The notes below the pieces were generated by a model. That model saw only the letters and a list, made by a program, of their open reading frames with translations, did no database searches and had not been told where the DNA came from. From NCBI RefSeq assembly GCF_009830285.1, contig NZ_WUQX01000001.1, positions 2,480,501 through 2,544,500 of the forward strand: DNA of 64,000 bases. The letters are read 5' to 3'. The position numbers and the translations under genes were made by a program. Shown here one piece after another: positions 1 through 64,000 of this stretch. The first letter of the stretch is position 1; each line of letters starts with the position of its first letter. This stretch comes from Sporofaciens musculi. GTDB lineage: Bacteria > Bacillota > Clostridia > Lachnospirales > Lachnospiraceae.

Positions 1-131
1 ACAATCTTGTACGGAATTTCTTCCATGTCATTAAGCAAAGTATCGGCATCTGCTTTAAAACCAAGCCTTGCTACCTCCTCAAATACGGTTCTTCTGATCC
101 TTCTGACTGTGGTATCCAATCCTCTTATCAT
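1..131 (-). CDS. N-terminal part of a probable group B-type [FeFe]-hydrogenase (partial)
   Basis: The first 43 codons of a gene that runs off the low edge of the window. It starts at an ATG at 131 with a good ribosome binding site (AGGAGG, 9 bases upstream). The N-terminus contains GLDTTVRRIRRTVFEEVARL, which from memory resembles the start of monomeric group B [FeFe]-hydrogenases of anaerobic Clostridia. No iron-sulfur or H-cluster motif lies inside the visible part, so the function is an inference from the N-terminus alone. It has its own promoter downstream of asnA. The alternative is an unrelated conserved protein with a basic N-terminus. Confidence 0.45.
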   Translation of the reverse strand, partial: MIRGLDTTVRRIRRTVFEEVARLGFKADADTLLNDMEEIPYKI

Positions 132-179
132 ACAGACAATTCCTCCTAAACTATATGTAGATTTTTGTTATCTGATATA

Positions 180-208
180 AATATACTTGATTGTTAAATA
201 ATTGTCAA
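180..208 (-). promoter_or_regulatory. SigA-type promoter for the partial gene at 1-131
   Basis: On the minus strand a perfect TTGACA (203-208) is followed after 17 bases by TATATT (180-185). The predicted transcript starts near 172, about 40 bases before the ATG at 131. The site lies between the asnA stop and this gene, so the gene is probably a separate transcription unit. Confidence 0.7.
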
Positions 209-248
209 CCAATTCCAATGTTCTATATTTGAAACAATCTATTAACCT

Positions 249-1256
249 TTACAACAGGAAAATATTATGCTTTTTACAGGTTTCCCGCATCTCCTTGGGC
301 CAAAGGCTTGCCTGAACCTCCCCCACATGGGCGCGGTCCAAAAGCAGCATACAAAGCCTTGACTGTCCGATTCCGCCGCCAATAGTGTATGGAAGCTCTC
401 CCCTTAACAACATCTGGTGATAGGGAAGTTCTTTACGCTCCTCACAGCCTGCCTTTTGTAGCTGCTCCTCCAGAGATTTCTCATCCACCCGAATTCCCAT
501 ACTAGAGATCTCTAGGGCGCTTTTTAGATGCTCAAACCAGAACAGGATATCCCCGTTCAACTGCCAGTCGTCATAGTCCGGCGCCCGCCCGTCGTGAGGC
601 TTGCCGCTTGCAAGCTTATCCCCAATCTTCATCAGGAATACACAACCATACTCCTTTGTAATCAGGTTCTCCCTCTCCTTTGGCGTCTTGTCCGGATAAC
701 GGTCCTCCAACTCCTGGGAGGTGATAAAGGTTACATCCGCTGGAAGCTTCTTGGCAGCATCCGGATATTTGTACCACACCTCATGCTGCATATGCTTGAT
801 AATCTTGAAAATATTGCGGACAGTCTCTTTTAGCGTTTCTTCTGTCCGTTCCTCCTTCGTAATTACCTTTTCCCAATCCCACTGGTCCACATAACAGGAA
901 TGAAGATTATCCAGCTCCTCATCGCGGCGGATGGCATTCATATTCGTGTACAGCCCTTCTCCTGGCAAAAAGCCGTATTCATGCAGCGCCATACGCTTCC
1001 ACTTGGCAAGAGAATGCACCACTTCTACCGTCTCATCCGGAATTCCGGCAATATCAAATTTAACCGGACGCTCCACCCCGTTTAAGTCGTCATTCAAACC
1101 GCTGCTTTTCTCCACAAACAGCGGGGCTGAGATTCTCTCCAGATTCATCTCTTTCCCAAACTCCTTCTGGAATGTGTCACGAATATACTTAATGGCTTCT
1201 TGCGTCTCACGGACACTGAGCCTTGGATCATAATTTTCTGGTAATATTAAAGACAT
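249..1256 (-). CDS. asnA: Aspartate-ammonia ligase (ammonia-dependent asparagine synthetase A)
   Basis: Makes asparagine from aspartate, ammonia and ATP in the cytoplasm. The 335-residue protein matches AsnA along its whole length (E. coli about 330 residues), with typical blocks such as [36 protein letters not shown] and [14 protein letters not shown], part of the class II synthetase-like fold. I chose the ATG at 1256 because AAGGAAG lies 8 bases upstream; the in-frame ATG at 1274 has no ribosome binding site. It lies 21 bases after the metH stop and is probably the last gene of the metF-metH transcript. Confidence 0.95.
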
Positions 1257-1277
1257 GTCTTTTCTTCCTTTCATAGT

Positions 1278-3698
1278 TTAACTTTCTTTTGCAAATATTT
1301 TCTGCGCATAATAAACAGATTGCATAGCGTCCTTTCCATAGAAATCCGCCCCAATCATATCTGCATACTCCTGATTCAGCACAGCGCCGCCCACCATTAC
1401 CTTACAATCTGGTTTTTGCTGTCTTAACAGTTTTATCGTGTCCTCCATACTTACAACCGTGGTGGTCATCAGCGCGCTTAGGCCCACCAAACGGACCTCC
1501 TCCATGACAGCACATTTTACAATCGTCTCCGGCGAAACATCCTTTCCCAAATCAATTACGTCAAAGCTGTAATTCTCAAGCAGCACCTTTACAATATTTT
1601 TCCCAATATCATGAATATCCCCCTTCACTGTTGCAAGGATTACTTTGTTCTTTACCTGTCCGCCCTTCTGTGCAAGAGAATCCTTAAGCACAGCAAATGC
1701 AATCTTAGCAGCATCTGCGCTCATAAGAAGCTGGGGAAGAAACACAGTCCCTTTCTCGAAGCCCTTCCCCACCTCATCCAATGCCGGAATCAAATACCGG
1801 TTGATAATTTCAAGAGGCTCCTGGGTCTTTAGAAGCTCCAATGCTTTATGGTGGGCTTCCTCTTTTAATCCCTTTTCAATAGCAACTCTTAACGTAAGGC
1901 CGCTGTCTTGGGAAGGGTTAGATAAATTTTCATGAGTAAAGGCGCCATATTTGCGGATATAGGCTTCACAATTTGGGTCATAGCCCATCAATGCACAGAA
2001 GGAGTCATAGGAGCGCATCATATCCTCAGAGGAAGGGTTAATAATTCCTGCGCTCAATCCACTATGCAGCGCCATGGTATAGAAATTAGCGTTAATCACA
2101 GGACGGCAGGGAAGACCAAAGGAAATGTTGGAAACACCTAACACCGTACAAACACCATAGGCTTCACGAACCATTCTTAGCGCGTCAAGGGTAGTCTTGG
2201 CACCCTCCGGCTCTGAGCTGATTGTCATGGCAAGCACATCCACTACGATATCCTTCTTTGCAATCCCGTATTTCGCCGCTTCTTCTATTATCCTTCCAGC
2301 AATGCGGCATCGACCTTTCGCAGTCTTTGGGATTCCCTCCTCGTCGATGGTAAGGGCCACAACTGCGCCGCCGTATCTTTGTATCAAGGGGAAAACAGCA
2401 TCCATAACCTCCTGCTTTCCATTAACAGAATTAATCATGGGCTTTCCATTATAGATACGCATAGCGCTTTCCATGGCACGGATATCCACAGTATCAATCT
2501 GCAAAGGAAGGCTTGTCACGCTCTGCAATTCCGTTACGGCCTCCCTCATCATAGACACCTCGTCAATATCCGGAAGCCCTACATTGACGTCAAGGATATG
2601 GGCGCCTTTATCCTGCTGGGTGACACCCTCCCTTAAAATATAATCCATATCATGGTCTTTTAACGCCTGTTTAAACTTCTTCTTTCCTGTTGGATTAATC
2701 CGTTCACCGATAATCACAGGCTTTCGGTTCAACACAACTGCCCTGCCATAAGAGGAAACAATGGTATCCTCTTTTACCACAGGAGGCTTGGGAGACCGTC
2801 TACCCGCCATCGCTACCATGGCGCGGATATGGTCTGGCGTAGTTCCGCAGCAGCCTCCAACGGCACACGCGCCAAGCTTCAGAATCTCCCCCATGGTTTC
2901 TGCAAATTCCTCTGGCGCTACATCATAATACACCTCCCCATTTTTCTGTTTTGGAAGCCCCGCGTTAGGCTTTACAATAACAGGTATGGAGGTGTACTCC
3001 ATAATTTGTCTTAGCACCGGAAGCATCTGGCTGGGTCCTAAGCCACAGTTAATCCCCAGGGCGTCCACACGGAGCCCCTCTAGCATGGCCACCACCGCAG
3101 GCACATCCCCGCCTGTCAGAAGTTTCCCCTTCTCGTCAAATATCATGGTAACAGTGACTGGAAGGCTTGTATTCTCCTTGGCAGCCAATACCGCTGCCTT
3201 CACTTCATAGGTGTCGCTCATAGTTTCAATATGAATAAAATCCGCACCGGCAGCCTCTCCGTAGCCCATGACCTGACCAAATGCCTTATATGCATCTTCA
3301 AATTCCAAATCTCCCATAGGCTTTAATAGTTTACCGGTAGGGCCTACATCAAAGGCAATATAGGTCCGCCTTTCATCGTGCACGCCAAGGGCTGCCGCCT
3401 TCTTTGCGTTTGCTACGGCAGCTTCTACAATCTCCTTTAAACAGTATTGGGAGCCATGAAATTTCAAGGCATTTGCACCAAATGTATTGGTCAGGACAAT
3501 ATCGCTGCCGGCTTCAAAATATTGGCGATGGATGTCAATAATCTCGTCGGGGTGGGTCAGATTCCATGTTTCGGGAAGCTCTCCCGCCTTGAGTCCTTTC
3601 GATTGAAGGAGGGTGCCCATACCTCCGTCAAAATATAACAGGTCTTTTCCTAAACGTTTTCGTATCATATCATCTACCTTATCCTTAAAATGCTTCAT
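1278..3698 (-). CDS. metH: Cobalamin-dependent methionine synthase lacking the activation domain
   Basis: Transfers a methyl group from methyltetrahydrofolate via cobalamin to homocysteine. Domains in order: homocysteine S-methyltransferase (about 1-300, with zinc ligands Cys218 and the Cys283-Cys284 pair in GGCCGTTP), pterin-binding TIM barrel (about 325-580, GERINPTG), B12 cap (about 590-680) and B12-binding Rossmann domain with GDIHDIGKN, where His696 is the cobalt ligand. At 806 residues it is much shorter than E. coli MetH (about 1,227) because the C-terminal SAM-binding activation domain is absent; that function is encoded by the gene immediately upstream. The start has a weak ribosome binding site only two bases after the upstream stop, suggesting translational coupling. 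Confidence 0.93.
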   Translation of the reverse strand: MKHFKDKVDDMIRKRLGKDLLYFDGGMGTLLQSKGLKAGELPETWNLTHPDEIIDIHRQYFEAGSDIVLTNTFGANALKFHGSQYCLKEIVEAAVANAKKAAALGVHDERRTYIAFDVGPTGKLLKPMGDLEFEDAYKAFGQVMGYGEAAGADFIHIETMSDTYEVKAAVLAAKENTSLPVTVTMIFDEKGKLLTGGDVPAVVAMLEGLRVDALGINCGLGPSQMLPVLRQIMEYTSIPVIVKPNAGLPKQKNGEVYYDVAPEEFAETMGEILKLGACAVGGCCGTTPDHIRAMVAMAGRRSPKPPVVKEDTIVSSYGRAVVLNRKPVIIGERINPTGKKKFKQALKDHDMDYILREGVTQQDKGAHILDVNVGLPDIDEVSMMREAVTELQSVTSLPLQIDTVDIRAMESAMRIYNGKPMINSVNGKQEVMDAVFPLIQRYGGAVVALTIDEEGIPKTAKGRCRIAGRIIEEAAKYGIAKKDIVVDVLAMTISSEPEGAKTTLDALRMVREAYGVCTVLGVSNISFGLPCRPVINANFYTMALHSGLSAGIINPSSEDMMRSYDSFCALMGYDPNCEAYIRKYGAFTHENLSNPSQDSGLTLRVAIEKGLKEEAHHKALELLKTQEPLEIINRYLIPALDEVGKGFEKGTVFLPQLLMSADAAKIAFAVLKDSLAQKGGQVKNKVILATVKGDIHDIGKNIVKVLLENYSFDVIDLGKDVSPETIVKCAVMEEVRLVGLSALMTTTVVSMEDTIKLLRQQKPDCKVMVGGAVLNQEYADMIGADFYGKDAMQSVYYAQKIFAKES

Positions 3699-3700
3699 AT

Positions 3701-4345
3701 TTAAATGCGGCGGTAATTACAGTCAATTTTATCGCAGGATTCACAGCCCTGCACATGACAGGGAATATTCATTTTACTCAGTCCGATTACAGCCGTCACT
3801 GATTTTGTGGGGGTTAGCATATTACCCTCAGTCATGGATAAACCAATCCTCTTTGGCGCGTCCAGCATACGGAGAATCTGCTCCTGATGAAGAATAGAGA
3901 AATCCCCGTAACCAGGACTGAATCTGGGCCTTAAGTAGTACCCATTTTCTTCCTCCTCCCTTCGCAGCTTCTCCTGGCAGCAATCCAGATATTCTTCCAG
4001 CATGGCTGCTGCGCATGCCTGCAGAATCACAACTCTTGCCATATCGGTAAGCGTATACCTGCGAAGAAGGGTATCTACACCCACTCCAAGGGTCGCGCCA
4101 AGGATGAAGGCTTTCTCACAGCTTTTTAAATTCCTTGAAAGATTCCTGCTTTTGATCTTTAATGTTCCGATAGACAGACAGCCCTCATCTTCCATGGACA
4201 CGTCAAAAATGCGATAAATGCTCCGTCTGCCTGCCGCCTCCTCCAATTCCCTAAAAGAACTGGAGATTAGCGCAAGCGTACGGCCATCTATCGCATGGTT
4301 TCCGTATCCTAAGTAACGAACTGCCTCTTTTGTTCTTACATCCAT
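3701..4345 (-). CDS. Stand-alone methionine synthase activation-domain protein
   Basis: A 214-residue protein resembling the MetH reactivation domain (Met_synt_B12), which binds S-adenosylmethionine and restores oxidised cobalamin. The RxxxGY SAM-binding motif is present as RFSPGY (141-146). The C-terminus is cysteine-rich (CHVQGCESCDKIDC), as in the small stand-alone versions found in Clostridia. GAAGGA lies 7 bases before the ATG. The gene sits directly between metF and the shortened metH, so it almost certainly serves that enzyme in trans. Confidence 0.85.
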   Translation of the reverse strand: MDVRTKEAVRYLGYGNHAIDGRTLALISSSFRELEEAAGRRSIYRIFDVSMEDEGCLSIGTLKIKSRNLSRNLKSCEKAFILGATLGVGVDTLLRRYTLTDMARVVILQACAAAMLEEYLDCCQEKLRREEEENGYYLRPRFSPGYGDFSILHQEQILRMLDAPKRIGLSMTEGNMLTPTKSVTAVIGLSKMNIPCHVQGCESCDKIDCNYRRI

Positions 4346-4392
4346 ACGTTTTCCTTCTTTATGAATCTGAAACCATATTGAAAAAGCTCTTA

Positions 4393-5259
4393 TTATGCTA
4401 CAATCTCTGACAGGTTCCTCATGATTGCCTCGGCAACCTCCGGCTTGTTCATGGAATATACATGAATATGATTCACACCGTTTGCAATCAAATCTATAAT
4501 CTGGTCAGTAGCATATGCAATCCCTGCCTGCTGCATTGCCCCAGGATCATCACCGAACCGGTCAACGATTGCCCGAAACCTCTCCGGCAGAATGGTTCCC
4601 GACAGGCCGCCAATCCTTGCAATCTGCTTCTTGTTGGTAACCGGCATGATTCCTGGAAGCACCGGAACCGTAATGCCTTTTTCACGGATTCGATACAGGA
4701 AATTATAGAGGATATTGTTATCAAAAAACATCTGGGTGGTCAAAAAATCCACTCCGCAGTCAACTTTATGCTTCAAATTCCGGATGTCATCCTTCTTATG
4801 CTCTGTCTCTACATGGCCCTCCGGATAACAGGCGGCGCCGATACAGAACTCCCCCTGCTTACGGATATCCTCAATCAGCTCACTGGCATAGCGATAATGG
4901 CTTGGCAGCGGGAACTCACTCTCTGAAGGAATATCTCCCCTGAGGGCCAGGATATTCTCAATCTGATTCTCCTTCAACTGGTCTATAACCCTATGGACCT
5001 CCTCCTTTGTGGAGGAAACACAGGTTAAATGTGCCAGGCTCGTCACGCCAAAATCCTTCTCAATCTGGGTGGCAATACTGACGGTATTCTTGCTGGTGCC
5101 GCCGCCTGCGCCATAAGTCACGCTGATAAACGACGGCTTCAACGCCGCAATCTTCCTCGTAGCGCTAAGCACGCTGTCATATCCCGCGTCGGTCTTTGGC
5201 GGAAATACCTCAAAGGAAATATGCGGTTCTTCACTCTTAAGTATATCTCGAATCTTCAT
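4393..5259 (-). CDS. metF: 5,10-methylenetetrahydrofolate reductase
   Basis: Produces 5-methyltetrahydrofolate, the methyl donor used by the MetH encoded downstream. The 288-residue protein (E. coli MetF about 296) shows the flavin-dependent TIM-barrel pattern: ISFEVFPPKT near the N-terminus with the catalytic Glu, then FISVTYGAGG, NILALRGD and PVLPGIMPV. The ATG at 5259 is preceded by AAGGAAAG; an upstream in-frame start at 5316 overlaps the glgA 3' end and has no good ribosome binding site. I saw no SAM riboswitch in the 31 bases between glgA and metF, so regulation may come from further upstream. Confidence 0.93.
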   Translation of the reverse strand: MKIRDILKSEEPHISFEVFPPKTDAGYDSVLSATRKIAALKPSFISVTYGAGGGTSKNTVSIATQIEKDFGVTSLAHLTCVSSTKEEVHRVIDQLKENQIENILALRGDIPSESEFPLPSHYRYASELIEDIRKQGEFCIGAACYPEGHVETEHKKDDIRNLKHKVDCGVDFLTTQMFFDNNILYNFLYRIREKGITVPVLPGIMPVTNKKQIARIGGLSGTILPERFRAIVDRFGDDPGAMQQAGIAYATDQIIDLIANGVNHIHVYSMNKPEVAEAIMRNLSEIVA

Positions 5260-5290
5260 AGTTATCTTTCCTTCATAAACACTGCGTCTC

Positions 5291-6728
5291 CTACATGCTG
5301 TCGTAGAGAGCCTCATACTGCTTCGCAGAATTCCCCCATGAGAAATCCTGGCTCATAGCGCGTTCCACCATCTTATTCCAGTCCCGTTTTCTGTCGTAAT
5401 AAATCCTCTCAGCATAACGAACCGTTGCCATCATCTCATGGGCATTATAATTCGTAAAGCTAAAGCCTGTACCCGTCTTCTCGTATTCATTGTATGGCTC
5501 AACCGTATCCTTAAGTCCACCCGTCTCCCTTACAATCGGAAGGGTGCCGTATCTTAAGCTCATCAACTGGCTCAATCCGCAAGGCTCAAACAGAGACGGC
5601 ATCAAAAAAGGCGTCGCAGGAAGCATAGATTCTATGGGACAATGGGTCTGAATAATAAATGTTGGCAGACACCTTTCCCTGATACTTCCATTCAAAATGA
5701 CGGAACATGTTCTCATACTTCTCCTCACCTGTGCCGAGCACCACAATCTGAATGGCATCCTGGCAAAGCTCATCCATCACATAGGCAACCAAGTCAAAGC
5801 CCTTCTGGTCCGTAAGCCTGGACACAATACCAATCATCATGGTATGAGTATCCTGATTCAGATTCAGCTCCCTCTGAAGCGCCAGCTTGTTCTTCACCTT
5901 CTCCTTACGGAAATTATCGATATCATAATTCTTCTCGATATGCGGGTCTGTGGCAGGATTATAGTCGTCATAGTCGATACCGTTGACGATACCGGAGAGA
6001 CAGTTGGCCTTGGCATTCATAAGCCCGTCCAGCTTCTCGCCGTAGAACGGCATCTTAATCTCCTCAGCATAGGAATTACTAACCGTAGTAACTCTGTCGG
6101 CATAGACGATGCCTCCCTTTAAGTAGTTGGCATCCTTGTACGCCTCTAGCTTGTCCGGTACGAAGTAATACTGGGGCAGACCTGTAATGTCACGGACTCT
6201 CTTGGTATCCCAGGTTCCCTGGAACTTTAAGTTATGTATGGTCATAATTGTCTTAATTCCGCGGTAATACTCGGTTCCAAACCGGAAATTGTCAAGATAG
6301 ATAGGAATCAGTCCTGTCTGCCAATCGTGGCAGTGGATGATATCCGGACGGAAATCAATCACCGGCAAAGCGCTTAACACTGCCTTGGAGAAGAACGCAA
6401 ACTTCTCGATATCAGCATACATATCTCCATAAGGTGCAAAGCCGTTAAAATAATACTCGTTATCTATAAAATAGAATGTAATTCCCTCGTGTTCGTATGT
6501 CAGTACGCCTACATACTGCTTTCTCCAGTTCAAATCCATATAGAAATGCGTATGGTAAGCGAGTTTTCCTTTCCATTCTTCCTTCATGCACATGTATTTT
6601 GGCAGCATGACACGGACATCGTATTTATCCTTATCAAAATATTTCGGCAGAGAACCGACAACATCCGCAAGTCCTCCTGTCTTAATAAATGGTACTGATT
6701 CTGATGCTGCAAATAGTATTTTTTTCAT
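5291..6728 (-). pseudogene. glgA: Glycogen synthase (ADP-glucose type), reading frame broken once
   Basis: Elongates alpha-1,4-glucan from ADP-glucose (GT5). The N-terminal half begins MKKILFAASE with the KTGGLADVVGSLP substrate loop and runs to YASCDAF, then reads out of frame to a stop. The family sequence resumes one base shifted as [14 protein letters not shown] and continues to the normal end. The break coincides with six T on the coding strand (A at 5604-5609); with five T the gene gives about 478 residues, the normal length. GGAGG lies 8 bases before the ATG at 6728. Either a real mutation or a homopolymer error; no programmed shift is expected because a +1 move would be needed. Confidence 0.88.
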
Positions 6729-6762
6729 ACTCTTTTCCTCCAAACCTCACATATATATTCCT

Positions 6763-6768
6763 ATTATA
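6763..6768 (-). promoter_or_regulatory. Candidate -10 element upstream of glgA
   Basis: A perfect TATAAT on the minus strand, 35 bases before the glgA ATG and between the spo0A stop and glgA. No convincing -35 hexamer is present at the usual distance, so this is a weak call. Confidence 0.35.
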
Positions 6769-6795
6769 CCCTACTTTTGCTCAGAAGAAAAGTAT

Positions 6796-7590
6796 TTATC
6801 TGTTTTTATATTCTAATCTTATGGTGTCTGCAATCAACGCAATAAACTCTGAGTTGGTCGGTTTTCCTTTCCCGTTACTGACCGTGTACCCAAACAGGTC
6901 GTCCAGCGTATCTAGTTTTCCTCTACTCCATGCTACTTCTATGGCATGACGGATTGCACGCTCCACCCGACTTGCCGTTGTCTGATGTTTTTTCGCCACT
7001 GTGGGATACAATACCTTGGTGATGGCGTTAAGTACGTCCATGTCCTCCACCGCCATGATAATCGCATCCCTGAGATAGTGATAACCTTTGATGTGCGCAG
7101 GAATTCCTATTTCATGAATCATGTCTGTCACCCGCCCCTCCAGGTTCGGCTCAGACCGGTTATCCATCACCGCGCCGACAGCCGAAGCCTGGGGCTTTAG
7201 TTCATGCCGGATTACCTGGTTGGCATGTTTAATCCTGTTTAGCACCATCTCATTGTTAAATGGTTTCATGATGTAATAGCTTGCACCCTTCTTGAAGGCA
7301 TCTTCTGTAATTCGTTCCTGTCCCACTGCTGTAACAACAATAAAATCAGGATGCTTCTTAAGTCCTTTGTCATTGCTGACCATTTCCATTACGCTAAGGC
7401 CGTCCATCTTGGGCATAATCAGATCAAGCAAAACAACGTCGGGCTGCTTCTCTTTAATCAGATGATACATGTCCTCCCCGTTGTTAGCCTTCCCCACCAG
7501 ATTTAATTCCTCGTCATTGCTTATGATTTCGCCAAGCAAGTCCAGAATTCTTTCATTGTCGTCGGCTATAGCCACGTTTATCTCTCTCAT
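6796..7590 (-). CDS. spo0A: Master regulator of sporulation Spo0A
   Basis: Response regulator that starts sporulation when phosphorylated. Residues 1-125 form the receiver domain, with acidic residues in IADDN, the phosphoacceptor Asp in [14 protein letters not shown] and the conserved Lys in YIMKPF. The C-terminal effector domain carries the DNA-recognition helix region [18 protein letters not shown] and typical KKHQTT. Length 264 residues fits the family. I placed the start at 7590, where AAAGGAGG lies 11 bases upstream; a longer frame to 7701 has no support. It follows spoIVB as in Bacillus and has its own promoter with several 0A-box-like sites. Confidence 0.97.
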
Positions 7591-7624
7591 TTTACGCAAT
7601 GCCTCCTTTCCTAACATCAAAAAC

Positions 7625-7719
7625 TGTCGAGTTTGATTATAAAGTCTGGCACATGGAAAAACAAGAAATTGCTGTCGTAAAATTTTGACTATTATCGACA
7701 ACTATTTTACTATTCGACA
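7625..7719. promoter_or_regulatory. Cluster of 0A-box-like sites around the spo0A promoter
   Basis: Four TGTCGNA-type sites lie within 95 bases: TGTCGAA (7713-7719, minus), TGTCGAT (7694-7700, minus), TGTCGTA (7673-7679, plus) and TGTCGAG (7625-7631, plus). TGTCGAA is the consensus Spo0A-binding site. The perfect one overlaps the last codons and stop of spoIVB. The arrangement suggests autoregulation, as is known for Bacillus spo0A. Confidence 0.55.
7636..7664 (-). promoter_or_regulatory. SigA-type promoter of spo0A
   Basis: On the minus strand TTGTTT (7659-7664), 17 bases, then a perfect TATAAT (7636-7641). The transcript would start near 7629, about 40 bases before the spo0A ATG. It lies inside a group of 0A-box-like sequences. 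Confidence 0.65.
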
Positions 7720-8780
7720 TTTTTCATCATATCTTCTATAAATATACCATATCCCTTGGTGGCGTCATGGACAAACACATGGGTAACGGCGCCGATTAGC
7801 TTTCCATTCTGGATAATCGGGCTTCCGCTCATACCCTGCACGATTCCTCCGGTCACAGAAAGCAGCCTGTTGTCCGTCACTTCAATGACAATTCCCTTGT
7901 TGACCTCACTGGTATTTTTGTCGATTTTTGTCACACGAATCTGATAATCCTTCACCGTCCCCTCCACGGCGCAGCGGATGGTTGCAGGCCCCTCCACAAT
8001 CTCCTCCTTTACCGCCGTCTCCATGGGCGTTTGGTCGGCAAATAAAGCGTCAATTCTATCAATGGTGCCAAAAATTCCGCAGTCAGTGTTATTGGTGATA
8101 TTCCCCAATACATTATAATTATTGTAGACGATAATACCCTCCATTCCACCGGGAGTACCGTCCTGCCCTTTTTGGATATCACGGATACTGGTCTCGTAGA
8201 CTCTGCCGTTGTGAATCTCAAGCAAAGCATTGGTATCCACGTCATGAATCCCGTGGCCTAAGGCGCCGAACCGGCTGTTTGTGTTGAGAAATGTCACAGT
8301 CCCAAGTCCCTGGGCATTGTCCCGCACCCAGATTCCAAGCTTGCACTCCCTGGCATTTAACCGCACAGGCTTCATTCGGATATTCATATACTGCTCATCC
8401 CTGCGCACCCGCAAGATAATATCCTCATTTCCCAACTTCTTAACCGTCTCCGCAAGTTCATTCTTGTCATGGATTGTCTGTTCATTCAGAGCCACAATAT
8501 AGTCTCCCGCTTTCACAAGGTTTGCCGCCGGCTCATAGTCCATGCCGTCCTCCGCCGTAATGGAATCCGTCCCAAGCACCATGACTCCCTCTGTCTCTAA
8601 GTAGATTCCAATAGGCATCCCGCCGGGAATGACCATATTTTCCGAAGATGTTGCGGCGTTTACCTCAGCCTCCAGCCTGCTTCGCTGATATTCGATCAGA
8701 TAATAACCGCCTCCCACGGCAATCAGAAACGTAACGATCATAATCAGGATTCTTCGATACCAGTATTTTCTCATCTTCAT
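7710..8780 (-). CDS. spoIVB: SpoIVB signalling serine peptidase
   Basis: Forespore-secreted peptidase (family S55) that triggers sigma-K activation in the mother cell. The 356-residue protein has one N-terminal transmembrane or signal-anchor segment (about 10-28), a PDZ domain (about 55-150) and the S55 peptidase domain. The catalytic serine is in GMSGSP and the likely catalytic His in GALGHGIHD. It lies directly upstream of spo0A, the order found across spore formers, but here it is separated from recN by two unrelated genes. Two near-adjacent ATG codons (8780 and 8774) could both serve as start. Confidence 0.95.
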   Translation of the reverse strand: MKMRKYWYRRILIMIVTFLIAVGGGYYLIEYQRSRLEAEVNAATSSENMVIPGGMPIGIYLETEGVMVLGTDSITAEDGMDYEPAANLVKAGDYIVALNEQTIHDKNELAETVKKLGNEDIILRVRRDEQYMNIRMKPVRLNARECKLGIWVRDNAQGLGTVTFLNTNSRFGALGHGIHDVDTNALLEIHNGRVYETSIRDIQKGQDGTPGGMEGIIVYNNYNVLGNITNNTDCGIFGTIDRIDALFADQTPMETAVKEEIVEGPATIRCAVEGTVKDYQIRVTKIDKNTSEVNKGIVIEVTDNRLLSVTGGIVQGMSGSPIIQNGKLIGAVTHVFVHDATKGYGIFIEDMMKNVE

Positions 8781-8840
8781 AAACCTCGACTTTCACATTC
8801 AGAATTCTTACTTCCTTATTATGTGACAGTTCCCGAAAAT

Positions 8841-9737
8841 TTACTCAGATTTTGGCTGATATATTTCTGAGCCAATAGCCCCAACAACAATGATGACCGC
8901 GCCCAGCATCTGCAGCAGGGTCATATGTTCATGAAAAATAACAAATCCAACCAGCGTCCCTACCACCACCTCCAGGGCAGAAAGAATACTAGTGGTGGTT
9001 GCCTCCACATATTGGGTTGATTTCACACAGGCCACATTGGCAACCATGGTACACAGGATTCCGATTCCAAACAGATTCCAGAGTAAAGACAAGACCGGCG
9101 TGCTGCTCATATGTACGGAGAGGGCGCTAAAGTCAATGCCAAACAGCAGAACCAGCGCAGCGCCTAAGAAGCCATAGACTAACAAGGTATCTCTCTCATA
9201 GTCTTTGGCAAAAAACTTGGGAAGAAGAATCTGCAGGGCAACTCCCACCCCATTAATGACTCCTGCAAGAATTCCCAGTCCATCAAGCCTCATATTGCCG
9301 CTTCCCACTAAGTCGGCCACCAGCACCGCGCCAATCAGACAGACAAAGATGGTAATAATCTTGCTCTTTTTTAGCTTCTCCCGAAACATGAACCTTCCCA
9401 AAATCGCCACCCAGATGGGACTCATAAACATCAGCACCGTCGCCACGCCCACAGGTATCCTGGAAACAGCTACGCTGTAGCTCACAAAACTGATACTGTA
9501 CGCTGCTGCTCCGTATGCCAGGCAGATGAATATACCCTTAAGGTCGATTTTTAGGGCAGAGGGGTTGGTAAAAATTAAAAACAGGAAATAAGCCACTCCC
9601 GCCAGCGCGCACCGAAAAAAGGAAATTTCAAGATTGGTGAACTGATACTGTGATAAGGTTCTCACAAACACACCCATGATTCCCCACATGACTGCTGTAA
9701 TAATAGCAAGAGCCATCCCCTTCGTACGATTATTCAT
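8841..9737 (-). CDS. EamA/DMT-family membrane transporter
   Basis: A 298-residue protein with about ten hydrophobic segments arranged as two EamA repeats, typical of drug/metabolite transporters that export small metabolites or amino acids. The N-terminal repeat includes AIITAVMWGIMGVFVRTL and the second ends in LLQMLGAVIIVVGAI. The ATG at 9737 has AAAGGAAG 7 bases upstream and overlaps the end of the amidohydrolase gene by 8 bases, implying co-transcription and coupling. The substrate cannot be inferred. Confidence 0.85.
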   Translation of the reverse strand: MNNRTKGMALAIITAVMWGIMGVFVRTLSQYQFTNLEISFFRCALAGVAYFLFLIFTNPSALKIDLKGIFICLAYGAAAYSISFVSYSVAVSRIPVGVATVLMFMSPIWVAILGRFMFREKLKKSKIITIFVCLIGAVLVADLVGSGNMRLDGLGILAGVINGVGVALQILLPKFFAKDYERDTLLVYGFLGAALVLLFGIDFSALSVHMSSTPVLSLLWNLFGIGILCTMVANVACVKSTQYVEATTTSILSALEVVVGTLVGFVIFHEHMTLLQMLGAVIIVVGAIGSEIYQPKSE

Positions 9738-11340
9738 AGACAGCTTCCTTTCTTCTGTATATGACCTCATTATCTTTGATTGTCATTACCACCTTAATAT
9801 CAGCCAATTCCTCCTTTGATACCTTTAAAGGATTTCTATCCAGTATCACAAAATCCGCACGCTTTTTACACTCTATGGTACCCTTTTCTTCCTCCTCAAA
9901 ATACTGATAGGCCCCATAAACCGTAATGGCTTTCAGAGCATCCAACACTGAAACTCTCTGGTTTTCTCCAATGCTCCTTCCTGTTCTTGACACACGGTTC
10001 ACCGCACTCCAGACGGTACGCATCATATCCGGTGCGAGCACTGGCGTATCCTGATGAAATGTATACTTCATTCCATAATCAATGGCACTTTTTACAGGAG
10101 AAATCTGGCTTCCTCTCTCCTCTCCAAAATTCTGGATATGGATGTCTCCCCAGAAATAAGTGTGCGCCACAAAAAAGCTTGGTATCATTCCAATATCTGC
10201 CATTCTTTGCAGCTGGTCTTTTCTCACAAGCTGTGCATGGATCATAACCGCCCTATATAAATCTTTTTCCTTTCTCTCAGACAAGGCTCCTTCAAACTGT
10301 GCGATATACTGTTCTGCCGCTGCGTCTCCATTACAGTGTGCCAAAAGCTGCTGTTTCTTATCCAAAGCAAGCTCTATATAGCACCTAAGCTCCTGGTCCG
10401 TATGAATCGGATATCCGCAATAATCCTTTTCTCCTTCATAGGGACTGGTCATCCACGCAGTCCTGCCCTGAGGAGAGCCATCCAGAAAAATCTTATATCC
10501 TCCCAGTTTAAAATGACCCGAATACTGATTGGCATATGCCGGCTCTTCTTCTTTAAAATCTGGCGCGGTCATAATATCCGCATATCCCACCACATCCAGT
10601 TTCAAAAGTCCATTTTCAGCCAGATGCTTAAAAAGCTGAAATAAAGGCTTTCCTACCATTCCATCCTGAACTGTGGTCACGCCGTAGCTTGCATACATAT
10701 CCTGAGCTTCCTGCATCAAACTTATCAGTTCTTCCATTGAAGTCATAGGCACTTTTTCCTGAAATGACAGGAACGCTTTTTCTTCCATATATCCATTCGG
10801 AATCCCGCCAGAGTCTAATCTTCCGTATTTTCCCCCTGGACAGTCCTTGGTATGCTCATCAATGTTCAAAAGCTCTAACCCTTTACTGTTGGCCACTCCC
10901 ATATGGGAAGAAGCATGAATCAATAAGATCGGATTGGTGTCGCTAATCTCATCTAACACATAGCGATTTGGATGCTGCTTCTCCTCAAGAAAATTCTGGT
11001 CATAATTACATCCCATAATCCATGCGTCCTTTGGAAGCTTCCTCTTTTGGGCAAACATCTTCATTACGGCCACAATCTCAGCAAAATTGCTGCAGGATGA
11101 TAAATCACACTGAGTCATTGCATTTGCAGCAGCCACAAAATGTGAATGGGCATCCAAAAATCCCGGAAGCATGGTTCTTTCCTTAAGGTCAATAACCTGG
11201 TCTTCGTCTGTTCTAAGCTTCATCACGTCATCCTCTGGGCCTACAGCCGTGATACGCCCATCCTCCACGCAGACAGCCTCTGCATATAGATTTGCCTCAT
11301 TCATTGTGATAATTGTTCCGTTACAGTAAAATGTTCTCAT
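9730..11340 (-). CDS. YtcJ-like amidohydrolase (Amidohydro_3)
   Basis: A 536-residue metal-dependent hydrolase of the amidohydrolase superfamily. The N-terminal beta-sandwich (about 1-55) is followed by the TIM barrel with the metal-binding GFLDAHSHF motif. Further family blocks are DGSPQGRTAWM, LAHCNGDAA and the C-terminal KRADFVILDRNPL. The ATG at 11340 is preceded by GGGAGG; a TTG 15 bases upstream is not needed. The gene lies between recN and the EamA transporter, and the pair interrupts the otherwise conserved recN-spoIVB neighbourhood. The substrate is unknown; formamide or N-acyl hydrolysis is typical of the family. Confidence 0.85.
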   Translation of the reverse strand: MRTFYCNGTIITMNEANLYAEAVCVEDGRITAVGPEDDVMKLRTDEDQVIDLKERTMLPGFLDAHSHFVAAANAMTQCDLSSCSNFAEIVAVMKMFAQKRKLPKDAWIMGCNYDQNFLEEKQHPNRYVLDEISDTNPILLIHASSHMGVANSKGLELLNIDEHTKDCPGGKYGRLDSGGIPNGYMEEKAFLSFQEKVPMTSMEELISLMQEAQDMYASYGVTTVQDGMVGKPLFQLFKHLAENGLLKLDVVGYADIMTAPDFKEEEPAYANQYSGHFKLGGYKIFLDGSPQGRTAWMTSPYEGEKDYCGYPIHTDQELRCYIELALDKKQQLLAHCNGDAAAEQYIAQFEGALSERKEKDLYRAVMIHAQLVRKDQLQRMADIGMIPSFFVAHTYFWGDIHIQNFGEERGSQISPVKSAIDYGMKYTFHQDTPVLAPDMMRTVWSAVNRVSRTGRSIGENQRVSVLDALKAITVYGAYQYFEEEEKGTIECKKRADFVILDRNPLKVSKEELADIKVVMTIKDNEVIYRRKEAVYE

Positions 11341-11356
11341 TACATTCCCTCCCAAA

Positions 11357-13033
11357 TCATGACAAGGACTGTTTCGCCAGCTCCTTCATCTCCACAGCGC
11401 TTTTTCGCACCGTATCCGTAATCTTTGCACCGCCTAAAATCCTGGCCAACTCCGTCACCGACTCCTGTTCATTCAGTTTTCGTATCTCTGTTTTTGTATC
11501 TCCGCCATGGGTGGCCTTTTCAATCAGAAAATGATGGTCCGCCATAGCTGCAATCTGGGCCAGATGGGTAATGCAGATGACCTGATGACCTCTCCCGATT
11601 ACCGCCATCTTCTCAGAAACCTTCTGCGCCGTCCTGCCGCTGATTCCCACGTCAATCTCATCAAAAATCAGCGTCTCAATCTCGTCCCGTTTAGCCATCA
11701 CTGACTTGATTGCCAGCATGATACGAGACAGCTCGCCACCGGAGGCCACGTTTGTTAGAGGCTTTAAAGGCTGTCCGGGATTTAAGGATATTATAAATTC
11801 CACCTCGTCCATCCCCTCCGCCGTATAGTCCTTTGTCTGTGAAAACTGAATCTGAAACTGAACATTCTCAAAGTTCAAATCCCGTAAGCCCTCCTCGATG
11901 GCCTTCTCCAGCACCTTTGCCTGCTTCTTCCGAAGCGAGGATAAAAGCTCTCCTTGCTTCTTTACCTTTGCCTCCCAGGCAGCAGACCTTTCTTTCAGCT
12001 CCTCCATGTACCTGTCATAATCCTCTAAAATCTGAATCCGGTTCTCCTGTTTGGCTGCATATTCCAGAATTTTCTTGATGGTATCGCCGTACTTGGTCTT
12101 TAGATGGTTGATTCCATTGAGACGGTTCTCCGTCTCACGGAATTCCTCCTGGGAAAATTCACATTCACTCCCATAAGCCGAAAGCTCACGGTTAAAATCA
12201 TTTAACAGGCTGTCAATCTCCACCAACTGGTCGTAAAGCCCCGACGCCCTGTCGTCATACTTTGCAATGCCAGAGATGGCGTGGATTGCCCGACTTAGGC
12301 TCTCGCTGGCATTGTCATTTCCCTCGCTGGTATAAATATAAGCCTCGGCTACGCCTTCTGCAATCTCCTTGCTGTTTAACATTCTGCGATAGAGAGCTTC
12401 CAGGTCTTCGTCCTCACCGGCTTTTAAATCCGCTTCCCGAATTTCTTCCACCTCAAACTTAAGAAAGGAAAGCTCTTTGGCGCGCTGCGCCTCGTCTGAT
12501 AAGTTTTCCCTTAACTCCTTCTCACACGCCTTGTATTCCCTATAAGCCTCTCGCACCTTCTTCTTGGCCTCAGCCACCTTCTCCCGCCCAAATGCATCGA
12601 CGATTCCAAGATGGTTCTTCTTATACAATAAGGACTGGTGCTCATGCTGGCCGTGGATATCAATCAAAATCTGCGCCACTTCTTTTAAAAGGCCGATTTG
12701 AACCGTCTCTCCGTTAATCCGGCTGACACTTCTCCCTGTCATTAACCGTCTGCTTAAGAGTACCATTCCTTCCTCCGGATAGATGTCAAGCTCTTTTAGC
12801 TTGCGGACCTGGGCTTCATTTTCCACAAAAAATGTCAGCTCCACAAGGCCGTAATCCGCACCCTGGCGCAAGATATCCTTCGAGTACCTTCCTCCAAGAG
12901 CAAGGTTTACAGAGCCCAAAATAATAGACTTTCCAGCGCCTGTCTCACCGGTTAAAATATTAAGTCCATCTCCAAACTCTACCTCAATCTCATCGATTAA
13001 TGCCAGATTCTTCACATGTAAATTCTGTAACAT
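11357..13033 (-). CDS. recN: DNA repair protein RecN
   Basis: SMC-like ATPase that acts early in double-strand-break repair. The 558-residue protein (B. subtilis about 576) has the Walker A motif GETGAGKS near residue 30, a long central coiled coil, the ABC signature in NVASGGELSR and Walker B in TLIFDEIDVGISG. It follows argR by 8 bases, the usual order in Firmicutes. Confidence 0.96.
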   Translation of the reverse strand: MLQNLHVKNLALIDEIEVEFGDGLNILTGETGAGKSIILGSVNLALGGRYSKDILRQGADYGLVELTFFVENEAQVRKLKELDIYPEEGMVLLSRRLMTGRSVSRINGETVQIGLLKEVAQILIDIHGQHEHQSLLYKKNHLGIVDAFGREKVAEAKKKVREAYREYKACEKELRENLSDEAQRAKELSFLKFEVEEIREADLKAGEDEDLEALYRRMLNSKEIAEGVAEAYIYTSEGNDNASESLSRAIHAISGIAKYDDRASGLYDQLVEIDSLLNDFNRELSAYGSECEFSQEEFRETENRLNGINHLKTKYGDTIKKILEYAAKQENRIQILEDYDRYMEELKERSAAWEAKVKKQGELLSSLRKKQAKVLEKAIEEGLRDLNFENVQFQIQFSQTKDYTAEGMDEVEFIISLNPGQPLKPLTNVASGGELSRIMLAIKSVMAKRDEIETLIFDEIDVGISGRTAQKVSEKMAVIGRGHQVICITHLAQIAAMADHHFLIEKATHGGDTKTEIRKLNEQESVTELARILGGAKITDTVRKSAVEMKELAKQSLS

Positions 13034-13041
13034 ACCGCCTC

Positions 13042-13488
13042 CTATAAGACAATCCTGCCAATCTTATCCATCACCTTCGCCGTGTCCTCCACGCTCCGAA
13101 TGGCACACATAATCGTATCGTCCCCTGCAATACTGCCTACAACCTCTCCCCATTTCATGGCGTCAATCGACGCACACACCGCCATCGCCATTCCGGCTAC
13201 CGTCTTGATAACCAGAATATTCTGTGCCATATCCATTGAAACAAACCCATCCTTTAATACCCGAATATATTTTTCGTTCAGAAAACTCTCGTCCTGATGG
13301 ATTACATACCGCTGCTTCCCGTTCTGCCCCGGAATCTTCGTAAGCTTCAAATCACGGATGTCCCTAGACACCGTAGCCTGTGTCACATTAAATCCCTCCT
13401 GATGCAGATAGTCCGCCAACTCCTCCTGAGTCTCGATATTATTCTTGTGGATCAGTTCAATAATCTTCGCATGTCTGTTCCCTTTCAT
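13042..13488 (-). CDS. argR: Arginine repressor ArgR/AhrC
   Basis: Arginine-responsive regulator of arginine synthesis and catabolism. The N-terminal winged helix (about 1-70) includes the recognition helix TQATVSRDIRDLKLTK; the C-terminal oligomerisation and arginine-binding domain ends with GSIAGDDTIM. Length 148 residues is standard. It sits between nadK and recN with very short gaps, as in many Firmicutes where it is part of the recN operon. Confidence 0.95.
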   Translation of the reverse strand: MKGNRHAKIIELIHKNNIETQEELADYLHQEGFNVTQATVSRDIRDLKLTKIPGQNGKQRYVIHQDESFLNEKYIRVLKDGFVSMDMAQNILVIKTVAGMAMAVCASIDAMKWGEVVGSIAGDDTIMCAIRSVEDTAKVMDKIGRIVL

Positions 13489-13492
13489 GGTG

Positions 13493-14329
13493 TCAATTTC
13501 CTTTCATCTTCCCGCGTAATGTTTCCAAAAAGCTGACCTTGCTCAGCTTTATCATCGTAGTGGAGGCATTTGACCTTCGCACCATCACCTTGTCACCTGT
13601 TTTAAGAGAAACAGCATCCGCCCCGTCAAAGGCAACATATACCTCCTCCTTAGAACCATTACGCCCCGGTCCAATCTCAATTACAATCTCATCCTCAGCG
13701 GACAGCACAATACTCCTTGTGTTAAGCGCATGAGAGCAGATCGGCGTTATGACAATGAGGGACGCTGTGGGCTCAACGATGGGGCCTCCTGCCGACAGGT
13801 TGTACGCCGTGGACCCCGTAGGTGTAGAAAGCACCACCCCGTCCGCCTCGTAATCATTCAGAAGCTCTCCATTTACATATAACCGGAAATGTATAATATG
13901 CAGCTCCCCTTTTCTGGACACCACAATATCGTTGAGGGACACATCTGACCTTCCATCCTCAAAAATACCCTCAAGCATCATCCGCCTCTCCAACACGTAA
14001 TCTCCCGATATGAGCTGATTAACCGCTCCATCGATACCGCCCACCTCTACCTCAGTGAGATACCCAAGGGTTCCCATATTGACGCCGAGAATCGGGATAT
14101 CCTTCTCCCAGAACAGCCTTGCCACTTCAATCAGGCTTCCGTCCCCTCCAATCACAATCGCACAGTCCACCTCATTCGGCACAGAAGACTTGATAATCTT
14201 TTTATTCTCATCCTTCCTGCATAGGATACAGACCTTCCCCGCCGCCTCAAGCAGTTCTTTTACCTCACTGGTCACAGTCTGCTTTGTGTCCTTTCCGTCA
14301 TTTGTAACAATTAAAAATCTGTCCATCAT
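13493..14329 (-). CDS. nadK: NAD kinase
   Basis: Phosphorylates NAD to NADP. The 278-residue protein has the GGDGS motif (IGGDGSLIEVARLF) and the NAD-binding block STPTGSTAYNLSAGGPIV. AAAGGGAC lies upstream of two consecutive ATG codons. It is in the recN-argR-nadK-tlyA-dxs gene string. Confidence 0.95.
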   Translation of the reverse strand: MMDRFLIVTNDGKDTKQTVTSEVKELLEAAGKVCILCRKDENKKIIKSSVPNEVDCAIVIGGDGSLIEVARLFWEKDIPILGVNMGTLGYLTEVEVGGIDGAVNQLISGDYVLERRMMLEGIFEDGRSDVSLNDIVVSRKGELHIIHFRLYVNGELLNDYEADGVVLSTPTGSTAYNLSAGGPIVEPTASLIVITPICSHALNTRSIVLSAEDEIVIEIGPGRNGSKEEVYVAFDGADAVSLKTGDKVMVRRSNASTTMIKLSKVSFLETLRGKMKGN

Positions 14330-14358
14330 TTATTTTTGTCCCTTTTAAAAACGTTCTA

Positions 14359-15171
14359 CTAACACTTTGTAAGTGTGTCAAATGCTCGGTCTGTAACCAG
14401 CCCAATGTCTACCTTCTCTGAAATATTCCCCTGTTCTTCTTCGCATTTCAATAGATGCACCAGATATTCAATATTCCCCTCCGGTCCGCGGATTGGAGAA
14501 AAATCAAGCTTAACCACGTCAAAGCCTGCCTTTACGGCATATCCAAATACTGCCTCTATTACCTCCACATGGGTTTTCTTCTCACGCACAACACCTTTCT
14601 TCCCCACCTTCTCACGCCCTGCCTCAAACTGGGGCTTAATCAGCGCAACCACCTGCCCCTGTCTGCACAGATATCCGGAAATTGCAGGAAGTACCTTGGA
14701 AAGTGAGATAAACGAAACATCGACAGAGGAAAACTCCACAGGCTCTCCAATATCCTGTGGGGTCACATACCGGATATTGGTCTTCTCCATGCAAATCACC
14801 CGCTCATCCTGTCTGAGCTTCCAATCAAGCTGTCCTCTCCCCACATCAATGGCATAGACCCTGGCAGCGCCGTTCTTTAACATACAGTCCGTAAAACCGC
14901 CTGTGGACGCACCCACATCCGTACAGACCTTCCCCTTAACATCCACATCAAAGTTCTGAAGGGCCTTCTCAAGCTTGAGCCCCCCGCGGCTTACATATGG
15001 AAGGGTATTGCCTCTCACCTCGATTGCACAATCCTCTGGAAATACTGAGCCTGCCTTGTCCTCCCTCTGGCCCTCCACAAACACATTGCCAGACATAATG
15101 ACTGCCTTCGCCTTTTCACGGGAAGCTGCCAGATTTCTCTTTACCAGTAATAAATCTAAACGTTCCTTCAT
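14359..15171 (-). CDS. tlyA: TlyA-family rRNA 2'-O-methyltransferase
   Basis: A 270-residue protein with an N-terminal S4 RNA-binding domain (about 1-62, MKERLDLLLVKRNLA) followed by an FtsJ-type methyltransferase. The SAM-binding motif is DVGASTGGFTDCML and the catalytic region includes VALIKPQFE. Family members methylate ribosomal RNA riboses; many are misannotated as hemolysins. It follows dxs by 19 bases. Confidence 0.92.
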   Translation of the reverse strand: MKERLDLLLVKRNLAASREKAKAVIMSGNVFVEGQREDKAGSVFPEDCAIEVRGNTLPYVSRGGLKLEKALQNFDVDVKGKVCTDVGASTGGFTDCMLKNGAARVYAIDVGRGQLDWKLRQDERVICMEKTNIRYVTPQDIGEPVEFSSVDVSFISLSKVLPAISGYLCRQGQVVALIKPQFEAGREKVGKKGVVREKKTHVEVIEAVFGYAVKAGFDVVKLDFSPIRGPEGNIEYLVHLLKCEEEQGNISEKVDIGLVTDRAFDTLTKC

Positions 15172-15190
15172 AATCTTTCCCCTATTTTTG

Positions 15191-17074
15191 TCAGACGCGG
15201 CCTTCTTGGCTGGTCTTGGGGCTGTAGGCTTTTACAATCTTCTCCGTCATTGTCCCTACGTCAATCCCCGTCTCTTTTCTGAGAGCCTCAATACTCCCAT
15301 GCTCTACATAATCGTCAGGAAGGGCCAGAGGCAGTACGCCCACCTTCCTGCATTTTCGGCTGACAAACTCCATCACATGCTCTCCGAAGCCTCCGGTCTG
15401 CACATTCTCCTCCACCGTAACAATCAGACTGTGATTCCGGCACAAATCCTCGATCATATCCTCATCGATTGGCTTTACAAACCGTGCGTTGACCAAAGTA
15501 CAGCAGTATCCTCTCTCTTTTAGCTTATTTCTGACCTCTGCCGCCGCCTCAAACATATGCCCCACACTCACGACAGCAATCTCAGACTCTAAATATATCA
15601 TCTCGCTTCTTCCATGCACCACAGGAGCGCGGAAATTCCCATATCCATCATAGGCTTCCCCTCTGGGATAGCGCAGGGCAATGGGGCCTTGATAGGAAAT
15701 AGCAAACCTTAACATATCCGCCAGCTCCCATTTATTTTTCGGAGACATAACCGTCATATTGGGGATGCTGCTCAGATAAGACAGATCAAAAATACCCTGA
15801 TGCGTCTCTCCGTCGCTTCCCACCAGTCCGGCCCGATCCACCGCCAGCACTACCGGAAGGTTCTGAAGAGCCACGTCATGGATCATCTGGTCATAGGCCC
15901 GCTGCAAAAACGAAGAATACACAGCAAACACAGGATGAACGCCTCCTGCCGCAAGCCCCGCTGCAAAGGTAACTCCATGGGCCTCGGCAATCCCTACGTC
16001 AAAGAACCGATTTGGGTAAAGCTTCCGGAATCTGGAAAGTCCCGTCCCGTCTGCCATAGCCGCAGTAATGGCCACCACCTCCTGATGATTTCTCGCCTCG
16101 TCACAGAGCACCTTGCCAAAAACATCCGTGTAGCTGTCCTTCTTCTTCTCTGTCTCCGGCTCGCCCGTCTCAATGTGGAAGGGCCCGATACCGTGAAACT
16201 TGTCAGGATGCTTCTCCGCAGGCGCATATCCCTTGCCCTTCTCTGTCATAACATGGAGAAGCACCGGCTCATCCATCCTGCGCGCCTCCCGAAGTGCCCT
16301 GCACAGCACAGGGATATTATGTCCCGGAATCGGTCCCAGATAGGTAATTCCCATATCCTCAAAAAACATCCCCGGCACCACAAGCTGTTTGATGCTGCTC
16401 TTTGTCTTGCGCATCTTTTGAATCATGGAATCCCCAACTACAGGAACCTTATGCAGAGCAGTTGTGACCCCTTTCTTCAGGCCCGTATAGAAATCCGCAG
16501 TCCTAAGTCCAGCCAGATACTTGGACATGCCCCCCACATTTTCAGAGATCGACATGTTATTGTCATTCAGAACAATAATAAAGTTGGTGTCAAGGGACGA
16601 CGCATTATTAAGAGCCTCGTAAGCCATCCCTCCGGTTAGGGAACCATCCCCGATTACGGAAACCACGCTGTACTCCTCTCCTCTTAACTCCCTGGCTTTA
16701 ACATAGCCGAGTCCGGCTGAGATGGACGTAGAGCTGTGTCCTGTGTCAAATGCATCACACGCACTCTCTTTTCTCTTTGGAAAACCACTCATTCCCCCGT
16801 ATTTGCGCAGTTCATCGAAGCCCTCCTTCCTTCCGGTCAGAAGCTTATGGGTGTAGGACTGGTGCCCCACATCCCAGATAATCTTATCTTCGGGCAGGTC
16901 AAAGACCAGATGCATGGCCATCGTAAGCTCCACCACACCCAGATTCGACGCAAGATGTCCCCCGCTCTTACTAATCTTCTCAATCAGAAACTCCCGAATC
17001 TCCAGCGCAAGCTGCTCCAGTTCTTCGGGCATAAGCGCCTTGATATCGTTTTCCTTCTGTATCCTCTCTAACAT
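15191..17074 (-). CDS. dxs: 1-deoxy-D-xylulose-5-phosphate synthase
   Basis: First enzyme of the MEP isoprenoid pathway, condensing pyruvate and glyceraldehyde 3-phosphate with thiamine diphosphate. The 627-residue protein shows DVGHQSYTHKLLTGR, the ThDP-binding GDGSLTGGMAYEALNNAS, the pyrimidine-binding region and DRAGLVGSDGETHQG. It is adjacent to ispA; a second MEP gene, ispF, lies at 51,220 in the same window. Confidence 0.96.
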   Translation of the reverse strand: MLERIQKENDIKALMPEELEQLALEIREFLIEKISKSGGHLASNLGVVELTMAMHLVFDLPEDKIIWDVGHQSYTHKLLTGRKEGFDELRKYGGMSGFPKRKESACDAFDTGHSSTSISAGLGYVKARELRGEEYSVVSVIGDGSLTGGMAYEALNNASSLDTNFIIVLNDNNMSISENVGGMSKYLAGLRTADFYTGLKKGVTTALHKVPVVGDSMIQKMRKTKSSIKQLVVPGMFFEDMGITYLGPIPGHNIPVLCRALREARRMDEPVLLHVMTEKGKGYAPAEKHPDKFHGIGPFHIETGEPETEKKKDSYTDVFGKVLCDEARNHQEVVAITAAMADGTGLSRFRKLYPNRFFDVGIAEAHGVTFAAGLAAGGVHPVFAVYSSFLQRAYDQMIHDVALQNLPVVLAVDRAGLVGSDGETHQGIFDLSYLSSIPNMTVMSPKNKWELADMLRFAISYQGPIALRYPRGEAYDGYGNFRAPVVHGRSEMIYLESEIAVVSVGHMFEAAAEVRNKLKERGYCCTLVNARFVKPIDEDMIEDLCRNHSLIVTVEENVQTGGFGEHVMEFVSRKCRKVGVLPLALPDDYVEHGSIEALRKETGIDVGTMTEKIVKAYSPKTSQEGRV

Positions 17075-17088
17075 AGTCCGTCCCCTCT

Positions 17089-17991
17089 CTATCTGTCCCT
17101 GTGGATCAGTTGGAGTAACAGCTTCTCCAGAAATGCATTCTCTCCCGACAGCTCATGAAGCAGACCTATCGCCTCCTTAGACAGCCTCTCCACTTCTTTT
17201 TTTGCCTCTGGAATCCCCATCAGGGTAACATATGTTGTCTTTTCATTCCTCTCGTCACTGTGGATCGGCTTTCCCAGCGTCTCGCTGGTACTGGTGACAT
17301 CCAGAATGTCGTCCTGAATCTGGAACGCCACCCCCACATACCCTGCAATCTTCTCGACTTTTCGGACCTCCTCCTCTGAAGCTCCTCCAAGGATTGCCCC
17401 AATCATCATGGACGCCTCAATCAGCGCAGCCGTCTTAAGACGGTAAATGGTGCAAAGCACCTCACGGGAAACCCTGCGGCCTGTCTCCTTCACATCAATG
17501 ACCTGGCCGCCGATCATCCCGTAGATTCCCGCCTTATCTCCAAGAACCGTAAGAGCCCTCCCAATGGCAAGGCTGTCCTCAGGCTCAATCACAAAAGCCT
17601 TAAATGCAGTTTCAAAAGCATAGTTTAGCAAGGCGTCTCCCGTAAGGATACCCATATCCTCCCCGTATACTACGTGGGTAGTCCTGCGCCCCCGCCGGTA
17701 TTCATCATTATCCATAGCCGGCAGGTCGTCGTGAACCAGGGAATAGGTATGTATCATCTCAATGGCAGCCATAAATGGGCGCAGCGACTTTGCCGTACCA
17801 TTATACAGTCGAAACGTCTCCTGCATCATAAGAGGACGCAGCCGTTTGCCCCCTGCCAGAAGACTGTATCCCATAGCCTCCATAATCACACTCTGATAGC
17901 CCTTCTGCTTTGGAAGATATTCCTGCAGTATTCCTTCTATCCTCTGTACCTTCTGCTTTATCTGAACCTGAAAATCATTGTCAGAATTCAT
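17089..17991 (-). CDS. ispA: Polyprenyl (geranylgeranyl/farnesyl) diphosphate synthase
   Basis: Condenses isoprenyl diphosphates to farnesyl or geranylgeranyl diphosphate. The first aspartate-rich motif is DDLPAMDND and the second is QIQDDILDV, both intact. I placed the start at 17991, just after a G-rich ribosome binding site; it overlaps the end of xseB by 11 bases. About 300 residues, the normal length. Chain length of the product cannot be set from sequence by eye. Confidence 0.93.
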   Translation of the reverse strand: MNSDNDFQVQIKQKVQRIEGILQEYLPKQKGYQSVIMEAMGYSLLAGGKRLRPLMMQETFRLYNGTAKSLRPFMAAIEMIHTYSLVHDDLPAMDNDEYRRGRRTTHVVYGEDMGILTGDALLNYAFETAFKAFVIEPEDSLAIGRALTVLGDKAGIYGMIGGQVIDVKETGRRVSREVLCTIYRLKTAALIEASMMIGAILGGASEEEVRKVEKIAGYVGVAFQIQDDILDVTSTSETLGKPIHSDERNEKTTYVTLMGIPEAKKEVERLSKEAIGLLHELSGENAFLEKLLLQLIHRDR

Positions 17992-18205
17992 GTGTTCCCC
18001 CCTCTTCATCTAATATCAGCATCTTCTTTTCCACTTCATCAATCCGCTCACTGCATTGCTTTAATGCATCCATCCCTCTATGGTATAGCTGGAAGGAGTC
18101 CTCCAAGGACACGTCCTCTCCCTCCATTTTTTGGATTACGGACTCCAACTGTACGAACAATTCCTCAAGGCTTGTCCCTTCCTTCTTTTCTGTCTGCTTT
18201 GCCAT
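17981..18205 (-). CDS. xseB: Exonuclease VII small subunit
   Basis: A 74-residue helical protein with the XseB pattern SLEELFVQLESVIQKME and LEDSFQLYHRGM. With XseA it forms the single-strand-specific exonuclease VII. It lies between xseA and ispA, the usual place, and its last codons overlap the ispA start. Confidence 0.92.
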   Translation of the reverse strand: MAKQTEKKEGTSLEELFVQLESVIQKMEGEDVSLEDSFQLYHRGMDALKQCSERIDEVEKKMLILDEEGGTHEF

Positions 18206-18213
18206 ACCCTCTC

Positions 18214-19422
18214 CTACCTTTCTTCCTTCTGCCTGTCTGTTACAGTTCCATGAATCACCCCGTCCGTCACATACACAGACAGGCTGTCTCCTGGCTGTAC
18301 CTGCTTAATGCTCTTAATCACCGTCTTATCCCTGCCTTCAACATAAGAGTACCCCTGGTTCAGCTTCTGTATGGGAGACAGTCCTTTCATGGCCTCCATA
18401 TAGAGCGCAAGCCTGTGCCGGCTGTCCGTAAGCCGCCTTTCCATCTGTTTACGGAGACGGTCCTCCAAATCATCCAAACGCTGCCTGTGAACCTGCAGCT
18501 TGTAGCGTGGATGCAGGTATTTAAGTTTGGTCTGACATTCCTTAAGCCTTAAGCGGTTCATGGTGACCTTTTGAGTGAGCAGGCGGTTTAATGAAAGCCC
18601 ATATTCCTGCATACGCATCTGTGTCTGACGGTAATCATAAACAGCAAGCTCAGCCGCCGCAGACGGCGTAGGAGCCCGAAGATCCGCCGCATAGTCCGCA
18701 ATGGTGGTATCTGTCTCGTGTCCCACCGCCGAGATAATCGGAATCTGACAGTCGAAGATTGCCCGCGCCACCTCCTCCTCGTTAAAAGCCCACAGATCCT
18801 CGATAGAGCCTCCGCCCCGTCCTACAATCATCACATCCACCTGCGCAGCTTCTAACATCCGGATTCCCCGCACAATGCTCTCCTTGGCGCCTTCCCCCTG
18901 TACCTTAGCCGGATACAGGATTAGCTGGACATAAGGATTCCTGCGGGCGGCTATATTCATGATATCGCGCACGGCAGCGCCGGTGGGCGCTGTCACAACC
19001 CCGATCCGACTTGCATACTCCGGAATAGGCTTCTTGTATTCCGGCGCAAACATTCCCATTTCCTCCAGCTCCTTTTTCAACATCTGAAAACGCTCATAGA
19101 GAGCTCCGTCCCCGTCTGGACGAATCTCCCGCGCATAGAGCTGGTAAGAGCCGCTTCTCTCGTATACGTTTACCCCTCCGAGAACCACCACCTGCTGTCC
19201 GTCGCTGAGACGAAAAGAAAGCCCGCCCCGCTGCCCAGCAAACATAACGCAGGCAATCGTTCCGGACTCATCCTTCAGTGAAAAATATATATGTCCTGAT
19301 GTGTGGTACTTACAGTTAGACACCTCGCCCTTAACGTAGATACGGTTCAGCATATAATCCTGGGTAAACATATTCTTAATATAAGCATTGACCTGTTTTA
19401 CTGTATATATACTTTGTGCCAT
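18214..19422 (-). CDS. xseA: Exonuclease VII large subunit
   Basis: Catalytic subunit of exonuclease VII. The 402-residue protein begins MAQSIYTVKQVNAYIK with an N-terminal OB-fold (about 1-100), followed by the catalytic domain with VVTAPTGAAVRDI and VGRGGGSIEDLWAFNEE, and a coiled-coil C-terminus. The start at 19422 has AAAGGAG upstream; a longer frame to 19557 lies in nusB. Xse genes are 8 bases apart. Confidence 0.95.
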   Translation of the reverse strand: MAQSIYTVKQVNAYIKNMFTQDYMLNRIYVKGEVSNCKYHTSGHIYFSLKDESGTIACVMFAGQRGGLSFRLSDGQQVVVLGGVNVYERSGSYQLYAREIRPDGDGALYERFQMLKKELEEMGMFAPEYKKPIPEYASRIGVVTAPTGAAVRDIMNIAARRNPYVQLILYPAKVQGEGAKESIVRGIRMLEAAQVDVMIVGRGGGSIEDLWAFNEEEVARAIFDCQIPIISAVGHETDTTIADYAADLRAPTPSAAAELAVYDYRQTQMRMQEYGLSLNRLLTQKVTMNRLRLKECQTKLKYLHPRYKLQVHRQRLDDLEDRLRKQMERRLTDSRHRLALYMEAMKGLSPIQKLNQGYSYVEGRDKTVIKSIKQVQPGDSLSVYVTDGVIHGTVTDRQKEER

Positions 19423-19441
19423 AAATCTCCTTTGCAAAGCT

Positions 19442-19840
19442 TCAGACTGCCAGCTTCGCAAGCACAGCATTAATGAAAGCAGGGCCCTCATCGCTGCTGT
19501 ACTTCTTGGCAAGCTCAACGGCCTCGTCAATGGCAACACCCACCGGCACATCCTCATCCCACTTCATCTCATACACAGCAAGACGAAGGATGGTAAGATC
19601 CACCTTGTTCATACGGCTGGTCTTCCATCCCGTGGTGTGGGTATTCAAAAGGGCGTCAATCTCCTCTGCCTTCTTGGCAACCTTCTGGGCCTTCTGCCGG
19701 ATATAGTCAAGATCCTGCTCCCTTGGATTCTCTAGCTGCTCAAAATAAAGCCCCAACTGCTCAGGCATCTCCTCTGGCGGCCTAAATTCAATCCCAAACA
19801 CCATCTTAAAGATATGTTCTCTTAACTCTGACCTCTTCAC
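19442..19840 (-). CDS. nusB: Transcription antitermination factor NusB
   Basis: A 132-residue all-helical RNA-binding protein of rRNA antitermination, with MKRSELREHIFKMVFG and the conserved C-terminal block DVPVGVAIDEAVELAKKYSS. It follows the Asp23 gene directly, its ATG abutting that gene's stop. Confidence 0.94.
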   Translation of the reverse strand: MKRSELREHIFKMVFGIEFRPPEEMPEQLGLYFEQLENPREQDLDYIRQKAQKVAKKAEEIDALLNTHTTGWKTSRMNKVDLTILRLAVYEMKWDEDVPVGVAIDEAVELAKKYSSDEGPAFINAVLAKLAV

Positions 19841-20224
19841 TTATGCTTCCTCCGGCATATCCACTCCGGCAACACGGATATTAACATCAGCAACCTCAAG
19901 TCCTGTCATGTTCTCGATGGCAGCCTTCACCTTCTCCTGTACTCTCTGAGTGGTGTCCTTAATACTATACCCATAGTTCAGGTTCAATACTAAGGATACG
20001 GTCACGATTCCGTCCAGTACGTCAACCTTTACGCCTTTTGACAAAGACTTCATTCCAAACTTGCTCACAAGCTCTCTCGTAGCATTGCCAGTCATTGAGG
20101 AAACACCCTCCACCTCCATGGCAGCAAGGCCCGCAATGATCGCTACCACCTCGTCCGCAATCTTCACTTCTCCCAGATTCTCATCAGTCTGTATGGTATA
20201 TGTGTTACGTTCTTCTTTACTCAT
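19841..20224 (-). CDS. Asp23/Gls24 family envelope stress protein
   Basis: A 127-residue Asp23-family protein with VVAIIAGLAAMEVEGVSSM and the C-terminal ADVNIRVAGVDMP. Members are small, membrane-associated or surface-stress proteins, often located next to nusB in Clostridia, where one is called YqhY and tied to fatty acid synthesis control. It is the first gene of the long minus-strand operon, with a good GGAGG and a promoter upstream. Confidence 0.9.
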   Translation of the reverse strand: MSKEERNTYTIQTDENLGEVKIADEVVAIIAGLAAMEVEGVSSMTGNATRELVSKFGMKSLSKGVKVDVLDGIVTVSLVLNLNYGYSIKDTTQRVQEKVKAAIENMTGLEVADVNIRVAGVDMPEEA

Positions 20225-20263
20225 AATTCAGAAACCTCCTGTTCTAAGTATACACTTCTTTTT

Positions 20264-20291
20264 ATTATATCAAATTAATAGGAATTTGCAA
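20264..20291 (-). promoter_or_regulatory. Promoter of the asp23-nusB-xse-isp-dxs operon
   Basis: On the minus strand TTGCAA (20286-20291), 16 bases, then a perfect TATAAT (20264-20269), about 40 bases before the Asp23-family start codon. No other gene start lies between it and prfC. Confidence 0.55.
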
Positions 20292-20368
20292 ATAGGCGCT
20301 GTGAAATTTTTCCTGTTTTCCTCACGCGCTGTGTTACTGTCCGCCCCTTAAATCCAACCTATTAAATG

Positions 20369-21970
20369 CTATCTTCCAAATTCAGAAAGCTTAAGCCCCT
20401 CATTGCGCTCTGTGGTCATGCGGATACTCCAGTCATTGACAAACAACAAAAGGGGACGCCCCTTTAAATCCTTGACCTTCTTCATATCAGACGTTCCTGT
20501 CAGCTTGTCTAAATCAATGTCTGTATTTTCAATCCACCGGATATACTCGTAGGGCAGGTTATCCAGACGGATATCCACATTGTATTCATTCTCCAGACGG
20601 TACTTTAAAACGTCGAACTGGAGGACGCCTACTACGCCTACGATAATCTCCTCCATTCCTGTATTGAACTCCTGGAAAATCTGGATTGCACCCTCCTGGG
20701 CAATCTGGTTGATTCCTTTGATAAACTGCTTACGCTTCATGGTATCTACCTGACGGACTCTCGCAAAATGCTCTGGTGCGAAGGTAGGTATTCCCTCATA
20801 GGCAAAACGCTTGGCGGAAGTGGTCAGGGTATCTCCGATGGAGAAAATCCCTGGATCAAACACACCGATAATATCCCCGCCGTAGGCCTTGTCAATCATC
20901 TTGCGCTCGCTTGCCATCATCTGCTGAGGCTGGGAGAGGCGCACCTTCTTGCCGCCCTGAATATGGTATACATCCATTCCCGCCTCAAACTCACCGGAGC
21001 AGATTCGCATAAACGCAATCCTATCTCTGTGCGCCTTATTCATATTAGCCTGAATCTTGAACACAAAGGCGGAAAAATCCTTCTCCTCCATGGGGTCTAC
21101 CGCCCCCTGGTCGGATGTCCGCGGCAGAGGCGAGGTGGTCATACCAAGGAAATGCAAAAGGAAGGTCTCAACACCGAAATTGGTAAGGGCAGAGCCGAAG
21201 AACACAGGGGACAGTTCTCCCTTGCTCACCAACTCCTGGCTAAACTCTGCGCCTGCACCATCCTGAAGTTCAATTTCCTCCTTTAATTGCGAAAGCTGCG
21301 TATCCGTCACCCACTCCTTAAGCTTTGGGTCATCAATGGCAATCTTCATTACCTCCCCCTGGGTCGTTCCCTTGTGGGTATCGGAAAACAGCTCTACCAT
21401 CTTCGTATTGCGGTCATAGACTCCCCTGAATTCTTTGCCTGAGCCGATGGGCCAGTTCACGGGACAGGTGGCGATACCCAGCTCATTTTCAATGTCGTCC
21501 AGAAGCTCAAAGGTATCCATGGCCTCTCGGTCCATCTTATTGATAAATGTAAATATGGGGATGTGGCGCATAGTACACACCTTAAACAGCTTTCTGGTCT
21601 GGGCCTCCACACCCTTGGACGCGTCGATTACCATCACGGCGGAATCTGCCGCCATCAGCGTCCGATAGGTGTCCTCCGAGAAATCCTGATGCCCTGGCGT
21701 ATCCAGAATATTGATACAGTACCCGCCGTAGTTAAACTGTAATACCGAGGAGGTGACGGAGATCCCCCTCTCCTTCTCAATCTCCATCCAGTCCGAAACT
21801 GCGTGGCGGGCGGTGGCCTTGCCTTTTACGCTGCCCGCTAAGTTAATGGCGCCCCCATATAATAGGAACTTCTCCGTTAGAGTAGTCTTCCCCGCATCCG
21901 GATGGGAGATAATAGCAAAGGTCCGCCGTTTTTTAATCTGATTCTTTATTTCATCTGCAATCTGTGACAT
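20369..21970 (-). CDS. prfC: Peptide chain release factor 3
   Basis: GTPase that recycles RF1/RF2 from the ribosome. The 533-residue protein starts MSQIADEIKNQIKKRRTF and has G1 SHPDAGKTT, G3 DTPGHQDF and G4 NKMDR, followed by EF-Tu-like domain II and the RF3-specific C-terminus. I chose the ATG at 21970 with AGGAG upstream (a long spacer); the frame is open to 22132 but that part is not family sequence. Confidence 0.95.
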   Translation of the reverse strand: MSQIADEIKNQIKKRRTFAIISHPDAGKTTLTEKFLLYGGAINLAGSVKGKATARHAVSDWMEIEKERGISVTSSVLQFNYGGYCINILDTPGHQDFSEDTYRTLMAADSAVMVIDASKGVEAQTRKLFKVCTMRHIPIFTFINKMDREAMDTFELLDDIENELGIATCPVNWPIGSGKEFRGVYDRNTKMVELFSDTHKGTTQGEVMKIAIDDPKLKEWVTDTQLSQLKEEIELQDGAGAEFSQELVSKGELSPVFFGSALTNFGVETFLLHFLGMTTSPLPRTSDQGAVDPMEEKDFSAFVFKIQANMNKAHRDRIAFMRICSGEFEAGMDVYHIQGGKKVRLSQPQQMMASERKMIDKAYGGDIIGVFDPGIFSIGDTLTTSAKRFAYEGIPTFAPEHFARVRQVDTMKRKQFIKGINQIAQEGAIQIFQEFNTGMEEIIVGVVGVLQFDVLKYRLENEYNVDIRLDNLPYEYIRWIENTDIDLDKLTGTSDMKKVKDLKGRPLLLFVNDWSIRMTTERNEGLKLSEFGR

Positions 21971-22024
21971 AATTTTAGAAACACTCCTAAGATATAGTAT
22001 AGCCGCTTTTTTGCGTTGGTAAAC

Positions 22025-22053
22025 AGTATAGCATACCTGATTGGACAGTGCAA
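22025..22053 (-). promoter_or_regulatory. Extended -10 promoter of prfC
   Basis: On the minus strand TTGCAC (22048-22053), 17 bases, then TGCTATACT, an extended TGn -10 (TATACT at 22025-22030). It lies about 55 bases before the prfC ATG and about 90 bases from the IS110 insertion at 22,141. Confidence 0.55.
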
Positions 22054-22268
22054 CTATCCATCCTCCTTTTGGTTTTACCGCCCTTTCGCCCAATGGCGAG
22101 ACCGGTAAAGAAATAGATTTTAGCATAAGCAAAATCGGATAGTCCAGCTAAGAAATGTCAATAGCTAAAATGAAAAATGTTAAAAAAGTTTTTCAGAAGC
22201 ATTTGATGTAAAAAGGGTAACTTTAATAAGCCCACCCATGTGGAACTATTTAAAATTCATAAGACCTG

Positions 22269-23582
22269 TTAGGCTGCGTTCCGTACCTTGTCAGGCTGCG
22301 CTGCCAGATACCGCTCACAGTGTTCCTGAGGAGTGATGATCTCAAATGGTTTATTATCCCGGAGCATGGCAAAAATGATATTGCAGATTTTATGCATGAC
22401 AGCCCCGACAGCCACGTTTTTCTTCTTGCTTTTGCATTTGTCGGTATAATAGCCGTGGATAACTGGATTTACTGGTGTTTTTGTCCCTTTATCCACCTTA
22501 AGATTATTGATAGCCACCATATGCAGGATACGCCTGGCAAGGCTAGAACCCCTCTTGGACATGTGGACTTTATCCCCATTGAACTTGCCGGATTGCTTCA
22601 CGGCAGGATCCAAGCCGAAGTAAGCATAAAGCTTCTTTGGGGAAGAAAACAGGTCAAAGGAGCCCATTTCAGCGATCAGGACGGCTGCACTGAGAAAACC
22701 GACACCACGCAGGGACTGGAGAAGGAAGATACGGTCATAAACCGGCGTCCCTTCCAGCTTATCAACAGCCTTATGCAGGTCCTCAAGTATATTGTCCAGA
22801 TGCTCCTGGTATTCCCGGTAGGTTTTGATATACAGCCGGATCCGGAGTGCACTGCTTTGAAGCGCACGTCCGAAAACAGCGGCGTCCTTTGCGGCAGCAC
22901 GTATGGCATCATATTTGGAAACGGCATATTTTTCACCGAAACGTGCGGTTTTGCGTATGGTTTCCACAAGTATGTCTTTTGGGGCGGCAAGCATGTCTGC
23001 GGCAAGGGGGTAAGCTTCCAGGAGCTTTAAGGAAGTTTGGGTAGTGACCTTGCTAAACACTTTCCGGTATGCGGGAAAGGACACTTTCAGTTCCGCCGTG
23101 AGCTTCAGTACGACAGCGGACTGCAGGTCCTTGAAGTAATAGTAGTCCCGTACCAGGTTGCGCAGGTCAATGACCTCATCATCTGGTATGATGGAAGTCT
23201 TCAGGGAAGCATCCAGGCCGACTTTGGCAGCTTTTTTTGAATCAAATTTATCATTATGCAGTTTCCTAACGTTCATATTTGTGCTATTCTTAGTGATGAT
23301 AGGATTAATGACTGAGCAGTCAAACCCCTTATCACGAAGGAAGTACAGGAGCGGGATGTGGTAGATCCCGGTGGACTCAAGGAAGCAGCGGCTTTCGAGG
23401 GAATACATCTCTTGTGCTTCCTTTATTTTTGCGACAGCTTGCTCACGGGACTGCGGATCAGAATGAATGATCTTAAAAGGTTTTCCAGAGAGAATGCCAT
23501 TGGGCAGCATGATGGACATCCAGGTGAAGTCTGCGCCGACATCAAGCCCGACTGAGAGATAAGGGATGCTTTCAAGCATCAT
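22269..23582 (-). CDS. IS110-family transposase, copy 1
   Basis: A 437-residue recombinase with an N-terminal RuvC-like DEDD domain (about 8-165: first Asp in VGLDVGAD, Glu in FLESTGIYH, then NDKFDSKKAAKVGLD) and the C-terminal Transposase_20 domain containing the likely nucleophile Ser in SKRGSSLARR. The protein is identical to the copy at 36,918. It lacks its own ribosome binding site and overlaps the stop of a seven-codon leader frame. Known IS110 enzymes use a noncoding bridge RNA to choose donor and target. Confidence 0.95.
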   Translation of the reverse strand: MMLESIPYLSVGLDVGADFTWMSIMLPNGILSGKPFKIIHSDPQSREQAVAKIKEAQEMYSLESRCFLESTGIYHIPLLYFLRDKGFDCSVINPIITKNSTNMNVRKLHNDKFDSKKAAKVGLDASLKTSIIPDDEVIDLRNLVRDYYYFKDLQSAVVLKLTAELKVSFPAYRKVFSKVTTQTSLKLLEAYPLAADMLAAPKDILVETIRKTARFGEKYAVSKYDAIRAAAKDAAVFGRALQSSALRIRLYIKTYREYQEHLDNILEDLHKAVDKLEGTPVYDRIFLLQSLRGVGFLSAAVLIAEMGSFDLFSSPKKLYAYFGLDPAVKQSGKFNGDKVHMSKRGSSLARRILHMVAINNLKVDKGTKTPVNPVIHGYYTDKCKSKKKNVAVGAVMHKICNIIFAMLRDNKPFEIITPQEHCERYLAAQPDKVRNAA

Positions 23583-23659
23583 AAGTACTTTTGGTATTTC
23601 ATGGTTTTATCCTTTCAGGCAGGTATCCATTTCCAGAGGGCGGATACACAACCTAGCGG

Positions 23660-23845
23660 TTTATACAGGTATAGCCTGGGGCTTCCCAACCAGCCAAAAC
23701 ATAAATCACCACCGAATGGACTGACAGACTTTCTAAGAGGTTTCACCAGCCGGAAGGCCAGTTCCCAAGGAGGCGTCGTCAATGATCCTGCCTCCAGTGA
23801 TTATACCTCTATGTTTTGTCTGGTGCATTAAGGAAACCTCAGACA
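23660..23845 (-). ncRNA. Candidate bridge RNA of IS110 copy 1
   Basis: The noncoding stretch upstream of the transposase, identical to 36,655-36,840 in copy 2. It can fold into a 5' stem-loop (TGTCTG with CAGACA) followed by further stems. IS110-group elements are known to encode a structured RNA of roughly this size between left end and transposase. Exact ends are not defined by what I can see. Confidence 0.45.
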
Positions 23846-24015
23846 GGGTAAATAATGTTGCCTTATAACTTCTGATGGAAGGGGAACTCCTCCTTCTGTT
23901 ATATCTATATAGATTTATTAGATTGGACTTTGTAACTATTAACCAGTGGTCATTCTTGACTACACCATTATTATACTAGGAGGTATATAATTATTTTATC
24001 TACTGACCTCCCACA

Positions 24016-24094
24016 CCATATTGCGTGTCCAGATTGATACAATTTTTGAGCTAGTGCTATCGTTTTTACATTTATCTCAAATACCCGAAAATCA
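24016..24094 (+). repeat. Dispersed repeat, copy A
   Basis: About 79 bases that match 35,353-35,432 in the same orientation, beginning CCATATTGC and sharing GTCCAGATTGATACAATTTT, then a variable patch, then TTTTTACATTTA and AAATACCC. Both copies are near the island's IS110 elements. This could be a decayed miniature element; no coding potential. Confidence 0.6.
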
Positions 24095-24182
24095 ACACTT
24101 TTCAGAAAGGCAGATGCACCCATGCATGGGCAGCTATCGTTTTTTGAATTGAATTTGCCGCACTTTCGATATTCCAAAGTAT

Positions 24183-24229
24183 AAAAAATAACGATAGCCT
24201 GTTTTTCAGAGAGGCTATCGTTATTTTTT
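24183..24229 (-). terminator. Terminator after the HEPN gene
   Basis: A perfect 18-base inverted repeat (24183-24200 with 24212-24229) and an 11-base loop, followed on the minus strand by a T-rich arm. It lies 67 bases after the HEPN-gene stop. The symmetrical A/T arms would allow termination in both directions. Confidence 0.7.
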
Positions 24230-24296
24230 GCACCCAAAGGATTATCGCATCATTCCATTCTTTCAATCATCCAATAGTTACTTCCTCTTGGACTTC

Positions 24297-25037
24297 TTAT
24301 ACATTAAAAACAAGCCTATCTATATTAGGTAATTCTCCTATTTCTGCACAACGCAAAATTAATTGGTTAAGCAACATCGCCGTTTCCTCAACAAACAAAA
24401 ATACACTATCCTTTCTTTTGTTTCCATGAACAGCAGCAGACCTTGCATTATATAATTTCTTCGTTTTCTTAAATATTTCACTTGCTTTAACATCATCTTT
24501 ACCAGCCAAGAAACGAGCAATATAAAGACTCACTCTAAAACTAACCTCTGTGCTAACATTAAAAAGTGATTCTATTCCCGACCACAAAATAGCCAATTGT
24601 ACACGAGGCATTGAATGCCATCTATAAGTTGCCATTGAATGAACTGCCGTTTGGTAAATGTCGTAAGTCATCAGTTTTGATGCAGTAACATAATATTTAT
24701 TAATCCAATCTTCATCTATTTCTGACAAAATATAGCTTTTTGTTAACAATGCGTGAAACGAATAATTTGTAATATTTAAATAAGATGCATCTTTTAAATC
24801 ATAAGTCGGTTTATTGCATTGAAGATTACTCATAACTTCACAATTAAAAAGAGCTCCAAGTAAAATACAATCCCATTGTGCATTCCAAGTAGTAATAGCT
24901 AACTGTTTTGCATCAGGAGAGGTTATTCTTAGCTGCGATGATAGATTTTTAATGCTTAAAACAGCAACGGAAAAATCAACGTCATTTTTTAGTAAATTTG
25001 AAATACTTTCGAATTGAATTTCTGAATCTACTGGCAT
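24297..25037 (-). CDS. Apea-like HEPN-domain protein, probably 5'-truncated
   Basis: A 246-residue protein whose C-terminal half (about 150-235) looks like an Apea-type HEPN domain: IESLF, a helical stretch, then YNARSAAVHGNK, which contains the HEPN R-x4-H motif (RSAAVH). HEPN proteins are often ribonucleases in defence or toxin systems. The annotated ATG has no ribosome binding site and the frame stays open, with protein-like sequence, up to 25094, next to the left end of the IS3-family element at 25,107. The true N-terminus has therefore probably been lost. It is AT-rich compared with core genes. Confidence 0.55.
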   Translation of the reverse strand: MPVDSEIQFESISNLLKNDVDFSVAVLSIKNLSSQLRITSPDAKQLAITTWNAQWDCILLGALFNCEVMSNLQCNKPTYDLKDASYLNITNYSFHALLTKSYILSEIDEDWINKYYVTASKLMTYDIYQTAVHSMATYRWHSMPRVQLAILWSGIESLFNVSTEVSFRVSLYIARFLAGKDDVKASEIFKKTKKLYNARSAAVHGNKRKDSVFLFVEETAMLLNQLILRCAEIGELPNIDRLVFNV

Positions 25038-25159
25038 AAGTGTGACATGTTCCCGTAAATTTATTTCGCGAGAGCATGAGATTCTGGACTGGTGTTAGTA
25101 TATAAGTGTAGACAGGAAAAGTTGAACAATCTATACTATCAAATGAAGGAGCAAAGGAG

Positions 25160-25447
25160 ATGAAGGACATGGCGAAAAACCAAAAATCTTATACTCCGGA
25201 ATTTAAGCAGCAGATCGTGGATCTGTACAATGCCGGAGGAACCTCGTATCCACAACTGGAACGTGAATATGGCGTAAATAGAAGCACTATAAGCGGTTGG
25301 GTAAAACAGTTCTCCCCCATCAAGGTATCAGATGATGAGACTATCACCCTTAAGGAGTATAAAGCACTCCAGATAGAGAACCAGCGTCTTAAGATTGAGA
25401 ACGAAATATTAAAAAAAGCCACCGCCATATTCGCAAAAGAACAATAG
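25160..25447 (+). CDS. IS3-family OrfA (helix-turn-helix transposase subunit)
   Basis: About 95 residues. The N-terminal helix-turn-helix includes YTPEFKQQIVDLYNAGG and VNRSTISGWVKQF, followed by a leucine-zipper-like C-terminus (LQIENQRLKIENEILKKA). The A7 run in its last third is the expected slippage point for making the OrfAB fusion. Either the first ATG or the one three codons later could be the start. Confidence 0.88.
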   Translation: MKDMAKNQKSYTPEFKQQIVDLYNAGGTSYPQLEREYGVNRSTISGWVKQFSPIKVSDDETITLKEYKALQIENQRLKIENEILKKATAIFAKEQ

Positions 25448-26321
25448 CTGAGATCGTCACTTTTATCCAGCATAATTTAAACAACTATACCATAACCCAG
25501 CTTTGCAGTGCTTTGAAATTTCCAAGGAGTACTTATTACAAAGCTCTGGTTTGTGTGCCTTCAAACAGGCAGAAAGAGTACGAAAAATTTGGCCGGAAAG
25601 TGAAACAGGCATATGAGGATTCAAAGAAAAGGTACGGAGCTGTCAAAATATGCCGCATACTCAATGACAGCGGAACACCCTGCAGTGTTAAGCGGGTCCA
25701 AAGGCATATGGAAGATCAGGGGTTACGTTCTGTCGTGGTAAAGAAATACAACCACCATGCCAATCATGGCAGTGTACCAGATGATAAAGTGAATATCTTA
25801 AAACGTGATTTTAGGACGGAAACCATCAACCAAAAGTGGTGTACAGATATCACCTGCATTCATGTGCAGAAAGAAGGATGGACCTATCTGGCTTCTGTCA
25901 TGGACTTATGCATCCGTAAAATCATCGGCTATGCCTATGGCACATCATGACAGCGGAGCTGGCGGTTAAGGCGGTAGAGAATGCCTGCCTGAATGTCAGA
26001 GATGCAAAAGGGATCATTTTGCACAGCGACCTTGGAAGCCAGTATACGAGCCAGGCGTTTGAAGGATGTCTGAGCAGTAAAGAAATCTTGCATTCGTATA
26101 GCCGTAAGGGAAATCCATACGATAATGCCTGCATCGAATCGTTCCATTCCGTACTGAAAAAAGAAGAAATATATCTTCATACTTATCAAAATTCAAATGA
26201 AGCCCGCAGAGCAATCTTTGAATACATAGAAGGCTGGTATAACCGTAAGCGTATACATAGCTCTATCGGTTATCTAACGCCGCAGCAAAAGGAAGATGAG
26301 GAACTAAAAAAAGCAGCATAA
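25448..26321 (+). pseudogene. IS3-family OrfB integrase, frameshifted
   Basis: The rve-type DDE integrase. The frame entered by -1 slippage from orfA reads through TIAEIVTFIQHN and LKFPRSTYYKAL to IGYAYGTS and stops. The remainder resumes in another frame with MTAELAVKAVENA. The three catalytic residues are all encoded (WCTDITCI, HSDLGSQY, NACIESFHS) but on the two sides of the break, near 25,945. Losing one base in ACATCATGACA explains the shift. The element is probably inactive on its own. Confidence 0.8.
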
Positions 26322-26342
26322 TCTTTCAACTTTTTTTGTCTA

Positions 26343-26443
26343 AAGTATTGACATAGATCCACCTCAATGATGAAAGCACCGATGGAATCCTCCACCTCGA
26401 CTTCCGACACCGTCCCGTCTGCAAATTCATATTTAATTTTCAT
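26343..26443 (-). pseudogene. 5' fragment of a conjugative-element regulatory gene
   Basis: An ATG at 26443 with GGAGG 9 bases upstream opens a frame beginning MKIKYEFADGTVSEVEVED that is cut by the IS3-family element after about 33 codons. From memory this resembles the N-terminus of the small sigma-70-like regulators found in Firmicute integrative conjugative elements. Nothing else of that gene is present on the far side of the insertion sequence. Confidence 0.45.
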
Positions 26444-26482
26444 TCAGATTTCCTCCAGTCTTGAAATTTGGTTGAATGGCTT

Positions 26483-26737
26483 TCAAGACCGGAGTGGCGG
26501 CGCACGGTTTCTATATGGCCGGCGTTTCAGAGCGCAAAAAAGGCGCACCCGCACAATGGCAGGCACACCCATATTGAAAATGCTGTATTCTTTTGTATTC
26601 TTATCGGGAAACGAACAGAAATGTGTCGAATAAAAAAAGCCCGCAGTCCCCTTGGAAGGAACTGCGGTATGTACAGAAAAAAAATGATGTTTAGCCGCGG
26701 GCACCGGGATCTGGTCCCCTGCTCGTGCCATGCCCAT
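26483..26737 (-). other. Possible leader ORF upstream of the fragment at 26,343
   Basis: An 84-codon frame beginning MGMARAGDQIPVPAAK with AGGAGAGGGG before the ATG. It spans the hairpin terminator at 26,632-26,667 and ends before the fragment's start. The G+C-rich composition differs from the surrounding AT-rich genes. It may be a leader peptide of an attenuator or simply an open frame. Confidence 0.25.
26632..26667 (-). terminator. Hairpin terminator or attenuator in the conjugative-element remnant
   Basis: On the minus strand CCGCAGT pairs with ACTGCGG across a 13-base loop, followed by GC and seven T. It lies about 190 bases before the fragment's ATG and inside the possible leader frame, a layout typical of transcription attenuation. 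Confidence 0.7.
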
Positions 26738-26901
26738 GATATCCCCTCTCCTGGGGACAGCATTTTGTTCCGGCTTCCCCGGTGCCCGCTGGTGCCTCCC
26801 GCTGGAACCCCCTCCCGGAACCCCTTGAACAACAGAAAACACCCGGTAAAGTGCAGCCAGCCTGACTGCCTTTATCGGGCGTAAACACTTATTTTGGAGT
26901 C

Positions 26902-26947
26902 AAAAAGAGCGTGCTGCAATCCACATCTATAGTGAAACGCAGCACGC
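26902..26947 (-). terminator. Rho-independent terminator of the acetyltransferase operon
   Basis: GCGTGCTGC pairs with GCAGCACGC (nine perfect pairs, 26909-26947) and is followed on the minus strand by TCTTTTT. It lies 122 bases after the DUF1349 gene stop and closes the cluster that begins at the MATE gene. The rest of 26,668-27,068 shows no gene I can support. Confidence 0.85.
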
Positions 26948-27068
26948 CCTCCAACATATGTGTCACACTTCTTTTTCCGTTTTAATATATAATGAGCCGC
27001 CAGTAACATCTCCGAAAGTAAGAATGATCCACCAGAACCTTTACCAGTCCTAACTATGGACACTCCCA

Positions 27069-27656
27069 CTATTTATGGGCTTCCCACATACATTCTGTAA
27101 TCTGCATATTCGTAAATTCTGCCTGGAAAGAACCTTCTTCCGGACTGCAGGCATAGACGCCAAAAGAAATATCCCCATCCCCTTCCCACAAATGGCATAT
27201 CCGCATCTGCTGGAATGTAATGCCATCTGTACTGCACTCAATACAATAGTCTGATTCCCTTCGGCTAAGCCGGTACCACATAGATTTCACCGATGCATCA
27301 ATATCTGTCGTTGCCCAGTCAGAATACCCATGGTTTGTAACAACACTGCCAAGCCTCTGATACTGCTCATTTTCATATTCAATCGATGCTTTCATCCAAT
27401 TTTCACTATCCAGATACACTACAATACCGCATTGGTCAAATCTGGACTTGCTGTCAAATTCTGTTTTTACGATGAACGAAAAATACTTTTCCGACGTTTT
27501 CATCTGCAGGACTGGAGCACTGTCATTCTGAAACCCGTAATAGGTCCTCTGCCACAAATCAGTTTTTGGTTGTGTGTAAATAGTGATCCTGTCATCTGTC
27601 ACGTCACTTTGATCTGCTTCCCTGATCCAAAACAAGTTTTTCTTTTCAAATTTCAT
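27069..27656 (-). CDS. DUF1349 (YesU-like) concanavalin-fold protein
   Basis: A 195-residue protein of the DUF1349 family, a concanavalin A-like jelly roll. Visible features are WQRTYYGFQND, GIVVYLDSENWMKASIE and FGVYACSPEEGSFQAEFTN. No signal peptide, so it is cytoplasmic. Family members are often encoded with carbohydrate-use genes and are thought to bind or act on sugars; the exact reaction is not known. It is the last gene of the acetyltransferase cluster, 11 bases after the first acetyltransferase gene's stop. Confidence 0.75.
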   Translation of the reverse strand: MKFEKKNLFWIREADQSDVTDDRITIYTQPKTDLWQRTYYGFQNDSAPVLQMKTSEKYFSFIVKTEFDSKSRFDQCGIVVYLDSENWMKASIEYENEQYQRLGSVVTNHGYSDWATTDIDASVKSMWYRLSRRESDYCIECSTDGITFQQMRICHLWEGDGDISFGVYACSPEEGSFQAEFTNMQITECMWEAHK

Positions 27657-27667
27657 ATGAACCTCCT

Positions 27668-28270
27668 CTAAATATTGTTCGCATCATTTTCCGTTATCTT
27701 TCGGATTACCTTACATGGGTTGCCTGCCGCAACCACCTCTGGCGGAATACTTTTCGTTACAACACTGCCTGCTCCAATGACTGAATCATGGCCTATCGTC
27801 ACGCCAGGCAGAATCGTAACGTCTCCTCCCAACCAGACGTTGTCCTCAACTGTAATAGGTCTACAGGTTTCTATCATATAGTGATGACCATCCGGTGCCA
27901 TCCTTACATTCCGTTCCTTTGCCAATAATGGATGTACCGGGGTCAGAAATGATACGTTTGGACCTACAAAAACATCGTTTCCAAGCCTGATTTCAGCACA
28001 ATCCAGAAACACTGCGTTAAAATTAATATAGCAGCGTGCCCCAATATATGTATTGCAACCATAATCAAATTTCACAGTTGGATAAATTTCAGTATATTCA
28101 CCTATCGATCCAAGAAGGCCTTTTAAGATGCTCCGGCGCATTTCTATTTCACTTTCCGATGTACGGTTGTACTGCTCCGAAACATCCCTTGCTATATTTC
28201 TCTGTGAAACCAGCCATAGGTCAGAAGTGTCATACCATTCCCCATTCAGCATTTTTTCTCTTTCTGTCAT
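27668..28270 (-). CDS. Maltose/galactoside-type O-acetyltransferase 1
   Basis: About 200 residues. The N-terminal Mac domain starts MTEREKMLNGEWY and the rest is a left-handed beta-helix of hexapeptide repeats ending VITKS-type coils and GNPCKVIRKI. The catalytic His region reads TPVHPL instead of the usual TAGHPL and the following loop is longer, so this is the most divergent of the five paralogues in the cluster. GGGAGG precedes the ATG at 28270. The enzymes use acetyl-CoA to acetylate sugar hydroxyls; the acceptor here is unknown. Confidence 0.85.
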   Translation of the reverse strand: MTEREKMLNGEWYDTSDLWLVSQRNIARDVSEQYNRTSESEIEMRRSILKGLLGSIGEYTEIYPTVKFDYGCNTYIGARCYINFNAVFLDCAEIRLGNDVFVGPNVSFLTPVHPLLAKERNVRMAPDGHHYMIETCRPITVEDNVWLGGDVTILPGVTIGHDSVIGAGSVVTKSIPPEVVAAGNPCKVIRKITENDANNI

Positions 28271-28284
28271 TATGCGCCTCCCAA

Positions 28285-28875
28285 TCAATGCCTGATCTTG
28301 TATTTTTCCCTGTCCTCATCCGTTATTCTGCGGATTACCCTGCACGGATTACCTGCCGCAACCACTCCATCCGGAATATCCCTGTTTACCACGCTTCCCG
28401 CCCCAATAACCGCATTATTTCCAATGGTCACACCAGGAAGCACTGTCACGCCCGCCCCAATCCAGACATTATCGCCAATCGTGATCGGATAAGCATATTC
28501 CAGCCCCTGGTTCCTCTGTTCAATATCCAGAGGATGGCCGGCAGTATGGAAACCACAGTTTGGAGCCACAAATACATTATCCCCAAATGTTACCTTTGCA
28601 CCATCCAGAATCACGCACCCATGATTGGCATAGAAATTCTCGCCAACTTCAATATTATAGCCAAAGTCGCACCAGAATGGGGCATTGATGGTAAATTGCT
28701 TCCCGGTTTTCCCAAGTATAGCTTCCATTGCCGTATGCCGTTCTTCCTCATGGGATGGCAGTATCTGATTGTATCGGAAGCACTTATCCTTACATTCCAG
28801 CAGTTCTTTCCCAATCTCCGGGTTATAATTTGCGTCATACAGCTCTCCCCGTGATCTCTTCTCTTTCTCTGTCAT
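28285..28875 (-). CDS. Maltose/galactoside-type O-acetyltransferase 2
   Basis: A 196-residue LacA/Maa-type enzyme: Mac domain MTEKEKRSRGELYDANY, hexapeptide-repeat beta-helix, catalytic His in HTAGHPLD and C-terminal AGNPCRVIRRITDED. It follows the ROK regulator gene immediately (start abuts that gene's stop), so the two are probably translated together. Trimeric cytoplasmic acetyltransferase by family knowledge. Confidence 0.92.
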   Translation of the reverse strand: MTEKEKRSRGELYDANYNPEIGKELLECKDKCFRYNQILPSHEEERHTAMEAILGKTGKQFTINAPFWCDFGYNIEVGENFYANHGCVILDGAKVTFGDNVFVAPNCGFHTAGHPLDIEQRNQGLEYAYPITIGDNVWIGAGVTVLPGVTIGNNAVIGAGSVVNRDIPDGVVAAGNPCRVIRRITDEDREKYKIRH

Positions 28876-29865
28876 TTATAAAACTCCTTTCTGGTCAAGG
28901 GCTTTCTGGTACATACCCTCCTGGTAATATAAATCAATATCATCCGTATAACAGAAATCCGGCATATATTCTTTTGGAATCCATTTTAAGCAGCCCAAAT
29001 AAACCTGTTCTGCCTTTTCCTCATCTAACAGATCCCCCGCTAAAAGAATGCTGGAAGGATTTACTGCCACAATTAAAGAAGTCACTGCCTTTACGATGAT
29101 CGGCAGTGCCGTTTCCGGGGATAACAGCCTTAATTCCTCTTTCCTGTCAAATTCATAAGGAAGAAAGCCGACCATGCCCGCAAACTGGTTATTTCCTTTC
29201 AGAACCGTTCCATGATAAACGCTGGCCGTCCCCGGCAAAACATTTGCCGGAAAAAAGCAGAGGGTAACAATGTCATCCTCCCTCCCCTCCTTTTTATAAT
29301 ACCCGTAGGCTTTATAATGGATATCATTCTCCATATGGACCGGAAGCCCAAATCTCTGCTCCAAAAGCTGAACCAGCGGTACCTCCTCCATCTCTGCTAT
29401 ATCACAGTGACGGACAATTCCATTTTCCGCTATGCTTGGCGTGCCCACTAAAATCATTGCGGCATTCATATGCTTTTTCAATGCCTTTTCAATCATTCCT
29501 TCAATAGCCATATAATCCAGATGCCGGAAATCCCTTTCATAATGCCCTAAAATATTCCCCAGTGGGGAAGTAACAGCCACCCTGACAGTCTTAACTCCTG
29601 CAATCATCTGGTAACTAACACAGATATAGCTCTCAAATCCTTCATTGTATTGGTAAATAACAGAAGCGCGTCCAACACCGTTAATCTGCGACTTCTCACC
29701 TAAAACCTCACCATTTTTTTCCAATTCATTCAAAAGGGTATTACAAGTAGCAACACTTAAGCCTGTTCTCTTAGAAATTTCCAGTTTTGTAAGCTGTTTT
29801 CCCCGCCACAAAAGACGGCGGATCAAATCCATATTCTGCCTTTTTACGCCGGCAGAATCCATCAT
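28876..29865 (-). CDS. ROK-family transcriptional regulator
   Basis: A 329-residue regulator with an N-terminal helix-turn-helix (about 10-60: KLEISKRTGLSVATCNTLL) and a ROK domain. The ROK sugar-site remnant ENDIHYKAYG and the glycine-rich GTASVYHGTVLKGN block are present, but the zinc-binding CxCGxxGC motif is missing and the phosphate loop is degenerate, so it should sense rather than phosphorylate a sugar. GGGGAGG precedes the ATG. A/T-rich inverted and direct repeats lie just upstream and are the likely operator. Confidence 0.85.
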   Translation of the reverse strand: MMDSAGVKRQNMDLIRRLLWRGKQLTKLEISKRTGLSVATCNTLLNELEKNGEVLGEKSQINGVGRASVIYQYNEGFESYICVSYQMIAGVKTVRVAVTSPLGNILGHYERDFRHLDYMAIEGMIEKALKKHMNAAMILVGTPSIAENGIVRHCDIAEMEEVPLVQLLEQRFGLPVHMENDIHYKAYGYYKKEGREDDIVTLCFFPANVLPGTASVYHGTVLKGNNQFAGMVGFLPYEFDRKEELRLLSPETALPIIVKAVTSLIVAVNPSSILLAGDLLDEEKAEQVYLGCLKWIPKEYMPDFCYTDDIDLYYQEGMYQKALDQKGVL

Positions 29866-29883
29866 AAATATCGCCTCCCCACA

Positions 29884-29916
29884 TTATTATAATATTTATT
29901 ATAATAATTATAATAA
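29884..29916. promoter_or_regulatory. Candidate ROK operator and promoter region
   Basis: TTATTATAA (29884-29892) and its inverse TTATAATAA (29899-29907) are separated by six bases, and TTATAATAA is repeated directly at 29908-29916. Several TATAAT-like hexamers overlap. It lies 18 bases before the ROK start, so autoregulation is plausible. Confidence 0.45.
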
Positions 29917-29922
29917 TTGCCG

Positions 29923-30561
29923 TCAAGCATTTTCTATTAACCCATTCTGTCTGGAAGCCACATCATTTTGATATCCTTCTAACTCTTTCCTCCAAAAAAT
30001 AATATCGTCTTCCGTAATTTCCCTTATCACTTTACACGGAACCCCTGCCGCTATGACGTGGTTGGGAATATCCTTTGTTACCACTGACCCAGAGCCGATT
30101 ACAACATCATCCCCTATCGTTACGCCCGGATTAATAGCGACATTTCCCCCAATCCAGACACTGTCACCAATTTTAACCGCCCTTGCATATTCCAGTTCCA
30201 GATTTCTCACTTCAACGGAAAGCGGATGCCCCGCCGTATAAATGCTGACATGCGGTCCAAGAAATACATCATCTCCAAAAATCACTGCATTTTCATCCAG
30301 AATCGTCAGTCCTGTATTCGCATAAAAATGTTTTCCAAAATAAATCTTATCCCCATGATCACAATAAAATGGAGGCGTAAGGACCATATCTTCTCCAGCC
30401 TCTGCAAAATGCCCTTTCAATTCATCTAATGCACTTCTGTCACTCCAAAAATCAGATTCATTAAATTTTTTGCAGGCGGCCCTTATTTCCGCCCACGGGT
30501 TATCAGAAATCATATACGGATTATATAGCTTCCCTGAAATCATACGTTCCCTTTCTGTCAT
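29923..30561 (-). CDS. Maltose/galactoside-type O-acetyltransferase 3
   Basis: A 212-residue Mac-domain plus hexapeptide acetyltransferase: MTERERMISGKLYNPY at the N-terminus, catalytic His in YTAGHPLSVE, WIGGNVAINPGVTIG coils and GVPCKVIREITEDD. Its C-terminal tail (about 18 residues, WRKELEGYQNDVASRQ) is longer than in its neighbours. The ROK gene with its own operator follows downstream, so this may be the end of an upstream sub-operon. Confidence 0.92.
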   Translation of the reverse strand: MTERERMISGKLYNPYMISDNPWAEIRAACKKFNESDFWSDRSALDELKGHFAEAGEDMVLTPPFYCDHGDKIYFGKHFYANTGLTILDENAVIFGDDVFLGPHVSIYTAGHPLSVEVRNLELEYARAVKIGDSVWIGGNVAINPGVTIGDDVVIGSGSVVTKDIPNHVIAAGVPCKVIREITEDDIIFWRKELEGYQNDVASRQNGLIENA

Positions 30562-30634
30562 ATTCCCTCCCTGAACAAAAACTGCCAGTCTGCCGTCAGT
30601 CTTCCATCTGTTTCATCCATTTCCCAAAACCAAT

Positions 30635-31465
30635 TTATAATCCGTGAAATATCGGCTGCTGTTTTTCATAGGTGCAGAAATACTGAAATCCCAGCTCTTT
30701 CAGCAGATGTCCGGCCTCCTTGATATAAGCCCCTAAATGTTCCGCCTTGTGGCTGTCACTGCCAATCGTGATGATTTCGCCTCCCAGCTCCCGGTACAGC
30801 TTTAATATATTTACAGACGGTGTTGTATTTTTCAGCCCATACCGGTGGTATGATGTATTGAACTCTATTCCCCCGCCATCCGAAATCACGGTCCGCAGTA
30901 TCTCTGAAATAACCGGTTTTACTTTTTCAAACGGATATTCGCCTTTCTCATCATACCGTGCAATAAGATCCATATGCCCTAACACACTGTAATCCCGATA
31001 TTTCCTTATGACGTTCAGCATTTCCTCATAATATTTCCCATTATATTCCTTCTGGCTTTTCCCTCTCTGAAAATCCTGTGTCCAAAATTCCTGGTCATCC
31101 ACCTGATGAACAGACAGAATCACAAAATCAAAAGGATATTTGTGAAACAGTGCCCTGTATAACGGAATGGTATGTACCTGCATACCAAACTCAATTCCAA
31201 TCTTTATCCGAATTTTCTCCCTGTATTTTTCCTGCAATTCTTTAATCCTGGCAATATATACCGGATAATCCACATTGGCAAGCGGTTCCTCTCCCCGATA
31301 CAATATTGGCTTCCCACAGTCCCAATCCTGCTTAACGCCATAATCCACATGGTCTGTAAAACAGATCTCATCCATTCCCCCGGCTATGGCATCCCTGACA
31401 ACCTGCTCCATCGGATATACCGAATCGTCGCTAAATTCTGTATGTACATGATAATCTGCAAACAT
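30635..31465 (-). CDS. PHP-family phosphatase (histidinol-phosphatase HisJ-like)
   Basis: A 276-residue PHP-domain hydrolase with the expected metal ligands: DYHVHTEFSDD, FTDHVDYG, IGIEFGMQ, LSVHQVDD, LGHMDLIARY and GSDSHKAEHLG. Family members dephosphorylate histidinol phosphate, but no other histidine gene is near. In this cluster a sugar-phosphate or related small phosphate is an equally reasonable substrate (inference). Confidence 0.85.
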   Translation of the reverse strand: MFADYHVHTEFSDDSVYPMEQVVRDAIAGGMDEICFTDHVDYGVKQDWDCGKPILYRGEEPLANVDYPVYIARIKELQEKYREKIRIKIGIEFGMQVHTIPLYRALFHKYPFDFVILSVHQVDDQEFWTQDFQRGKSQKEYNGKYYEEMLNVIRKYRDYSVLGHMDLIARYDEKGEYPFEKVKPVISEILRTVISDGGGIEFNTSYHRYGLKNTTPSVNILKLYRELGGEIITIGSDSHKAEHLGAYIKEAGHLLKELGFQYFCTYEKQQPIFHGL

Positions 31466-31484
31466 ATCCTTCCGCCCTTTCAGT

Positions 31485-32120
31485 CTAAAATTCCATCCGC
31501 TCCAGGATATCCTGCCATGCCTCCCCGTCTATCTCCTCGTCACGGAAAAGTTTCCGTCTGTCCTTTTCCGTAATCTTCCGGATAACCCTGCATGGATTGC
31601 CTGCCGCGATACACCAGTCCGGGATGTCTCTTGTCACCACGCTGCCGGCACCGATCACCACGTTATCCCCTATGTGTACACCGGGGCATACCACCGTGTT
31701 TCCCCCGAACCATACGTTATCCCCTACCGTCACTTCCCTGCCATATTCATATGCCGAATTGCGGCTGACCGGATGGATCGGATGCCCCGCCGTGTAGATC
31801 GCCACATTGGGAGCCATCTGGCAGTTATCGCCTATCTTGATTTTTGCCACGTCTAAAAGCGTACAGTTATAATTTGCAAAAAAATTCTTTCCCACTTCGA
31901 TGTGCTTCCCATAATCGCAGTAGAACGGCGGGTTCACAAAAGCGTCCTCAGATTTCCCGAAAAGTTCCTTCAATGTCTCCTTGATTCCCGCAAAATCCGA
32001 ACGGTCCATAAAATTCAGTTTCTGTAAAATTTTCCTGCATACAAGCTGTTCCTCAAAAATCGTATCATCTGAAATATACGCCATGCCTGCATCCCGGCGC
32101 TGTCTGTTCGTCATGTCCAT
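31485..32120 (-). CDS. Maltose/galactoside-type O-acetyltransferase 4
   Basis: A 211-residue LacA/Maa-type enzyme. The Mac domain starts MDMTNRQRRDAGMAY, the catalytic His is in YTAGHPIHPVSR, and the beta-helix ends in AGNPCRVIRKITEKD. Start set to the ATG at 32120 with GGGAGG 10 bases upstream; a TTG two codons earlier is not needed. It lies 20 bases after paralogue 5 and 19 before the PHP gene. Confidence 0.92.
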   Translation of the reverse strand: MDMTNRQRRDAGMAYISDDTIFEEQLVCRKILQKLNFMDRSDFAGIKETLKELFGKSEDAFVNPPFYCDYGKHIEVGKNFFANYNCTLLDVAKIKIGDNCQMAPNVAIYTAGHPIHPVSRNSAYEYGREVTVGDNVWFGGNTVVCPGVHIGDNVVIGAGSVVTRDIPDWCIAAGNPCRVIRKITEKDRRKLFRDEEIDGEAWQDILERMEF

Positions 32121-32140
32121 TTTCAATCATCCTCCCTGCA

Positions 32141-32746
32141 TTACTTCTCCGGCTGGTTGTCGAACCGCCTGTCTTTAAAATAATATTCCTCGTCATGCTC
32201 ATTGATTTCTCTGTATACCTTACAGGGACTACCGAATGCTATCACATTTGCCGGTATATCCTTTGTCACGACTGACCCCGCCCCGATTACAGAATTTTCC
32301 CCGATTGTAACCCCCGGCAGGACAACCACGTTTGCACCGATCCACACATTATCGCCAATCGTGACAGGGAAGGAATACATACCATCTGCCCGGTGCTTCG
32401 GATGAACGGGATGCCCTGTTGTACACAACGTCACATTAGGACCAATCAGGACATTTTTCCCTATTGTAATTTTCCAGTCATCAATCAAGGTCAGGTTCAT
32501 GTTTGCATAAGTGCCGTCCCCAATCGAAACATATTTACCAACCGCAGCCGTAAGCGGCGGCACAATCCAGACATTTTTCCCGACCTCTCCAAACAGTTTA
32601 GGAAGGAGGGCAGCCCGTCCGTCCATGTCCTCCGGCGGTAATGCGTTGAACTGCTGCACAAGTTTTTTTGCGTGTGCCTGCAGTGCCATATTCTCCTCGT
32701 CATCACCCCATAAATAGCCGTTCTTCATTTTTTCCTGTTCTGTCAT
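32141..32746 (-). CDS. Maltose/galactoside-type O-acetyltransferase 5
   Basis: A 201-residue Mac-domain acetyltransferase starting MTEQEKMKNGYLWGDD at the ATG at 32746 with GGAGG upstream; the frame is open to 32830 but that part is not family sequence. Catalytic His in CTTGHPVHPKHRAD, then WIGANVVVLPGVTIG and a C-terminus lacking the long tails of paralogues 3 and 4. It is the first acetyltransferase after the MATE exporter gene. Confidence 0.92.
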   Translation of the reverse strand: MTEQEKMKNGYLWGDDEENMALQAHAKKLVQQFNALPPEDMDGRAALLPKLFGEVGKNVWIVPPLTAAVGKYVSIGDGTYANMNLTLIDDWKITIGKNVLIGPNVTLCTTGHPVHPKHRADGMYSFPVTIGDNVWIGANVVVLPGVTIGENSVIGAGSVVTKDIPANVIAFGSPCKVYREINEHDEEYYFKDRRFDNQPEK

Positions 32747-32813
32747 TTTCTTTATCCTCCGTTTTCGCTGTTTTATATTACCACAATTCCAATCTGTATC
32801 CTTTTTTAAATTT

Positions 32814-34175
32814 TCATTCCGCCCCATCATACACCGTAAGGTCTTTGACCCATTTATATTTTTTATAATGACGGTACACTGCCGGAAGCTTTACGATCTC
32901 ATCCAGATTGACAATAAAATATACAGCCAGCACTGGAAGTTTCAGCATAAATGCCGTCAGAAATCCAAGCGGCACGGTGATACACCACATGGTCACTGTA
33001 TCACATAGAAAACCGAATCTGGAATCCCCTCCTGCACAAAAAATACCTGCAATTGTCGTCCCGTTCACGGAATTTCCCACCATGTAGCAGGAACACATGA
33101 CAAGCATCCATTTGAGATATGCATTTGCAGTAACACTTAAATCCGTTACCGTGAGTATCAGAGGACTTAAGGCAAGCAACACGATTCCTGATGCTACACC
33201 GCACAGGACAGACAATCTGCACAGCCTGCCTCCATATTCTTTTGCCTTATCCAGCCTGCCAGCGCCCAGTTCATTGCCAACCATGATCCCTCCGCCGCTC
33301 CCAAGTCCCAGGCAGAAGCAGGCAACAAGGTTTTTCACAATATTGGCAATCGAATTGGCCGCGACGGCGTCCGACCCAAGATGCCCCATGATAACGGAAT
33401 ACATGGTAAAGCCCACGCCCCAGACAATCTCGTTGCCAAGAACGGGAGAAGAATATTTCCAATAATCGTGCCGCAATCGTTTGTCATTGTGCATGATGTG
33501 GCATACCCTCAGCTTAGCGCTGTCTTTTTTTACGGTTTCAAAAATACACCACGCCACCTCTATCACTCTGGCAATCACCGTGGCCAGCGCCGCACCCGCA
33601 ATTCCCATTTGGGGTAATCCGAACCAGCCAAAGATAAGGATTGCGTTCAATATGATATTGACCACCACACTTACAGAACTGATCACGCTGGATTTTGCCG
33701 CTTTGCCCGTGTTCTTCAATATGCAGAGATACACCTGTGAGATACCTGTCAGCAAGAACGCCAGGGAGACCGTCCGCAGGTAAACCCTGCCGCCTTCAAT
33801 CAGTGGCAGCTCGTTGGTAAATACACGCATTAAAGATCCCGGAACGCACATTCCCGCAAGGAAAAACAAAAACGAAACAGCTGCGGTAACTTTCATGACA
33901 TAGGCAAAAATCCGTTCAACGGCCACTTTATCTCCCTTGCCCCAATACTGGGCAGCGAACATGGAAAGCCCTATCGTCATGGCCATGAGAAATAAATTTT
34001 CAACAAATGTAACCTGGCCTGCAAGGGATACCGCCGACAGGGAATCCTGCGTCAGCATACCGAGCATAAGTGCGTCAGACGCACTGACCAGCGCCAGCAT
34101 GAACTGCTGGAAAGCAATGGGAAACACAAGCGTCAACAGCTTTTTTGTAAAATCATACGATTTTTTCTCTTTCAT
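32814..34175 (-). CDS. MATE-family efflux transporter
   Basis: A 453-residue membrane protein with about twelve hydrophobic segments in two MatE repeats (N-terminal LLTLVFPIAFQQFMLAL, second half after about residue 235). It carries the usual signs of ion-coupled multidrug or metabolite export (MGIAGAALATVIARV). It heads the acetyltransferase cluster and is divergent from an AraC regulator. In this setting it may export the acetylated products (inference). Confidence 0.9.
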   Translation of the reverse strand: MKEKKSYDFTKKLLTLVFPIAFQQFMLALVSASDALMLGMLTQDSLSAVSLAGQVTFVENLFLMAMTIGLSMFAAQYWGKGDKVAVERIFAYVMKVTAAVSFLFFLAGMCVPGSLMRVFTNELPLIEGGRVYLRTVSLAFLLTGISQVYLCILKNTGKAAKSSVISSVSVVVNIILNAILIFGWFGLPQMGIAGAALATVIARVIEVAWCIFETVKKDSAKLRVCHIMHNDKRLRHDYWKYSSPVLGNEIVWGVGFTMYSVIMGHLGSDAVAANSIANIVKNLVACFCLGLGSGGGIMVGNELGAGRLDKAKEYGGRLCRLSVLCGVASGIVLLALSPLILTVTDLSVTANAYLKWMLVMCSCYMVGNSVNGTTIAGIFCAGGDSRFGFLCDTVTMWCITVPLGFLTAFMLKLPVLAVYFIVNLDEIVKLPAVYRHYKKYKWVKDLTVYDGAE

Positions 34176-34208
34176 CTTTCCATCCGCCTGATATTTTTTT
34201 ATTCATGA

Positions 34209-34241
34209 CAATAGAAGACTCGCGAATCGAGGATTCTATTG
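34209..34241. promoter_or_regulatory. Imperfect palindrome between MATE and AraC genes
   Basis: CAATAGAA and TTCTATTG enclose CTCG-CGAAT-CGAG, giving a 33-base near-symmetrical element directly upstream of the AraC-gene promoter. It is placed to act as operator for one or both divergent genes. Confidence 0.5.
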
Positions 34242-34242
34242 T

Positions 34243-34271
34243 TTGACAATATCAGGTTTTTGCATTAAAAT
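34243..34271 (+). promoter_or_regulatory. SigA-type promoter of the AraC-family regulator
   Basis: A perfect TTGACA (34243-34248), 17 bases, then TAAAAT (34266-34271), about 50 bases before the AraC-gene ATG. Confidence 0.7.
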
Positions 34272-34324
34272 CATCCAGTATCCTCTATTTTTATATAACA
34301 ATCTTCCATTTATGAGGTGATTTT

Positions 34325-35227
34325 ATGGATAACAACACAAAATACTGCTCCGTGTTCAATTCGGATTCTTCTGAAACGGTTGCATATAATAACCCTCTGT
34401 TCCCCGCCTATGTGGTATATGGACTCCTTTCCTCCTATCCGGACTATTCTTCCGTCAGTCACTGGCACAAGGATCTGGAGTTTATTCTGATAAAAAGGGG
34501 AACTATGACCTATAATGTAAACGGCCGGCTGATTGAACTGGAGGAAGGCAGCGGGATCATGGTAAACAGCTATCAGCTCCATTATGGCTTTTCTGCAGAA
34601 CATAACGAATGTGAATTTGTCTGCATCCTGCTCTCCCCGGAATTATTGCAGGTGAACGATTGGTTTTATCAGAACTATATTGAGGCTGTCACTGAAAATT
34701 CAGCATATCCTTACCTGTATCTTAGCCGTAATGGCTGGATGTCATCCGTTATGGAAAAGCTGGATGAGATTTATGATTCTTTTGGCAAAGTCCCCGCAGA
34801 ACCGCTATCCTATTTTGAATTGATGGAAGATTATTTTATGCTCATGAAAATATTGTATGAAAATCTTGATATTGGAAGCCAGACCCGGAAACCGGAATCT
34901 ACCGACCTGTCTTCCCTCAGAAGCATGATGACCTACATAGAGGAACACTACATGGAACACATCACTCTGGCAGATATTGCCCTGTCCGGCGCCTGCTGTA
35001 AAAGTAAATGTTCCCTGCTCTTTAAAAAGTATCTGCGCGATACTCCTATCACTTATACCACGAAGCTCAGGCTGCGGAAAAGCCTTTCCACGCTGCTTGA
35101 CTCAAACAGCAGCATCGCTGACATAGCCTATGAATACGGTTTTAGCGGGGCAAGCTATTACTGCGAAACTTTCAAGAAATATTATGGAATGCCACCACTG
35201 ATATACAAAAAAAATCAGCCTGCTTGA
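34325..35227 (+). CDS. AraC-family transcriptional regulator with cupin sensor domain
   Basis: A 300-residue protein. The N-terminal half is a cupin-type sensor (HWHKDLEFILIKRGTMTY, then VNSYQLHYGF). The C-terminal about 100 residues form two AraC helix-turn-helix motifs (ITLADIALSGACCKSKCS and IADIAYEYGFSGASYYCE, ending GMPPLIYKK). It is divergently transcribed from the MATE-acetyltransferase cluster and is the most likely activator of it. Ligand unknown; such cupin domains often bind sugars. Confidence 0.88.
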   Translation: MDNNTKYCSVFNSDSSETVAYNNPLFPAYVVYGLLSSYPDYSSVSHWHKDLEFILIKRGTMTYNVNGRLIELEEGSGIMVNSYQLHYGFSAEHNECEFVCILLSPELLQVNDWFYQNYIEAVTENSAYPYLYLSRNGWMSSVMEKLDEIYDSFGKVPAEPLSYFELMEDYFMLMKILYENLDIGSQTRKPESTDLSSLRSMMTYIEEHYMEHITLADIALSGACCKSKCSLLFKKYLRDTPITYTTKLRLRKSLSTLLDSNSSIADIAYEYGFSGASYYCETFKKYYGMPPLIYKKNQPA

Positions 35228-35282
35228 CCTTTGTGTTGTGATATTTTCATACGCCTGCGGATATTTTTCCGATAGATGCCTA

Positions 35283-35312
35283 AAATTCCTATCGTTAAAA
35301 TTTGCACCCAAA
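35283..35312 (+). repeat. 30-base direct repeat, left copy
   Basis: Thirty bases from AAATTCCTATCGTTAAAATT through TTGCACCCAAA, identical to 38,476-38,505 in the same orientation. A shorter relative (CTATCGTTA...TTGCACCCAAA) lies at 24,214-24,237. The two identical copies bracket the Fic remnant and IS110 copy 2. Confidence 0.75.
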
Positions 35313-35352
35313 CTCACGCTTGGGTGCATTGTATCAAATTGTGGTACGCAAG

Positions 35353-35432
35353 CCATATTGCATGTCCAGATTGATACAATTTTTGCGTGGGTGCAATCTA
35401 TTTTTACATTTACTGCAAATACCCTAAAATCA
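35353..35432 (+). repeat. Dispersed repeat, copy B
   Basis: Matches copy A at 24,016-24,094. Here the flanks also carry inverted TTGCACCCA/TGGGTGCAA and ATTGTATCAA/TTGATACAAT segments, so the stretch 35,301-35,398 could fold into a long imperfect hairpin. No gene is supported between 35,228 and 35,594. Confidence 0.6.
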
Positions 35433-35446
35433 CAATGTCATTAATT

Positions 35447-35509
35447 TAAGAAAAAGAACAATGCCGGATATCATTACACCGCTATATAGGGTAAAGATAT
35501 TCGGCATTG
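35447..35509 (-). terminator. Terminator downstream of the Fic/transposase remnant
   Basis: CAATGCCG-ATATC pairs with GATATTCGGCATTG over 14 bases with one mismatch (35459-35472 with 35496-35509), followed on the minus strand by TTCTTTTTCTT. Confidence 0.7.
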
Positions 35510-35594
35510 CTTTGGATATGATATCCTCATAGCTATGTCATTTTACTGTATTTATCACATAGTTCTTCCACGCATCCCGTAATTCCACTATTGT

Positions 35595-35870
35595 TTAGTA
35601 AGCTCTTTTATGCGTGTTTGAATATTTTCCCGCAAGCTGCCCTTTTGTCCGATGGTAATGACGGTCTGGCCTTACGGGAACAAGATTTTTACGGATGTCT
35701 TCATAGATCTGCTGGAACAGCCTGTCCTGTTTCTGCCTGTCCGTTTCCAGTAATATATAGATGAGGTCATTTTTCAGTATCCCTATGCTCAATGTCCGGT
35801 TGACCATCATTTTATGTTTCCGGTGGCTCTCTTTTTCATCCAGTTCCGCCTGGTAATAACATGCTCCGCA
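35595..35870 (-). pseudogene. C-terminal remnant of a DDE transposase
   Basis: Reading from about 35,870 the frame gives AELDEKESHRKHKMMVNRTL and later IYEDIRKNLVPVRPDRHYHR, ending with a basic tail. This resembles, from memory, the C-terminal end of IS4-like transposases, including an E-x-x-x-x-K/R pattern. It is out of frame with, and joined to, the truncated Fic gene. Weak family assignment. Confidence 0.4.
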
Positions 35871-36484
35871 CTATTTCTATAAACCCCCAGCAACTGTTCC
35901 ATCTTAGGCTGGATCAGATATGGCTGTACCGGTTCATGTTTCGCACCCATAATCCTGACGGGAATTCTTCTGTAAACCCCACGATCCTCCCGTTTATCCG
36001 CCAATACAAGATAATGAACCTGCTTGATGATACTTTCCGATAAAGGCATCTGCTCTTTTACTAAATCCCGCACAAAATCAAATGCCTCTTTATGCCCGAC
36101 TGCCTCCATATGCTCTTTTAACGGCTTCCTGTCGATCGTCAGACCACGTAAAACCATATCCGTCTCACGCAGAGTCAGAGTATTTCCCTCAATCGCATTG
36201 GAATTATAGGTGTACTCAACAATAAACTCCTCTGTCAGACGTTCCAATTCTCCTTCTGTCAGTGGACGTCTGTTATCCAGTTCTCTTTTCTTCCTTTCTA
36301 TAGCCGTCAGTAAACTTTCTGTTGCTTTAAACCGCCCATCTTCTGGTTTTCTTGCATCTACTGGAATCATCCAACTACGCCCTTCACGGGTGACACCAAA
36401 AACTTTTCCTTCTGCGCATAATATGCGCACACGCCTGTCAGAAATCCCCCATTTCTCTGCAGCCTGTTTTACTGTCATATACAT
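35807..36484 (-). pseudogene. Fic-family protein, truncated before the catalytic motif
   Basis: About 225 residues. The N-terminus is a small helix-turn-helix (VKQAAEKWGISDRRVRIL), followed by the Fic N-terminal region with the inhibitory motif in YNSNAIEGNTL and helices up to GVYRNSAEH. The catalytic HPFxxGNGR loop that should follow is missing: the frame runs into unrelated sequence near 35,880 and stops at the joint with the transposase remnant. It should have no AMP-transferase activity. IS110 copy 2 begins 36 bases upstream of its start. Confidence 0.75.
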
Positions 36485-36654
36485 AAATAATAACCCTCAC
36501 TTCCCAAAACATTATACCCCCTAGTATAATAATGGTGTAGTCAAGAATGACCACTGGTTAATAGTTACAAAGTCCAATCTAATAAATCTATATAGATATA
36601 ACAGAAGGAGGAGTTCCCCCTCCATCAGAAGTTATAAGGCAACATTATTTACCC

Positions 36655-36840
36655 TGTCTGAGGTTTCCTTAATGCACCAGACAAAACATAGAGGTATAAT
36701 CACTGGAGGCAGGATCATTGACGACGCCTCCTTGGGAACTGGCCTTCCGGCTGGTGAAACCTCTTAGAAAGTCTGTCAGTCCATTCGGTGGTGATTTATG
36801 TTTTGGCTGGTTGGGAAGCCCCAGGCTATACCTGTATAAA
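36655..36840 (+). ncRNA. Candidate bridge RNA of IS110 copy 2
   Basis: Structured noncoding region upstream of the transposase. Visible pairings: TGTCTG (36655-36660) with CAGACA (36678-36683); AGAGGT (36690-36695) with ACCTCT about 65 bases later; GGAGGC with GCCTCC across a 15-base loop; CTGGCC with GGCTGG. GAGGTATA at 36691-36698 is the exact complement of the target bases left of the CT core at copy 1. The order (5' stem-loop, then loops) resembles the known IS110 bridge-RNA plan. Ends and promoter are not resolved. Confidence 0.45.
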
Positions 36841-36917
36841 CCGCTAGGTTGTGTATCCGCCCTCTGGAAATGGATACCTGCCTGAAAGGATAAAACCATG
36901 AAATACCAAAAGTACTT

Positions 36918-38231
36918 ATGATGCTTGAAAGCATCCCTTATCTCTCAGTCGGGCTTGATGTCGGCGCAGACTTCACCTGGATGTCCATCATGCTGCCCAA
37001 TGGCATTCTCTCTGGAAAACCTTTTAAGATCATTCATTCTGATCCGCAGTCCCGTGAGCAAGCTGTCGCAAAAATAAAGGAAGCACAAGAGATGTATTCC
37101 CTCGAAAGCCGCTGCTTCCTTGAGTCCACCGGGATCTACCACATCCCGCTCCTGTACTTCCTTCGTGATAAGGGGTTTGACTGCTCAGTCATTAATCCTA
37201 TCATCACTAAGAATAGCACAAATATGAACGTTAGGAAACTGCATAATGATAAATTTGATTCAAAAAAAGCTGCCAAAGTCGGCCTGGATGCTTCCCTGAA
37301 GACTTCCATCATACCAGATGATGAGGTCATTGACCTGCGCAACCTGGTACGGGACTACTATTACTTCAAGGACCTGCAGTCCGCTGTCGTACTGAAGCTC
37401 ACGGCGGAACTGAAAGTGTCCTTTCCCGCATACCGGAAAGTGTTTAGCAAGGTCACTACCCAAACTTCCTTAAAGCTCCTGGAAGCTTACCCCCTTGCCG
37501 CAGACATGCTTGCCGCCCCAAAAGACATACTTGTGGAAACCATACGCAAAACCGCACGTTTCGGTGAAAAATATGCCGTTTCCAAATATGATGCCATACG
37601 TGCTGCCGCAAAGGACGCCGCTGTTTTCGGACGTGCGCTTCAAAGCAGTGCACTCCGGATCCGGCTGTATATCAAAACCTACCGGGAATACCAGGAGCAT
37701 CTGGACAATATACTTGAGGACCTGCATAAGGCTGTTGATAAGCTGGAAGGGACGCCGGTTTATGACCGTATCTTCCTTCTCCAGTCCCTGCGTGGTGTCG
37801 GTTTTCTCAGTGCAGCCGTCCTGATCGCTGAAATGGGCTCCTTTGACCTGTTTTCTTCCCCAAAGAAGCTTTATGCTTACTTCGGCTTGGATCCTGCCGT
37901 GAAGCAATCCGGCAAGTTCAATGGGGATAAAGTCCACATGTCCAAGAGGGGTTCTAGCCTTGCCAGGCGTATCCTGCATATGGTGGCTATCAATAATCTT
38001 AAGGTGGATAAAGGGACAAAAACACCAGTAAATCCAGTTATCCACGGCTATTATACCGACAAATGCAAAAGCAAGAAGAAAAACGTGGCTGTCGGGGCTG
38101 TCATGCATAAAATCTGCAATATCATTTTTGCCATGCTCCGGGATAATAAACCATTTGAGATCATCACTCCTCAGGAACACTGTGAGCGGTATCTGGCAGC
38201 GCAGCCTGACAAGGTACGGAACGCAGCCTAA
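36918..38231 (+). CDS. IS110-family transposase, copy 2
   Basis: Identical 437-residue protein to that at 22,269. RuvC-like DEDD N-terminus and Transposase_20 C-terminus with KRGSS. Directly upstream is a seven-codon frame (ATG at 36898, MKYQKYL) with AAAGGA before it, whose TGA overlaps the transposase ATG; the transposase itself has no good ribosome binding site, so its translation is probably coupled to the mini-ORF. Confidence 0.95.
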   Translation: MMLESIPYLSVGLDVGADFTWMSIMLPNGILSGKPFKIIHSDPQSREQAVAKIKEAQEMYSLESRCFLESTGIYHIPLLYFLRDKGFDCSVINPIITKNSTNMNVRKLHNDKFDSKKAAKVGLDASLKTSIIPDDEVIDLRNLVRDYYYFKDLQSAVVLKLTAELKVSFPAYRKVFSKVTTQTSLKLLEAYPLAADMLAAPKDILVETIRKTARFGEKYAVSKYDAIRAAAKDAAVFGRALQSSALRIRLYIKTYREYQEHLDNILEDLHKAVDKLEGTPVYDRIFLLQSLRGVGFLSAAVLIAEMGSFDLFSSPKKLYAYFGLDPAVKQSGKFNGDKVHMSKRGSSLARRILHMVAINNLKVDKGTKTPVNPVIHGYYTDKCKSKKKNVAVGAVMHKICNIIFAMLRDNKPFEIITPQEHCERYLAAQPDKVRNAA

Positions 38232-38475
38232 CAGGTCTTATGAATTTTAAATAGTTCCACATGGGTGGGCTTATTAAAGTTACCCTTTTTACATCAAATG
38301 CTTCTGAAAAACTTTTTAACATTTTTCATTTTAGCTATTGACATTTCTTAGCTGGACTTTTCGGAATATTATCAATTATAAAGGAATAATATTTCTCGCT
38401 GTTCGGAACAAAAAATGCAGAAATGCAATTTATGCTTTCCGAATCTTGATTTTGACTTCTTGAGAAATATAATAG

Positions 38476-38505
38476 AAATTCCTATCGTTAAAATTTGCAC
38501 CCAAA
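38476..38505 (+). repeat. 30-base direct repeat, right copy
   Basis: Identical to 35,283-35,312. It lies between the right end of IS110 copy 2 and the broken 3' end of the group II intron. The rest of 38,359-38,512 is AT-rich and shows no gene. Confidence 0.75.
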
Positions 38506-39109
38506 TAGCCATTTATCGGTTTCCTTCAATAAATACCCTGTCAACTACTGTCGGTACTCCCAGTTTCCGAAATTCTCCTTTGGTTTCTTTGGGTATCTCT
38601 ACCCTACGGACTGGATTGGGTTTGTATTTCCCATCCTTTGACTGCTGGATTAGTTTCCTTTGGGTATCTCTGAGGAACAGCAGAAGTTCATCCACGCTCA
38701 TCCCATCCATACCTCCTCCCCCTTTGTTCGACTTTACTTTCTTATATGCATTGTTCAGATTAGCCGGTTGTAAAATCTTCTCCAACAGTCTGTCCGTCTG
38801 AAAGTCTGTGATGATGTGGTTATTTTCAGCAATCCTCTGGCAGGCGGGCACTTCTGCATACTCTTTCGATTCCGTCGATACCATTTGCAGATCGCCCTCA
38901 CTATGAAGTTGTCTGTCCTTAAATCTGTCATTGGTTACATTCATTTACTTACATCAGACCAGAGATTTGCCGCCACTTTCCTTCAGATTCCCCTCGCGTT
39001 AATCATAATCCTTGTTAAATAGGTCACCCTTGGTCTTGGCTGTATCCTTCCCACTACCAAGGCGGATTAGGGACTTTCACCCATTAGAAACGTGCGCCGC
39101 AAGGCACAC
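38506..39109 (-). mobile_element. Truncated group II intron (probably class C)
   Basis: The 5' end is recognisable at 39,109: GTGTGCC pairs with GGCGCAC to form the first hairpin, followed by GTGAAAGTCCC-type domain I sequence and the start of the intron-encoded protein. Everything after about 140 codons of the reverse transcriptase is missing. The intron starts a few bases after a Rho-independent terminator stem, which is the preferred insertion site of class C introns. Confidence 0.75.
38513..38944 (-). pseudogene. Group II intron reverse transcriptase/maturase, N-terminal fragment
   Basis: 143 codons with the LtrA-type N-terminus: LNNAYKKVKSNKGGGGMDGM, KPNPVRRVEIPKETKGEFR and KLGVPTVVDRV. 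The YADD active-site domain, maturase X domain and beyond are absent. The last residues (FIEGNR) do not fit the family and mark the breakpoint. Confidence 0.88.
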
Positions 39110-39114
39110 CATAT

Positions 39115-39147
39115 AAAAAAGCTGCCAGTATTTTTTTTACCAACAGC
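39115..39147 (-). terminator. Terminator of the cysE-sigH operon
   Basis: GCTGTTGGTA pairs with TACTGGCAGC (ten pairs including G-T wobbles) over a seven-base A loop, followed on the minus strand by six T. The group II intron remnant begins five bases later. Confidence 0.8.
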
Positions 39148-39155
39148 CTCCCTTT

Positions 39156-39257
39156 TTATCCTTCTTTCCGTTTTTTCAAAATCTTCTGAATCTTGGCATC
39201 ATCTCCCCACGCAATCTTACTATCATAGGGTCTGTCAGGAAATTTTCCATAGTCCAA
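39156..39257 (-). other. Possible small ORF downstream of sigH
   Basis: A 33-codon frame (TTG start at 39257, weak ribosome binding site) encoding LDYGKFPDRPYDSKIAWGDD followed by a lysine-rich tail. It is in the same frame as sigH, directly after the sigH stop and before the operon terminator. It may be a small protein, a readthrough extension or remnant. I do not recognise it. Confidence 0.25.
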
Positions 39258-39275
39258 ATTAATTTTATCTACCGT

Positions 39276-39881
39276 TTATTTCTCTGCCCTTAATATTTTC
39301 TCCGTTTTCCCCTTAATCCTCTGAAGCGCGTTGTCAATGGTCTTTGGGCTCTTGTCCAGCAAACGTGCAATCGTCCGATAGTCCGTCCCCAAAAGATGGA
39401 GATAAAGCACCCGATTCTCCAGGTCACTTAAGCTTTCCTCCAATTTCATCTCAAGTAATTGGGCATATTCTCGGCTGACCAGCAGTTCTTCTGGATTGCT
39501 CTCCTGCCCTGCCGCCATTGTCTCCATCAAGGAACCTTGCTCCTCGCTTGACTCATAGAGAGATATGTAGGAATTCAAAGGGCTGTGCTTTTTGCGTTTG
39601 GACGCCTCGATTGCCGAATACATCTGCCTGGTAATGCAAAGCTTCGCAAAACTGTAAAAGGAAGTCTCCTGCTGAGTATCATAATCCTGCACAGCCTTAA
39701 AAAGACCAATCATGCCCTCCTGAATTAAGTCGTCATTCTCTCCCCCAAGCAGGTACATGGCGTTTGCCTCCTTGCGCACCAGATTCTTATATTTCTCCAT
39801 AATATAGTCAATGATGTGGCTGTCGCCTCCCCGCAGCTTTCCAATCAACTGCTCGTCCGTCATCTGCTCATAGTTCGCCAT
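39276..39881 (-). CDS. sigH: RNA polymerase sigma-H factor (sporulation)
   Basis: A 201-residue sigma-70 family factor of the SigH type: region 2 with NLVRKEANAMYLLGGENDDL and FYSFAKLCITRQM, region 4 with LENRVLYLHLLGTDYRTIAR and SPKTIDNALQRIKGK. In spore formers SigH transcribes spo0A and early sporulation genes. It is the last gene of the cysE-cysS-mrnC-rlmB string, the same place as in Bacillus; the intervening yacP-like gene is missing. Confidence 0.93.
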   Translation of the reverse strand: MANYEQMTDEQLIGKLRGGDSHIIDYIMEKYKNLVRKEANAMYLLGGENDDLIQEGMIGLFKAVQDYDTQQETSFYSFAKLCITRQMYSAIEASKRKKHSPLNSYISLYESSEEQGSLMETMAAGQESNPEELLVSREYAQLLEMKLEESLSDLENRVLYLHLLGTDYRTIARLLDKSPKTIDNALQRIKGKTEKILRAEK

Positions 39882-39937
39882 ACATATCTCCGTTCTTAAT
39901 CATGAACATTTTTCATATTAATATTCAGGCTCATCCC

Positions 39938-40684
39938 TTATGCCATCAGCCTCTGACGCACCACCTCGTAGGCCAAAACACCTGCTGCCACAGACGCATT
40001 GAGAGAATCAATATCCCCCTTCATGGGGATGGAGGCAGTCAAATCGCAGTTCTCCTTCACAAGCCTGCTCACGCCCTCCCCCTCGCTTCCGATGACAAGT
40101 CCAATCGGTCCTGTCAGGTTCAGACGGTACATCTGCTCGCCGCCCATATCCGCGCATACGAACCACAGGCCCTCTTTCTTAAGCTCCTCCATGGTTCTGG
40201 TCAGGTTGGTAACCTTTGCCACAGGCGTATAGTTAAGAGCGCCTGCCGAAGTCCTCGCCACCGTGGCCGTAAGCCCCACCGCCCGTCTCTTTGGAATGAT
40301 GACGCCATGGACCCCCGCCTGGTTCGCGGTACGGATAATCGCGCCCAGATTGTGAGGGTCCTCGATATTATCCAAAAGAATCAGGAAAGGGTCCTCCCCC
40401 TTCTCTCTGGCAAGAGCCAGCATGTCCTCCACCTCTGCGTAGGCGTAGGCCGCCATATATGCAACCACACCCTGGTGCTTTCCCGTCTCAGAAATCTGTG
40501 TCAGGCGTTCCTTAGACACAAACTGCACCAAGGTATCCTGCTTCTTTGCCTCTCTTAAAATGGTTCTCACTGGCCCATCCTGGCATCCGTCCAGCACCAT
40601 AAGCTTATCAATGGTTTTTCCTGACCGGAACGCCTCCAACACGGCATTGCGGCCCTCAATCAGATTCTCGTTTTCGTTTCTCAT
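39938..40684 (-). CDS. rlmB: 23S rRNA (guanosine-2'-O-)-methyltransferase RlmB
   Basis: SpoU/TrmH family enzyme of about 248 residues with an N-terminal substrate-binding domain (LIEGRNAVLEAF) and the knotted SPOUT domain: LLDNIEDPHNLGAIIRTAN, VIGSEGEGVSRL and SLNASVAAGVLAYE. I set the start at the ATG at 40684, where the family sequence begins; an upstream in-frame ATG is possible and would overlap mrnC. Confidence 0.93.
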   Translation of the reverse strand: MRNENENLIEGRNAVLEAFRSGKTIDKLMVLDGCQDGPVRTILREAKKQDTLVQFVSKERLTQISETGKHQGVVAYMAAYAYAEVEDMLALAREKGEDPFLILLDNIEDPHNLGAIIRTANQAGVHGVIIPKRRAVGLTATVARTSAGALNYTPVAKVTNLTRTMEELKKEGLWFVCADMGGEQMYRLNLTGPIGLVIGSEGEGVSRLVKENCDLTASIPMKGDIDSLNASVAAGVLAYEVVRQRLMA

Positions 40685-40712
40685 ACTAATTTTATATACC
40701 TCTCTCGTCGTT

Positions 40713-41150
40713 TTACTGAAAGCCATCAACCCCCAACGTATCCAGCCCCTCTTTTATAAGGTCTAACATCCTTTTCCATTCTTTTTTCAGATACAGGTAT
40801 CCGATTAATGCCTCGAAGCCTGTTGCCTTGTGATAGTCGGACACAGACTGGTTCTTTGCAGGAGAAAAACTTTTTGCATTGCGGCCCCGCTTGTATACTG
40901 CGTGCTCCTCCTGTGACAACCGGTCGTTCAAGGCAGTTATCATACGCGCCTGAGCAGATGCCTGTACCACAGAGCTGGTTCTCTTATGCATCTTCTGTAC
41001 CTGCCGGTTCCCCTCGCCAAGCACCAGGGAACGGATAATCAACTCATAGACAGCGTCCCCAATATACGCCAAGGCAAGAGGTGAATACTCCTTGATATCC
41101 ACCTCCTTCATCTGGAATAATTCCTGCATATACCCTAGGCCCGTTTCCAT
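40713..41150 (-). CDS. mrnC: Mini-ribonuclease III
   Basis: A 145-residue RNase III catalytic domain without a double-stranded-RNA-binding domain, with the signature LALAYIGDAVYEL and the C-terminal GFEALIGYLYL. In Bacillus it matures 23S rRNA. The start overlaps the end of cysS by 16 bases. Confidence 0.93.
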   Translation of the reverse strand: METGLGYMQELFQMKEVDIKEYSPLALAYIGDAVYELIIRSLVLGEGNRQVQKMHKRTSSVVQASAQARMITALNDRLSQEEHAVYKRGRNAKSFSPAKNQSVSDYHKATGFEALIGYLYLKKEWKRMLDLIKEGLDTLGVDGFQ

Positions 41151-42541
41151 TGCACACCCTCTCTCGTATCCTTGAGAACGATTCCTTTTTCCAGCAGCTC
41201 GTCACGAATCGCATCCCCCCTTGCAAAATCCTTTGCCTTGCGCGCCGCCTGCCGTTCTTCAATCAGCTTCTCGATGTCAGCATCCAGCATTTCTTCTTTC
41301 CGGTCCACAACAAGCCCTAACACATCCGTAAGGCTTACCAGAAGCTTAAGAAGCTTTTGCAGATATTCTTTTGAACTGTCTGCATTTGCCGTTGTGTTGC
41401 AGTATTTTACCAGATCAAACACAGAAGCCACGGCATCCGCTGTATTAAAATCATCCTCCATGGCATGTTCAAAGGCTTTCACATACTCATGAGTCTTTTC
41501 ATAAGCCTCCTTCTCCTCTGCTGTCATTTCTTCTGTCTTTGCATTTCCCAATAAGAACTTAAGGCTGTCCGCCGCATTGACGATACGCTCTAACCCATTC
41601 TTAGAAGCCTCCATCAGCTCTGCGCTGAAATTCAGCGGGCTTCTGTAATGGGCGCTCAGCATGAAGAAACGCAATACCTGTAAGTCATACTGCTTGCTGA
41701 TTTCACGGACTGTCCGGAAGTTTCCAAGGGACTTACTCATCTTGCGGTTGTCTATATTCAGAAATGCATTGTGCATCCAGTATTTCGCAAACTCCTTGCC
41801 ATTAGCCGCCTCGCTCTGGGCAATCTCATTTTCATGATGAGGGAACACCAGATCCTCGCCGCCTGCATGAATGTCAATCTGCTCTCCCAGATACTTCTTG
41901 GACATCTCAGAGCACTCAATATGCCAGCCCGGCCGGCCGTCACTCCAGGGAGACTCCCAGGACGGCTCTCCCTCCTTTTTAGGCTTCCACAACACGAAAT
42001 CCAGCGCATCCTCCTTCTCATCCTCTCCGGTCACCAAAAGGGAACGCTCGCCTGAGCGAAGGTCGTCTAAATTCTTGTGGGATAATTTTCCATAATCCTT
42101 AAATTGGCGGGTACGGAAATACACGGTGCCGTTTTTCTCGTAGGCATAGCCTTTTTCAATCAACGTGCCAATCATATCAATCATTCCGCCGATTTCCTCT
42201 GTGGCAAGGGGATGGGTGGTGGCAGGCAATACGTTCATCCCCGCCATATCCTTTTTGCATTCTTCAATGTAACGCTTGGAAATCTCGTCTGAAGATACGC
42301 CCTCCTCTATGGCCTTCTTGATAATCTTGTCGTCCACGTCCGTGAAATTTGATACATAGTTCACGTCATATCCCTTGTACTCAAAATACCTTCTTACTGT
42401 GTCAAATACAATCATGGGCCTTGCGTTTCCGATATGGATGAAGTTATAAACCGTAGGCCCACAGACGTACATCCTAACCTTTCCCTCCTCCAACGGAATA
42501 AATTCTTCTTTTTTCTTAGATAATGTGTTGTACAGCTTCAT
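41135..42541 (-). CDS. cysS: Cysteinyl-tRNA synthetase
   Basis: Class I synthetase of about 468 residues. HIGH motif in FIHIGNARPM, KMSKS in RKMSKSLGN, zinc-binding residues in CGPTVYN, HIECSEMS and HHENEIAQSE. It starts two bases after the cysE stop and belongs to the cysteine T-box operon. Confidence 0.96.
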   Translation of the reverse strand: MKLYNTLSKKKEEFIPLEEGKVRMYVCGPTVYNFIHIGNARPMIVFDTVRRYFEYKGYDVNYVSNFTDVDDKIIKKAIEEGVSSDEISKRYIEECKKDMAGMNVLPATTHPLATEEIGGMIDMIGTLIEKGYAYEKNGTVYFRTRQFKDYGKLSHKNLDDLRSGERSLLVTGEDEKEDALDFVLWKPKKEGEPSWESPWSDGRPGWHIECSEMSKKYLGEQIDIHAGGEDLVFPHHENEIAQSEAANGKEFAKYWMHNAFLNIDNRKMSKSLGNFRTVREISKQYDLQVLRFFMLSAHYRSPLNFSAELMEASKNGLERIVNAADSLKFLLGNAKTEEMTAEEKEAYEKTHEYVKAFEHAMEDDFNTADAVASVFDLVKYCNTTANADSSKEYLQKLLKLLVSLTDVLGLVVDRKEEMLDADIEKLIEERQAARKAKDFARGDAIRDELLEKGIVLKDTREGVQWKRA

Positions 42542-42543
42542 AA

Positions 42544-43272
42544 TCACTTTTTCTCCTTCTCTATACTTATTGATTGCTTCGTTTCCTTCTCATCCAGCAC
42601 GTCAATCTCCTGTGTCCTCATACATCTCATGCGCTTCTCCATCTGTACAAGGCGCTTATGCAGCCTGATGTTGTCCGCCTGCAGCTCTCGGATATCGTTG
42701 CTGATGGGGTCCGGCAAATGTACCTGATCCATATCCATACGCGGAATCTTCTGATCCCCCATCTTCACAATGCGCCCCGGCACTCCGACTACCGTACAGT
42801 TGGGGGGCACCTCTTTTAGCACCACGCTTCCGGCCCCAATCTTGGAGTTCTCTCCGATTTTAAATGAACCTAGAACCTTTGCTCCGGCGCTTACCATGAC
42901 GTTGTCCCCAAGGGTGGGATGGCGTTTGCCCTTCTCCTTTCCCGTACCCCCAAGGGTTACCCCCTGATACAGCGTCACATTGTCCCCAAGCTCTGCCGTC
43001 TCCCCGATAATCACGCCGCTTCCATGGTCAATGAAAAGCCCCTTCCCGATGGTGGCGCCGGGATGAATCTCAATTCCTGTCTTACGCACCGTTCTCTGTG
43101 ATATCCAGCGCGCAAGAAAATAATGCTTTTTTAAGTATAATTTATGCGCCAGGCGGTAATGCAGAATCGCCTTGAAGCTTGGATACAGGAAAACCTCCAG
43201 ATTCGACTTAATTGCCGGATCCCGTTCCCGCACCACCCGTATCTCCTGCCTGATATATGACAGTATTCCCAT
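42544..43272 (-). CDS. cysE: Serine O-acetyltransferase
   Basis: Makes O-acetylserine for cysteine synthesis. About 242 residues: N-terminal helical domain ([14 protein letters not shown]), hexapeptide beta-helix with [25 protein letters not shown] and [16 protein letters not shown]. The C-terminus is extended by about 60 residues rich in charged heptads ([14 protein letters not shown]), probably a coiled coil. Start at 43272 with AAGGAG; it is the first gene after the T-box. Confidence 0.92.
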
Positions 43273-43317
43273 ATAGACCTGCCACTCCTTCCTCATTCCC
43301 ATTCTTTTGAGAAAAAC

Positions 43318-43592
43318 AAAAAAACTCCGTCTCTTAAATCAACATCAAGAGACGAAGCATCACTCCGCGGTTCCACTCTTGTAAAGGACTTCCAGAAAAA
43401 ATGTCCTCCACTCTTATACACGTAACGTGTGTAAACCCGTATTCGGCTACGCAAAATCTACATTTTTCACCGAATCGACTCCCGAATGCACTTCACAGAC
43501 CATTCCCCGAAAGCTGCTTTCAGCCGGCGACAGCTTCTCTCTGTTGGTTTTTTTGACCTGCTACTCTTTTCGTTCAACATCTTTGCCATGTA
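43318..43592 (-). promoter_or_regulatory. Cysteine T-box riboswitch
   Basis: The leader of cysE-cysS. The invariant T-box is seen as AGTGGAACCGCGG (43365-43377), followed by a terminator hairpin CGTCTCTT/AAGAGACG and seven T (43318-43354). In stem I the candidate specifier is TGC followed by A (43490-43488), a cysteine codon, matching the regulated genes. Uncharged tRNA-Cys should favour the antiterminator and turn on the operon. Confidence 0.92.
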
Positions 43593-43598
43593 CGTTAT

Positions 43599-43627
43599 AT
43601 CATATGCGAAAATGAGGGATTTGTCAA
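43599..43627 (-). promoter_or_regulatory. Promoter of the cysE-cysS-mrnC-rlmB-sigH operon
   Basis: A perfect TTGACA (43622-43627), 17 bases, then TATGAT (43599-43604) on the minus strand, just upstream of the T-box. The -35 lies three bases after the stop of the restriction-modification methylase gene. Confidence 0.8.
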
Positions 43628-43630
43628 TCG

Positions 43631-45151
43631 TCAAGCAAAACTTAATTGCCCTGTCCCAAGCATTGCCTTAAAATCACAATACATGCCGTCCGTCACATAG
43701 GGATTTAACTGCAATTCTTGTTCCGTTTGGCTAAGCTCATCCAACGATAAACGTTTCACGATTTTTTCAAAATCGATTCTTTCTAAAACTTTTTTTGTAT
43801 ACGGCCTTTTTGCATCCAGAAAAGCAATACTTTTTAAAAACATCTGCACTTTGGCTGAATTCAATAACAGCATGGCGACATAGGCCATATCATAGCTGTC
43901 AAAGCAGATAAAATAGCTTGTGTCGTCTGTCATAACAGGTTTTTTATCCTCCGAATATAAAACAGAGAACATGGGTTGCTTATAAAAACCGCTAACGCCC
44001 ACTTTATATTGTGAATACGAATACTCGCCTACTCCGAACATTGAAAAAGGCGGTGCGCCACGATAGATAGAACTTTTTCTGTTCTCAAAAAGTTCTATAT
44101 TCTCATTAAGATATCTCCATGTTTTCGGTACTTCATGTTCAAGATGTTCTGTTTCTTCTCTGGCTTTTCTTTGAGTTACAATCACAAATTTGGAAAAATT
44201 ATGTATAACAGGTGCTTTAAACATACTGCTTTTCACCAAAGGAAAGATATAATCTGCTTCGATTTCGACAGATTCTTTTTTTCCATTTTCAAGTCTTTCA
44301 TCACGCAAAGACAATTCCATTACCTTAGAACAATCATGTTTTACCCCTTGCCGCCATTCAAAACAACAACGGCCATCAAAATATTCTGTTGACGAATCAA
44401 ACTTACTGTAAAACTGTCCGTTCAAATACCCAAACTGAGACTTCGCAGTTACAGGTGCTTCAAAATCATATACGTTGCAGACGTCTGATGAAACCGGCCT
44501 GTCTGAAAGCTGAATCAGTAAAATACAAGCACTTGCATTAATGCCAAATACTTTTGACGCGTCAAATTCCAGAATATCACACACTTCAAAATTGATATAA
44601 TTTCTCTTTAACTCTTTAAATACATTTCGTGCAACTGATGTTTTACAAAGCATAGAAATGACCGTATTGGAATCTCTATATTCACGAATGAGCTGCAAAA
44701 TGATATATTCACATATATCAAAATTACTCGTTCCAGTGATTGCCTCCATCCCTTTAAGCCTTTTGAAATTTCCTTTTATCGGCAAATTATCTGAACCTAG
44801 GACAGACAGCGTACTGTTTGTCACCCATGGAGGATTACCAATTACAAGTACCTGCGATTTATTTTTGATGAGCACCTTCGATGAGTAAGAAAAAAAATCA
44901 GAATTAATGATTTTCACCCTGTCATCCTGAATGTTTTTTTTACATATCTTACAATAATCTGGATTGATTTCTATTCCGTAATACTCCTCCGCATTAAATA
45001 CCAGACTGCTTTGAATAAAACTCCCAATCCCACAGGTAGGTTCAACTACTGCAGAGGGACGTATATAACGGTTATTCTTCAGATAGATACACACCTTTTC
45101 GGCAAAATCCAAGGGAGTCTGATAATCTCCATATTCCCTTTTACCACGCAT
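43631..45151 (-). CDS. Type II DNA adenine-N6 methyltransferase
   Basis: A 506-residue N6-adenine methylase: SAM motif I in VVEPTCGIGSF and catalytic motif IV NPPW (VIGNPPWVTN). The long C-terminal part is the likely target-recognition domain. I chose the ATG at 45151 with AGGAG upstream; it overlaps the endonuclease gene by 11 bases. The pair is clearly more AT-rich than the cysE and histidine-kinase genes on either side, suggesting transfer. It should protect host DNA from the partner enzyme. Confidence 0.85.
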   Translation of the reverse strand: MRGKREYGDYQTPLDFAEKVCIYLKNNRYIRPSAVVEPTCGIGSFIQSSLVFNAEEYYGIEINPDYCKICKKNIQDDRVKIINSDFFSYSSKVLIKNKSQVLVIGNPPWVTNSTLSVLGSDNLPIKGNFKRLKGMEAITGTSNFDICEYIILQLIREYRDSNTVISMLCKTSVARNVFKELKRNYINFEVCDILEFDASKVFGINASACILLIQLSDRPVSSDVCNVYDFEAPVTAKSQFGYLNGQFYSKFDSSTEYFDGRCCFEWRQGVKHDCSKVMELSLRDERLENGKKESVEIEADYIFPLVKSSMFKAPVIHNFSKFVIVTQRKAREETEHLEHEVPKTWRYLNENIELFENRKSSIYRGAPPFSMFGVGEYSYSQYKVGVSGFYKQPMFSVLYSEDKKPVMTDDTSYFICFDSYDMAYVAMLLLNSAKVQMFLKSIAFLDAKRPYTKKVLERIDFEKIVKRLSLDELSQTEQELQLNPYVTDGMYCDFKAMLGTGQLSFA

Positions 45152-45797
45152 AATTTCTAACTCCTGCCACATGATTCTCTAATCCAATCACTCGTGAATA
45201 CTGAAGCCGCCACTGTAATGCATTACTTATGGTTAAATATCCTTGTTCTGGCGGATTATTAAGGATTTCATCGGCAAGCTCATTATAAATAATCTCATCC
45301 CCTGGCACATTCTTATCCTGTAAAAAACCTATAATATCTTCTTTATTCGCTCCATCATATACCATTTCCCGTAAACGTTTTGTAATGGTAAAATCGGCTG
45401 TCCTTTGCTTGCCAATAAATGTGCAATGGGTGAAACGCAGTATACAAGAATCTTTCGTATCCTGCTTGTCATATACGAATACTAATAGATTATATCCCAA
45501 ACCAAATATTTTTTGTCGGGCGTTTTTGAAAGGACAGCTTGATTGAGGCTGTGTAATTGATGTTACTTTTATATCTGTCTCAATTCCAAAACCTGGCAAA
45601 TCAATTCCTTTCGCGCTGCTGCCTATTTCAACGGTGTATCGCTCTCGAAGAAACTGCTGAAACTTATGCTCCACATATGTTCCAACCGCTTTTCCATCTG
45701 TTATCCCTATCAGTTGGATATGATTTTCCATACTTTCAATATCACAAAATATTTTTGCTGAGTCTATAAGTTTTTCAATAGTCAAAACTGACTTCAT
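45141..45797 (-). CDS. Probable type II restriction endonuclease
   Basis: A 218-residue protein upstream of and overlapping the methylase. KGIDLPGFGIETDIKVTS has the spacing of a PD-(D/E)xK nuclease core (Asp in GID, then DIK), preceded by a conserved-looking Glu in YVEHKFQQFL. The assignment as nuclease rests on this motif plus its methylase neighbour. Recognition sequence unknown. Confidence 0.65.
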   Translation of the reverse strand: MKSVLTIEKLIDSAKIFCDIESMENHIQLIGITDGKAVGTYVEHKFQQFLRERYTVEIGSSAKGIDLPGFGIETDIKVTSITQPQSSCPFKNARQKIFGLGYNLLVFVYDKQDTKDSCILRFTHCTFIGKQRTADFTITKRLREMVYDGANKEDIIGFLQDKNVPGDEIIYNELADEILNNPPEQGYLTISNALQWRLQYSRVIGLENHVAGVRNYAW

Positions 45798-45911
45798 GTT
45801 CTAATCTCCTAATCTTTCCTCAAGCATAATGACATAATGAGAATTATATTTTATCTCTATATATTATCATTTTCTCTAAATATTAACAACCCATTTATGC
45901 ACATGGAAAGC

Positions 45912-45959
45912 ATGGAACGCGGCAAGTAACAGTGAAGCCTTTCGTCTGCCGCGTTCCAT
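45912..45959. terminator. Hairpin after the histidine kinase gene
   Basis: ATGGAACGCGGCA and TGCCGCGTTCCAT form a perfect 13-base stem (45912-45924 with 45947-45959) with a 22-base loop, five bases after the kinase stop. A T-rich tail is weak, so termination is likely but not certain. Confidence 0.55.
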
Positions 45960-45963
45960 ATGT

Positions 45964-48036
45964 TTAGAACCTTACCTCTACCTTAAACAAATCTGCCTCT
46001 GTCTCAATCTTAAACTTCCCTTTCTGCAGCTCAACGAAGTTCTTCACAATGGCAAGCCCAAGCCCTGACCCTTCCGTATTCCTTGACGCATCCCCGCGCA
46101 CAAATCTCTCCGTAATCTCCTCCGTGTTAAAGTTAAGCTCTAAAGCCGACACATTTTTCATCCTGATAACCGCTTCTTCACCCTCCCTCGCAATCTCAAT
46201 ATAAACCCGCGTATGAGGCATGGCGTATTTCACAATATTAACCAGCAGATTTTCAAACACACGGTATGTCTTCTGGCTGTCCAGAAGGGCAGATACCTTC
46301 TCATCTGGATAAGTACACCTGAAATCCAAATCTGCCGCCGCAATCTTATCCTCCAACTCAAGCTTTACCTGCTTGAACAGATTCACAACATCCACATCCA
46401 CAATATTCAGGGTCACATTCTTACTGCTGGCCTTGCTGACCTCAAACAAATCCTCAATCAGAACCTTAAGCCTAAGCGACTTTCTCTCAAGCACCTCAAT
46501 ATAATCCTTGCGCTTCTCCTCGTCCTTTTCGTCCTTTAACAGATTCACATAGGTAATAATTGCCGTAAGCGGCGTCTTTAAATCATGGGAGACATTGGTA
46601 ATCAGCTCTGTCTTCATGCGCTGGCTCTTGACCTCCTCGTCCACAGCCTTCTTAAATCCCGTCTGAATCTTCTGAATCTCCTGCTTAAAGGGGCTGAAAA
46701 TCCCCAAATCCTCTGTAATCTCCACATCCAGATTCCCCTTGGCAATCTCTCCAGTTGCCCTTAAAAGAATCCTGTATTTTTGCTGCAGCTCATTAAAATA
46801 CTTCTGAAGCAGCCAGAACAGCACTCCTGAATAGATCACCAGCAGGAAAATCCCGCCGACCCACATGGTACTAATCAACGCCAAAATAATGAAATTAACT
46901 GCCACAATCTTGAAAATAGTCCGGTTATTCCTCTGGCTTAAATCAATGCGGTCCATAAAATGGTAACAATAATGAATCCATCCCTTAATTTTTCCTGTAA
47001 CATATATCCATGCCCTTTGGATATACTTCCAATATCGAACACACAAGGTTCTCTCTTTTAAATATGCTCCTACTCCCAATGTATACACCTGCCTTAAGCA
47101 TGTCGCCGCCCAGAATGTAACGGTAAATACAACCGTCCATATGAGAAAATCAGCAAAGTCTGGCGTTCCCATCGACCTGTTGGCAATCCACCACAGATTA
47201 TTATCAAGAATCTCCACCATGATAAGGAATAAAATCGTCACAACCTCCAATGGCGCCCGTAAAATCCTCGTTTCCTTAAGCTGCCATACCGGCAGCGCCG
47301 GAAGCAGCCACGCAAGCACCGCCACCACCAGAACCATAATGATCACAAGATTTGTCATAGCTTCTGTCGCATAATAGTTCGTATAACCGTAAGCATCGAT
47401 ATAGCCCTGGAGATTTTCCGCTGTCATGGCATAAATATAAGTCCGGTTCTTCGGTTTCTCAAGATAGATTGACACCCACTCGCCTGTATCCTCCGTATAT
47501 GTCTCAACTCCCCATTCTGAATCATCATATTCACCGATAACCTCCCGAAAGGTGACGCTCTGCTCTGCCTTATAGTTTCCTTCCTTTATCTGGACGTCTA
47601 TACCGCCATATTCATCATAGGTAATCACCATTCCCAGTGCAAATGACGAAAGGTTCGTCTCCGTCACGTTCCGTTCAGAGTCCGCCGTGCTTTTCGCAAT
47701 ATCCTTCCCCTTCTCATCCTTCACACGATAGTCGAGAAAAGGATAGATTCTTTCATAGGAGGATATCTTTGCGCCATTCTGGCGAAGAACCGTCTTCATC
47801 TCCTCAGGATCTTTTTCCGTCCCATTTTCCGTATTGTAGAGGATGTATCCCGCATCCAGAAATGTCCTTAAAAAATCCTCTGATACCACCACCCCATGGC
47901 AGGCATTTTCCTCCACCGTCTCGGAGCTCACATACCAGTTCCAGTATTGGTTCATCATAAAAAATGCCGGTATCACGATTGACATAATGATTAAAATGAC
48001 CGTAAATTTACGGCTGCTTTTCAATTTTGTACCCAA
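45964..48036 (-). CDS. Membrane sensor histidine kinase
   Basis: A 690-residue kinase. An N-terminal transmembrane segment (about 10-30), an extracellular region to about 225, several further membrane segments (about 228-315 and 375-410), then the cytoplasmic kinase. The phosphoacceptor is in NVSHDLKTPLTAI and the ATPase domain ends with GSGLGLAIVKNF. The start is a TTG with GGGGAG upstream, overlapping the regulator gene by 29 bases, so translation is coupled. Ligand unknown; this architecture with a large multi-pass linker is found in VanS-like and cell-envelope sensors. Confidence 0.88.
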   Translation of the reverse strand: MGTKLKSSRKFTVILIIMSIVIPAFFMMNQYWNWYVSSETVEENACHGVVVSEDFLRTFLDAGYILYNTENGTEKDPEEMKTVLRQNGAKISSYERIYPFLDYRVKDEKGKDIAKSTADSERNVTETNLSSFALGMVITYDEYGGIDVQIKEGNYKAEQSVTFREVIGEYDDSEWGVETYTEDTGEWVSIYLEKPKNRTYIYAMTAENLQGYIDAYGYTNYYATEAMTNLVIIMVLVVAVLAWLLPALPVWQLKETRILRAPLEVVTILFLIMVEILDNNLWWIANRSMGTPDFADFLIWTVVFTVTFWAATCLRQVYTLGVGAYLKERTLCVRYWKYIQRAWIYVTGKIKGWIHYCYHFMDRIDLSQRNNRTIFKIVAVNFIILALISTMWVGGIFLLVIYSGVLFWLLQKYFNELQQKYRILLRATGEIAKGNLDVEITEDLGIFSPFKQEIQKIQTGFKKAVDEEVKSQRMKTELITNVSHDLKTPLTAIITYVNLLKDEKDEEKRKDYIEVLERKSLRLKVLIEDLFEVSKASSKNVTLNIVDVDVVNLFKQVKLELEDKIAAADLDFRCTYPDEKVSALLDSQKTYRVFENLLVNIVKYAMPHTRVYIEIAREGEEAVIRMKNVSALELNFNTEEITERFVRGDASRNTEGSGLGLAIVKNFVELQKGKFKIETEADLFKVEVRF

Positions 48037-48724
48037 CTCCCCACACCACCTTCAAATATTTTGGATCTTTTGGATTGATCTCAATCTTCTCTCTTATATT
48101 TCTTACATGAACCATGATGGTATCCGTATTCACCGCCCGCTCATTCCATACCCGTTCGTAGATTTCCTCCGCAGAGAACACCCTTCCTGGATTCTTCATC
48201 AGCAGAAGCAGTATCTTATACTCAATGGGGGTAAGCTTCACAGCTTCCCCGTCAACGAAGGCCTCCACAGAGTCCTCGTTAATCTCCAGTCCCCCGATAG
48301 TGTGCACATTGCCACCCTTATCCTTGCCTCCCAGCTTCTCCAGGAACTTCCGGTATCTGCGCATCTGGGAATTCACCCTTGCCAGCAACTCCATAGGAGT
48401 AAATGGCTTGGTCACATAGTCGTCTGCCCCCATGTTAAGTCCCAGAATCTTATCCACCTCCTCTGACTTTGCTGACAGGAAGATTACTGGAAAATCGTGC
48501 TTCTCCCTTAACTTAATGGTCATCTGAATCCCATCCATCCTGGGCATCATTACATCCACAATCGCCAGATGAATCTCCTCCTTCTCGATGACCTCAAGGC
48601 CTTCAACACCGTCTGCCGCCTTAAATACCTGGTAGCCCTGGCTTCTTAAGTATATCTCTACGCCCTCACGTATTTCCTTGTCATCCTCCACAACCAAAAC
48701 ATGATTAATCTGATTTGTCTCCAT
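48008..48724 (-). CDS. OmpR-family response regulator
   Basis: A 238-residue regulator. Receiver domain (about 8-120) with VVEDDKEIREG, phosphoacceptor in IVDVMMPRMDG and Lys in VTKPFTP; C-terminal winged helix (LTPIEYKILLLLMKNPGRVF, MVHVRNIREKIE). It precedes and overlaps the histidine kinase gene. AAAGGA lies before the ATG. Confidence 0.93.
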   Translation of the reverse strand: METNQINHVLVVEDDKEIREGVEIYLRSQGYQVFKAADGVEGLEVIEKEEIHLAIVDVMMPRMDGIQMTIKLREKHDFPVIFLSAKSEEVDKILGLNMGADDYVTKPFTPMELLARVNSQMRRYRKFLEKLGGKDKGGNVHTIGGLEINEDSVEAFVDGEAVKLTPIEYKILLLLMKNPGRVFSAEEIYERVWNERAVNTDTIMVHVRNIREKIEINPKDPKYLKVVWGVGYKIEKQP

Positions 48725-48771
48725 TACTGTCTGATTCCTTTCTATGCCATATAAATGTCGAAAAATAAAAT

Positions 48772-49410
48772 TTACATCATCTGTCTCTGGCGTACCATAC
48801 CAGATGCTAACTCCATTATACTATATTGTCGTTCATCCTGATAGAGACGAATCCGCGGCGGACATTGACACGCCGCCACACCATAGTTGTCGAACCGCAC
48901 CGTAATCTTTGAAAATGGCAGCGGTATATGGCAGTGATCCCACTGTCCAGATAAGGAAATTTCTCTTGAATAACGCACCGTAACTCCCACCAGCTCAGTT
49001 TTGCTCTTCTCTGAGAGGAAATAGGTCAGTTTCTTTGGAATATGCCTTGGGCCAAAGGGTCCGTCCATGGCAATCGCCACACTCCTCCTTCTATCCTTCA
49101 GGGATTCCAGAATCTCCTTTAATGTACCGGCATTGCAAAATCCAAAACCGATTTTGACTGCGTCGCCGCCGTACTGTTCAAGGAGATAACGAATATTTTC
49201 CCCCTGGTCGTCCGGCGTTACCAGCACCGAAACCGCCGCATCCCTTGTCAGTGACTTAAGCACCAGATTCATGGCCAAGCTGTCCTCATGCCAGAATCCC
49301 ACCACGTTATTGCCTTTGTAATTCTCCGGCTGCTCCCACTCAATTTGTACTGTCTTCTCCAATAACTTCAAATAGCCGTAAGCCAAATATCTCCCAATCT
49401 TCTTTCTCAT
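48772..49410 (-). CDS. DUF374 lysophospholipid-acyltransferase-like protein
   Basis: About 212 residues. DUF374 relatives belong to the lysophospholipid acyltransferase superfamily; the conserved FWHEDSLAM (H-x4-D-like) and DGPFGPRH blocks are present. Probably a membrane-associated lipid acyltransferase. It follows the dedA gene in the same direction. Start taken at MRKKIGRYLAYG. Confidence 0.75.
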   Translation of the reverse strand: MRKKIGRYLAYGYLKLLEKTVQIEWEQPENYKGNNVVGFWHEDSLAMNLVLKSLTRDAAVSVLVTPDDQGENIRYLLEQYGGDAVKIGFGFCNAGTLKEILESLKDRRRSVAIAMDGPFGPRHIPKKLTYFLSEKSKTELVGVTVRYSREISLSGQWDHCHIPLPFSKITVRFDNYGVAACQCPPRIRLYQDERQYSIMELASGMVRQRQMM

Positions 49411-49463
49411 TGTCCTCTCCTTTATCATTTGCAGTCAACCTGTTTTTTTGTGTCTTTGAATGT

Positions 49464-49973
49464 CTATGCGAATACTTGAAAAGCGGCGTCACCCATAAAA
49501 TACCCTGCCCCGATAAACACCGTGTTCCAAACCAGGACCCCTAACGCAGAGCTTATGGTGTACCTTCCAAAATCCATTGATATCATTCCTGCCGGAATAG
49601 AAATCAGCGTCCGTATCATGGGCACCAGCTTCCCCAAAAACACACCCACAGCTCCTCTTTTCCGAAGGGTCTCCATATTCTTCTCAATCAACCCCTTCTG
49701 CTTGGGAAACTTCTTAACATAAAACCGGAAAAATGCATCACCGCCAAGTCTTCCAAAAAAATACAAAATCCAGCTTCCAAGCAGACCTGCTGCAACCGAG
49801 ATAAGCATCACCATAGGGAAACTGATTGCCCCCTTAGCCGCCCAGATGCCTGCCAGCGGCATAATCACCCCCGCCGGAAAGCCTGGAAGATTCATATATT
49901 CCAGTAGAACGATTACAAACACAAAGATAGCTCCATATTGTGTAAAATACTGTGTAAGCATCTGAACTGACAT
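49464..49973 (-). CDS. DedA-family membrane protein
   Basis: A 169-residue integral membrane protein with the DedA (SNARE-associated/VTT) pattern: EYMNLPGFPAGVIMPLAG, a G-R motif block in SWILYFFGRLGGDAF, and FLGKLVPMIRTLISIPAGM. Family members are linked to undecaprenyl-phosphate recycling and membrane homeostasis. AAGGAGG precedes the ATG at 49973; the longer frame to 50030 is not needed. Confidence 0.9.
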   Translation of the reverse strand: MSVQMLTQYFTQYGAIFVFVIVLLEYMNLPGFPAGVIMPLAGIWAAKGAISFPMVMLISVAAGLLGSWILYFFGRLGGDAFFRFYVKKFPKQKGLIEKNMETLRKRGAVGVFLGKLVPMIRTLISIPAGMISMDFGRYTISSALGVLVWNTVFIGAGYFMGDAAFQVFA

Positions 49974-50082
49974 TACCCATCTCCTCCTTTGTTTCTTTGG
50001 TGTTCTCTTGATGTTATACATCATACCCAAAAATTCTTAAGAGGGGTGATATGAAAATCTAAAGATATTCTAAAGATATCAT

Positions 50083-50182
50083 GAAGGGATGCCAAGGAAA
50101 TATGATTTACTTCTTAAGATATAACCGCACACAAGTTTTCGCGGCGTATACACCGAAATAAAATATTTCCCGACATCCCTTC
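50083..50182. repeat. Structured 100-base inverted-repeat element
   Basis: GAAGGGATG-x4-GGAAATAT at 50083-50103 is mirrored by ATATTTCC-x3-CATCCCTTC at 50163-50182. The interior adds two hairpins, the near-palindrome CGGTGTATACGCCG and CCGC...GCGG. No T run follows, so it is not a standard terminator. It could be a structured 5' leader of dedA or a miniature transposable element. Confidence 0.5.
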
Positions 50183-50203
50183 AAAAAGGACATTATTTCT
50201 GAA

Positions 50204-51202
50204 TCAGACAGTCTCATTCAAGCAAATCCTGGACAAAGGAATCCATTTCTTTAGTTCCTCCTTCATCCTCTCAGACATGCGGACATCCTCCTCCATACAG
50301 ACCTCGTCTACCGTCAAAGCCCCAAAAACCAGGCTTGTCAAAGCTCCAATGCCGATGGTTCCTTCCGCATTCTCCCGCTCTGCGTCCATCAGCATCACGC
50401 CGGAATATTCCGTCCCTGTAAGCACAATGCATCGGTTATTTTCTTCCACCACAGGGTCCGTCACACAGAAGCACACTCCTGTAAGCGACCGAAGCCCCAA
50501 TGACATCAGCATGCGCCGAACGTCCACAATTCTGACCATAATCTTCGGCTTCTCTCCATTTTCTTCGGGATAATATCCCCGACAATCTACGATTTCCCCG
50601 CCTTTTCGGTAAATCTTAAGGATTCCGCCGTCACTTTTGTATTCCCGAAGCAGCCTCTGATAATAGGCCTCGTCCCGAATGGCAAATACCTGATACCTTT
50701 CTGCCAGATGCCGGTTGGCAGACTCAGAAATTTCCCGACAGTCCGAAGGCTTTGCGTCCGTAATTGTAACGCCCTCTGCCTGTTCGTCTCCCTTCTCATA
50801 GAACTTTCCTGTCTGTTCATACACAGTCCTAAAATCAAAAGGCAGGTAGATACTCTCTGAGGCTGGCATTAAAAAGGTAAATGACTCCCTTGCCCTATAC
50901 ATATCCTGAAGAGCCCTCTTTAACAGAGACGCCATATATCCTCTCTTACGGTACTCCTTCTGGGTGGCAACCGCAACAATGTAATTTACCTCCTTTTCAC
51001 TCCCGTTCACATACAACCGATAAGGATTCAGATGAAGCATGGAACGAATTCCTCCATCCTCCTCAACCACATAGATTTGGTTGTCCCTGGTCTTCTCCGT
51101 ATAATAGTATTCCACGAAGGAAGGGCTGTCCTCATCAAATACCTCCTCATAGAGCTTCCTGCTGTCCTGGTGCTTCGGACTTTCCAGTTTTCTAATCTTC
51201 AT
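50204..51202 (-). CDS. Eis-like GNAT N-acetyltransferase
   Basis: A 332-residue protein with an N-terminal GNAT domain (acetyl-CoA loop in ATQKEYRKRGYMASLL), a second GNAT-like middle part and a C-terminal SCP2-like region, the layout of Eis-type acetyltransferases. Start at 51202 with GGAGG 6 bases upstream. The acceptor is unknown; family members acetylate amines on drugs, peptides or proteins. It follows ispF by 17 bases. Confidence 0.75.
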   Translation of the reverse strand: MKIRKLESPKHQDSRKLYEEVFDEDSPSFVEYYYTEKTRDNQIYVVEEDGGIRSMLHLNPYRLYVNGSEKEVNYIVAVATQKEYRKRGYMASLLKRALQDMYRARESFTFLMPASESIYLPFDFRTVYEQTGKFYEKGDEQAEGVTITDAKPSDCREISESANRHLAERYQVFAIRDEAYYQRLLREYKSDGGILKIYRKGGEIVDCRGYYPEENGEKPKIMVRIVDVRRMLMSLGLRSLTGVCFCVTDPVVEENNRCIVLTGTEYSGVMLMDAERENAEGTIGIGALTSLVFGALTVDEVCMEEDVRMSERMKEELKKWIPLSRICLNETV

Positions 51203-51219
51203 TGATTCCTCCATAACAA

Positions 51220-51768
51220 TCACTTCCCTCCATGGGGACACCCGCTGCAGCCTGCGCATCTTTCCTCGCCAGGCCCCACTGCATAGCTGCAATTTTCAAT
51301 AGTATCCAAACATGCAACAGCCTGCGCCGAGATTCCCTCGCCATTTCCCGTAAATCCCAGTCCTTCCTCTGTGGTCGCCTTGATATTCACCTGATTGATA
51401 TGAAGCTTTAGGGTCTCGGCCACGTTTGCCCGCATCTGCTCAATATAAGGCGCCATCTTGGGACGCTGTGCGATGATGGTTGCGTCAATGTTCCCAATTA
51501 CATAAAGCTCCTTCTCAATCAGACTCCCCACATGGGCAAGCAAATGGATGCTGGAGATTCCCTTATACTCTGGGTCTGTATCCGGAAAATGCTTTCCGAT
51601 ATCCCCAAGAGCCGCCGCTCCCAGCAGGGCATCCATGATGGCATGGAGAAGCACATCCGCATCCGAATGACCCAAAAGCCCTTTCTCATAGGGAATCTTT
51701 ACACCGCCCAGTATCAAGTCCCTTCCTTCCACCAGACGGTGGACGTCATATCCCATTCCTACTCTCAT
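51220..51768 (-). CDS. ispF: 2-C-methyl-D-erythritol 2,4-cyclodiphosphate synthase with a Cys-rich tail
   Basis: MEP-pathway enzyme. The catalytic domain (about 1-157) has DVHRL zinc ligands, [19 protein letters not shown] and [16 protein letters not shown]. Unlike the usual 155-160 residue enzyme it is 182 residues long: the extra C-terminus contains [20 protein letters not shown], i.e. four cysteines including a CxxCxxC cluster. The core should be functional; the tail may bind metal. Confidence 0.93.
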
Positions 51769-51827
51769 TGTCCGCTCTCCTTCCCTATATTTACCAAACT
51801 CTGTCCGACATGATCTGTACTGTTTCT

Positions 51828-51856
51828 AGTCTACATGATTCTACCCAAAATTTCAA
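51828..51856 (-). promoter_or_regulatory. Promoter of ispF
   Basis: On the minus strand TTGAAA (51851-51856), 17 bases, then TAGACT (51828-51833), about 60 bases before the ispF ATG. Confidence 0.55.
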
Positions 51857-51892
51857 ATATTATTATAATTTCGATTATTTCGGATAATTATA

Positions 51893-51921
51893 TTTACTTT
51901 TTCGACACAAAATGTTATACT
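51893..51921 (+). promoter_or_regulatory. Promoter of the XRE-family regulator
   Basis: TTTACT (51893-51898), 17 bases, then TATACT (51916-51921), about 20 bases before the regulator's ATG at 51942. An AT-rich repeat (TTTCGATTA/TTTCGGATA, 51869-51887) upstream could be the operator. Confidence 0.5.
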
Positions 51922-51941
51922 TTTAACCAGGAGGTGAAATC

Positions 51942-52367
51942 ATGAATCTAACTTTTGGCGAAAAGATAAAAGACGCCCGAAAATCAAAAAATCTCACACA
52001 GAAGCAGCTTGCCCAACAAATCGACGCAAAGCATAATTCCGTCAGCGATTGGGAAAATGACAAGAACAGACCCGACGCAGCTACCATTGAATTACTGTGC
52101 AAGGCGCTTGATATAACGCCTAATTATCTTCTGGACGCATCCTCTGGCGAATACACACCTGCGGAAAAAAAAATTATTGAAAAATACCGTTTTATTTCCG
52201 AATATTCTCCAGAGGGTGCAGCGACCGTAGGCTATATCCTGAATCGGGAATACCAGATTGCTATGGAGAGGAGGCAGCAGGCAATACCTGAACCTTCCCT
52301 GCCTAAAGAAGATCTCGCCGCAATCGAACGCGCCATGCAAAAATTCGGCATCAAAAGAGCGCGGTAA
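51942..52367 (+). CDS. XRE-family helix-turn-helix regulator
   Basis: A 141-residue regulator. The N-terminal lambda-repressor-like helix-turn-helix spans about 4-64 (LTQKQLAQQIDAKHNSVSDW), the C-terminus is helical and charged. AGGAGGTG precedes the ATG. It is followed after 30 bases by an ImmA-like protein, a pairing typical of phage and conjugative-element control. It is divergent from ispF. Confidence 0.9.
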   Translation: MNLTFGEKIKDARKSKNLTQKQLAQQIDAKHNSVSDWENDKNRPDAATIELLCKALDITPNYLLDASSGEYTPAEKKIIEKYRFISEYSPEGAATVGYILNREYQIAMERRQQAIPEPSLPKEDLAAIERAMQKFGIKRAR

Positions 52368-52397
52368 CATATATCATTTTATACAGACGGAGCTATT

Positions 52398-53018
52398 ATG
52401 CGTTTTTTCAAAAGAGAAAAGATATCAAATGAAGAACGCAGATATATTATATTTGCGGCTTACGACGCTCTGCTGGAATTTAACGAACACAGCCTTCCCG
52501 TCCTTTCCAATGATTTCTGCCGTATCGTGAATTCATCCATTTTTATTTTTTCGATGCAGTTTGTCGCAAGAAAGGAAGGGCTTATGGAAAATTATTTTTC
52601 CAATGCTGGAAGCGGCATGGCCCTGTACGCTCCTACTACCGGACATTATATCATTCTGTACAACGACGAGCTTTCTCCCTCCGACATACGATGGACCATT
52701 GCCAGGCTTCTTTATCTGATCAAGTCCGGCAGGCTTAAGAAAACTCCCAATGTATTTCATTTCTCAGATGACTGTGCAGATTCGGACAAATGCGACGAGT
52801 TCGCCTTTCATTTCACTTGTCCGGAGCCTATCCTCAAAGAATGTAATATCAGCAGCGCGTCCGATATCATCAAATACTGTGAGATTCCTTTTTCTTTTGC
52901 AAATATAAAGAGCAGGTTACTGAAAACGTCGAAGAGTATACCGTCGATTCCCGTAATCGAAAAAGCTCTGAAAACAAATTTCAGCTCATACATAGACCAA
53001 AAAAACTTCTCAATGTAA
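52398..53018 (+). CDS. Degenerate ImmA/IrrE-like protein
   Basis: A 206-residue protein resembling the ImmA/IrrE metallopeptidase fold: YIILYNDELSPSDIRWTIA, later CDEFAFHFTCPEPILK and SSASDIIKYCEIPFSFANI. In active relatives the helix after IR(F/W)T contains HExxH, but here the equivalent is TIARLLYLI, with no zinc ligands, so it should lack protease activity. The upstream XRE gene and the pairing support the family call. It may be an inactive sensor or antagonist. Weak-to-moderate homology judged by eye. Confidence 0.5.
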   Translation: MRFFKREKISNEERRYIIFAAYDALLEFNEHSLPVLSNDFCRIVNSSIFIFSMQFVARKEGLMENYFSNAGSGMALYAPTTGHYIILYNDELSPSDIRWTIARLLYLIKSGRLKKTPNVFHFSDDCADSDKCDEFAFHFTCPEPILKECNISSASDIIKYCEIPFSFANIKSRLLKTSKSIPSIPVIEKALKTNFSSYIDQKNFSM

Positions 53019-53101
53019 GGTGCGAAAAATATTTTCCAGATGAGGAGGAAAAAGAAAAAGGTAGATTTAATGTTAATAGAACTGCCGAAAAATGTAGTGC
53101 T

Positions 53102-54028
53102 TCACATCTTTTGGCAGTTCCATGTTCTTACTGACAAAAACCACAGAAATCGAATCAACGTATACACAACAAATATTGTTGCAATGATGGTTTCAATTAA
53201 TACCACGTACTGAAGATATGGTATAACATCTCCCCTATCCGCAAAAGCGTTCATAATCTGTTTTGCCGCGGTTGCGCTTATTACAAAAGGGAAAGTAAAG
53301 GATGCATAGCTTGGGTAAAAAGGCAGTCTCAGATAGCTGACCGCTTTCACAAGGGCAAAGACATAAAGTATGGAGGCCACTATAAACATTCCCATCAAAA
53401 ATTCATAATTCTTCTGCTCCACAGACTGTAAATAACCCACAATACACAGGTTGAAGGGAGCGGCATAGATACATATAAGCGGCTTTTCCGATTCCCCAAT
53501 CTCCCTGTACTTGATATAGCGAATGGTGATAAGTACCAAAAGGAGTATCAGGGAAATAAATCCAAACCAGAATATTACATTCCCCACGTCCTCTCTTTCA
53601 TAAGAAGGCGCTGTTACCGATGCAGTCACAATTCCCACGTATACAATATAATAACTTGCAAACACCTTCGGCATGTGCAGTTTTACAATAAATTTTACCG
53701 TAAAGTAAAGAATCAACAGGATGTGAAGCCCTATGGCAAGCAGCCAGATTCCGTAGGCCGCCGCCCCAAGCCATGGCTTAAAGTAAACACTTAAGAGCAT
53801 TAAAGACATGGAAAACGCTCCTGCAACACTTGCCAAGATTGGATTCTTCAAATCCTCCCTGACTACCTCCGGATAAAGAAGCAGCTTCAGTAAAACCAAC
53901 ATGAATAAAAATCCAGCAATTCCTCCGCAGATGTATCGGATTCCTTCGGAATAGCTTTGAAGCAGATTCCCCAGAGCCGCTGTTCCAAGCATCACTCCGC
54001 ATAGGGGAATCGGTATTTTTTTAATCAT
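53102..54028 (-). CDS. TDT-family (TehA/SLAC1-like) membrane protein
   Basis: A 308-residue protein with about ten hydrophobic segments beginning IPLCGVMLGTAALGNLL and including the family-like FWFGFISLILLLVLI and FPFVISATAAKQ. Tellurite-resistance/dicarboxylate transporter (TDT) proteins act as anion channels or transporters. It lies 83 bases from the ImmA-like gene on the opposite strand; no operon partner. Confidence 0.8.
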   Translation of the reverse strand: MIKKIPIPLCGVMLGTAALGNLLQSYSEGIRYICGGIAGFLFMLVLLKLLLYPEVVREDLKNPILASVAGAFSMSLMLLSVYFKPWLGAAAYGIWLLAIGLHILLILYFTVKFIVKLHMPKVFASYYIVYVGIVTASVTAPSYEREDVGNVIFWFGFISLILLLVLITIRYIKYREIGESEKPLICIYAAPFNLCIVGYLQSVEQKNYEFLMGMFIVASILYVFALVKAVSYLRLPFYPSYASFTFPFVISATAAKQIMNAFADRGDVIPYLQYVVLIETIIATIFVVYTLIRFLWFLSVRTWNCQKM

Positions 54029-54104
54029 ATTACCCATCATATGTCAACCTCTTCTTCTGATTTCTTTCCATTATTTTTTCTATAAATTAAAATATATATA
54101 CAAA

Positions 54105-54160
54105 AAAGACCATATTTTCGAGATAAAAACTGGCGTTAATCTCACGAAAATATGGTCTTT
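54105..54160 (-). terminator. Terminator at the end of the polysaccharide cluster
   Basis: A perfect 16-base stem, AAAGACCATATTTTCG with CGAAAATATGGTCTTT (54105-54120 with 54145-54160), extended by GAGAT/ATCTC inside the loop, and followed on the minus strand by a T run. The symmetrical arms allow both directions. Confidence 0.85.
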
Positions 54161-54165
54161 CAAAT

Positions 54166-54300
54166 TTAATGAATTTTATCCTCCAAAGCATCCCTTATAA
54201 ATTCTTCATAGCTGGCATATAAAGGAACATTTTTCTTCAAACTTTCAAGGGTTTTCTCCTTAATTCTACCCCCCCCAATTTATTATATTCTGCCATGAAC
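54166..54300 (-). pseudogene. Small gene remnant with a G8 tract
   Basis: The minus strand encodes ...RIKEKTLESLKKNVPLYASY EEFIRDALEDKIH and a stop at 54,166. Upstream of it MFMAEYNKLGG reads into a run of eight G on the coding strand (C at 54,259-54,266). With nine G the two parts join in frame to give about 45 codons. I do not recognise the protein. The segment sits between the last cluster gene and its terminator. Confidence 0.4.
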
Positions 54301-54326
54301 ATGGTAAATGGTCTTTTTCATTGTAT

Positions 54327-54884
54327 CTATAAAAAAGTGGAAAAAATCTCTGAATATATCTTTGGGAGGAAGCTCGCCTTTACTATCAAAATATTCTCTC
54401 GCAAGCATTTTCGCCTCCAGAACATATTCTTTTTCCTTTTTGTATAAAACTCGTCATACGTCATAATAATTTTTGCTGGATTTCCTGCTACAACCGTACA
54501 ATCCGGAATATCATGCTTGACAACGCTGCCTGCCCCTATAATAACATTATTTCCAACAGTTACGCCTTTCATAATAATACTTTTTTCTCCGATAAAAACA
54601 TTATTCCCAATATGTACAGGCCCATTAGACCCTATAATTTCACCTTTTTCTGTCTTAAATGTACTCCACGCAAAATCATGGCATAAAATACTTACGTAAT
54701 CTGTTATCTCAACATTATTGCCAATCTTAATCAGAAAAGGCTGCGTAATATCAATCTTAATCGTTCTAGGTGCATGAAATGTACAATTACTGCCTATCCG
54801 TATTCCCTTTCTCCTGTAATACGCTATTAAATCATCTGAACTTGCCCGTTCTCTATAAATCATCTTTTTTATAAAATGTTTCAT
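54327..54884 (-). CDS. Hexapeptide-repeat acyltransferase (polysaccharide cluster, 1)
   Basis: About 185 residues of left-handed beta-helix type: GSNCTFHAPRTIKID, ILCHDFAWSTF (catalytic His region), NVFIGEKSIIMKGVTVGNNV and AGNPAKIIMTYDEF. No Mac domain, so it resembles WcaF/CapG-type O-acetyltransferases that decorate surface glycans. It lies seven bases after the flippase gene; this is the last intact gene of the cluster. Confidence 0.8.
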   Translation of the reverse strand: MKHFIKKMIYRERASSDDLIAYYRRKGIRIGSNCTFHAPRTIKIDITQPFLIKIGNNVEITDYVSILCHDFAWSTFKTEKGEIIGSNGPVHIGNNVFIGEKSIIMKGVTVGNNVIIGAGSVVKHDIPDCTVVAGNPAKIIMTYDEFYTKRKKNMFWRRKCLRENILIVKASFLPKIYSEIFSTFL

Positions 54885-54891
54885 TTCCATA

Positions 54892-56401
54892 TCAATTTTT
54901 ACCTTTCAATAAACGTTTCCGCAATTCATTAAATTCATCATTTCTACAATTAAATATATAGCATATACCTACAGAAGCAATAAATACAGCCATCGCAGAC
55001 AGAATAAAACTTAGGATTGTTCTATCATATATATAATTAAACAATACACATGAAACTGCGACAGAAATAACTGTCCATGTTATATTCACGAGATAAAGCT
55101 TCATATACTCTACAAGTTTTTTGCCGAAGGAATATTTATATACGATATATGCATCGAACCAAAAGGTTGTCAAAAAATGACTTATGGCAGTTCCCATAAA
55201 AACACCGGCTATTCCAAGATTTTGAGCCAGTACAATGGATACAGTCAAATTTATAATCGCTTCTGCCCACGGTTTGACTCGAAAATGCCTAAATAAACCA
55301 TCCGCATAAATATATGCTTCTAAAGGCTGCCTGATACCTAACAAATAAAAATTAAGTACAACCAGAATAACAATATAAAAACTTAACAAATATTTTCTTC
55401 CAAGCCATAATTCAATAAAAGGATTTAACAACGCCACCAGACAACTGCACATAACTCCATACAGACATGAGTAACCACATCGTATCTTTTTAAACACAGA
55501 ATATTTCTGTACGTCATTATTATCTGTACACAAATTTCCAATGCTTGCCATCACTGAATTTTCAAGTACAAACGTAGTGCTTAAAAGTACCGATATAATC
55601 ATACTGTAATTTCCGTAAATTCCGACTAATACGGTACTGAGCAATGCAGAAATCACTAAATTATCTGTTGATGTTATAACCGTTTGTCCAATTTTTATTG
55701 ATAGCATACTCATAGCGTTTGACATGATTCCTTTTATCTCGCTTTTAGATAAGGGCTTCACTTTAGTATTGATTAACTCAAATCTTCTCTTTGCCTTAAT
55801 TCTAAGGATATAATTACTAAATATAGTGCATATAATCTGAATCAGCATATATGAAATATAACTGTGTGTAGTAATTAATGCGATCATCTCGCCGCCTGTT
55901 TGAAAATAAGAAAAAAACATGGTATTACTGGAATTAATTCTTTCTAATTGATATGCACTAAATAAAGACCTGTAATGAGCAAAAAAATAGCTGGATGATG
56001 AATAAATAATATGTAATATAAAAATCAAGGTTATATTCTCTACATCATGAACATCAGATAAAATAAAATAAAAAAGGAAGGATACATACTCCTGCCGCTA
56101 TAATCAATCCTCCGATTCCATAGTAAAATTTGCGATAAAAATCCAGCAGTTGTTTGATTTTGTATGTATCGTTAATAGAAACTGGTTTGTACATATCATA
56201 AGCAATCGCCGTACCTATGCCAAGCTCTGCCAATGATAGAATACTGAAAATATTATTAAAAACGCTGCCAATTCCAAGATATTTAGGTCCCAAAGAGTAA
56301 ACAAAAACAGTTCTTACGGCAAAACGCAGTATTATATTGCTAAACTGAAGTAAAATACCAAATTTTACATTTTTTATGCTGTTTTCAGTTCTGCTACTCA
56401 T
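54892..56401 (-). pseudogene. wzx: Polysaccharide flippase (Wzx/MVF type), one frameshift
   Basis: A multi-pass membrane protein that would flip lipid-linked oligosaccharides. The first 115 codons (GPKYLGIGSVFNNIFSILSL, AAGVCILPFLFY) end at a stop, and the family sequence continues in another frame as DVHDVENITLIFIL and SSSSYFFAHYRS to the normal C-terminus. Rejoined length is about 500 residues, normal for Wzx. A run of six T on the coding strand (A at 56,070-56,075) shortly before the stop is the likely position; removing one base restores the frame. Mutation, phase variation or sequencing error are all possible. Confidence 0.8.
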
Positions 56402-57611
56402 AAAAATACAATCCTCTTAATACAGGCACAACAACCTGCTCATAATCGCTATTATAATGAAATTCAAAGATACGCCATACGATTACCGTTACAACGACTC
56501 CACCCATCAGGAATACCCTTTGTACTCCCTTTCTACTAATATACTTATAATTTGAAAAAATACATAGATATTGTAGCATCGCAATATTTCTAATCAGTCG
56601 ATTCATATGTGTTATCATCATATTCATTGGAATAATCAGGAAAGATATTATATCAATAATTAGAACCAGGCTTAGAAAATCATTTTTATTTTGAAATCTT
56701 TCTAACTCAGATTCGTTCATTACCTTTTCATAATAAGCGTAATTTTTTTTATTATGATAATGGATGAGATATATACAGATTGTATATACAATTAACAACA
56801 TAAATATGACGATCCACGACCTTATTGTCGCGCTGCTGGAATAGTTAGACAGCCTTGAATCGGTTGTCGAAGCCATCATTGTACTTACAATTGGAACATA
56901 ATTATTATTCAAGTAAGTAATACCTATCAATAAAACTTCAAGTCCAACCAATAATTTTGATATTGTCTTCTTATCCTTGATAAACAAAATCAAATAAATA
57001 AAAGATACCCAATATGCACTGTGTATCTCAGCCGCCAACGCTAATGCTATCATAAATTTAAAAATATTTCTTCCATTTTCTCTGTCTATTACATATTTAA
57101 GTGAAATCATAAAAATACACATTGCAATGGTATTTTGCAGCTGCATTGCATCTACATAGATAAAATAAGTTAAATAAACCAGTAAGACCCATCCATAGTC
57201 CGAACAATACTTTTTGATTGAGCTGTAAACCAATGTAAGTAAAACCAATAAAACGCACAGTCTAAATGTAAAAAAATCCAGTCCTAGCTTATTTCCAATG
57301 AGACACATCAACCGCCAGACCCATTCGTTGAATATTTCTGGTGAGCCTAAAATCTGTAATGATATCACAGAATCATAAAACCTCTTATCATAATAAACAT
57401 CTATTCCATGGGAAACATAGAAAAGAATTGCAATGCAAATAATTGCAATTAATGAAGCATACCTGGCATACTTCTTCTGTTTGGAAATACCAAGAATTCC
57501 CGAAATCACACTTGAAGCTAATCCAATGATCAACACTGGCGTATAAGTATAAAACGTCAAAAAAACCTCTCCTTTAATTCTCAAATCTTCGTATCCAATT
57601 TGAGAACTCAT
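56394..57611 (-). CDS. wzy: EpsG-family polysaccharide polymerase
   Basis: A 405-residue, strongly hydrophobic protein with about ten membrane segments and the EpsG pattern: HGIDVYYDKRFYDSV, then MQLQNTIAMCIFMISLKYV, and AAEIHSAYWVSFIYL. Such proteins polymerise repeat units of exopolysaccharide or capsule. It overlaps the flippase gene by 8 bases and the upstream gene by 38 bases. The true start may be some codons inside the annotated one, nearer FLTFYTYTPVLI. Confidence 0.8.
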   Translation of the reverse strand: MSSQIGYEDLRIKGEVFLTFYTYTPVLIIGLASSVISGILGISKQKKYARYASLIAIICIAILFYVSHGIDVYYDKRFYDSVISLQILGSPEIFNEWVWRLMCLIGNKLGLDFFTFRLCVLLVLLTLVYSSIKKYCSDYGWVLLVYLTYFIYVDAMQLQNTIAMCIFMISLKYVIDRENGRNIFKFMIALALAAEIHSAYWVSFIYLILFIKDKKTISKLLVGLEVLLIGITYLNNNYVPIVSTMMASTTDSRLSNYSSSATIRSWIVIFMLLIVYTICIYLIHYHNKKNYAYYEKVMNESELERFQNKNDFLSLVLIIDIISFLIIPMNMMITHMNRLIRNIAMLQYLCIFSNYKYISRKGVQRVFLMGGVVVTVIVWRIFEFHYNSDYEQVVVPVLRGLYFYE

Positions 57612-58482
57612 AATATTCTATTATCTCTTTATTCACTGGCTCATAAGGAATATCCATAAATTGAGGAATACACTCCATATTATCATTTAAAATAAAAATA
57701 TTAGACGGTAAATAAAAATCATAATTTTTAATATCTTTGTTGGTCGTTATTAATTTCTTTGAAAAAAACAAAGCCTCTAAGACCCGAAGTGTCAGTCCTT
57801 GTTGTCCCTGGATTCCCACATCCAAGATTGCCCTGGATTTTGCAAGATATTTAAGCGCGCTCTCATAGGCAATACTTTTTTTGTAATCAAGCTGGGTCTG
57901 AGCTGTCCTTCCATTTTCCGTCACATGAAAAAAACAACTGAATCCTTTTTCTTCTAATTCCTTTTTAAAGGATTCAAGCTGTTTTCCTCTCCCCTTATCA
58001 GCGCCTAAAAAGAATATATCTGTGGTTTCTTTCTCCATAGGGAGCTTTATATTTTTGTTATAAAACTGTGTATTGTATTTTATTCCATATTTATTGCAGT
58101 CCTTTTTATCGAAACTCCACAATTCACAGCCTCTGCATATCGGGTCGTCTGGATATACCTGGGTGCTTTTAACAGTATTCCAATACCACAGGATGATCCT
58201 GGATCTTGGATAGTGGCTCTTAATAAATGCAATAATATCTTTTTTACTTTGTAAAACTTCTATTATTATGGTATCGAATTCTTCTTTGTACCAGTTGCTT
58301 AGAGAAATTACTTTATAAAACGGCAGTTTATCATGAAACCATATCCTCTGAATCCCTTTCTCAATGTTGGAGCCATTTTTAAAAATAGTGTCAATTTTAT
58401 AATGCTCTGGCAAGTCTCCCTCATAATACATCTGATCTTTTTCACTGTTGTGTAAAAATAGTATTTTTTCCCCCATGCTCAC
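57574..58482 (-). CDS. Putative GT-B-like glycosyltransferase
   Basis: A 302-residue protein that I do not recognise securely. Features visible: MGEKILFLHNSEKD, PRSRIILWYWNTVKS, FFLGADKGRGKQLESFKKEL and RAILDVGIQGQQGLTLRVLE, the last resembling the C-terminal nucleotide-sugar region of GT-B enzymes. Its setting between an EpsG polymerase and a GT4 gene supports a glycan role. No membrane segment. Confidence 0.5.
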   Translation of the reverse strand: MSMGEKILFLHNSEKDQMYYEGDLPEHYKIDTIFKNGSNIEKGIQRIWFHDKLPFYKVISLSNWYKEEFDTIIIEVLQSKKDIIAFIKSHYPRSRIILWYWNTVKSTQVYPDDPICRGCELWSFDKKDCNKYGIKYNTQFYNKNIKLPMEKETTDIFFLGADKGRGKQLESFKKELEEKGFSCFFHVTENGRTAQTQLDYKKSIAYESALKYLAKSRAILDVGIQGQQGLTLRVLEALFFSKKLITTNKDIKNYDFYLPSNIFILNDNMECIPQFMDIPYEPVNKEIIEYYEFSNWIRRFEN

Positions 58483-58493
58483 ATATTTTTAGA

Positions 58494-59654
58494 CTATTTC
58501 ATAAAATTTTCTTTTATAAAATTCTCCCAAAACTCCTTTCTTTTTCTATTCGCTTCATCTTCTGTAAAATGAAATGCCTTTCTAAATCCAAATTCAGAAT
58601 TTCTGAGCATAGAAGCTCTATTGAGACTTTTTAACACTCTCATAATCCCCTGGACGTCTTTTGGCTCAAAGATCATTTCATCCTCCAGCAGTTCAGGTAT
58701 ACCGTCAACATTTGAACCTGCACAGGGCAGGGCCATGCTCATAGCTTCAATGATTGCTCTAGGTAATCCTTCCACCAAAGAGGGCTGTATATAGATATCC
58801 ATATTCTTAAGATAATCAAACACCTTCTTGTGGCTTACTGTACCTGCAAAAAATAACTGAGCTTCCACCCCCAGCTCCTTCGCCAAATCCATAAGTTTTT
58901 CAGGATTCCCGCCGCCAATCAGATGATATTCAAACATATAATTTTCTTTCTTTAATTCAGCTATTGCCTGTATTACATAAATTTGCCCTTTGATCACTTT
59001 ATCCACGGGTCCCAGAGTAACAAGTTTTAATCTTTCATCTGGTCTATAATTTTTGATTCTATTGATTCTATTCTCTAAGTTTGCAGGGTTATAATTAAGA
59101 ATTTCTACATCAGAAATCCCAACCGTGTAACCTTGGGTTGGATATTGCTTCTGCAATGTTTTTTCCGTGACATACATTACATATTTTGCCTTACGAATTT
59201 CACGTTTTACCATTTTTTCAATATATGATGCAGCAATTTTTCCTAAACTGGAATGATAGAAAAGATTTTCATAAGCAGGGCCTACGACTTCACATACATA
59301 GGGTTTATGAAATCTTCGGGCATATTTTGCAGCAATTACTCCACTTAATCCCATTCTTGCAATGACATAATCTGATTTCCTGACAGCATTTTTAATTGTT
59401 CTTTCAAGTAAAGGGCGTTTTAACAAATAAAAGTCAATAGACGAATCTATTTTGGCACATTCATATGATATATTTTCATCTTCTGCATATGTTAGTCCAT
59501 CTACAGAATCAACCTTCTTCTCTCTCAGGCAAAGCACTAATTGCTCACAATATGGGAAATATAGTTTATGCAATGTACTTGGCGTAAGATTTACTGTATA
59601 GTATTTCCCTTTGTACTTATATGCCCTGCTTGAAAATACAAATAAAGCCTTCAT
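58494..59654 (-). CDS. Glycosyltransferase family 4 protein (1)
   Basis: A 386-residue GT-B protein. The donor-binding C-terminal half shows LVTLGPVDKVIKGQIYVIQA, YHLIGGGNPEKLMDLA and the E-x7-E region QPSLVEGLPRAIIEAMSMA, typical of GT4. It would add one sugar to the lipid-linked repeat unit. It overlaps none of its neighbours and follows the cluster's direction. Confidence 0.85.
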   Translation of the reverse strand: MKALFVFSSRAYKYKGKYYTVNLTPSTLHKLYFPYCEQLVLCLREKKVDSVDGLTYAEDENISYECAKIDSSIDFYLLKRPLLERTIKNAVRKSDYVIARMGLSGVIAAKYARRFHKPYVCEVVGPAYENLFYHSSLGKIAASYIEKMVKREIRKAKYVMYVTEKTLQKQYPTQGYTVGISDVEILNYNPANLENRINRIKNYRPDERLKLVTLGPVDKVIKGQIYVIQAIAELKKENYMFEYHLIGGGNPEKLMDLAKELGVEAQLFFAGTVSHKKVFDYLKNMDIYIQPSLVEGLPRAIIEAMSMALPCAGSNVDGIPELLEDEMIFEPKDVQGIMRVLKSLNRASMLRNSEFGFRKAFHFTEDEANRKRKEFWENFIKENFMK

Positions 59655-59684
59655 AAAAATGCTCTCCTATTTTTATAGTTAATT

Positions 59685-60140
59685 TTAAATATTGCCATAA
59701 AATCTATTATCCAATTTATAATCATGGGGTATAATTCTTGCCTTTTCCAAGACTACCGTACTATTATCCGGCACATCTGTACATACAATACAATTCGCCC
59801 CTATTCTTACATTGTTTCCGATTCTTATGCCGCCGATAATCTTTGCGCCGGACCCAATATAACAATAATCCCCGATCACAGGTGCTCCATATGAGCCTGA
59901 TGTTTTAATCGAATTGCTTCCAATAGTTACCTGTTGAAATATAACGCATCCTTTTCCTATTTTTGCATATCTGGAAATAAATATCCCATATAATCCATGG
60001 GGAAACTCAGGGCATGCTTCTATATCAGTCATTGGTGAAATCCCGCAGCCAAATTTATTGTTTAAATTATGCAGCTTCAATTTGCTGATTAATTTTATCC
60101 CTCCCCCACTGGCATATTTTGCATTCAATAACATTTCCAA
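59685..60140 (-). CDS. Serine-acetyltransferase-like hexapeptide protein (polysaccharide cluster, 2)
   Basis: A 151-residue CysE/WcaB-like beta-helix protein: PHGLYGIFISRYAKIGKGCV, GAPVIGDYCYIGSGAKIIGG and NVRIGANCIVCTDVP. It lacks the N-terminal helical domain of true CysE and is placed among glycosyltransferases, so a glycan O-acetyltransferase is more likely than serine acetylation. The start is uncertain; a second ATG lies two codons in. Confidence 0.75.
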   Translation of the reverse strand: MEMLLNAKYASGGGIKLISKLKLHNLNNKFGCGISPMTDIEACPEFPHGLYGIFISRYAKIGKGCVIFQQVTIGSNSIKTSGSYGAPVIGDYCYIGSGAKIIGGIRIGNNVRIGANCIVCTDVPDNSTVVLEKARIIPHDYKLDNRFYGNI

Positions 60141-60185
60141 AAATACTCTTTACTCTCTTTATAGAAAAAAATTCTTTCAATTAGT

Positions 60186-61322
60186 TTATTCATATTTCAA
60201 GCCCTTTTCTTTCATATAAGCAAATACTTTTTGGAATTTTACATTCCATGAATAATTATTTAATGCATACTCTCTCATCATTTTAGCCGCAGCATCTGTA
60301 TCTATTGATTGATAAAAATTTATAATCTCCTTAAAGTCCAGCAGACTATGATCATCAGGAACTTGATAGATGTATTTAAAGTCCTTTAGTTTTTCTTCTT
60401 CATTACCTGAATAAAAATATGGAATACCTCTTGCGAAGTACTCCTTCGTTTTTAATCCTGTATCCTTTTTCCCTCCAACTCTATATTGTGCAACTGGTCC
60501 AACGGCTATATTAGCTGCAGCAAATACAGAATCTAAAGCTTCACCTGAGAGCTTTCCATGAAAAATTATATAGTTTTTTATTTTATCACTGACTAAAGCC
60601 TTTGTATTTTCAGATATTTCTCCTACAAAATGTATGAATATATATGGAAAATTATTTTCCATATAGTACCTGTCTAAACTTTTTATTAATCTGTCATATC
60701 CATGATATAATGTCTCATTCGCAACAGTTATGAAATGGTATTCGTCATTCTTCCCAGTATAAGTATGTTTCGTAATATTTTCCACATCAACGCCCATTCC
60801 AAATTCCATTGCCGGTTTTCCCCACATTGAATCAAATTTACCTTCTGTAAGAACAAGATCTATATATTTAGCGGCAAGCTTTTGATTCAGTACTGTCCAA
60901 AATTTTTCATATTTCCCATTCATGCCATGCAAAACCACTCCTGGGAAATATCCTAAGGATTCCATTAATATTGTAGCGCCTGTATTCTTCAATCTTTTTA
61001 GCATCTTTAAATAGGGGGGATCGAATGCACACCACCTCAAATATCCTATGTCAAATTTTTCTTGGTTCAGGAATTGATTGGTTATATGTATCAGGAAGAA
61101 ACGACGAAGACTCATATATAATCTATTCGATATACGATATTTTTTCTGGATATAAATGCTGTCGTTATGATTAAAGATAGCCACTCCCATTTTTATATAT
61201 CCGCAGTACCAAACCTCATACCCCATTTTTCTTAATGTATCAATTTCGCTTCTTATCTTTTTTGAAATTCCTATCGTCATATCATAGGTGGTAAAATTGA
61301 CATACATAAACACTTTTTTCAT
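60186..61322 (-). CDS. Putative glycosyltransferase (GT-B)
   Basis: A 378-residue protein with a GT-B outline: N-terminal Rossmann part with IGISKKIRSEIDTLRKMGYE, a central AAKYIDLVLTEGKFD, and a C-terminal half with FITVANETLYHGYDRLIKSL and FIHFVGEISE, then GLKTKEYFARGIPYFYSG. The KxxEY... segment resembles a nucleotide-sugar site. Family membership is not certain beyond GT-B. Confidence 0.7.
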   Translation of the reverse strand: MKKVFMYVNFTTYDMTIGISKKIRSEIDTLRKMGYEVWYCGYIKMGVAIFNHNDSIYIQKKYRISNRLYMSLRRFFLIHITNQFLNQEKFDIGYLRWCAFDPPYLKMLKRLKNTGATILMESLGYFPGVVLHGMNGKYEKFWTVLNQKLAAKYIDLVLTEGKFDSMWGKPAMEFGMGVDVENITKHTYTGKNDEYHFITVANETLYHGYDRLIKSLDRYYMENNFPYIFIHFVGEISENTKALVSDKIKNYIIFHGKLSGEALDSVFAAANIAVGPVAQYRVGGKKDTGLKTKEYFARGIPYFYSGNEEEKLKDFKYIYQVPDDHSLLDFKEIINFYQSIDTDAAAKMMREYALNNYSWNVKFQKVFAYMKEKGLKYE

Positions 61323-61329
61323 GATTACT

Positions 61330-61920
61330 TCACCTTCTCATCCGAAGTATTTTGGCCGGCACACCGCCAACGATAGCATTTGGAGGAACATCTTTATTGA
61401 CAAGGGCATGTGCTCCTACTATGGCATTGTCCCCTATATGAATCCCCATCAGAATTGTTGCCTTTGCCCCAATCCACACATTATTGCCAATCCTTATTTT
61501 TTCTGAGGACTCACCTTGTTCATTCATCGGCAAATCAATCCTGTTATAATTATGCGTATTTGATAAAATAGAAACTCCATGGCCAATCATAACATCATTT
61601 CCGATTTCAACTTTACCTTTACATTCAAGATAGGAATTTTCATTAATGGATACATTATTGCCAATCGTTAATTTATCTCCATTAAAAATGCATACATTAG
61701 GCTGTATGATGCAATACCCCTTTCCTGCGTCATGCTGCATACCTGTACTTTTTAACAGTGCATATCTTTGGGCCATGGGAACCCATCCTGTTTTAAATCT
61801 GTTTCTGTGTAGTTTCATTTTTATAATCCCTTCTGGAATTATCTTATAAAGCATTGTTAAAGCCTCTAATCCGATTCTAATCTTACGCCAAATACCTCTT
61901 TTTCTTTCTTTATCAGTCAT
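61330..61920 (-). CDS. Hexapeptide-repeat O-acetyltransferase (polysaccharide cluster, 3)
   Basis: A 196-residue LbH protein with [30 protein letters not shown]-type catalytic loop ([13 protein letters not shown]), [15 protein letters not shown] and [12 protein letters not shown]. The N-terminal 30 residues are helical and basic. It resembles maltose-acetyltransferase-like enzymes of capsule clusters. Start at 61920, directly before the GT4 gene stop at 61,950. Confidence 0.8.
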
Positions 61921-61949
61921 CTTAAGCTACTCCCCTATATGAACTTCCA

Positions 61950-63053
61950 CTATGTACACTTCCTTAATATCTGCTCTATTTCTTCAATATAAATATCCGT
62001 CACCATATTTCTGTCAAACTCTTTTTCCATCTTTAACCGTGCAGCTTTCCCCATTAATGCCCTTTCTTCATCTGAAAGACAGATAAATTTCTCTACTGCC
62101 TTTATTAATGCATCAACGTTTTTTACTTCAAACAAATATCCTGTTTTTCCATCTTCAATCCCTTCCCTGACTCCAGGAATATCCGAGCCGATACATGGTC
62201 TTCCCATAGCACTGTGTTCTAAAACAACATTCGTCATTCCCTCATAATAGCTTGCATGGATAACTGCATTTGCCTGCTCTATATATGGCTTCATATCCAT
62301 CTGGATTCCACCGTATTCGATAATTCCACCTTCTATAAGAGCTTTCATCCTGTCCCTGTAGGAATCATCATCATAATCTCCATATATTACAAATCTTGTA
62401 TCAGGATAGCGGCCTTTGATATATTTGGCACATTCTATAAACTCCTTGATTCCTTTAAAATCTACGATTCTCGCAACATAATTAAATATTAATCTATCAT
62501 TCTTTGGGTAAGCTCTATATGTAAACTCCTCTAAATTTACGCCAGACCCAGGAATATCTCGATAATGTACTCTATTTTTTAAGAGTGTATTCACATAATC
62601 CCTCTCCCGCGTATTTTGATACATCATACACTTAGTTTTATAAAAACCAATACGATACAGGACTCTTAATATTCTTTGCAATATAGAAGCTTCCTTTTCT
62701 GACTCCACAAGTCCGGCATTATTAACAATGTATGGGATATTCATTCTTCCGCACTGAAATCCACAATACACTGAACATTTTGTGGTATAGGTTAAAACAA
62801 TATCCGGCTTTTCTCTCTTAAGCAGTTTCCTATAAAATATTACTAATCGTAAATCCTTCACAACGCTTGTGCCTCTGCGGTCGATATCCATATCAACGAA
62901 CCGGCATCCAAGCTGGGTAAAATAATCTATTTTCCTTCCATATGGACATACCATAATCAGTTCATGTCCCATTTCATGAAGCTTAAGTATCAGTTCTTTT
63001 CTGAAATTATAAAAATTATTATCTTTTGAAGCTGTAACAAGAATTACACTCAT
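61950..63053 (-). CDS. Glycosyltransferase family 4 protein (2)
   Basis: About 367 residues, GT4 type: MSVILVTASKDNNFYNFRKE, PDIVLTYTTKCSVYCG, VNNAGLVESEKE, then FNYVARIVDFKGIKEFIECA, a donor site ASYYEGMTNVVLEHSAMGRP and FDRNMVTDIYIE at the end. Of the type found at the start of repeat-unit assembly in capsule clusters. ATG at 63074 is also possible; it overlaps the upstream gene by 8 bases. Confidence 0.88.
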   Translation of the reverse strand: MSVILVTASKDNNFYNFRKELILKLHEMGHELIMVCPYGRKIDYFTQLGCRFVDMDIDRRGTSVVKDLRLVIFYRKLLKREKPDIVLTYTTKCSVYCGFQCGRMNIPYIVNNAGLVESEKEASILQRILRVLYRIGFYKTKCMMYQNTRERDYVNTLLKNRVHYRDIPGSGVNLEEFTYRAYPKNDRLIFNYVARIVDFKGIKEFIECAKYIKGRYPDTRFVIYGDYDDDSYRDRMKALIEGGIIEYGGIQMDMKPYIEQANAVIHASYYEGMTNVVLEHSAMGRPCIGSDIPGVREGIEDGKTGYLFEVKNVDALIKAVEKFICLSDEERALMGKAARLKMEKEFDRNMVTDIYIEEIEQILRKCT

Positions 63054-63066
63054 ATACCTGATTCCC

Positions 63067-64000
63067 TCATCCAATGATATCTGTTATGTATTCTAATTCC
63101 TTTTCTCCATATCTTTGGTCAATGGTAATCGGAATTACATACCTTGATATCCAGTATTCAAAGCTGTCTTCTGCCATTTCATGAAGCAGATAGCTCCACC
63201 AATGTCCCTGAAAATGCTTTTTGTCTAACAGCTTTTTCAGTAAATCGTCATCTTCCAGCACAAACGGATAAACCATGGGTACACAATCATCCGAATAATA
63301 TTTCAGTGGATCTAACCGGTTCTTTTTTCCTAAAAGTTCTGATGCATATTCAAAATTTTTCCTTCTTTTTTTGCAGAGTAGCTCATAGTCTGCTCCATCC
63401 AGAATTGTCCTGGTTAATTTTGACATTTTCATAATGTCTTCTGTATCAATACGCCCTTCATTCTCCAATCTGGCTTGATAGGTTTTTCCTTCACAGCCGT
63501 ACTCAATTCTCTTAAGCAAAAAAAGGGACGTATCAGATGAATGACACTGTTCATACTCGTCTATGTATTTTTCTGCGTCCATTCCAATCACATATGCCCC
63601 GTCTGGGACACCAACAAATTTTCTTGCTGAATATACATTCATACATCCCTTAATCGGCGGGTGAAACAATGCCTGGGAATTATCAATAATCACATTTTCA
63701 TATTTTGAGGCAAGTTCTTTCATTCTTTGATGTGACATAACACCATAATAGTTCACAAGCAGAACTGCTTCATCAGCATCAGGAATTAAATCAATGGGGC
63801 GAAATGAGGCGTCAATATGGTAAAACTTTACCCTGGCTTTTTTTCTATATAAAAAGTTTCGTACCGTATCGCACTGATAATAGGGAAGCCAGATGGCAGT
63901 ACAGACAAGTACACGAAAGGCATGCCAGATGGCAGCGCGTCCGCTGTTTAGTCTTGCAATATTCTTTTCACCTTTAAAAAGCTCGTTTCCTTTTGAAAAC
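63067..64000 (-). CDS. DegT/DnrJ-like PLP-dependent protein (5' end outside the window)
   Basis: Translation continues in frame from 63,756 to the window edge, adding KGNELFKGEKNIARLNSGRA and later KARVKFYHIDASFRPID. The aminotransferase-fold signs are NSGRAAIWHAF near the N-terminus, the cofactor Asp in NVIIDNSQALF and a Lys in YSARKFVGVPDGAYV that would be the PLP-lysine. Family members make amino sugars for surface glycans. The N-terminus is cut, and the sequence is divergent from well-known members. Confidence 0.7.
   Translation of the reverse strand, partial: FSKGNELFKGEKNIARLNSGRAAIWHAFRVLVCTAIWLPYYQCDTVRNFLYRKKARVKFYHIDASFRPIDLIPDADEAVLLVNYYGVMSHQRMKELASKYENVIIDNSQALFHPPIKGCMNVYSARKFVGVPDGAYVIGMDAEKYIDEYEQCHSSDTSLFLLKRIEYGCEGKTYQARLENEGRIDTEDIMKMSKLTRTILDGADYELLCKKRRKNFEYASELLGKKNRLDPLKYYSDDCVPMVYPFVLEDDDLLKKLLDKKHFQGHWWSYLLHEMAEDSFEYWISRYVIPITIDQRYGEKELEYITDIIG

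What the first reader, a model, noticed from the sequence alone, without database searches (positions are those of the whole stretch)
36655..36840. Candidate bridge RNA with a target-complementary 8-mer
Seen: the 398-base noncoding left end folds into several stems (TGTCTG/CAGACA; GGAGGC/GCCTCC; CTGGCC/GGCTGG). Just after the first stem-loop lies GAGGTATA (36691-36698), the exact complement of TATACCTC next to copy 1 and a 7/8 match at copy 2. A second, same-strand near-match TATACCTG lies at 36827-36834, so the guide is not unique; a given 8-mer in 400 bases is expected in about 0.6 percent of cases, before allowing for choice of offset and strand. GAGGT may also take part in a stem. This element would be a new programmable recombinase if confirmed.
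Basis: partly seen in the sequence, partly recalled or inferred. Interest (0 to 1): 0.6.

Follow-up and report, generated by a model that had tools for sequence, protein, structure and literature searches.

The report
Bridge RNA that seeks ribosome-binding sites
The left end of this mobile element carries an ordinary IS110-type bridge RNA, but the guide is not the one first proposed: the likely guide resembles the ribosome's anti-Shine-Dalgarno sequence and steers the element into the start signals of genes.

Summary
The region is the noncoding left end of an IS110-family insertion sequence (36521-38358; second copy 22141-23979; seven copies in the genome). Scanning 315 windows of the left end against 97 natural insertion sites puts the left target guide at 36723-36732 (GACGCCTC+CT, z 8.0) and the right target guide at 36762-36771 (z 7.4). 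Right-donor guide, a handshake base, a two-loop fold with compensatory changes, the CT core, a clean empty site and a promoter across the joined ends match IS621. The guide looks like the anti-Shine-Dalgarno sequence: 66 of 97 sites read AGGAGG and 76 of 97 lie just before a gene start (random positions 13%); neither window copy does. Relatives from several clostridial orders share this; more distant ones seem to have other targets with matching guides. It is a member of a known kind; the Shine-Dalgarno guide is the interesting part, with the IS900 target motif as partial precedent. No RNA or recombination was measured.

The parts
36521..38358 (+). IS110-family element, 1838 bp including both CT core copies
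   Evidence: ends read from the copies of this genome, right ends of relatives, natural empty site of another copy
22141..23979 (-). second copy in the window, inverted, 1839 bp
36513..36520 (+). left target of this copy, TATACCCC
36521..36524 (+). core CT plus first right-donor bases (CTAG)
36525..36530 (+). TATAAT, -10 half of the promoter formed when the element's ends join
   Evidence: TTGACN-17-TAYDRT in 74 of 79 elements with both ends, perfect consensus in 49 of 79; the left-end search pattern already favoured such a -10, the -35 half was not in any pattern
36691..36700 (+).
   Evidence: TAT and last T invariant in 54 of 54 groups, no target covariation; TAGACA 17 bp upstream in 14 of 54, poor -35 in the window's own group
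36720..36777 (+). target-binding loop: closing stem GAC/GTC (36720-36722 with 36775-36777), inner stems GGG/CCT (36734-36736 with 36760-36762) and CTGGC/GCTGG (36739-36743 with 36750-36754)
   Evidence: consensus fold and pair counts on 54 sequences
36723..36732 (+). left target guide GACGCCTC plus core CT (anti-Shine-Dalgarno-like)
   Evidence: best of 315 windows, z 8.0, at 36725-36730; permutation p 1e-4
36762..36771 (+). right target guide TCTTAGAAAG, last two bases pair with the core
   Evidence: best of 316 windows, z 7.4, at 36765-36769; permutation p 1e-4, signal at the first three bases and weakly the fifth
36772..36772 (+). handshake base after the right target guide
   Evidence: left-donor A with T in 32 of 32 groups; left-donor T with A in 7 of 10 and with C in 3 of 10
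36779..36875 (+). donor-binding loop, closed by GTCCAT/ATGGAT
   Evidence: consensus fold, 96.9% of cells paired but mostly invariant pairs
36803..36810 (+). left donor guide TTGGCTGG, 7 of 8 to TTAGCTGG of the right end
   Evidence: sequence; GCTGG was part of the anchor used to find relatives, so its constancy is no test; L160-L162 have GTTGG in both RNA and right end, by eye
36844..36848 (+). right donor guide CTAG plus possible handshake G
   Evidence: left end CTAG with guide CTAG 72, CTTG with CAAG 22, exceptions 3, of 97; the G was required by the search pattern, so its fit to target C is not a test
36918..38231 (+). IS110 recombinase, DEDD (D14, E69, D111, D114) and S331-G332 conserved
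38338..38358 (+). right end: TTGACA (-35 half), left donor TTAGCTGG at 38348-38355, A, core CT at 38357-38358

Best explanation
The left end encodes an IS110-group bridge RNA with the IS621 layout. After excision the joined right and left ends form a sigma-70-type promoter (TTGACA-17-TATAAT) that transcribes the left end (inferred from sequence); an internal -10 box at 36695 may also start the RNA (inferred, weak). [quoted passage not shown] The donor-binding loop pairs with the joined ends (right side supported by covariation, left side inferred). The recombinase cuts at the CT core and exchanges strands as in IS621 (inferred from homology and a clean empty site). Because the left target guide reads like the anti-Shine-Dalgarno of 16S rRNA, the element enters Shine-Dalgarno sequences in antisense to the gene and leaves the AGGAGG in place.
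For: IS110 family: Pfam PF01548 and PF02371, NCBIfam NF033542 180.8 bits against cut-off 140, IS621 chain 8wt6 E 1.7e-12, DEDD and SG residues invariant in 7 of 7 aligned proteins. Guide-target covariation: left guide 5.41 of 8 matches against 4.31 (sd 0.17) with guides permuted among 31 guide groups, 97 sites; right guide 3.71 of 8 against 2.58 (sd 0.18), 27 groups, 77 sites; 0 of 10,000 permutations reached either. Unbiased window scan puts both maxima at these places. Right donor guide: CTAG/CTAG 72, CTTG/CAAG 22, exceptions 3, of 97. Handshake base after the right target guide, 39 of 42 groups complementary. Fold: 31 pairs, 97.7% of cells paired, 175 cells changed on both sides against 52 in shuffles. 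Junction promoter 74 of 79. Empty site with a single CT for the copy before a topoisomerase III-like gene. Gene starts: 76 of 97 sites; controls 772 of 5820, 17 of 73, 7 of 77; AGGAGG sites 54 of 66 against 18 of 75 in the window.
Against: No RNA or recombination was measured. Related elements share guides by descent; the permutations work on guide or left-end groups but not on a tree. Left-guide positions -8, -7 and -3 carry no signal (-3 hardly varies); right-guide positions +4 and +6 to +8 carry none. Some guides fit poorly, e.g. TCTTCTC with aaacctc and ttcacct, AATTCTC with caacctc. The window copies are poor cases: at 36521 the target ATACCCC matches the guide at 4 of 7, homologous empty sites read TATACCAC, and both window copies fail the 50-codon gene-start test, though 5 of the 7 copies in the genome pass. 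21 of 97 sites fail it. Several donor-loop pairs never vary, partly because the anchor GCTGGTTG was used to find the sequences. Enrichment at true gene starts may come partly from loss of harmful insertions elsewhere.
Confidence: 0.9

Rival explanations
1. [quoted passage not shown]
For: 8/8 complement at one window copy and 7/8 at the other.
Against: z 0.9 in the covariation scan, neighbours at most 2.0; TAT and final T constant while targets vary; outside the consensus fold; other strand than the IS621 left guide; TATA is not shared by the targets of the seven copies.
Confidence: 0.02
2. The left end acts as DNA and the guide matches arise because the element preserves target-like sequence; no RNA is involved.
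For: No transcript has been seen; guide sequence resembles the target.
Against: Compensatory changes that keep base pairs (15 of 31 pairs), opposite senses of the left and right guides, and right-donor and handshake covariation fit a folded RNA and the solved IS621 mechanism.
Confidence: 0.04
3. The bridge RNA is real, but Shine-Dalgarno insertion reflects selection (insertions inside coding sequence are lost) more than guide choice.
For: AGGAGG insertion sites lie at gene starts more often (54 of 66) than AGGAGG in the window (18 of 75), more than the hexamer alone predicts.
Against: 66 of 97 insertions fall at one exact register of AGGAGG and variant guides tend to have variant targets; selection alone does not predict that.
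Confidence: 0.1

Closest known systems
IS621 and other IS110-group elements with bridge RNA (PMC11208160, PMC11208158; passages read)
   Same: DEDD-Tnp recombinase, CT core, long left end carrying the RNA, target loop then donor loop, left guide to bottom strand and right guide to top strand, handshake base, promoter across joined ends
   Different: Target is the Shine-Dalgarno sequence of genes, not REP elements; longer recombinase (437 residues against 328 in chain 8wt6) and longer left end (397 against 191 bases); no conserved 5' stem-loop in the consensus fold
IS900 of Mycobacterium avium subsp. paratuberculosis (PMC8141618; passages)
   Same: IS110 family; reported target motif CATGNNNNNNTCTCCTT, which reads in reverse as a Shine-Dalgarno sequence followed by a start codon (my reading; older statements linking it to ribosome-binding sites are recalled, not seen)
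   Different: Motif includes the start codon; host is not a clostridium; I did not compare its sequence or look for its RNA
seekRNA elements of the IS1111 and IS110 groups (PMC11187229; abstract start, passages)
   Same: RNA-guided target choice by IS110-type transposases
   Different: IS1111 group has the RNA at the other end and subterminal inverted repeats; in that paper the one mention of a ribosome binding site concerns cargo

Membership tests
IS110 family | DEDD RuvC-like domain plus Tnp domain with catalytic serine | tested here: met
IS110 family | insertion without target duplication beyond the core, no terminal inverted repeats | tested here: met
   single CT in the empty site of one copy; ends differ. 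Absence of inverted repeats was judged by eye
IS110 group (IS621-like) | left end longer than right end, RNA in the left end | tested here: met
   397 against 127 noncoding bases; fold and guides in the left end
IS110 group (IS621-like) | promoter formed across the joined ends | tested here: met
   74 of 79 by sequence, with the -10 side partly favoured by the search pattern; activity not testable
IS110 bridge RNA | target loop with left and right guides to opposite strands | tested here: met
IS110 bridge RNA | donor loop with left and right guides to the element's own joined ends | tested here: inconclusive
   right guide met by covariation; left guide matches 7 of 8 but was fixed by the search anchor, with support by eye from three distant elements
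IS110 bridge RNA | transcribed RNA bound by the recombinase and directing recombination | not testable with these tools
   needs RNA sequencing and a recombination assay
IS1111 group | RNA in a long right end | tested here: not met
   right end is the short one and the guides lie in the left end
IS1111 group | subterminal inverted repeats of 7-17 bp | not tested
   not searched for

The most novel reading that the evidence does not exclude
A clade of IS110 elements spread over several clostridial orders has settled on a universal signal instead of a particular site: its bridge RNA carries an imitation of the ribosome's anti-Shine-Dalgarno sequence, so the element can enter the ribosome-binding site of very many genes in very many hosts, antisense and without destroying the AGGAGG. 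Guide variants (CCTC, TCTC, ACTC, CCAC) have drifted together with their targets, giving a natural series of retargeted bridge RNAs.
Probability: 0.8. Interest if true: 0.55.

Novelty: new member of a known kind. Interest (0 to 1): 0.42.

Why it matters
It corrects the guide that anyone would test at the bench, and gives a set of natural guide-target pairs well away from IS621. If the Shine-Dalgarno reading holds, it explains how one RNA-guided element can spread over distant hosts with very many landing sites, offers a route to insertion at gene starts, and suggests comparing the reported IS900 motif with that element's own noncoding sequence.

Tried and rejected
GAGGTATA as guide: rejected. 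GGAGGC/GCCTCC and TGTCTG/CAGACA as conserved stems: not in the consensus fold. Pairing of GAGGT with ACCTC near 36759-36763: considered by eye; the consensus instead pairs CCT (36760-36762) with GGG. Rfam search of 36000-40000: no bridge-RNA family, only a sub-threshold group II intron match. Outward promoter from the left end toward the target gene: a 9-of-12 match on the minus strand (36553-36526); the scan gave 7 promoter-like sites against 4.0 (sd 1.8) in shuffles, so left open. Terminator-like hairpin on the minus strand at 36604-36623 (7 terminator-like sites against 2.3, sd 1.7): speaks against simple read-through from the target gene's own promoter. Literature: ten searches of the held open-access library listed no paper that, by title or abstract start, describes a Shine-Dalgarno-directed bridge RNA; 'shine' and 'ribosome' do not occur in PMC11208160. 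Passages were also seen of PMC3196728, PMC7823733 and PMC8450116, none of which reports such targeting there. Subscription papers and preprints are missing. The right-donor pattern picked a wrong CCAG in 33 rows; repeated with the last match. In one search the places dropped before counting were 14 without a recognised left end (L118 among those absent from the 97), 17 without a donor-guide motif, 3 with short flanks and 21 duplicates; places lacking the anchor GCTGGTTG never entered. In one search three of 97 had no readable right guide and 18 of 97 no readable right flank. Structure prediction and covariance-model tools were not used.

Full report
What is there. The window holds two copies of one IS110-family element, at 36521-38358 (+) and 22141-23979 (-); the genome has seven, one cut short at its right end. 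The gene at 36918-38231 encodes a 437-residue recombinase matching PF01548 and PF02371, NF033542 'IS110 family RNA-guided transposase' at 180.8 bits and the solved IS621 transposase 8wt6 at E 1.7e-12. D14, E69, D111, D114, S331 and G332 are invariant in 7 of 7 aligned proteins.

Ends. Complete copies share everything from CTAGTATAATAATGG on the left to TTAGCTGGACT on the right. Right ends of the form TTGAC-...-TAGCTGG[AT]CT are seen in distant relatives. For another copy of the same genome, before a gene reading (M)KLVIAEKYSVA (topoisomerase III-like, recalled), a related genome has the uninterrupted site with a single CT at the join. With the ends joined, TTGACN-17-TAYDRT occurs in 74 of 79 elements with both ends, and the perfect TTGACA-17-TATAAT in 49 of 79. 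The pattern used to find left ends already favoured such a -10; the -35 half was in no pattern.

Relatives. Loci came from genome contigs (79 loci), viral contigs (2 loci; 11, of which 10 new), genus, family, order and class genomes and plasmids. From these, 97 distinct insertion sites with a readable left end and donor-guide motif were kept, in 54 left-end groups at 97% identity. They include Lachnospiraceae, Alkaliphilus (L075) and Peptoclostridium (L123, L129); a Thermoanaerobacterium element (L124) with target ttaattcctc and guide AAATTCCTC was read but fell outside the later table. Dropped rows are listed under Tried and rejected.

The guides. In an unbiased scan, every window of the left-end alignment was compared with each element's own target, in both senses, against permutations among groups. 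For the left target the best of 315 windows is 36725-36730 in the same sense as the top strand, so that the RNA pairs with the bottom strand: z 8.0; the next is 4.0. For the right target (43 groups) the best of 316 windows is 36765-36769 in antisense: z 7.4; the next is 3.4. Left target in antisense peaks at z 4.0 at 36854-36859; GAGGTATA gives z 0.9 and its neighbours at most 2.0. With guides read from fixed anchors, the left guide matches 5.41 of 8 against 4.31 (sd 0.17) and the right guide 3.71 of 8 against 2.58 (sd 0.18); 0 of 10,000 permutations reached either. Telling pairs are guide TCGTCTC with target tcgtctc, TCGCCAC with ataccac, TATTCTC with tattctc twice, and four elements with guide ATCACTC whose targets all end in ACTC; against these stand TCTTCTC with aaacctc and ttcacct, ACGTCTC with tcacctc, and AATTCTC with caacctc. 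The strands agree with the IS621 rule (PMC11208158, passages).

Donor side. Left ends starting CTAG have the RNA word CTAG (72), those starting CTTG have CAAG (22); three of 97 depart. The base after the right target guide is T in 32 of 32 groups with left-donor A, and A in 7, C in 3, of 10 groups with left-donor T; this fits the handshake guides described for IS621. The right-end pattern allowed only A or T at that left-donor position, but the RNA base was free. The G after the right donor guide, opposite target C in 94 of 97, was required by the search pattern and is no test. The left donor guide TTGGCTGG fits TTAGCTGG at 7 of 8; GCTGG was part of the anchor, so its constancy is no test either. 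Outside the anchor, L160-L162 carry GTTGG both in the RNA and at the right end (by eye), which supports it.

Fold. On 54 sequences the consensus has 31 pairs: a target loop closed at 36720-36722/36775-36777 with an inner stem-loop between the guides, and a donor loop closed at 36779-36784/36870-36875. 97.7% of cells are paired, 175 cells change on both sides against a shuffled mean of 52, and sliding the partner by one to three columns drops pairing to 47% or less. The structure was derived from the same alignment, which favours it; the five-pair stem-loop with up to six pair types at one position is the strongest part, while several donor-loop pairs never vary or were fixed by the anchor.

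What GAGGTATA is. It precedes the target loop. T, A, T and the last T of TATNAT are identical in 54 of 54 groups. TAGACA lies 17 bases upstream in 14 of 54; in the window's own group the -35 is poor (TGCACC at 16). The mean best -35 match is 3.4 of 6 against 2.5 in shuffles. I propose a -10 box for an internal start near 36707; this is an inference and the related sequences are not independent.

Where it inserts. Read on the other strand, 66 of 97 sites are AGGAGG, and 76 of 97 have a start codon with at least 50 open codons 4-11 bases downstream, 61 of them at 7-9. Controls: 772 of 5820 random positions, 17 of 73 other AGGAGG in the left flanks, 7 of 77 right flanks read outward. AGGAGG sites carrying the element have a gene start in 54 of 66 cases, AGGAGG in the window in 18 of 75. 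So the element lands mostly in Shine-Dalgarno sequences, antisense to the gene, keeping AGGAGG. The excess over the bare hexamer may reflect selection. Exceptions matter: neither window copy passes the test (5 of the 7 copies in the genome do), and in Clostridium transplantifaecale (L036, L037) the site is not before a gene by this test, while the changed guides (TTCCCTC; right guide ending GGAAG) fit its targets (CTCCCTC; TCC).

Limits of the clade. L160-L162, 33-34% identical to L118, share the target TGTGCTTG-CT and carry TGTGCTTG-CT-GGG at the guide position in 3 of 3. Peribacillus elements at 28-29% identity to the window's protein (L195-L197) likewise seem to match other targets (ATGGCCC; TCCTGCCC). 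Both were read by eye; the Peribacillus ends are inferred from where copies diverge, and the shared bases of L160-L162 could partly belong to the element. They suggest that Shine-Dalgarno targeting belongs to one clade.

Known or new. Bridge RNAs of IS110 elements are known (PMC11208160, PMC11208158, PMC11187229; passages). The reported IS900 motif CATGNNNNNNTCTCCTT (PMC8141618, passages) reads in reverse as a Shine-Dalgarno sequence and start codon, so insertion at such places has a precedent in the family, though the passages seen do not say so. I found no paper in the held library on a bridge RNA whose guide imitates the anti-Shine-Dalgarno sequence (searches listed under Tried and rejected). 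I file it as a new member of a known kind with an unusual target.

Noticed in passing
38886-39003 (-): Rfam group II intron domain match RF02001 just below the gathering score (30.2 against 32), next to a 143-aa minus-strand ORF at 38513-38944 without a Pfam match; possibly a group II intron remnant.
   Followed up: no
36899-36918: An upstream ATG at 36899 appears to be in frame with the recombinase in relatives, but this copy has four A where copy L007 and relatives have five, so the listed ORF starts at an ATG overlapping the short frame's stop (by eye).
   Followed up: partly
L036, L037, L038 (Clostridium transplantifaecale): Relatives with changed guides sit in what looks like a repeated sequence (GGAAAGTTTTCTCCCTC-like) instead of gene starts: possible natural retargeting to a repeat.
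   Followed up: partly
L160-L162: Distant relatives share a target with an inverted repeat (AAGTG..CACTTACTGTGCTTG) and a matching guide; what the repeat is was not studied.
   Followed up: partly
36604-36623 (-): Hairpin GGAGGGGGAACTCCTCC, terminator-like on the minus strand and still able to form in relatives (by eye); may stop antisense transcripts from reaching the target gene.
   Followed up: no
36537-36554: Short inverted repeat just inside the left end (GTAGTC..GACCAC here, one mismatch; GTAGTC..GACTAC or ATAGC..GCTAT in relatives, by eye); function unknown.
   Followed up: no
23980-36520: The two inverted copies bracket 12.5 kb of chromosome; recombination between them could invert it.
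   Followed up: no
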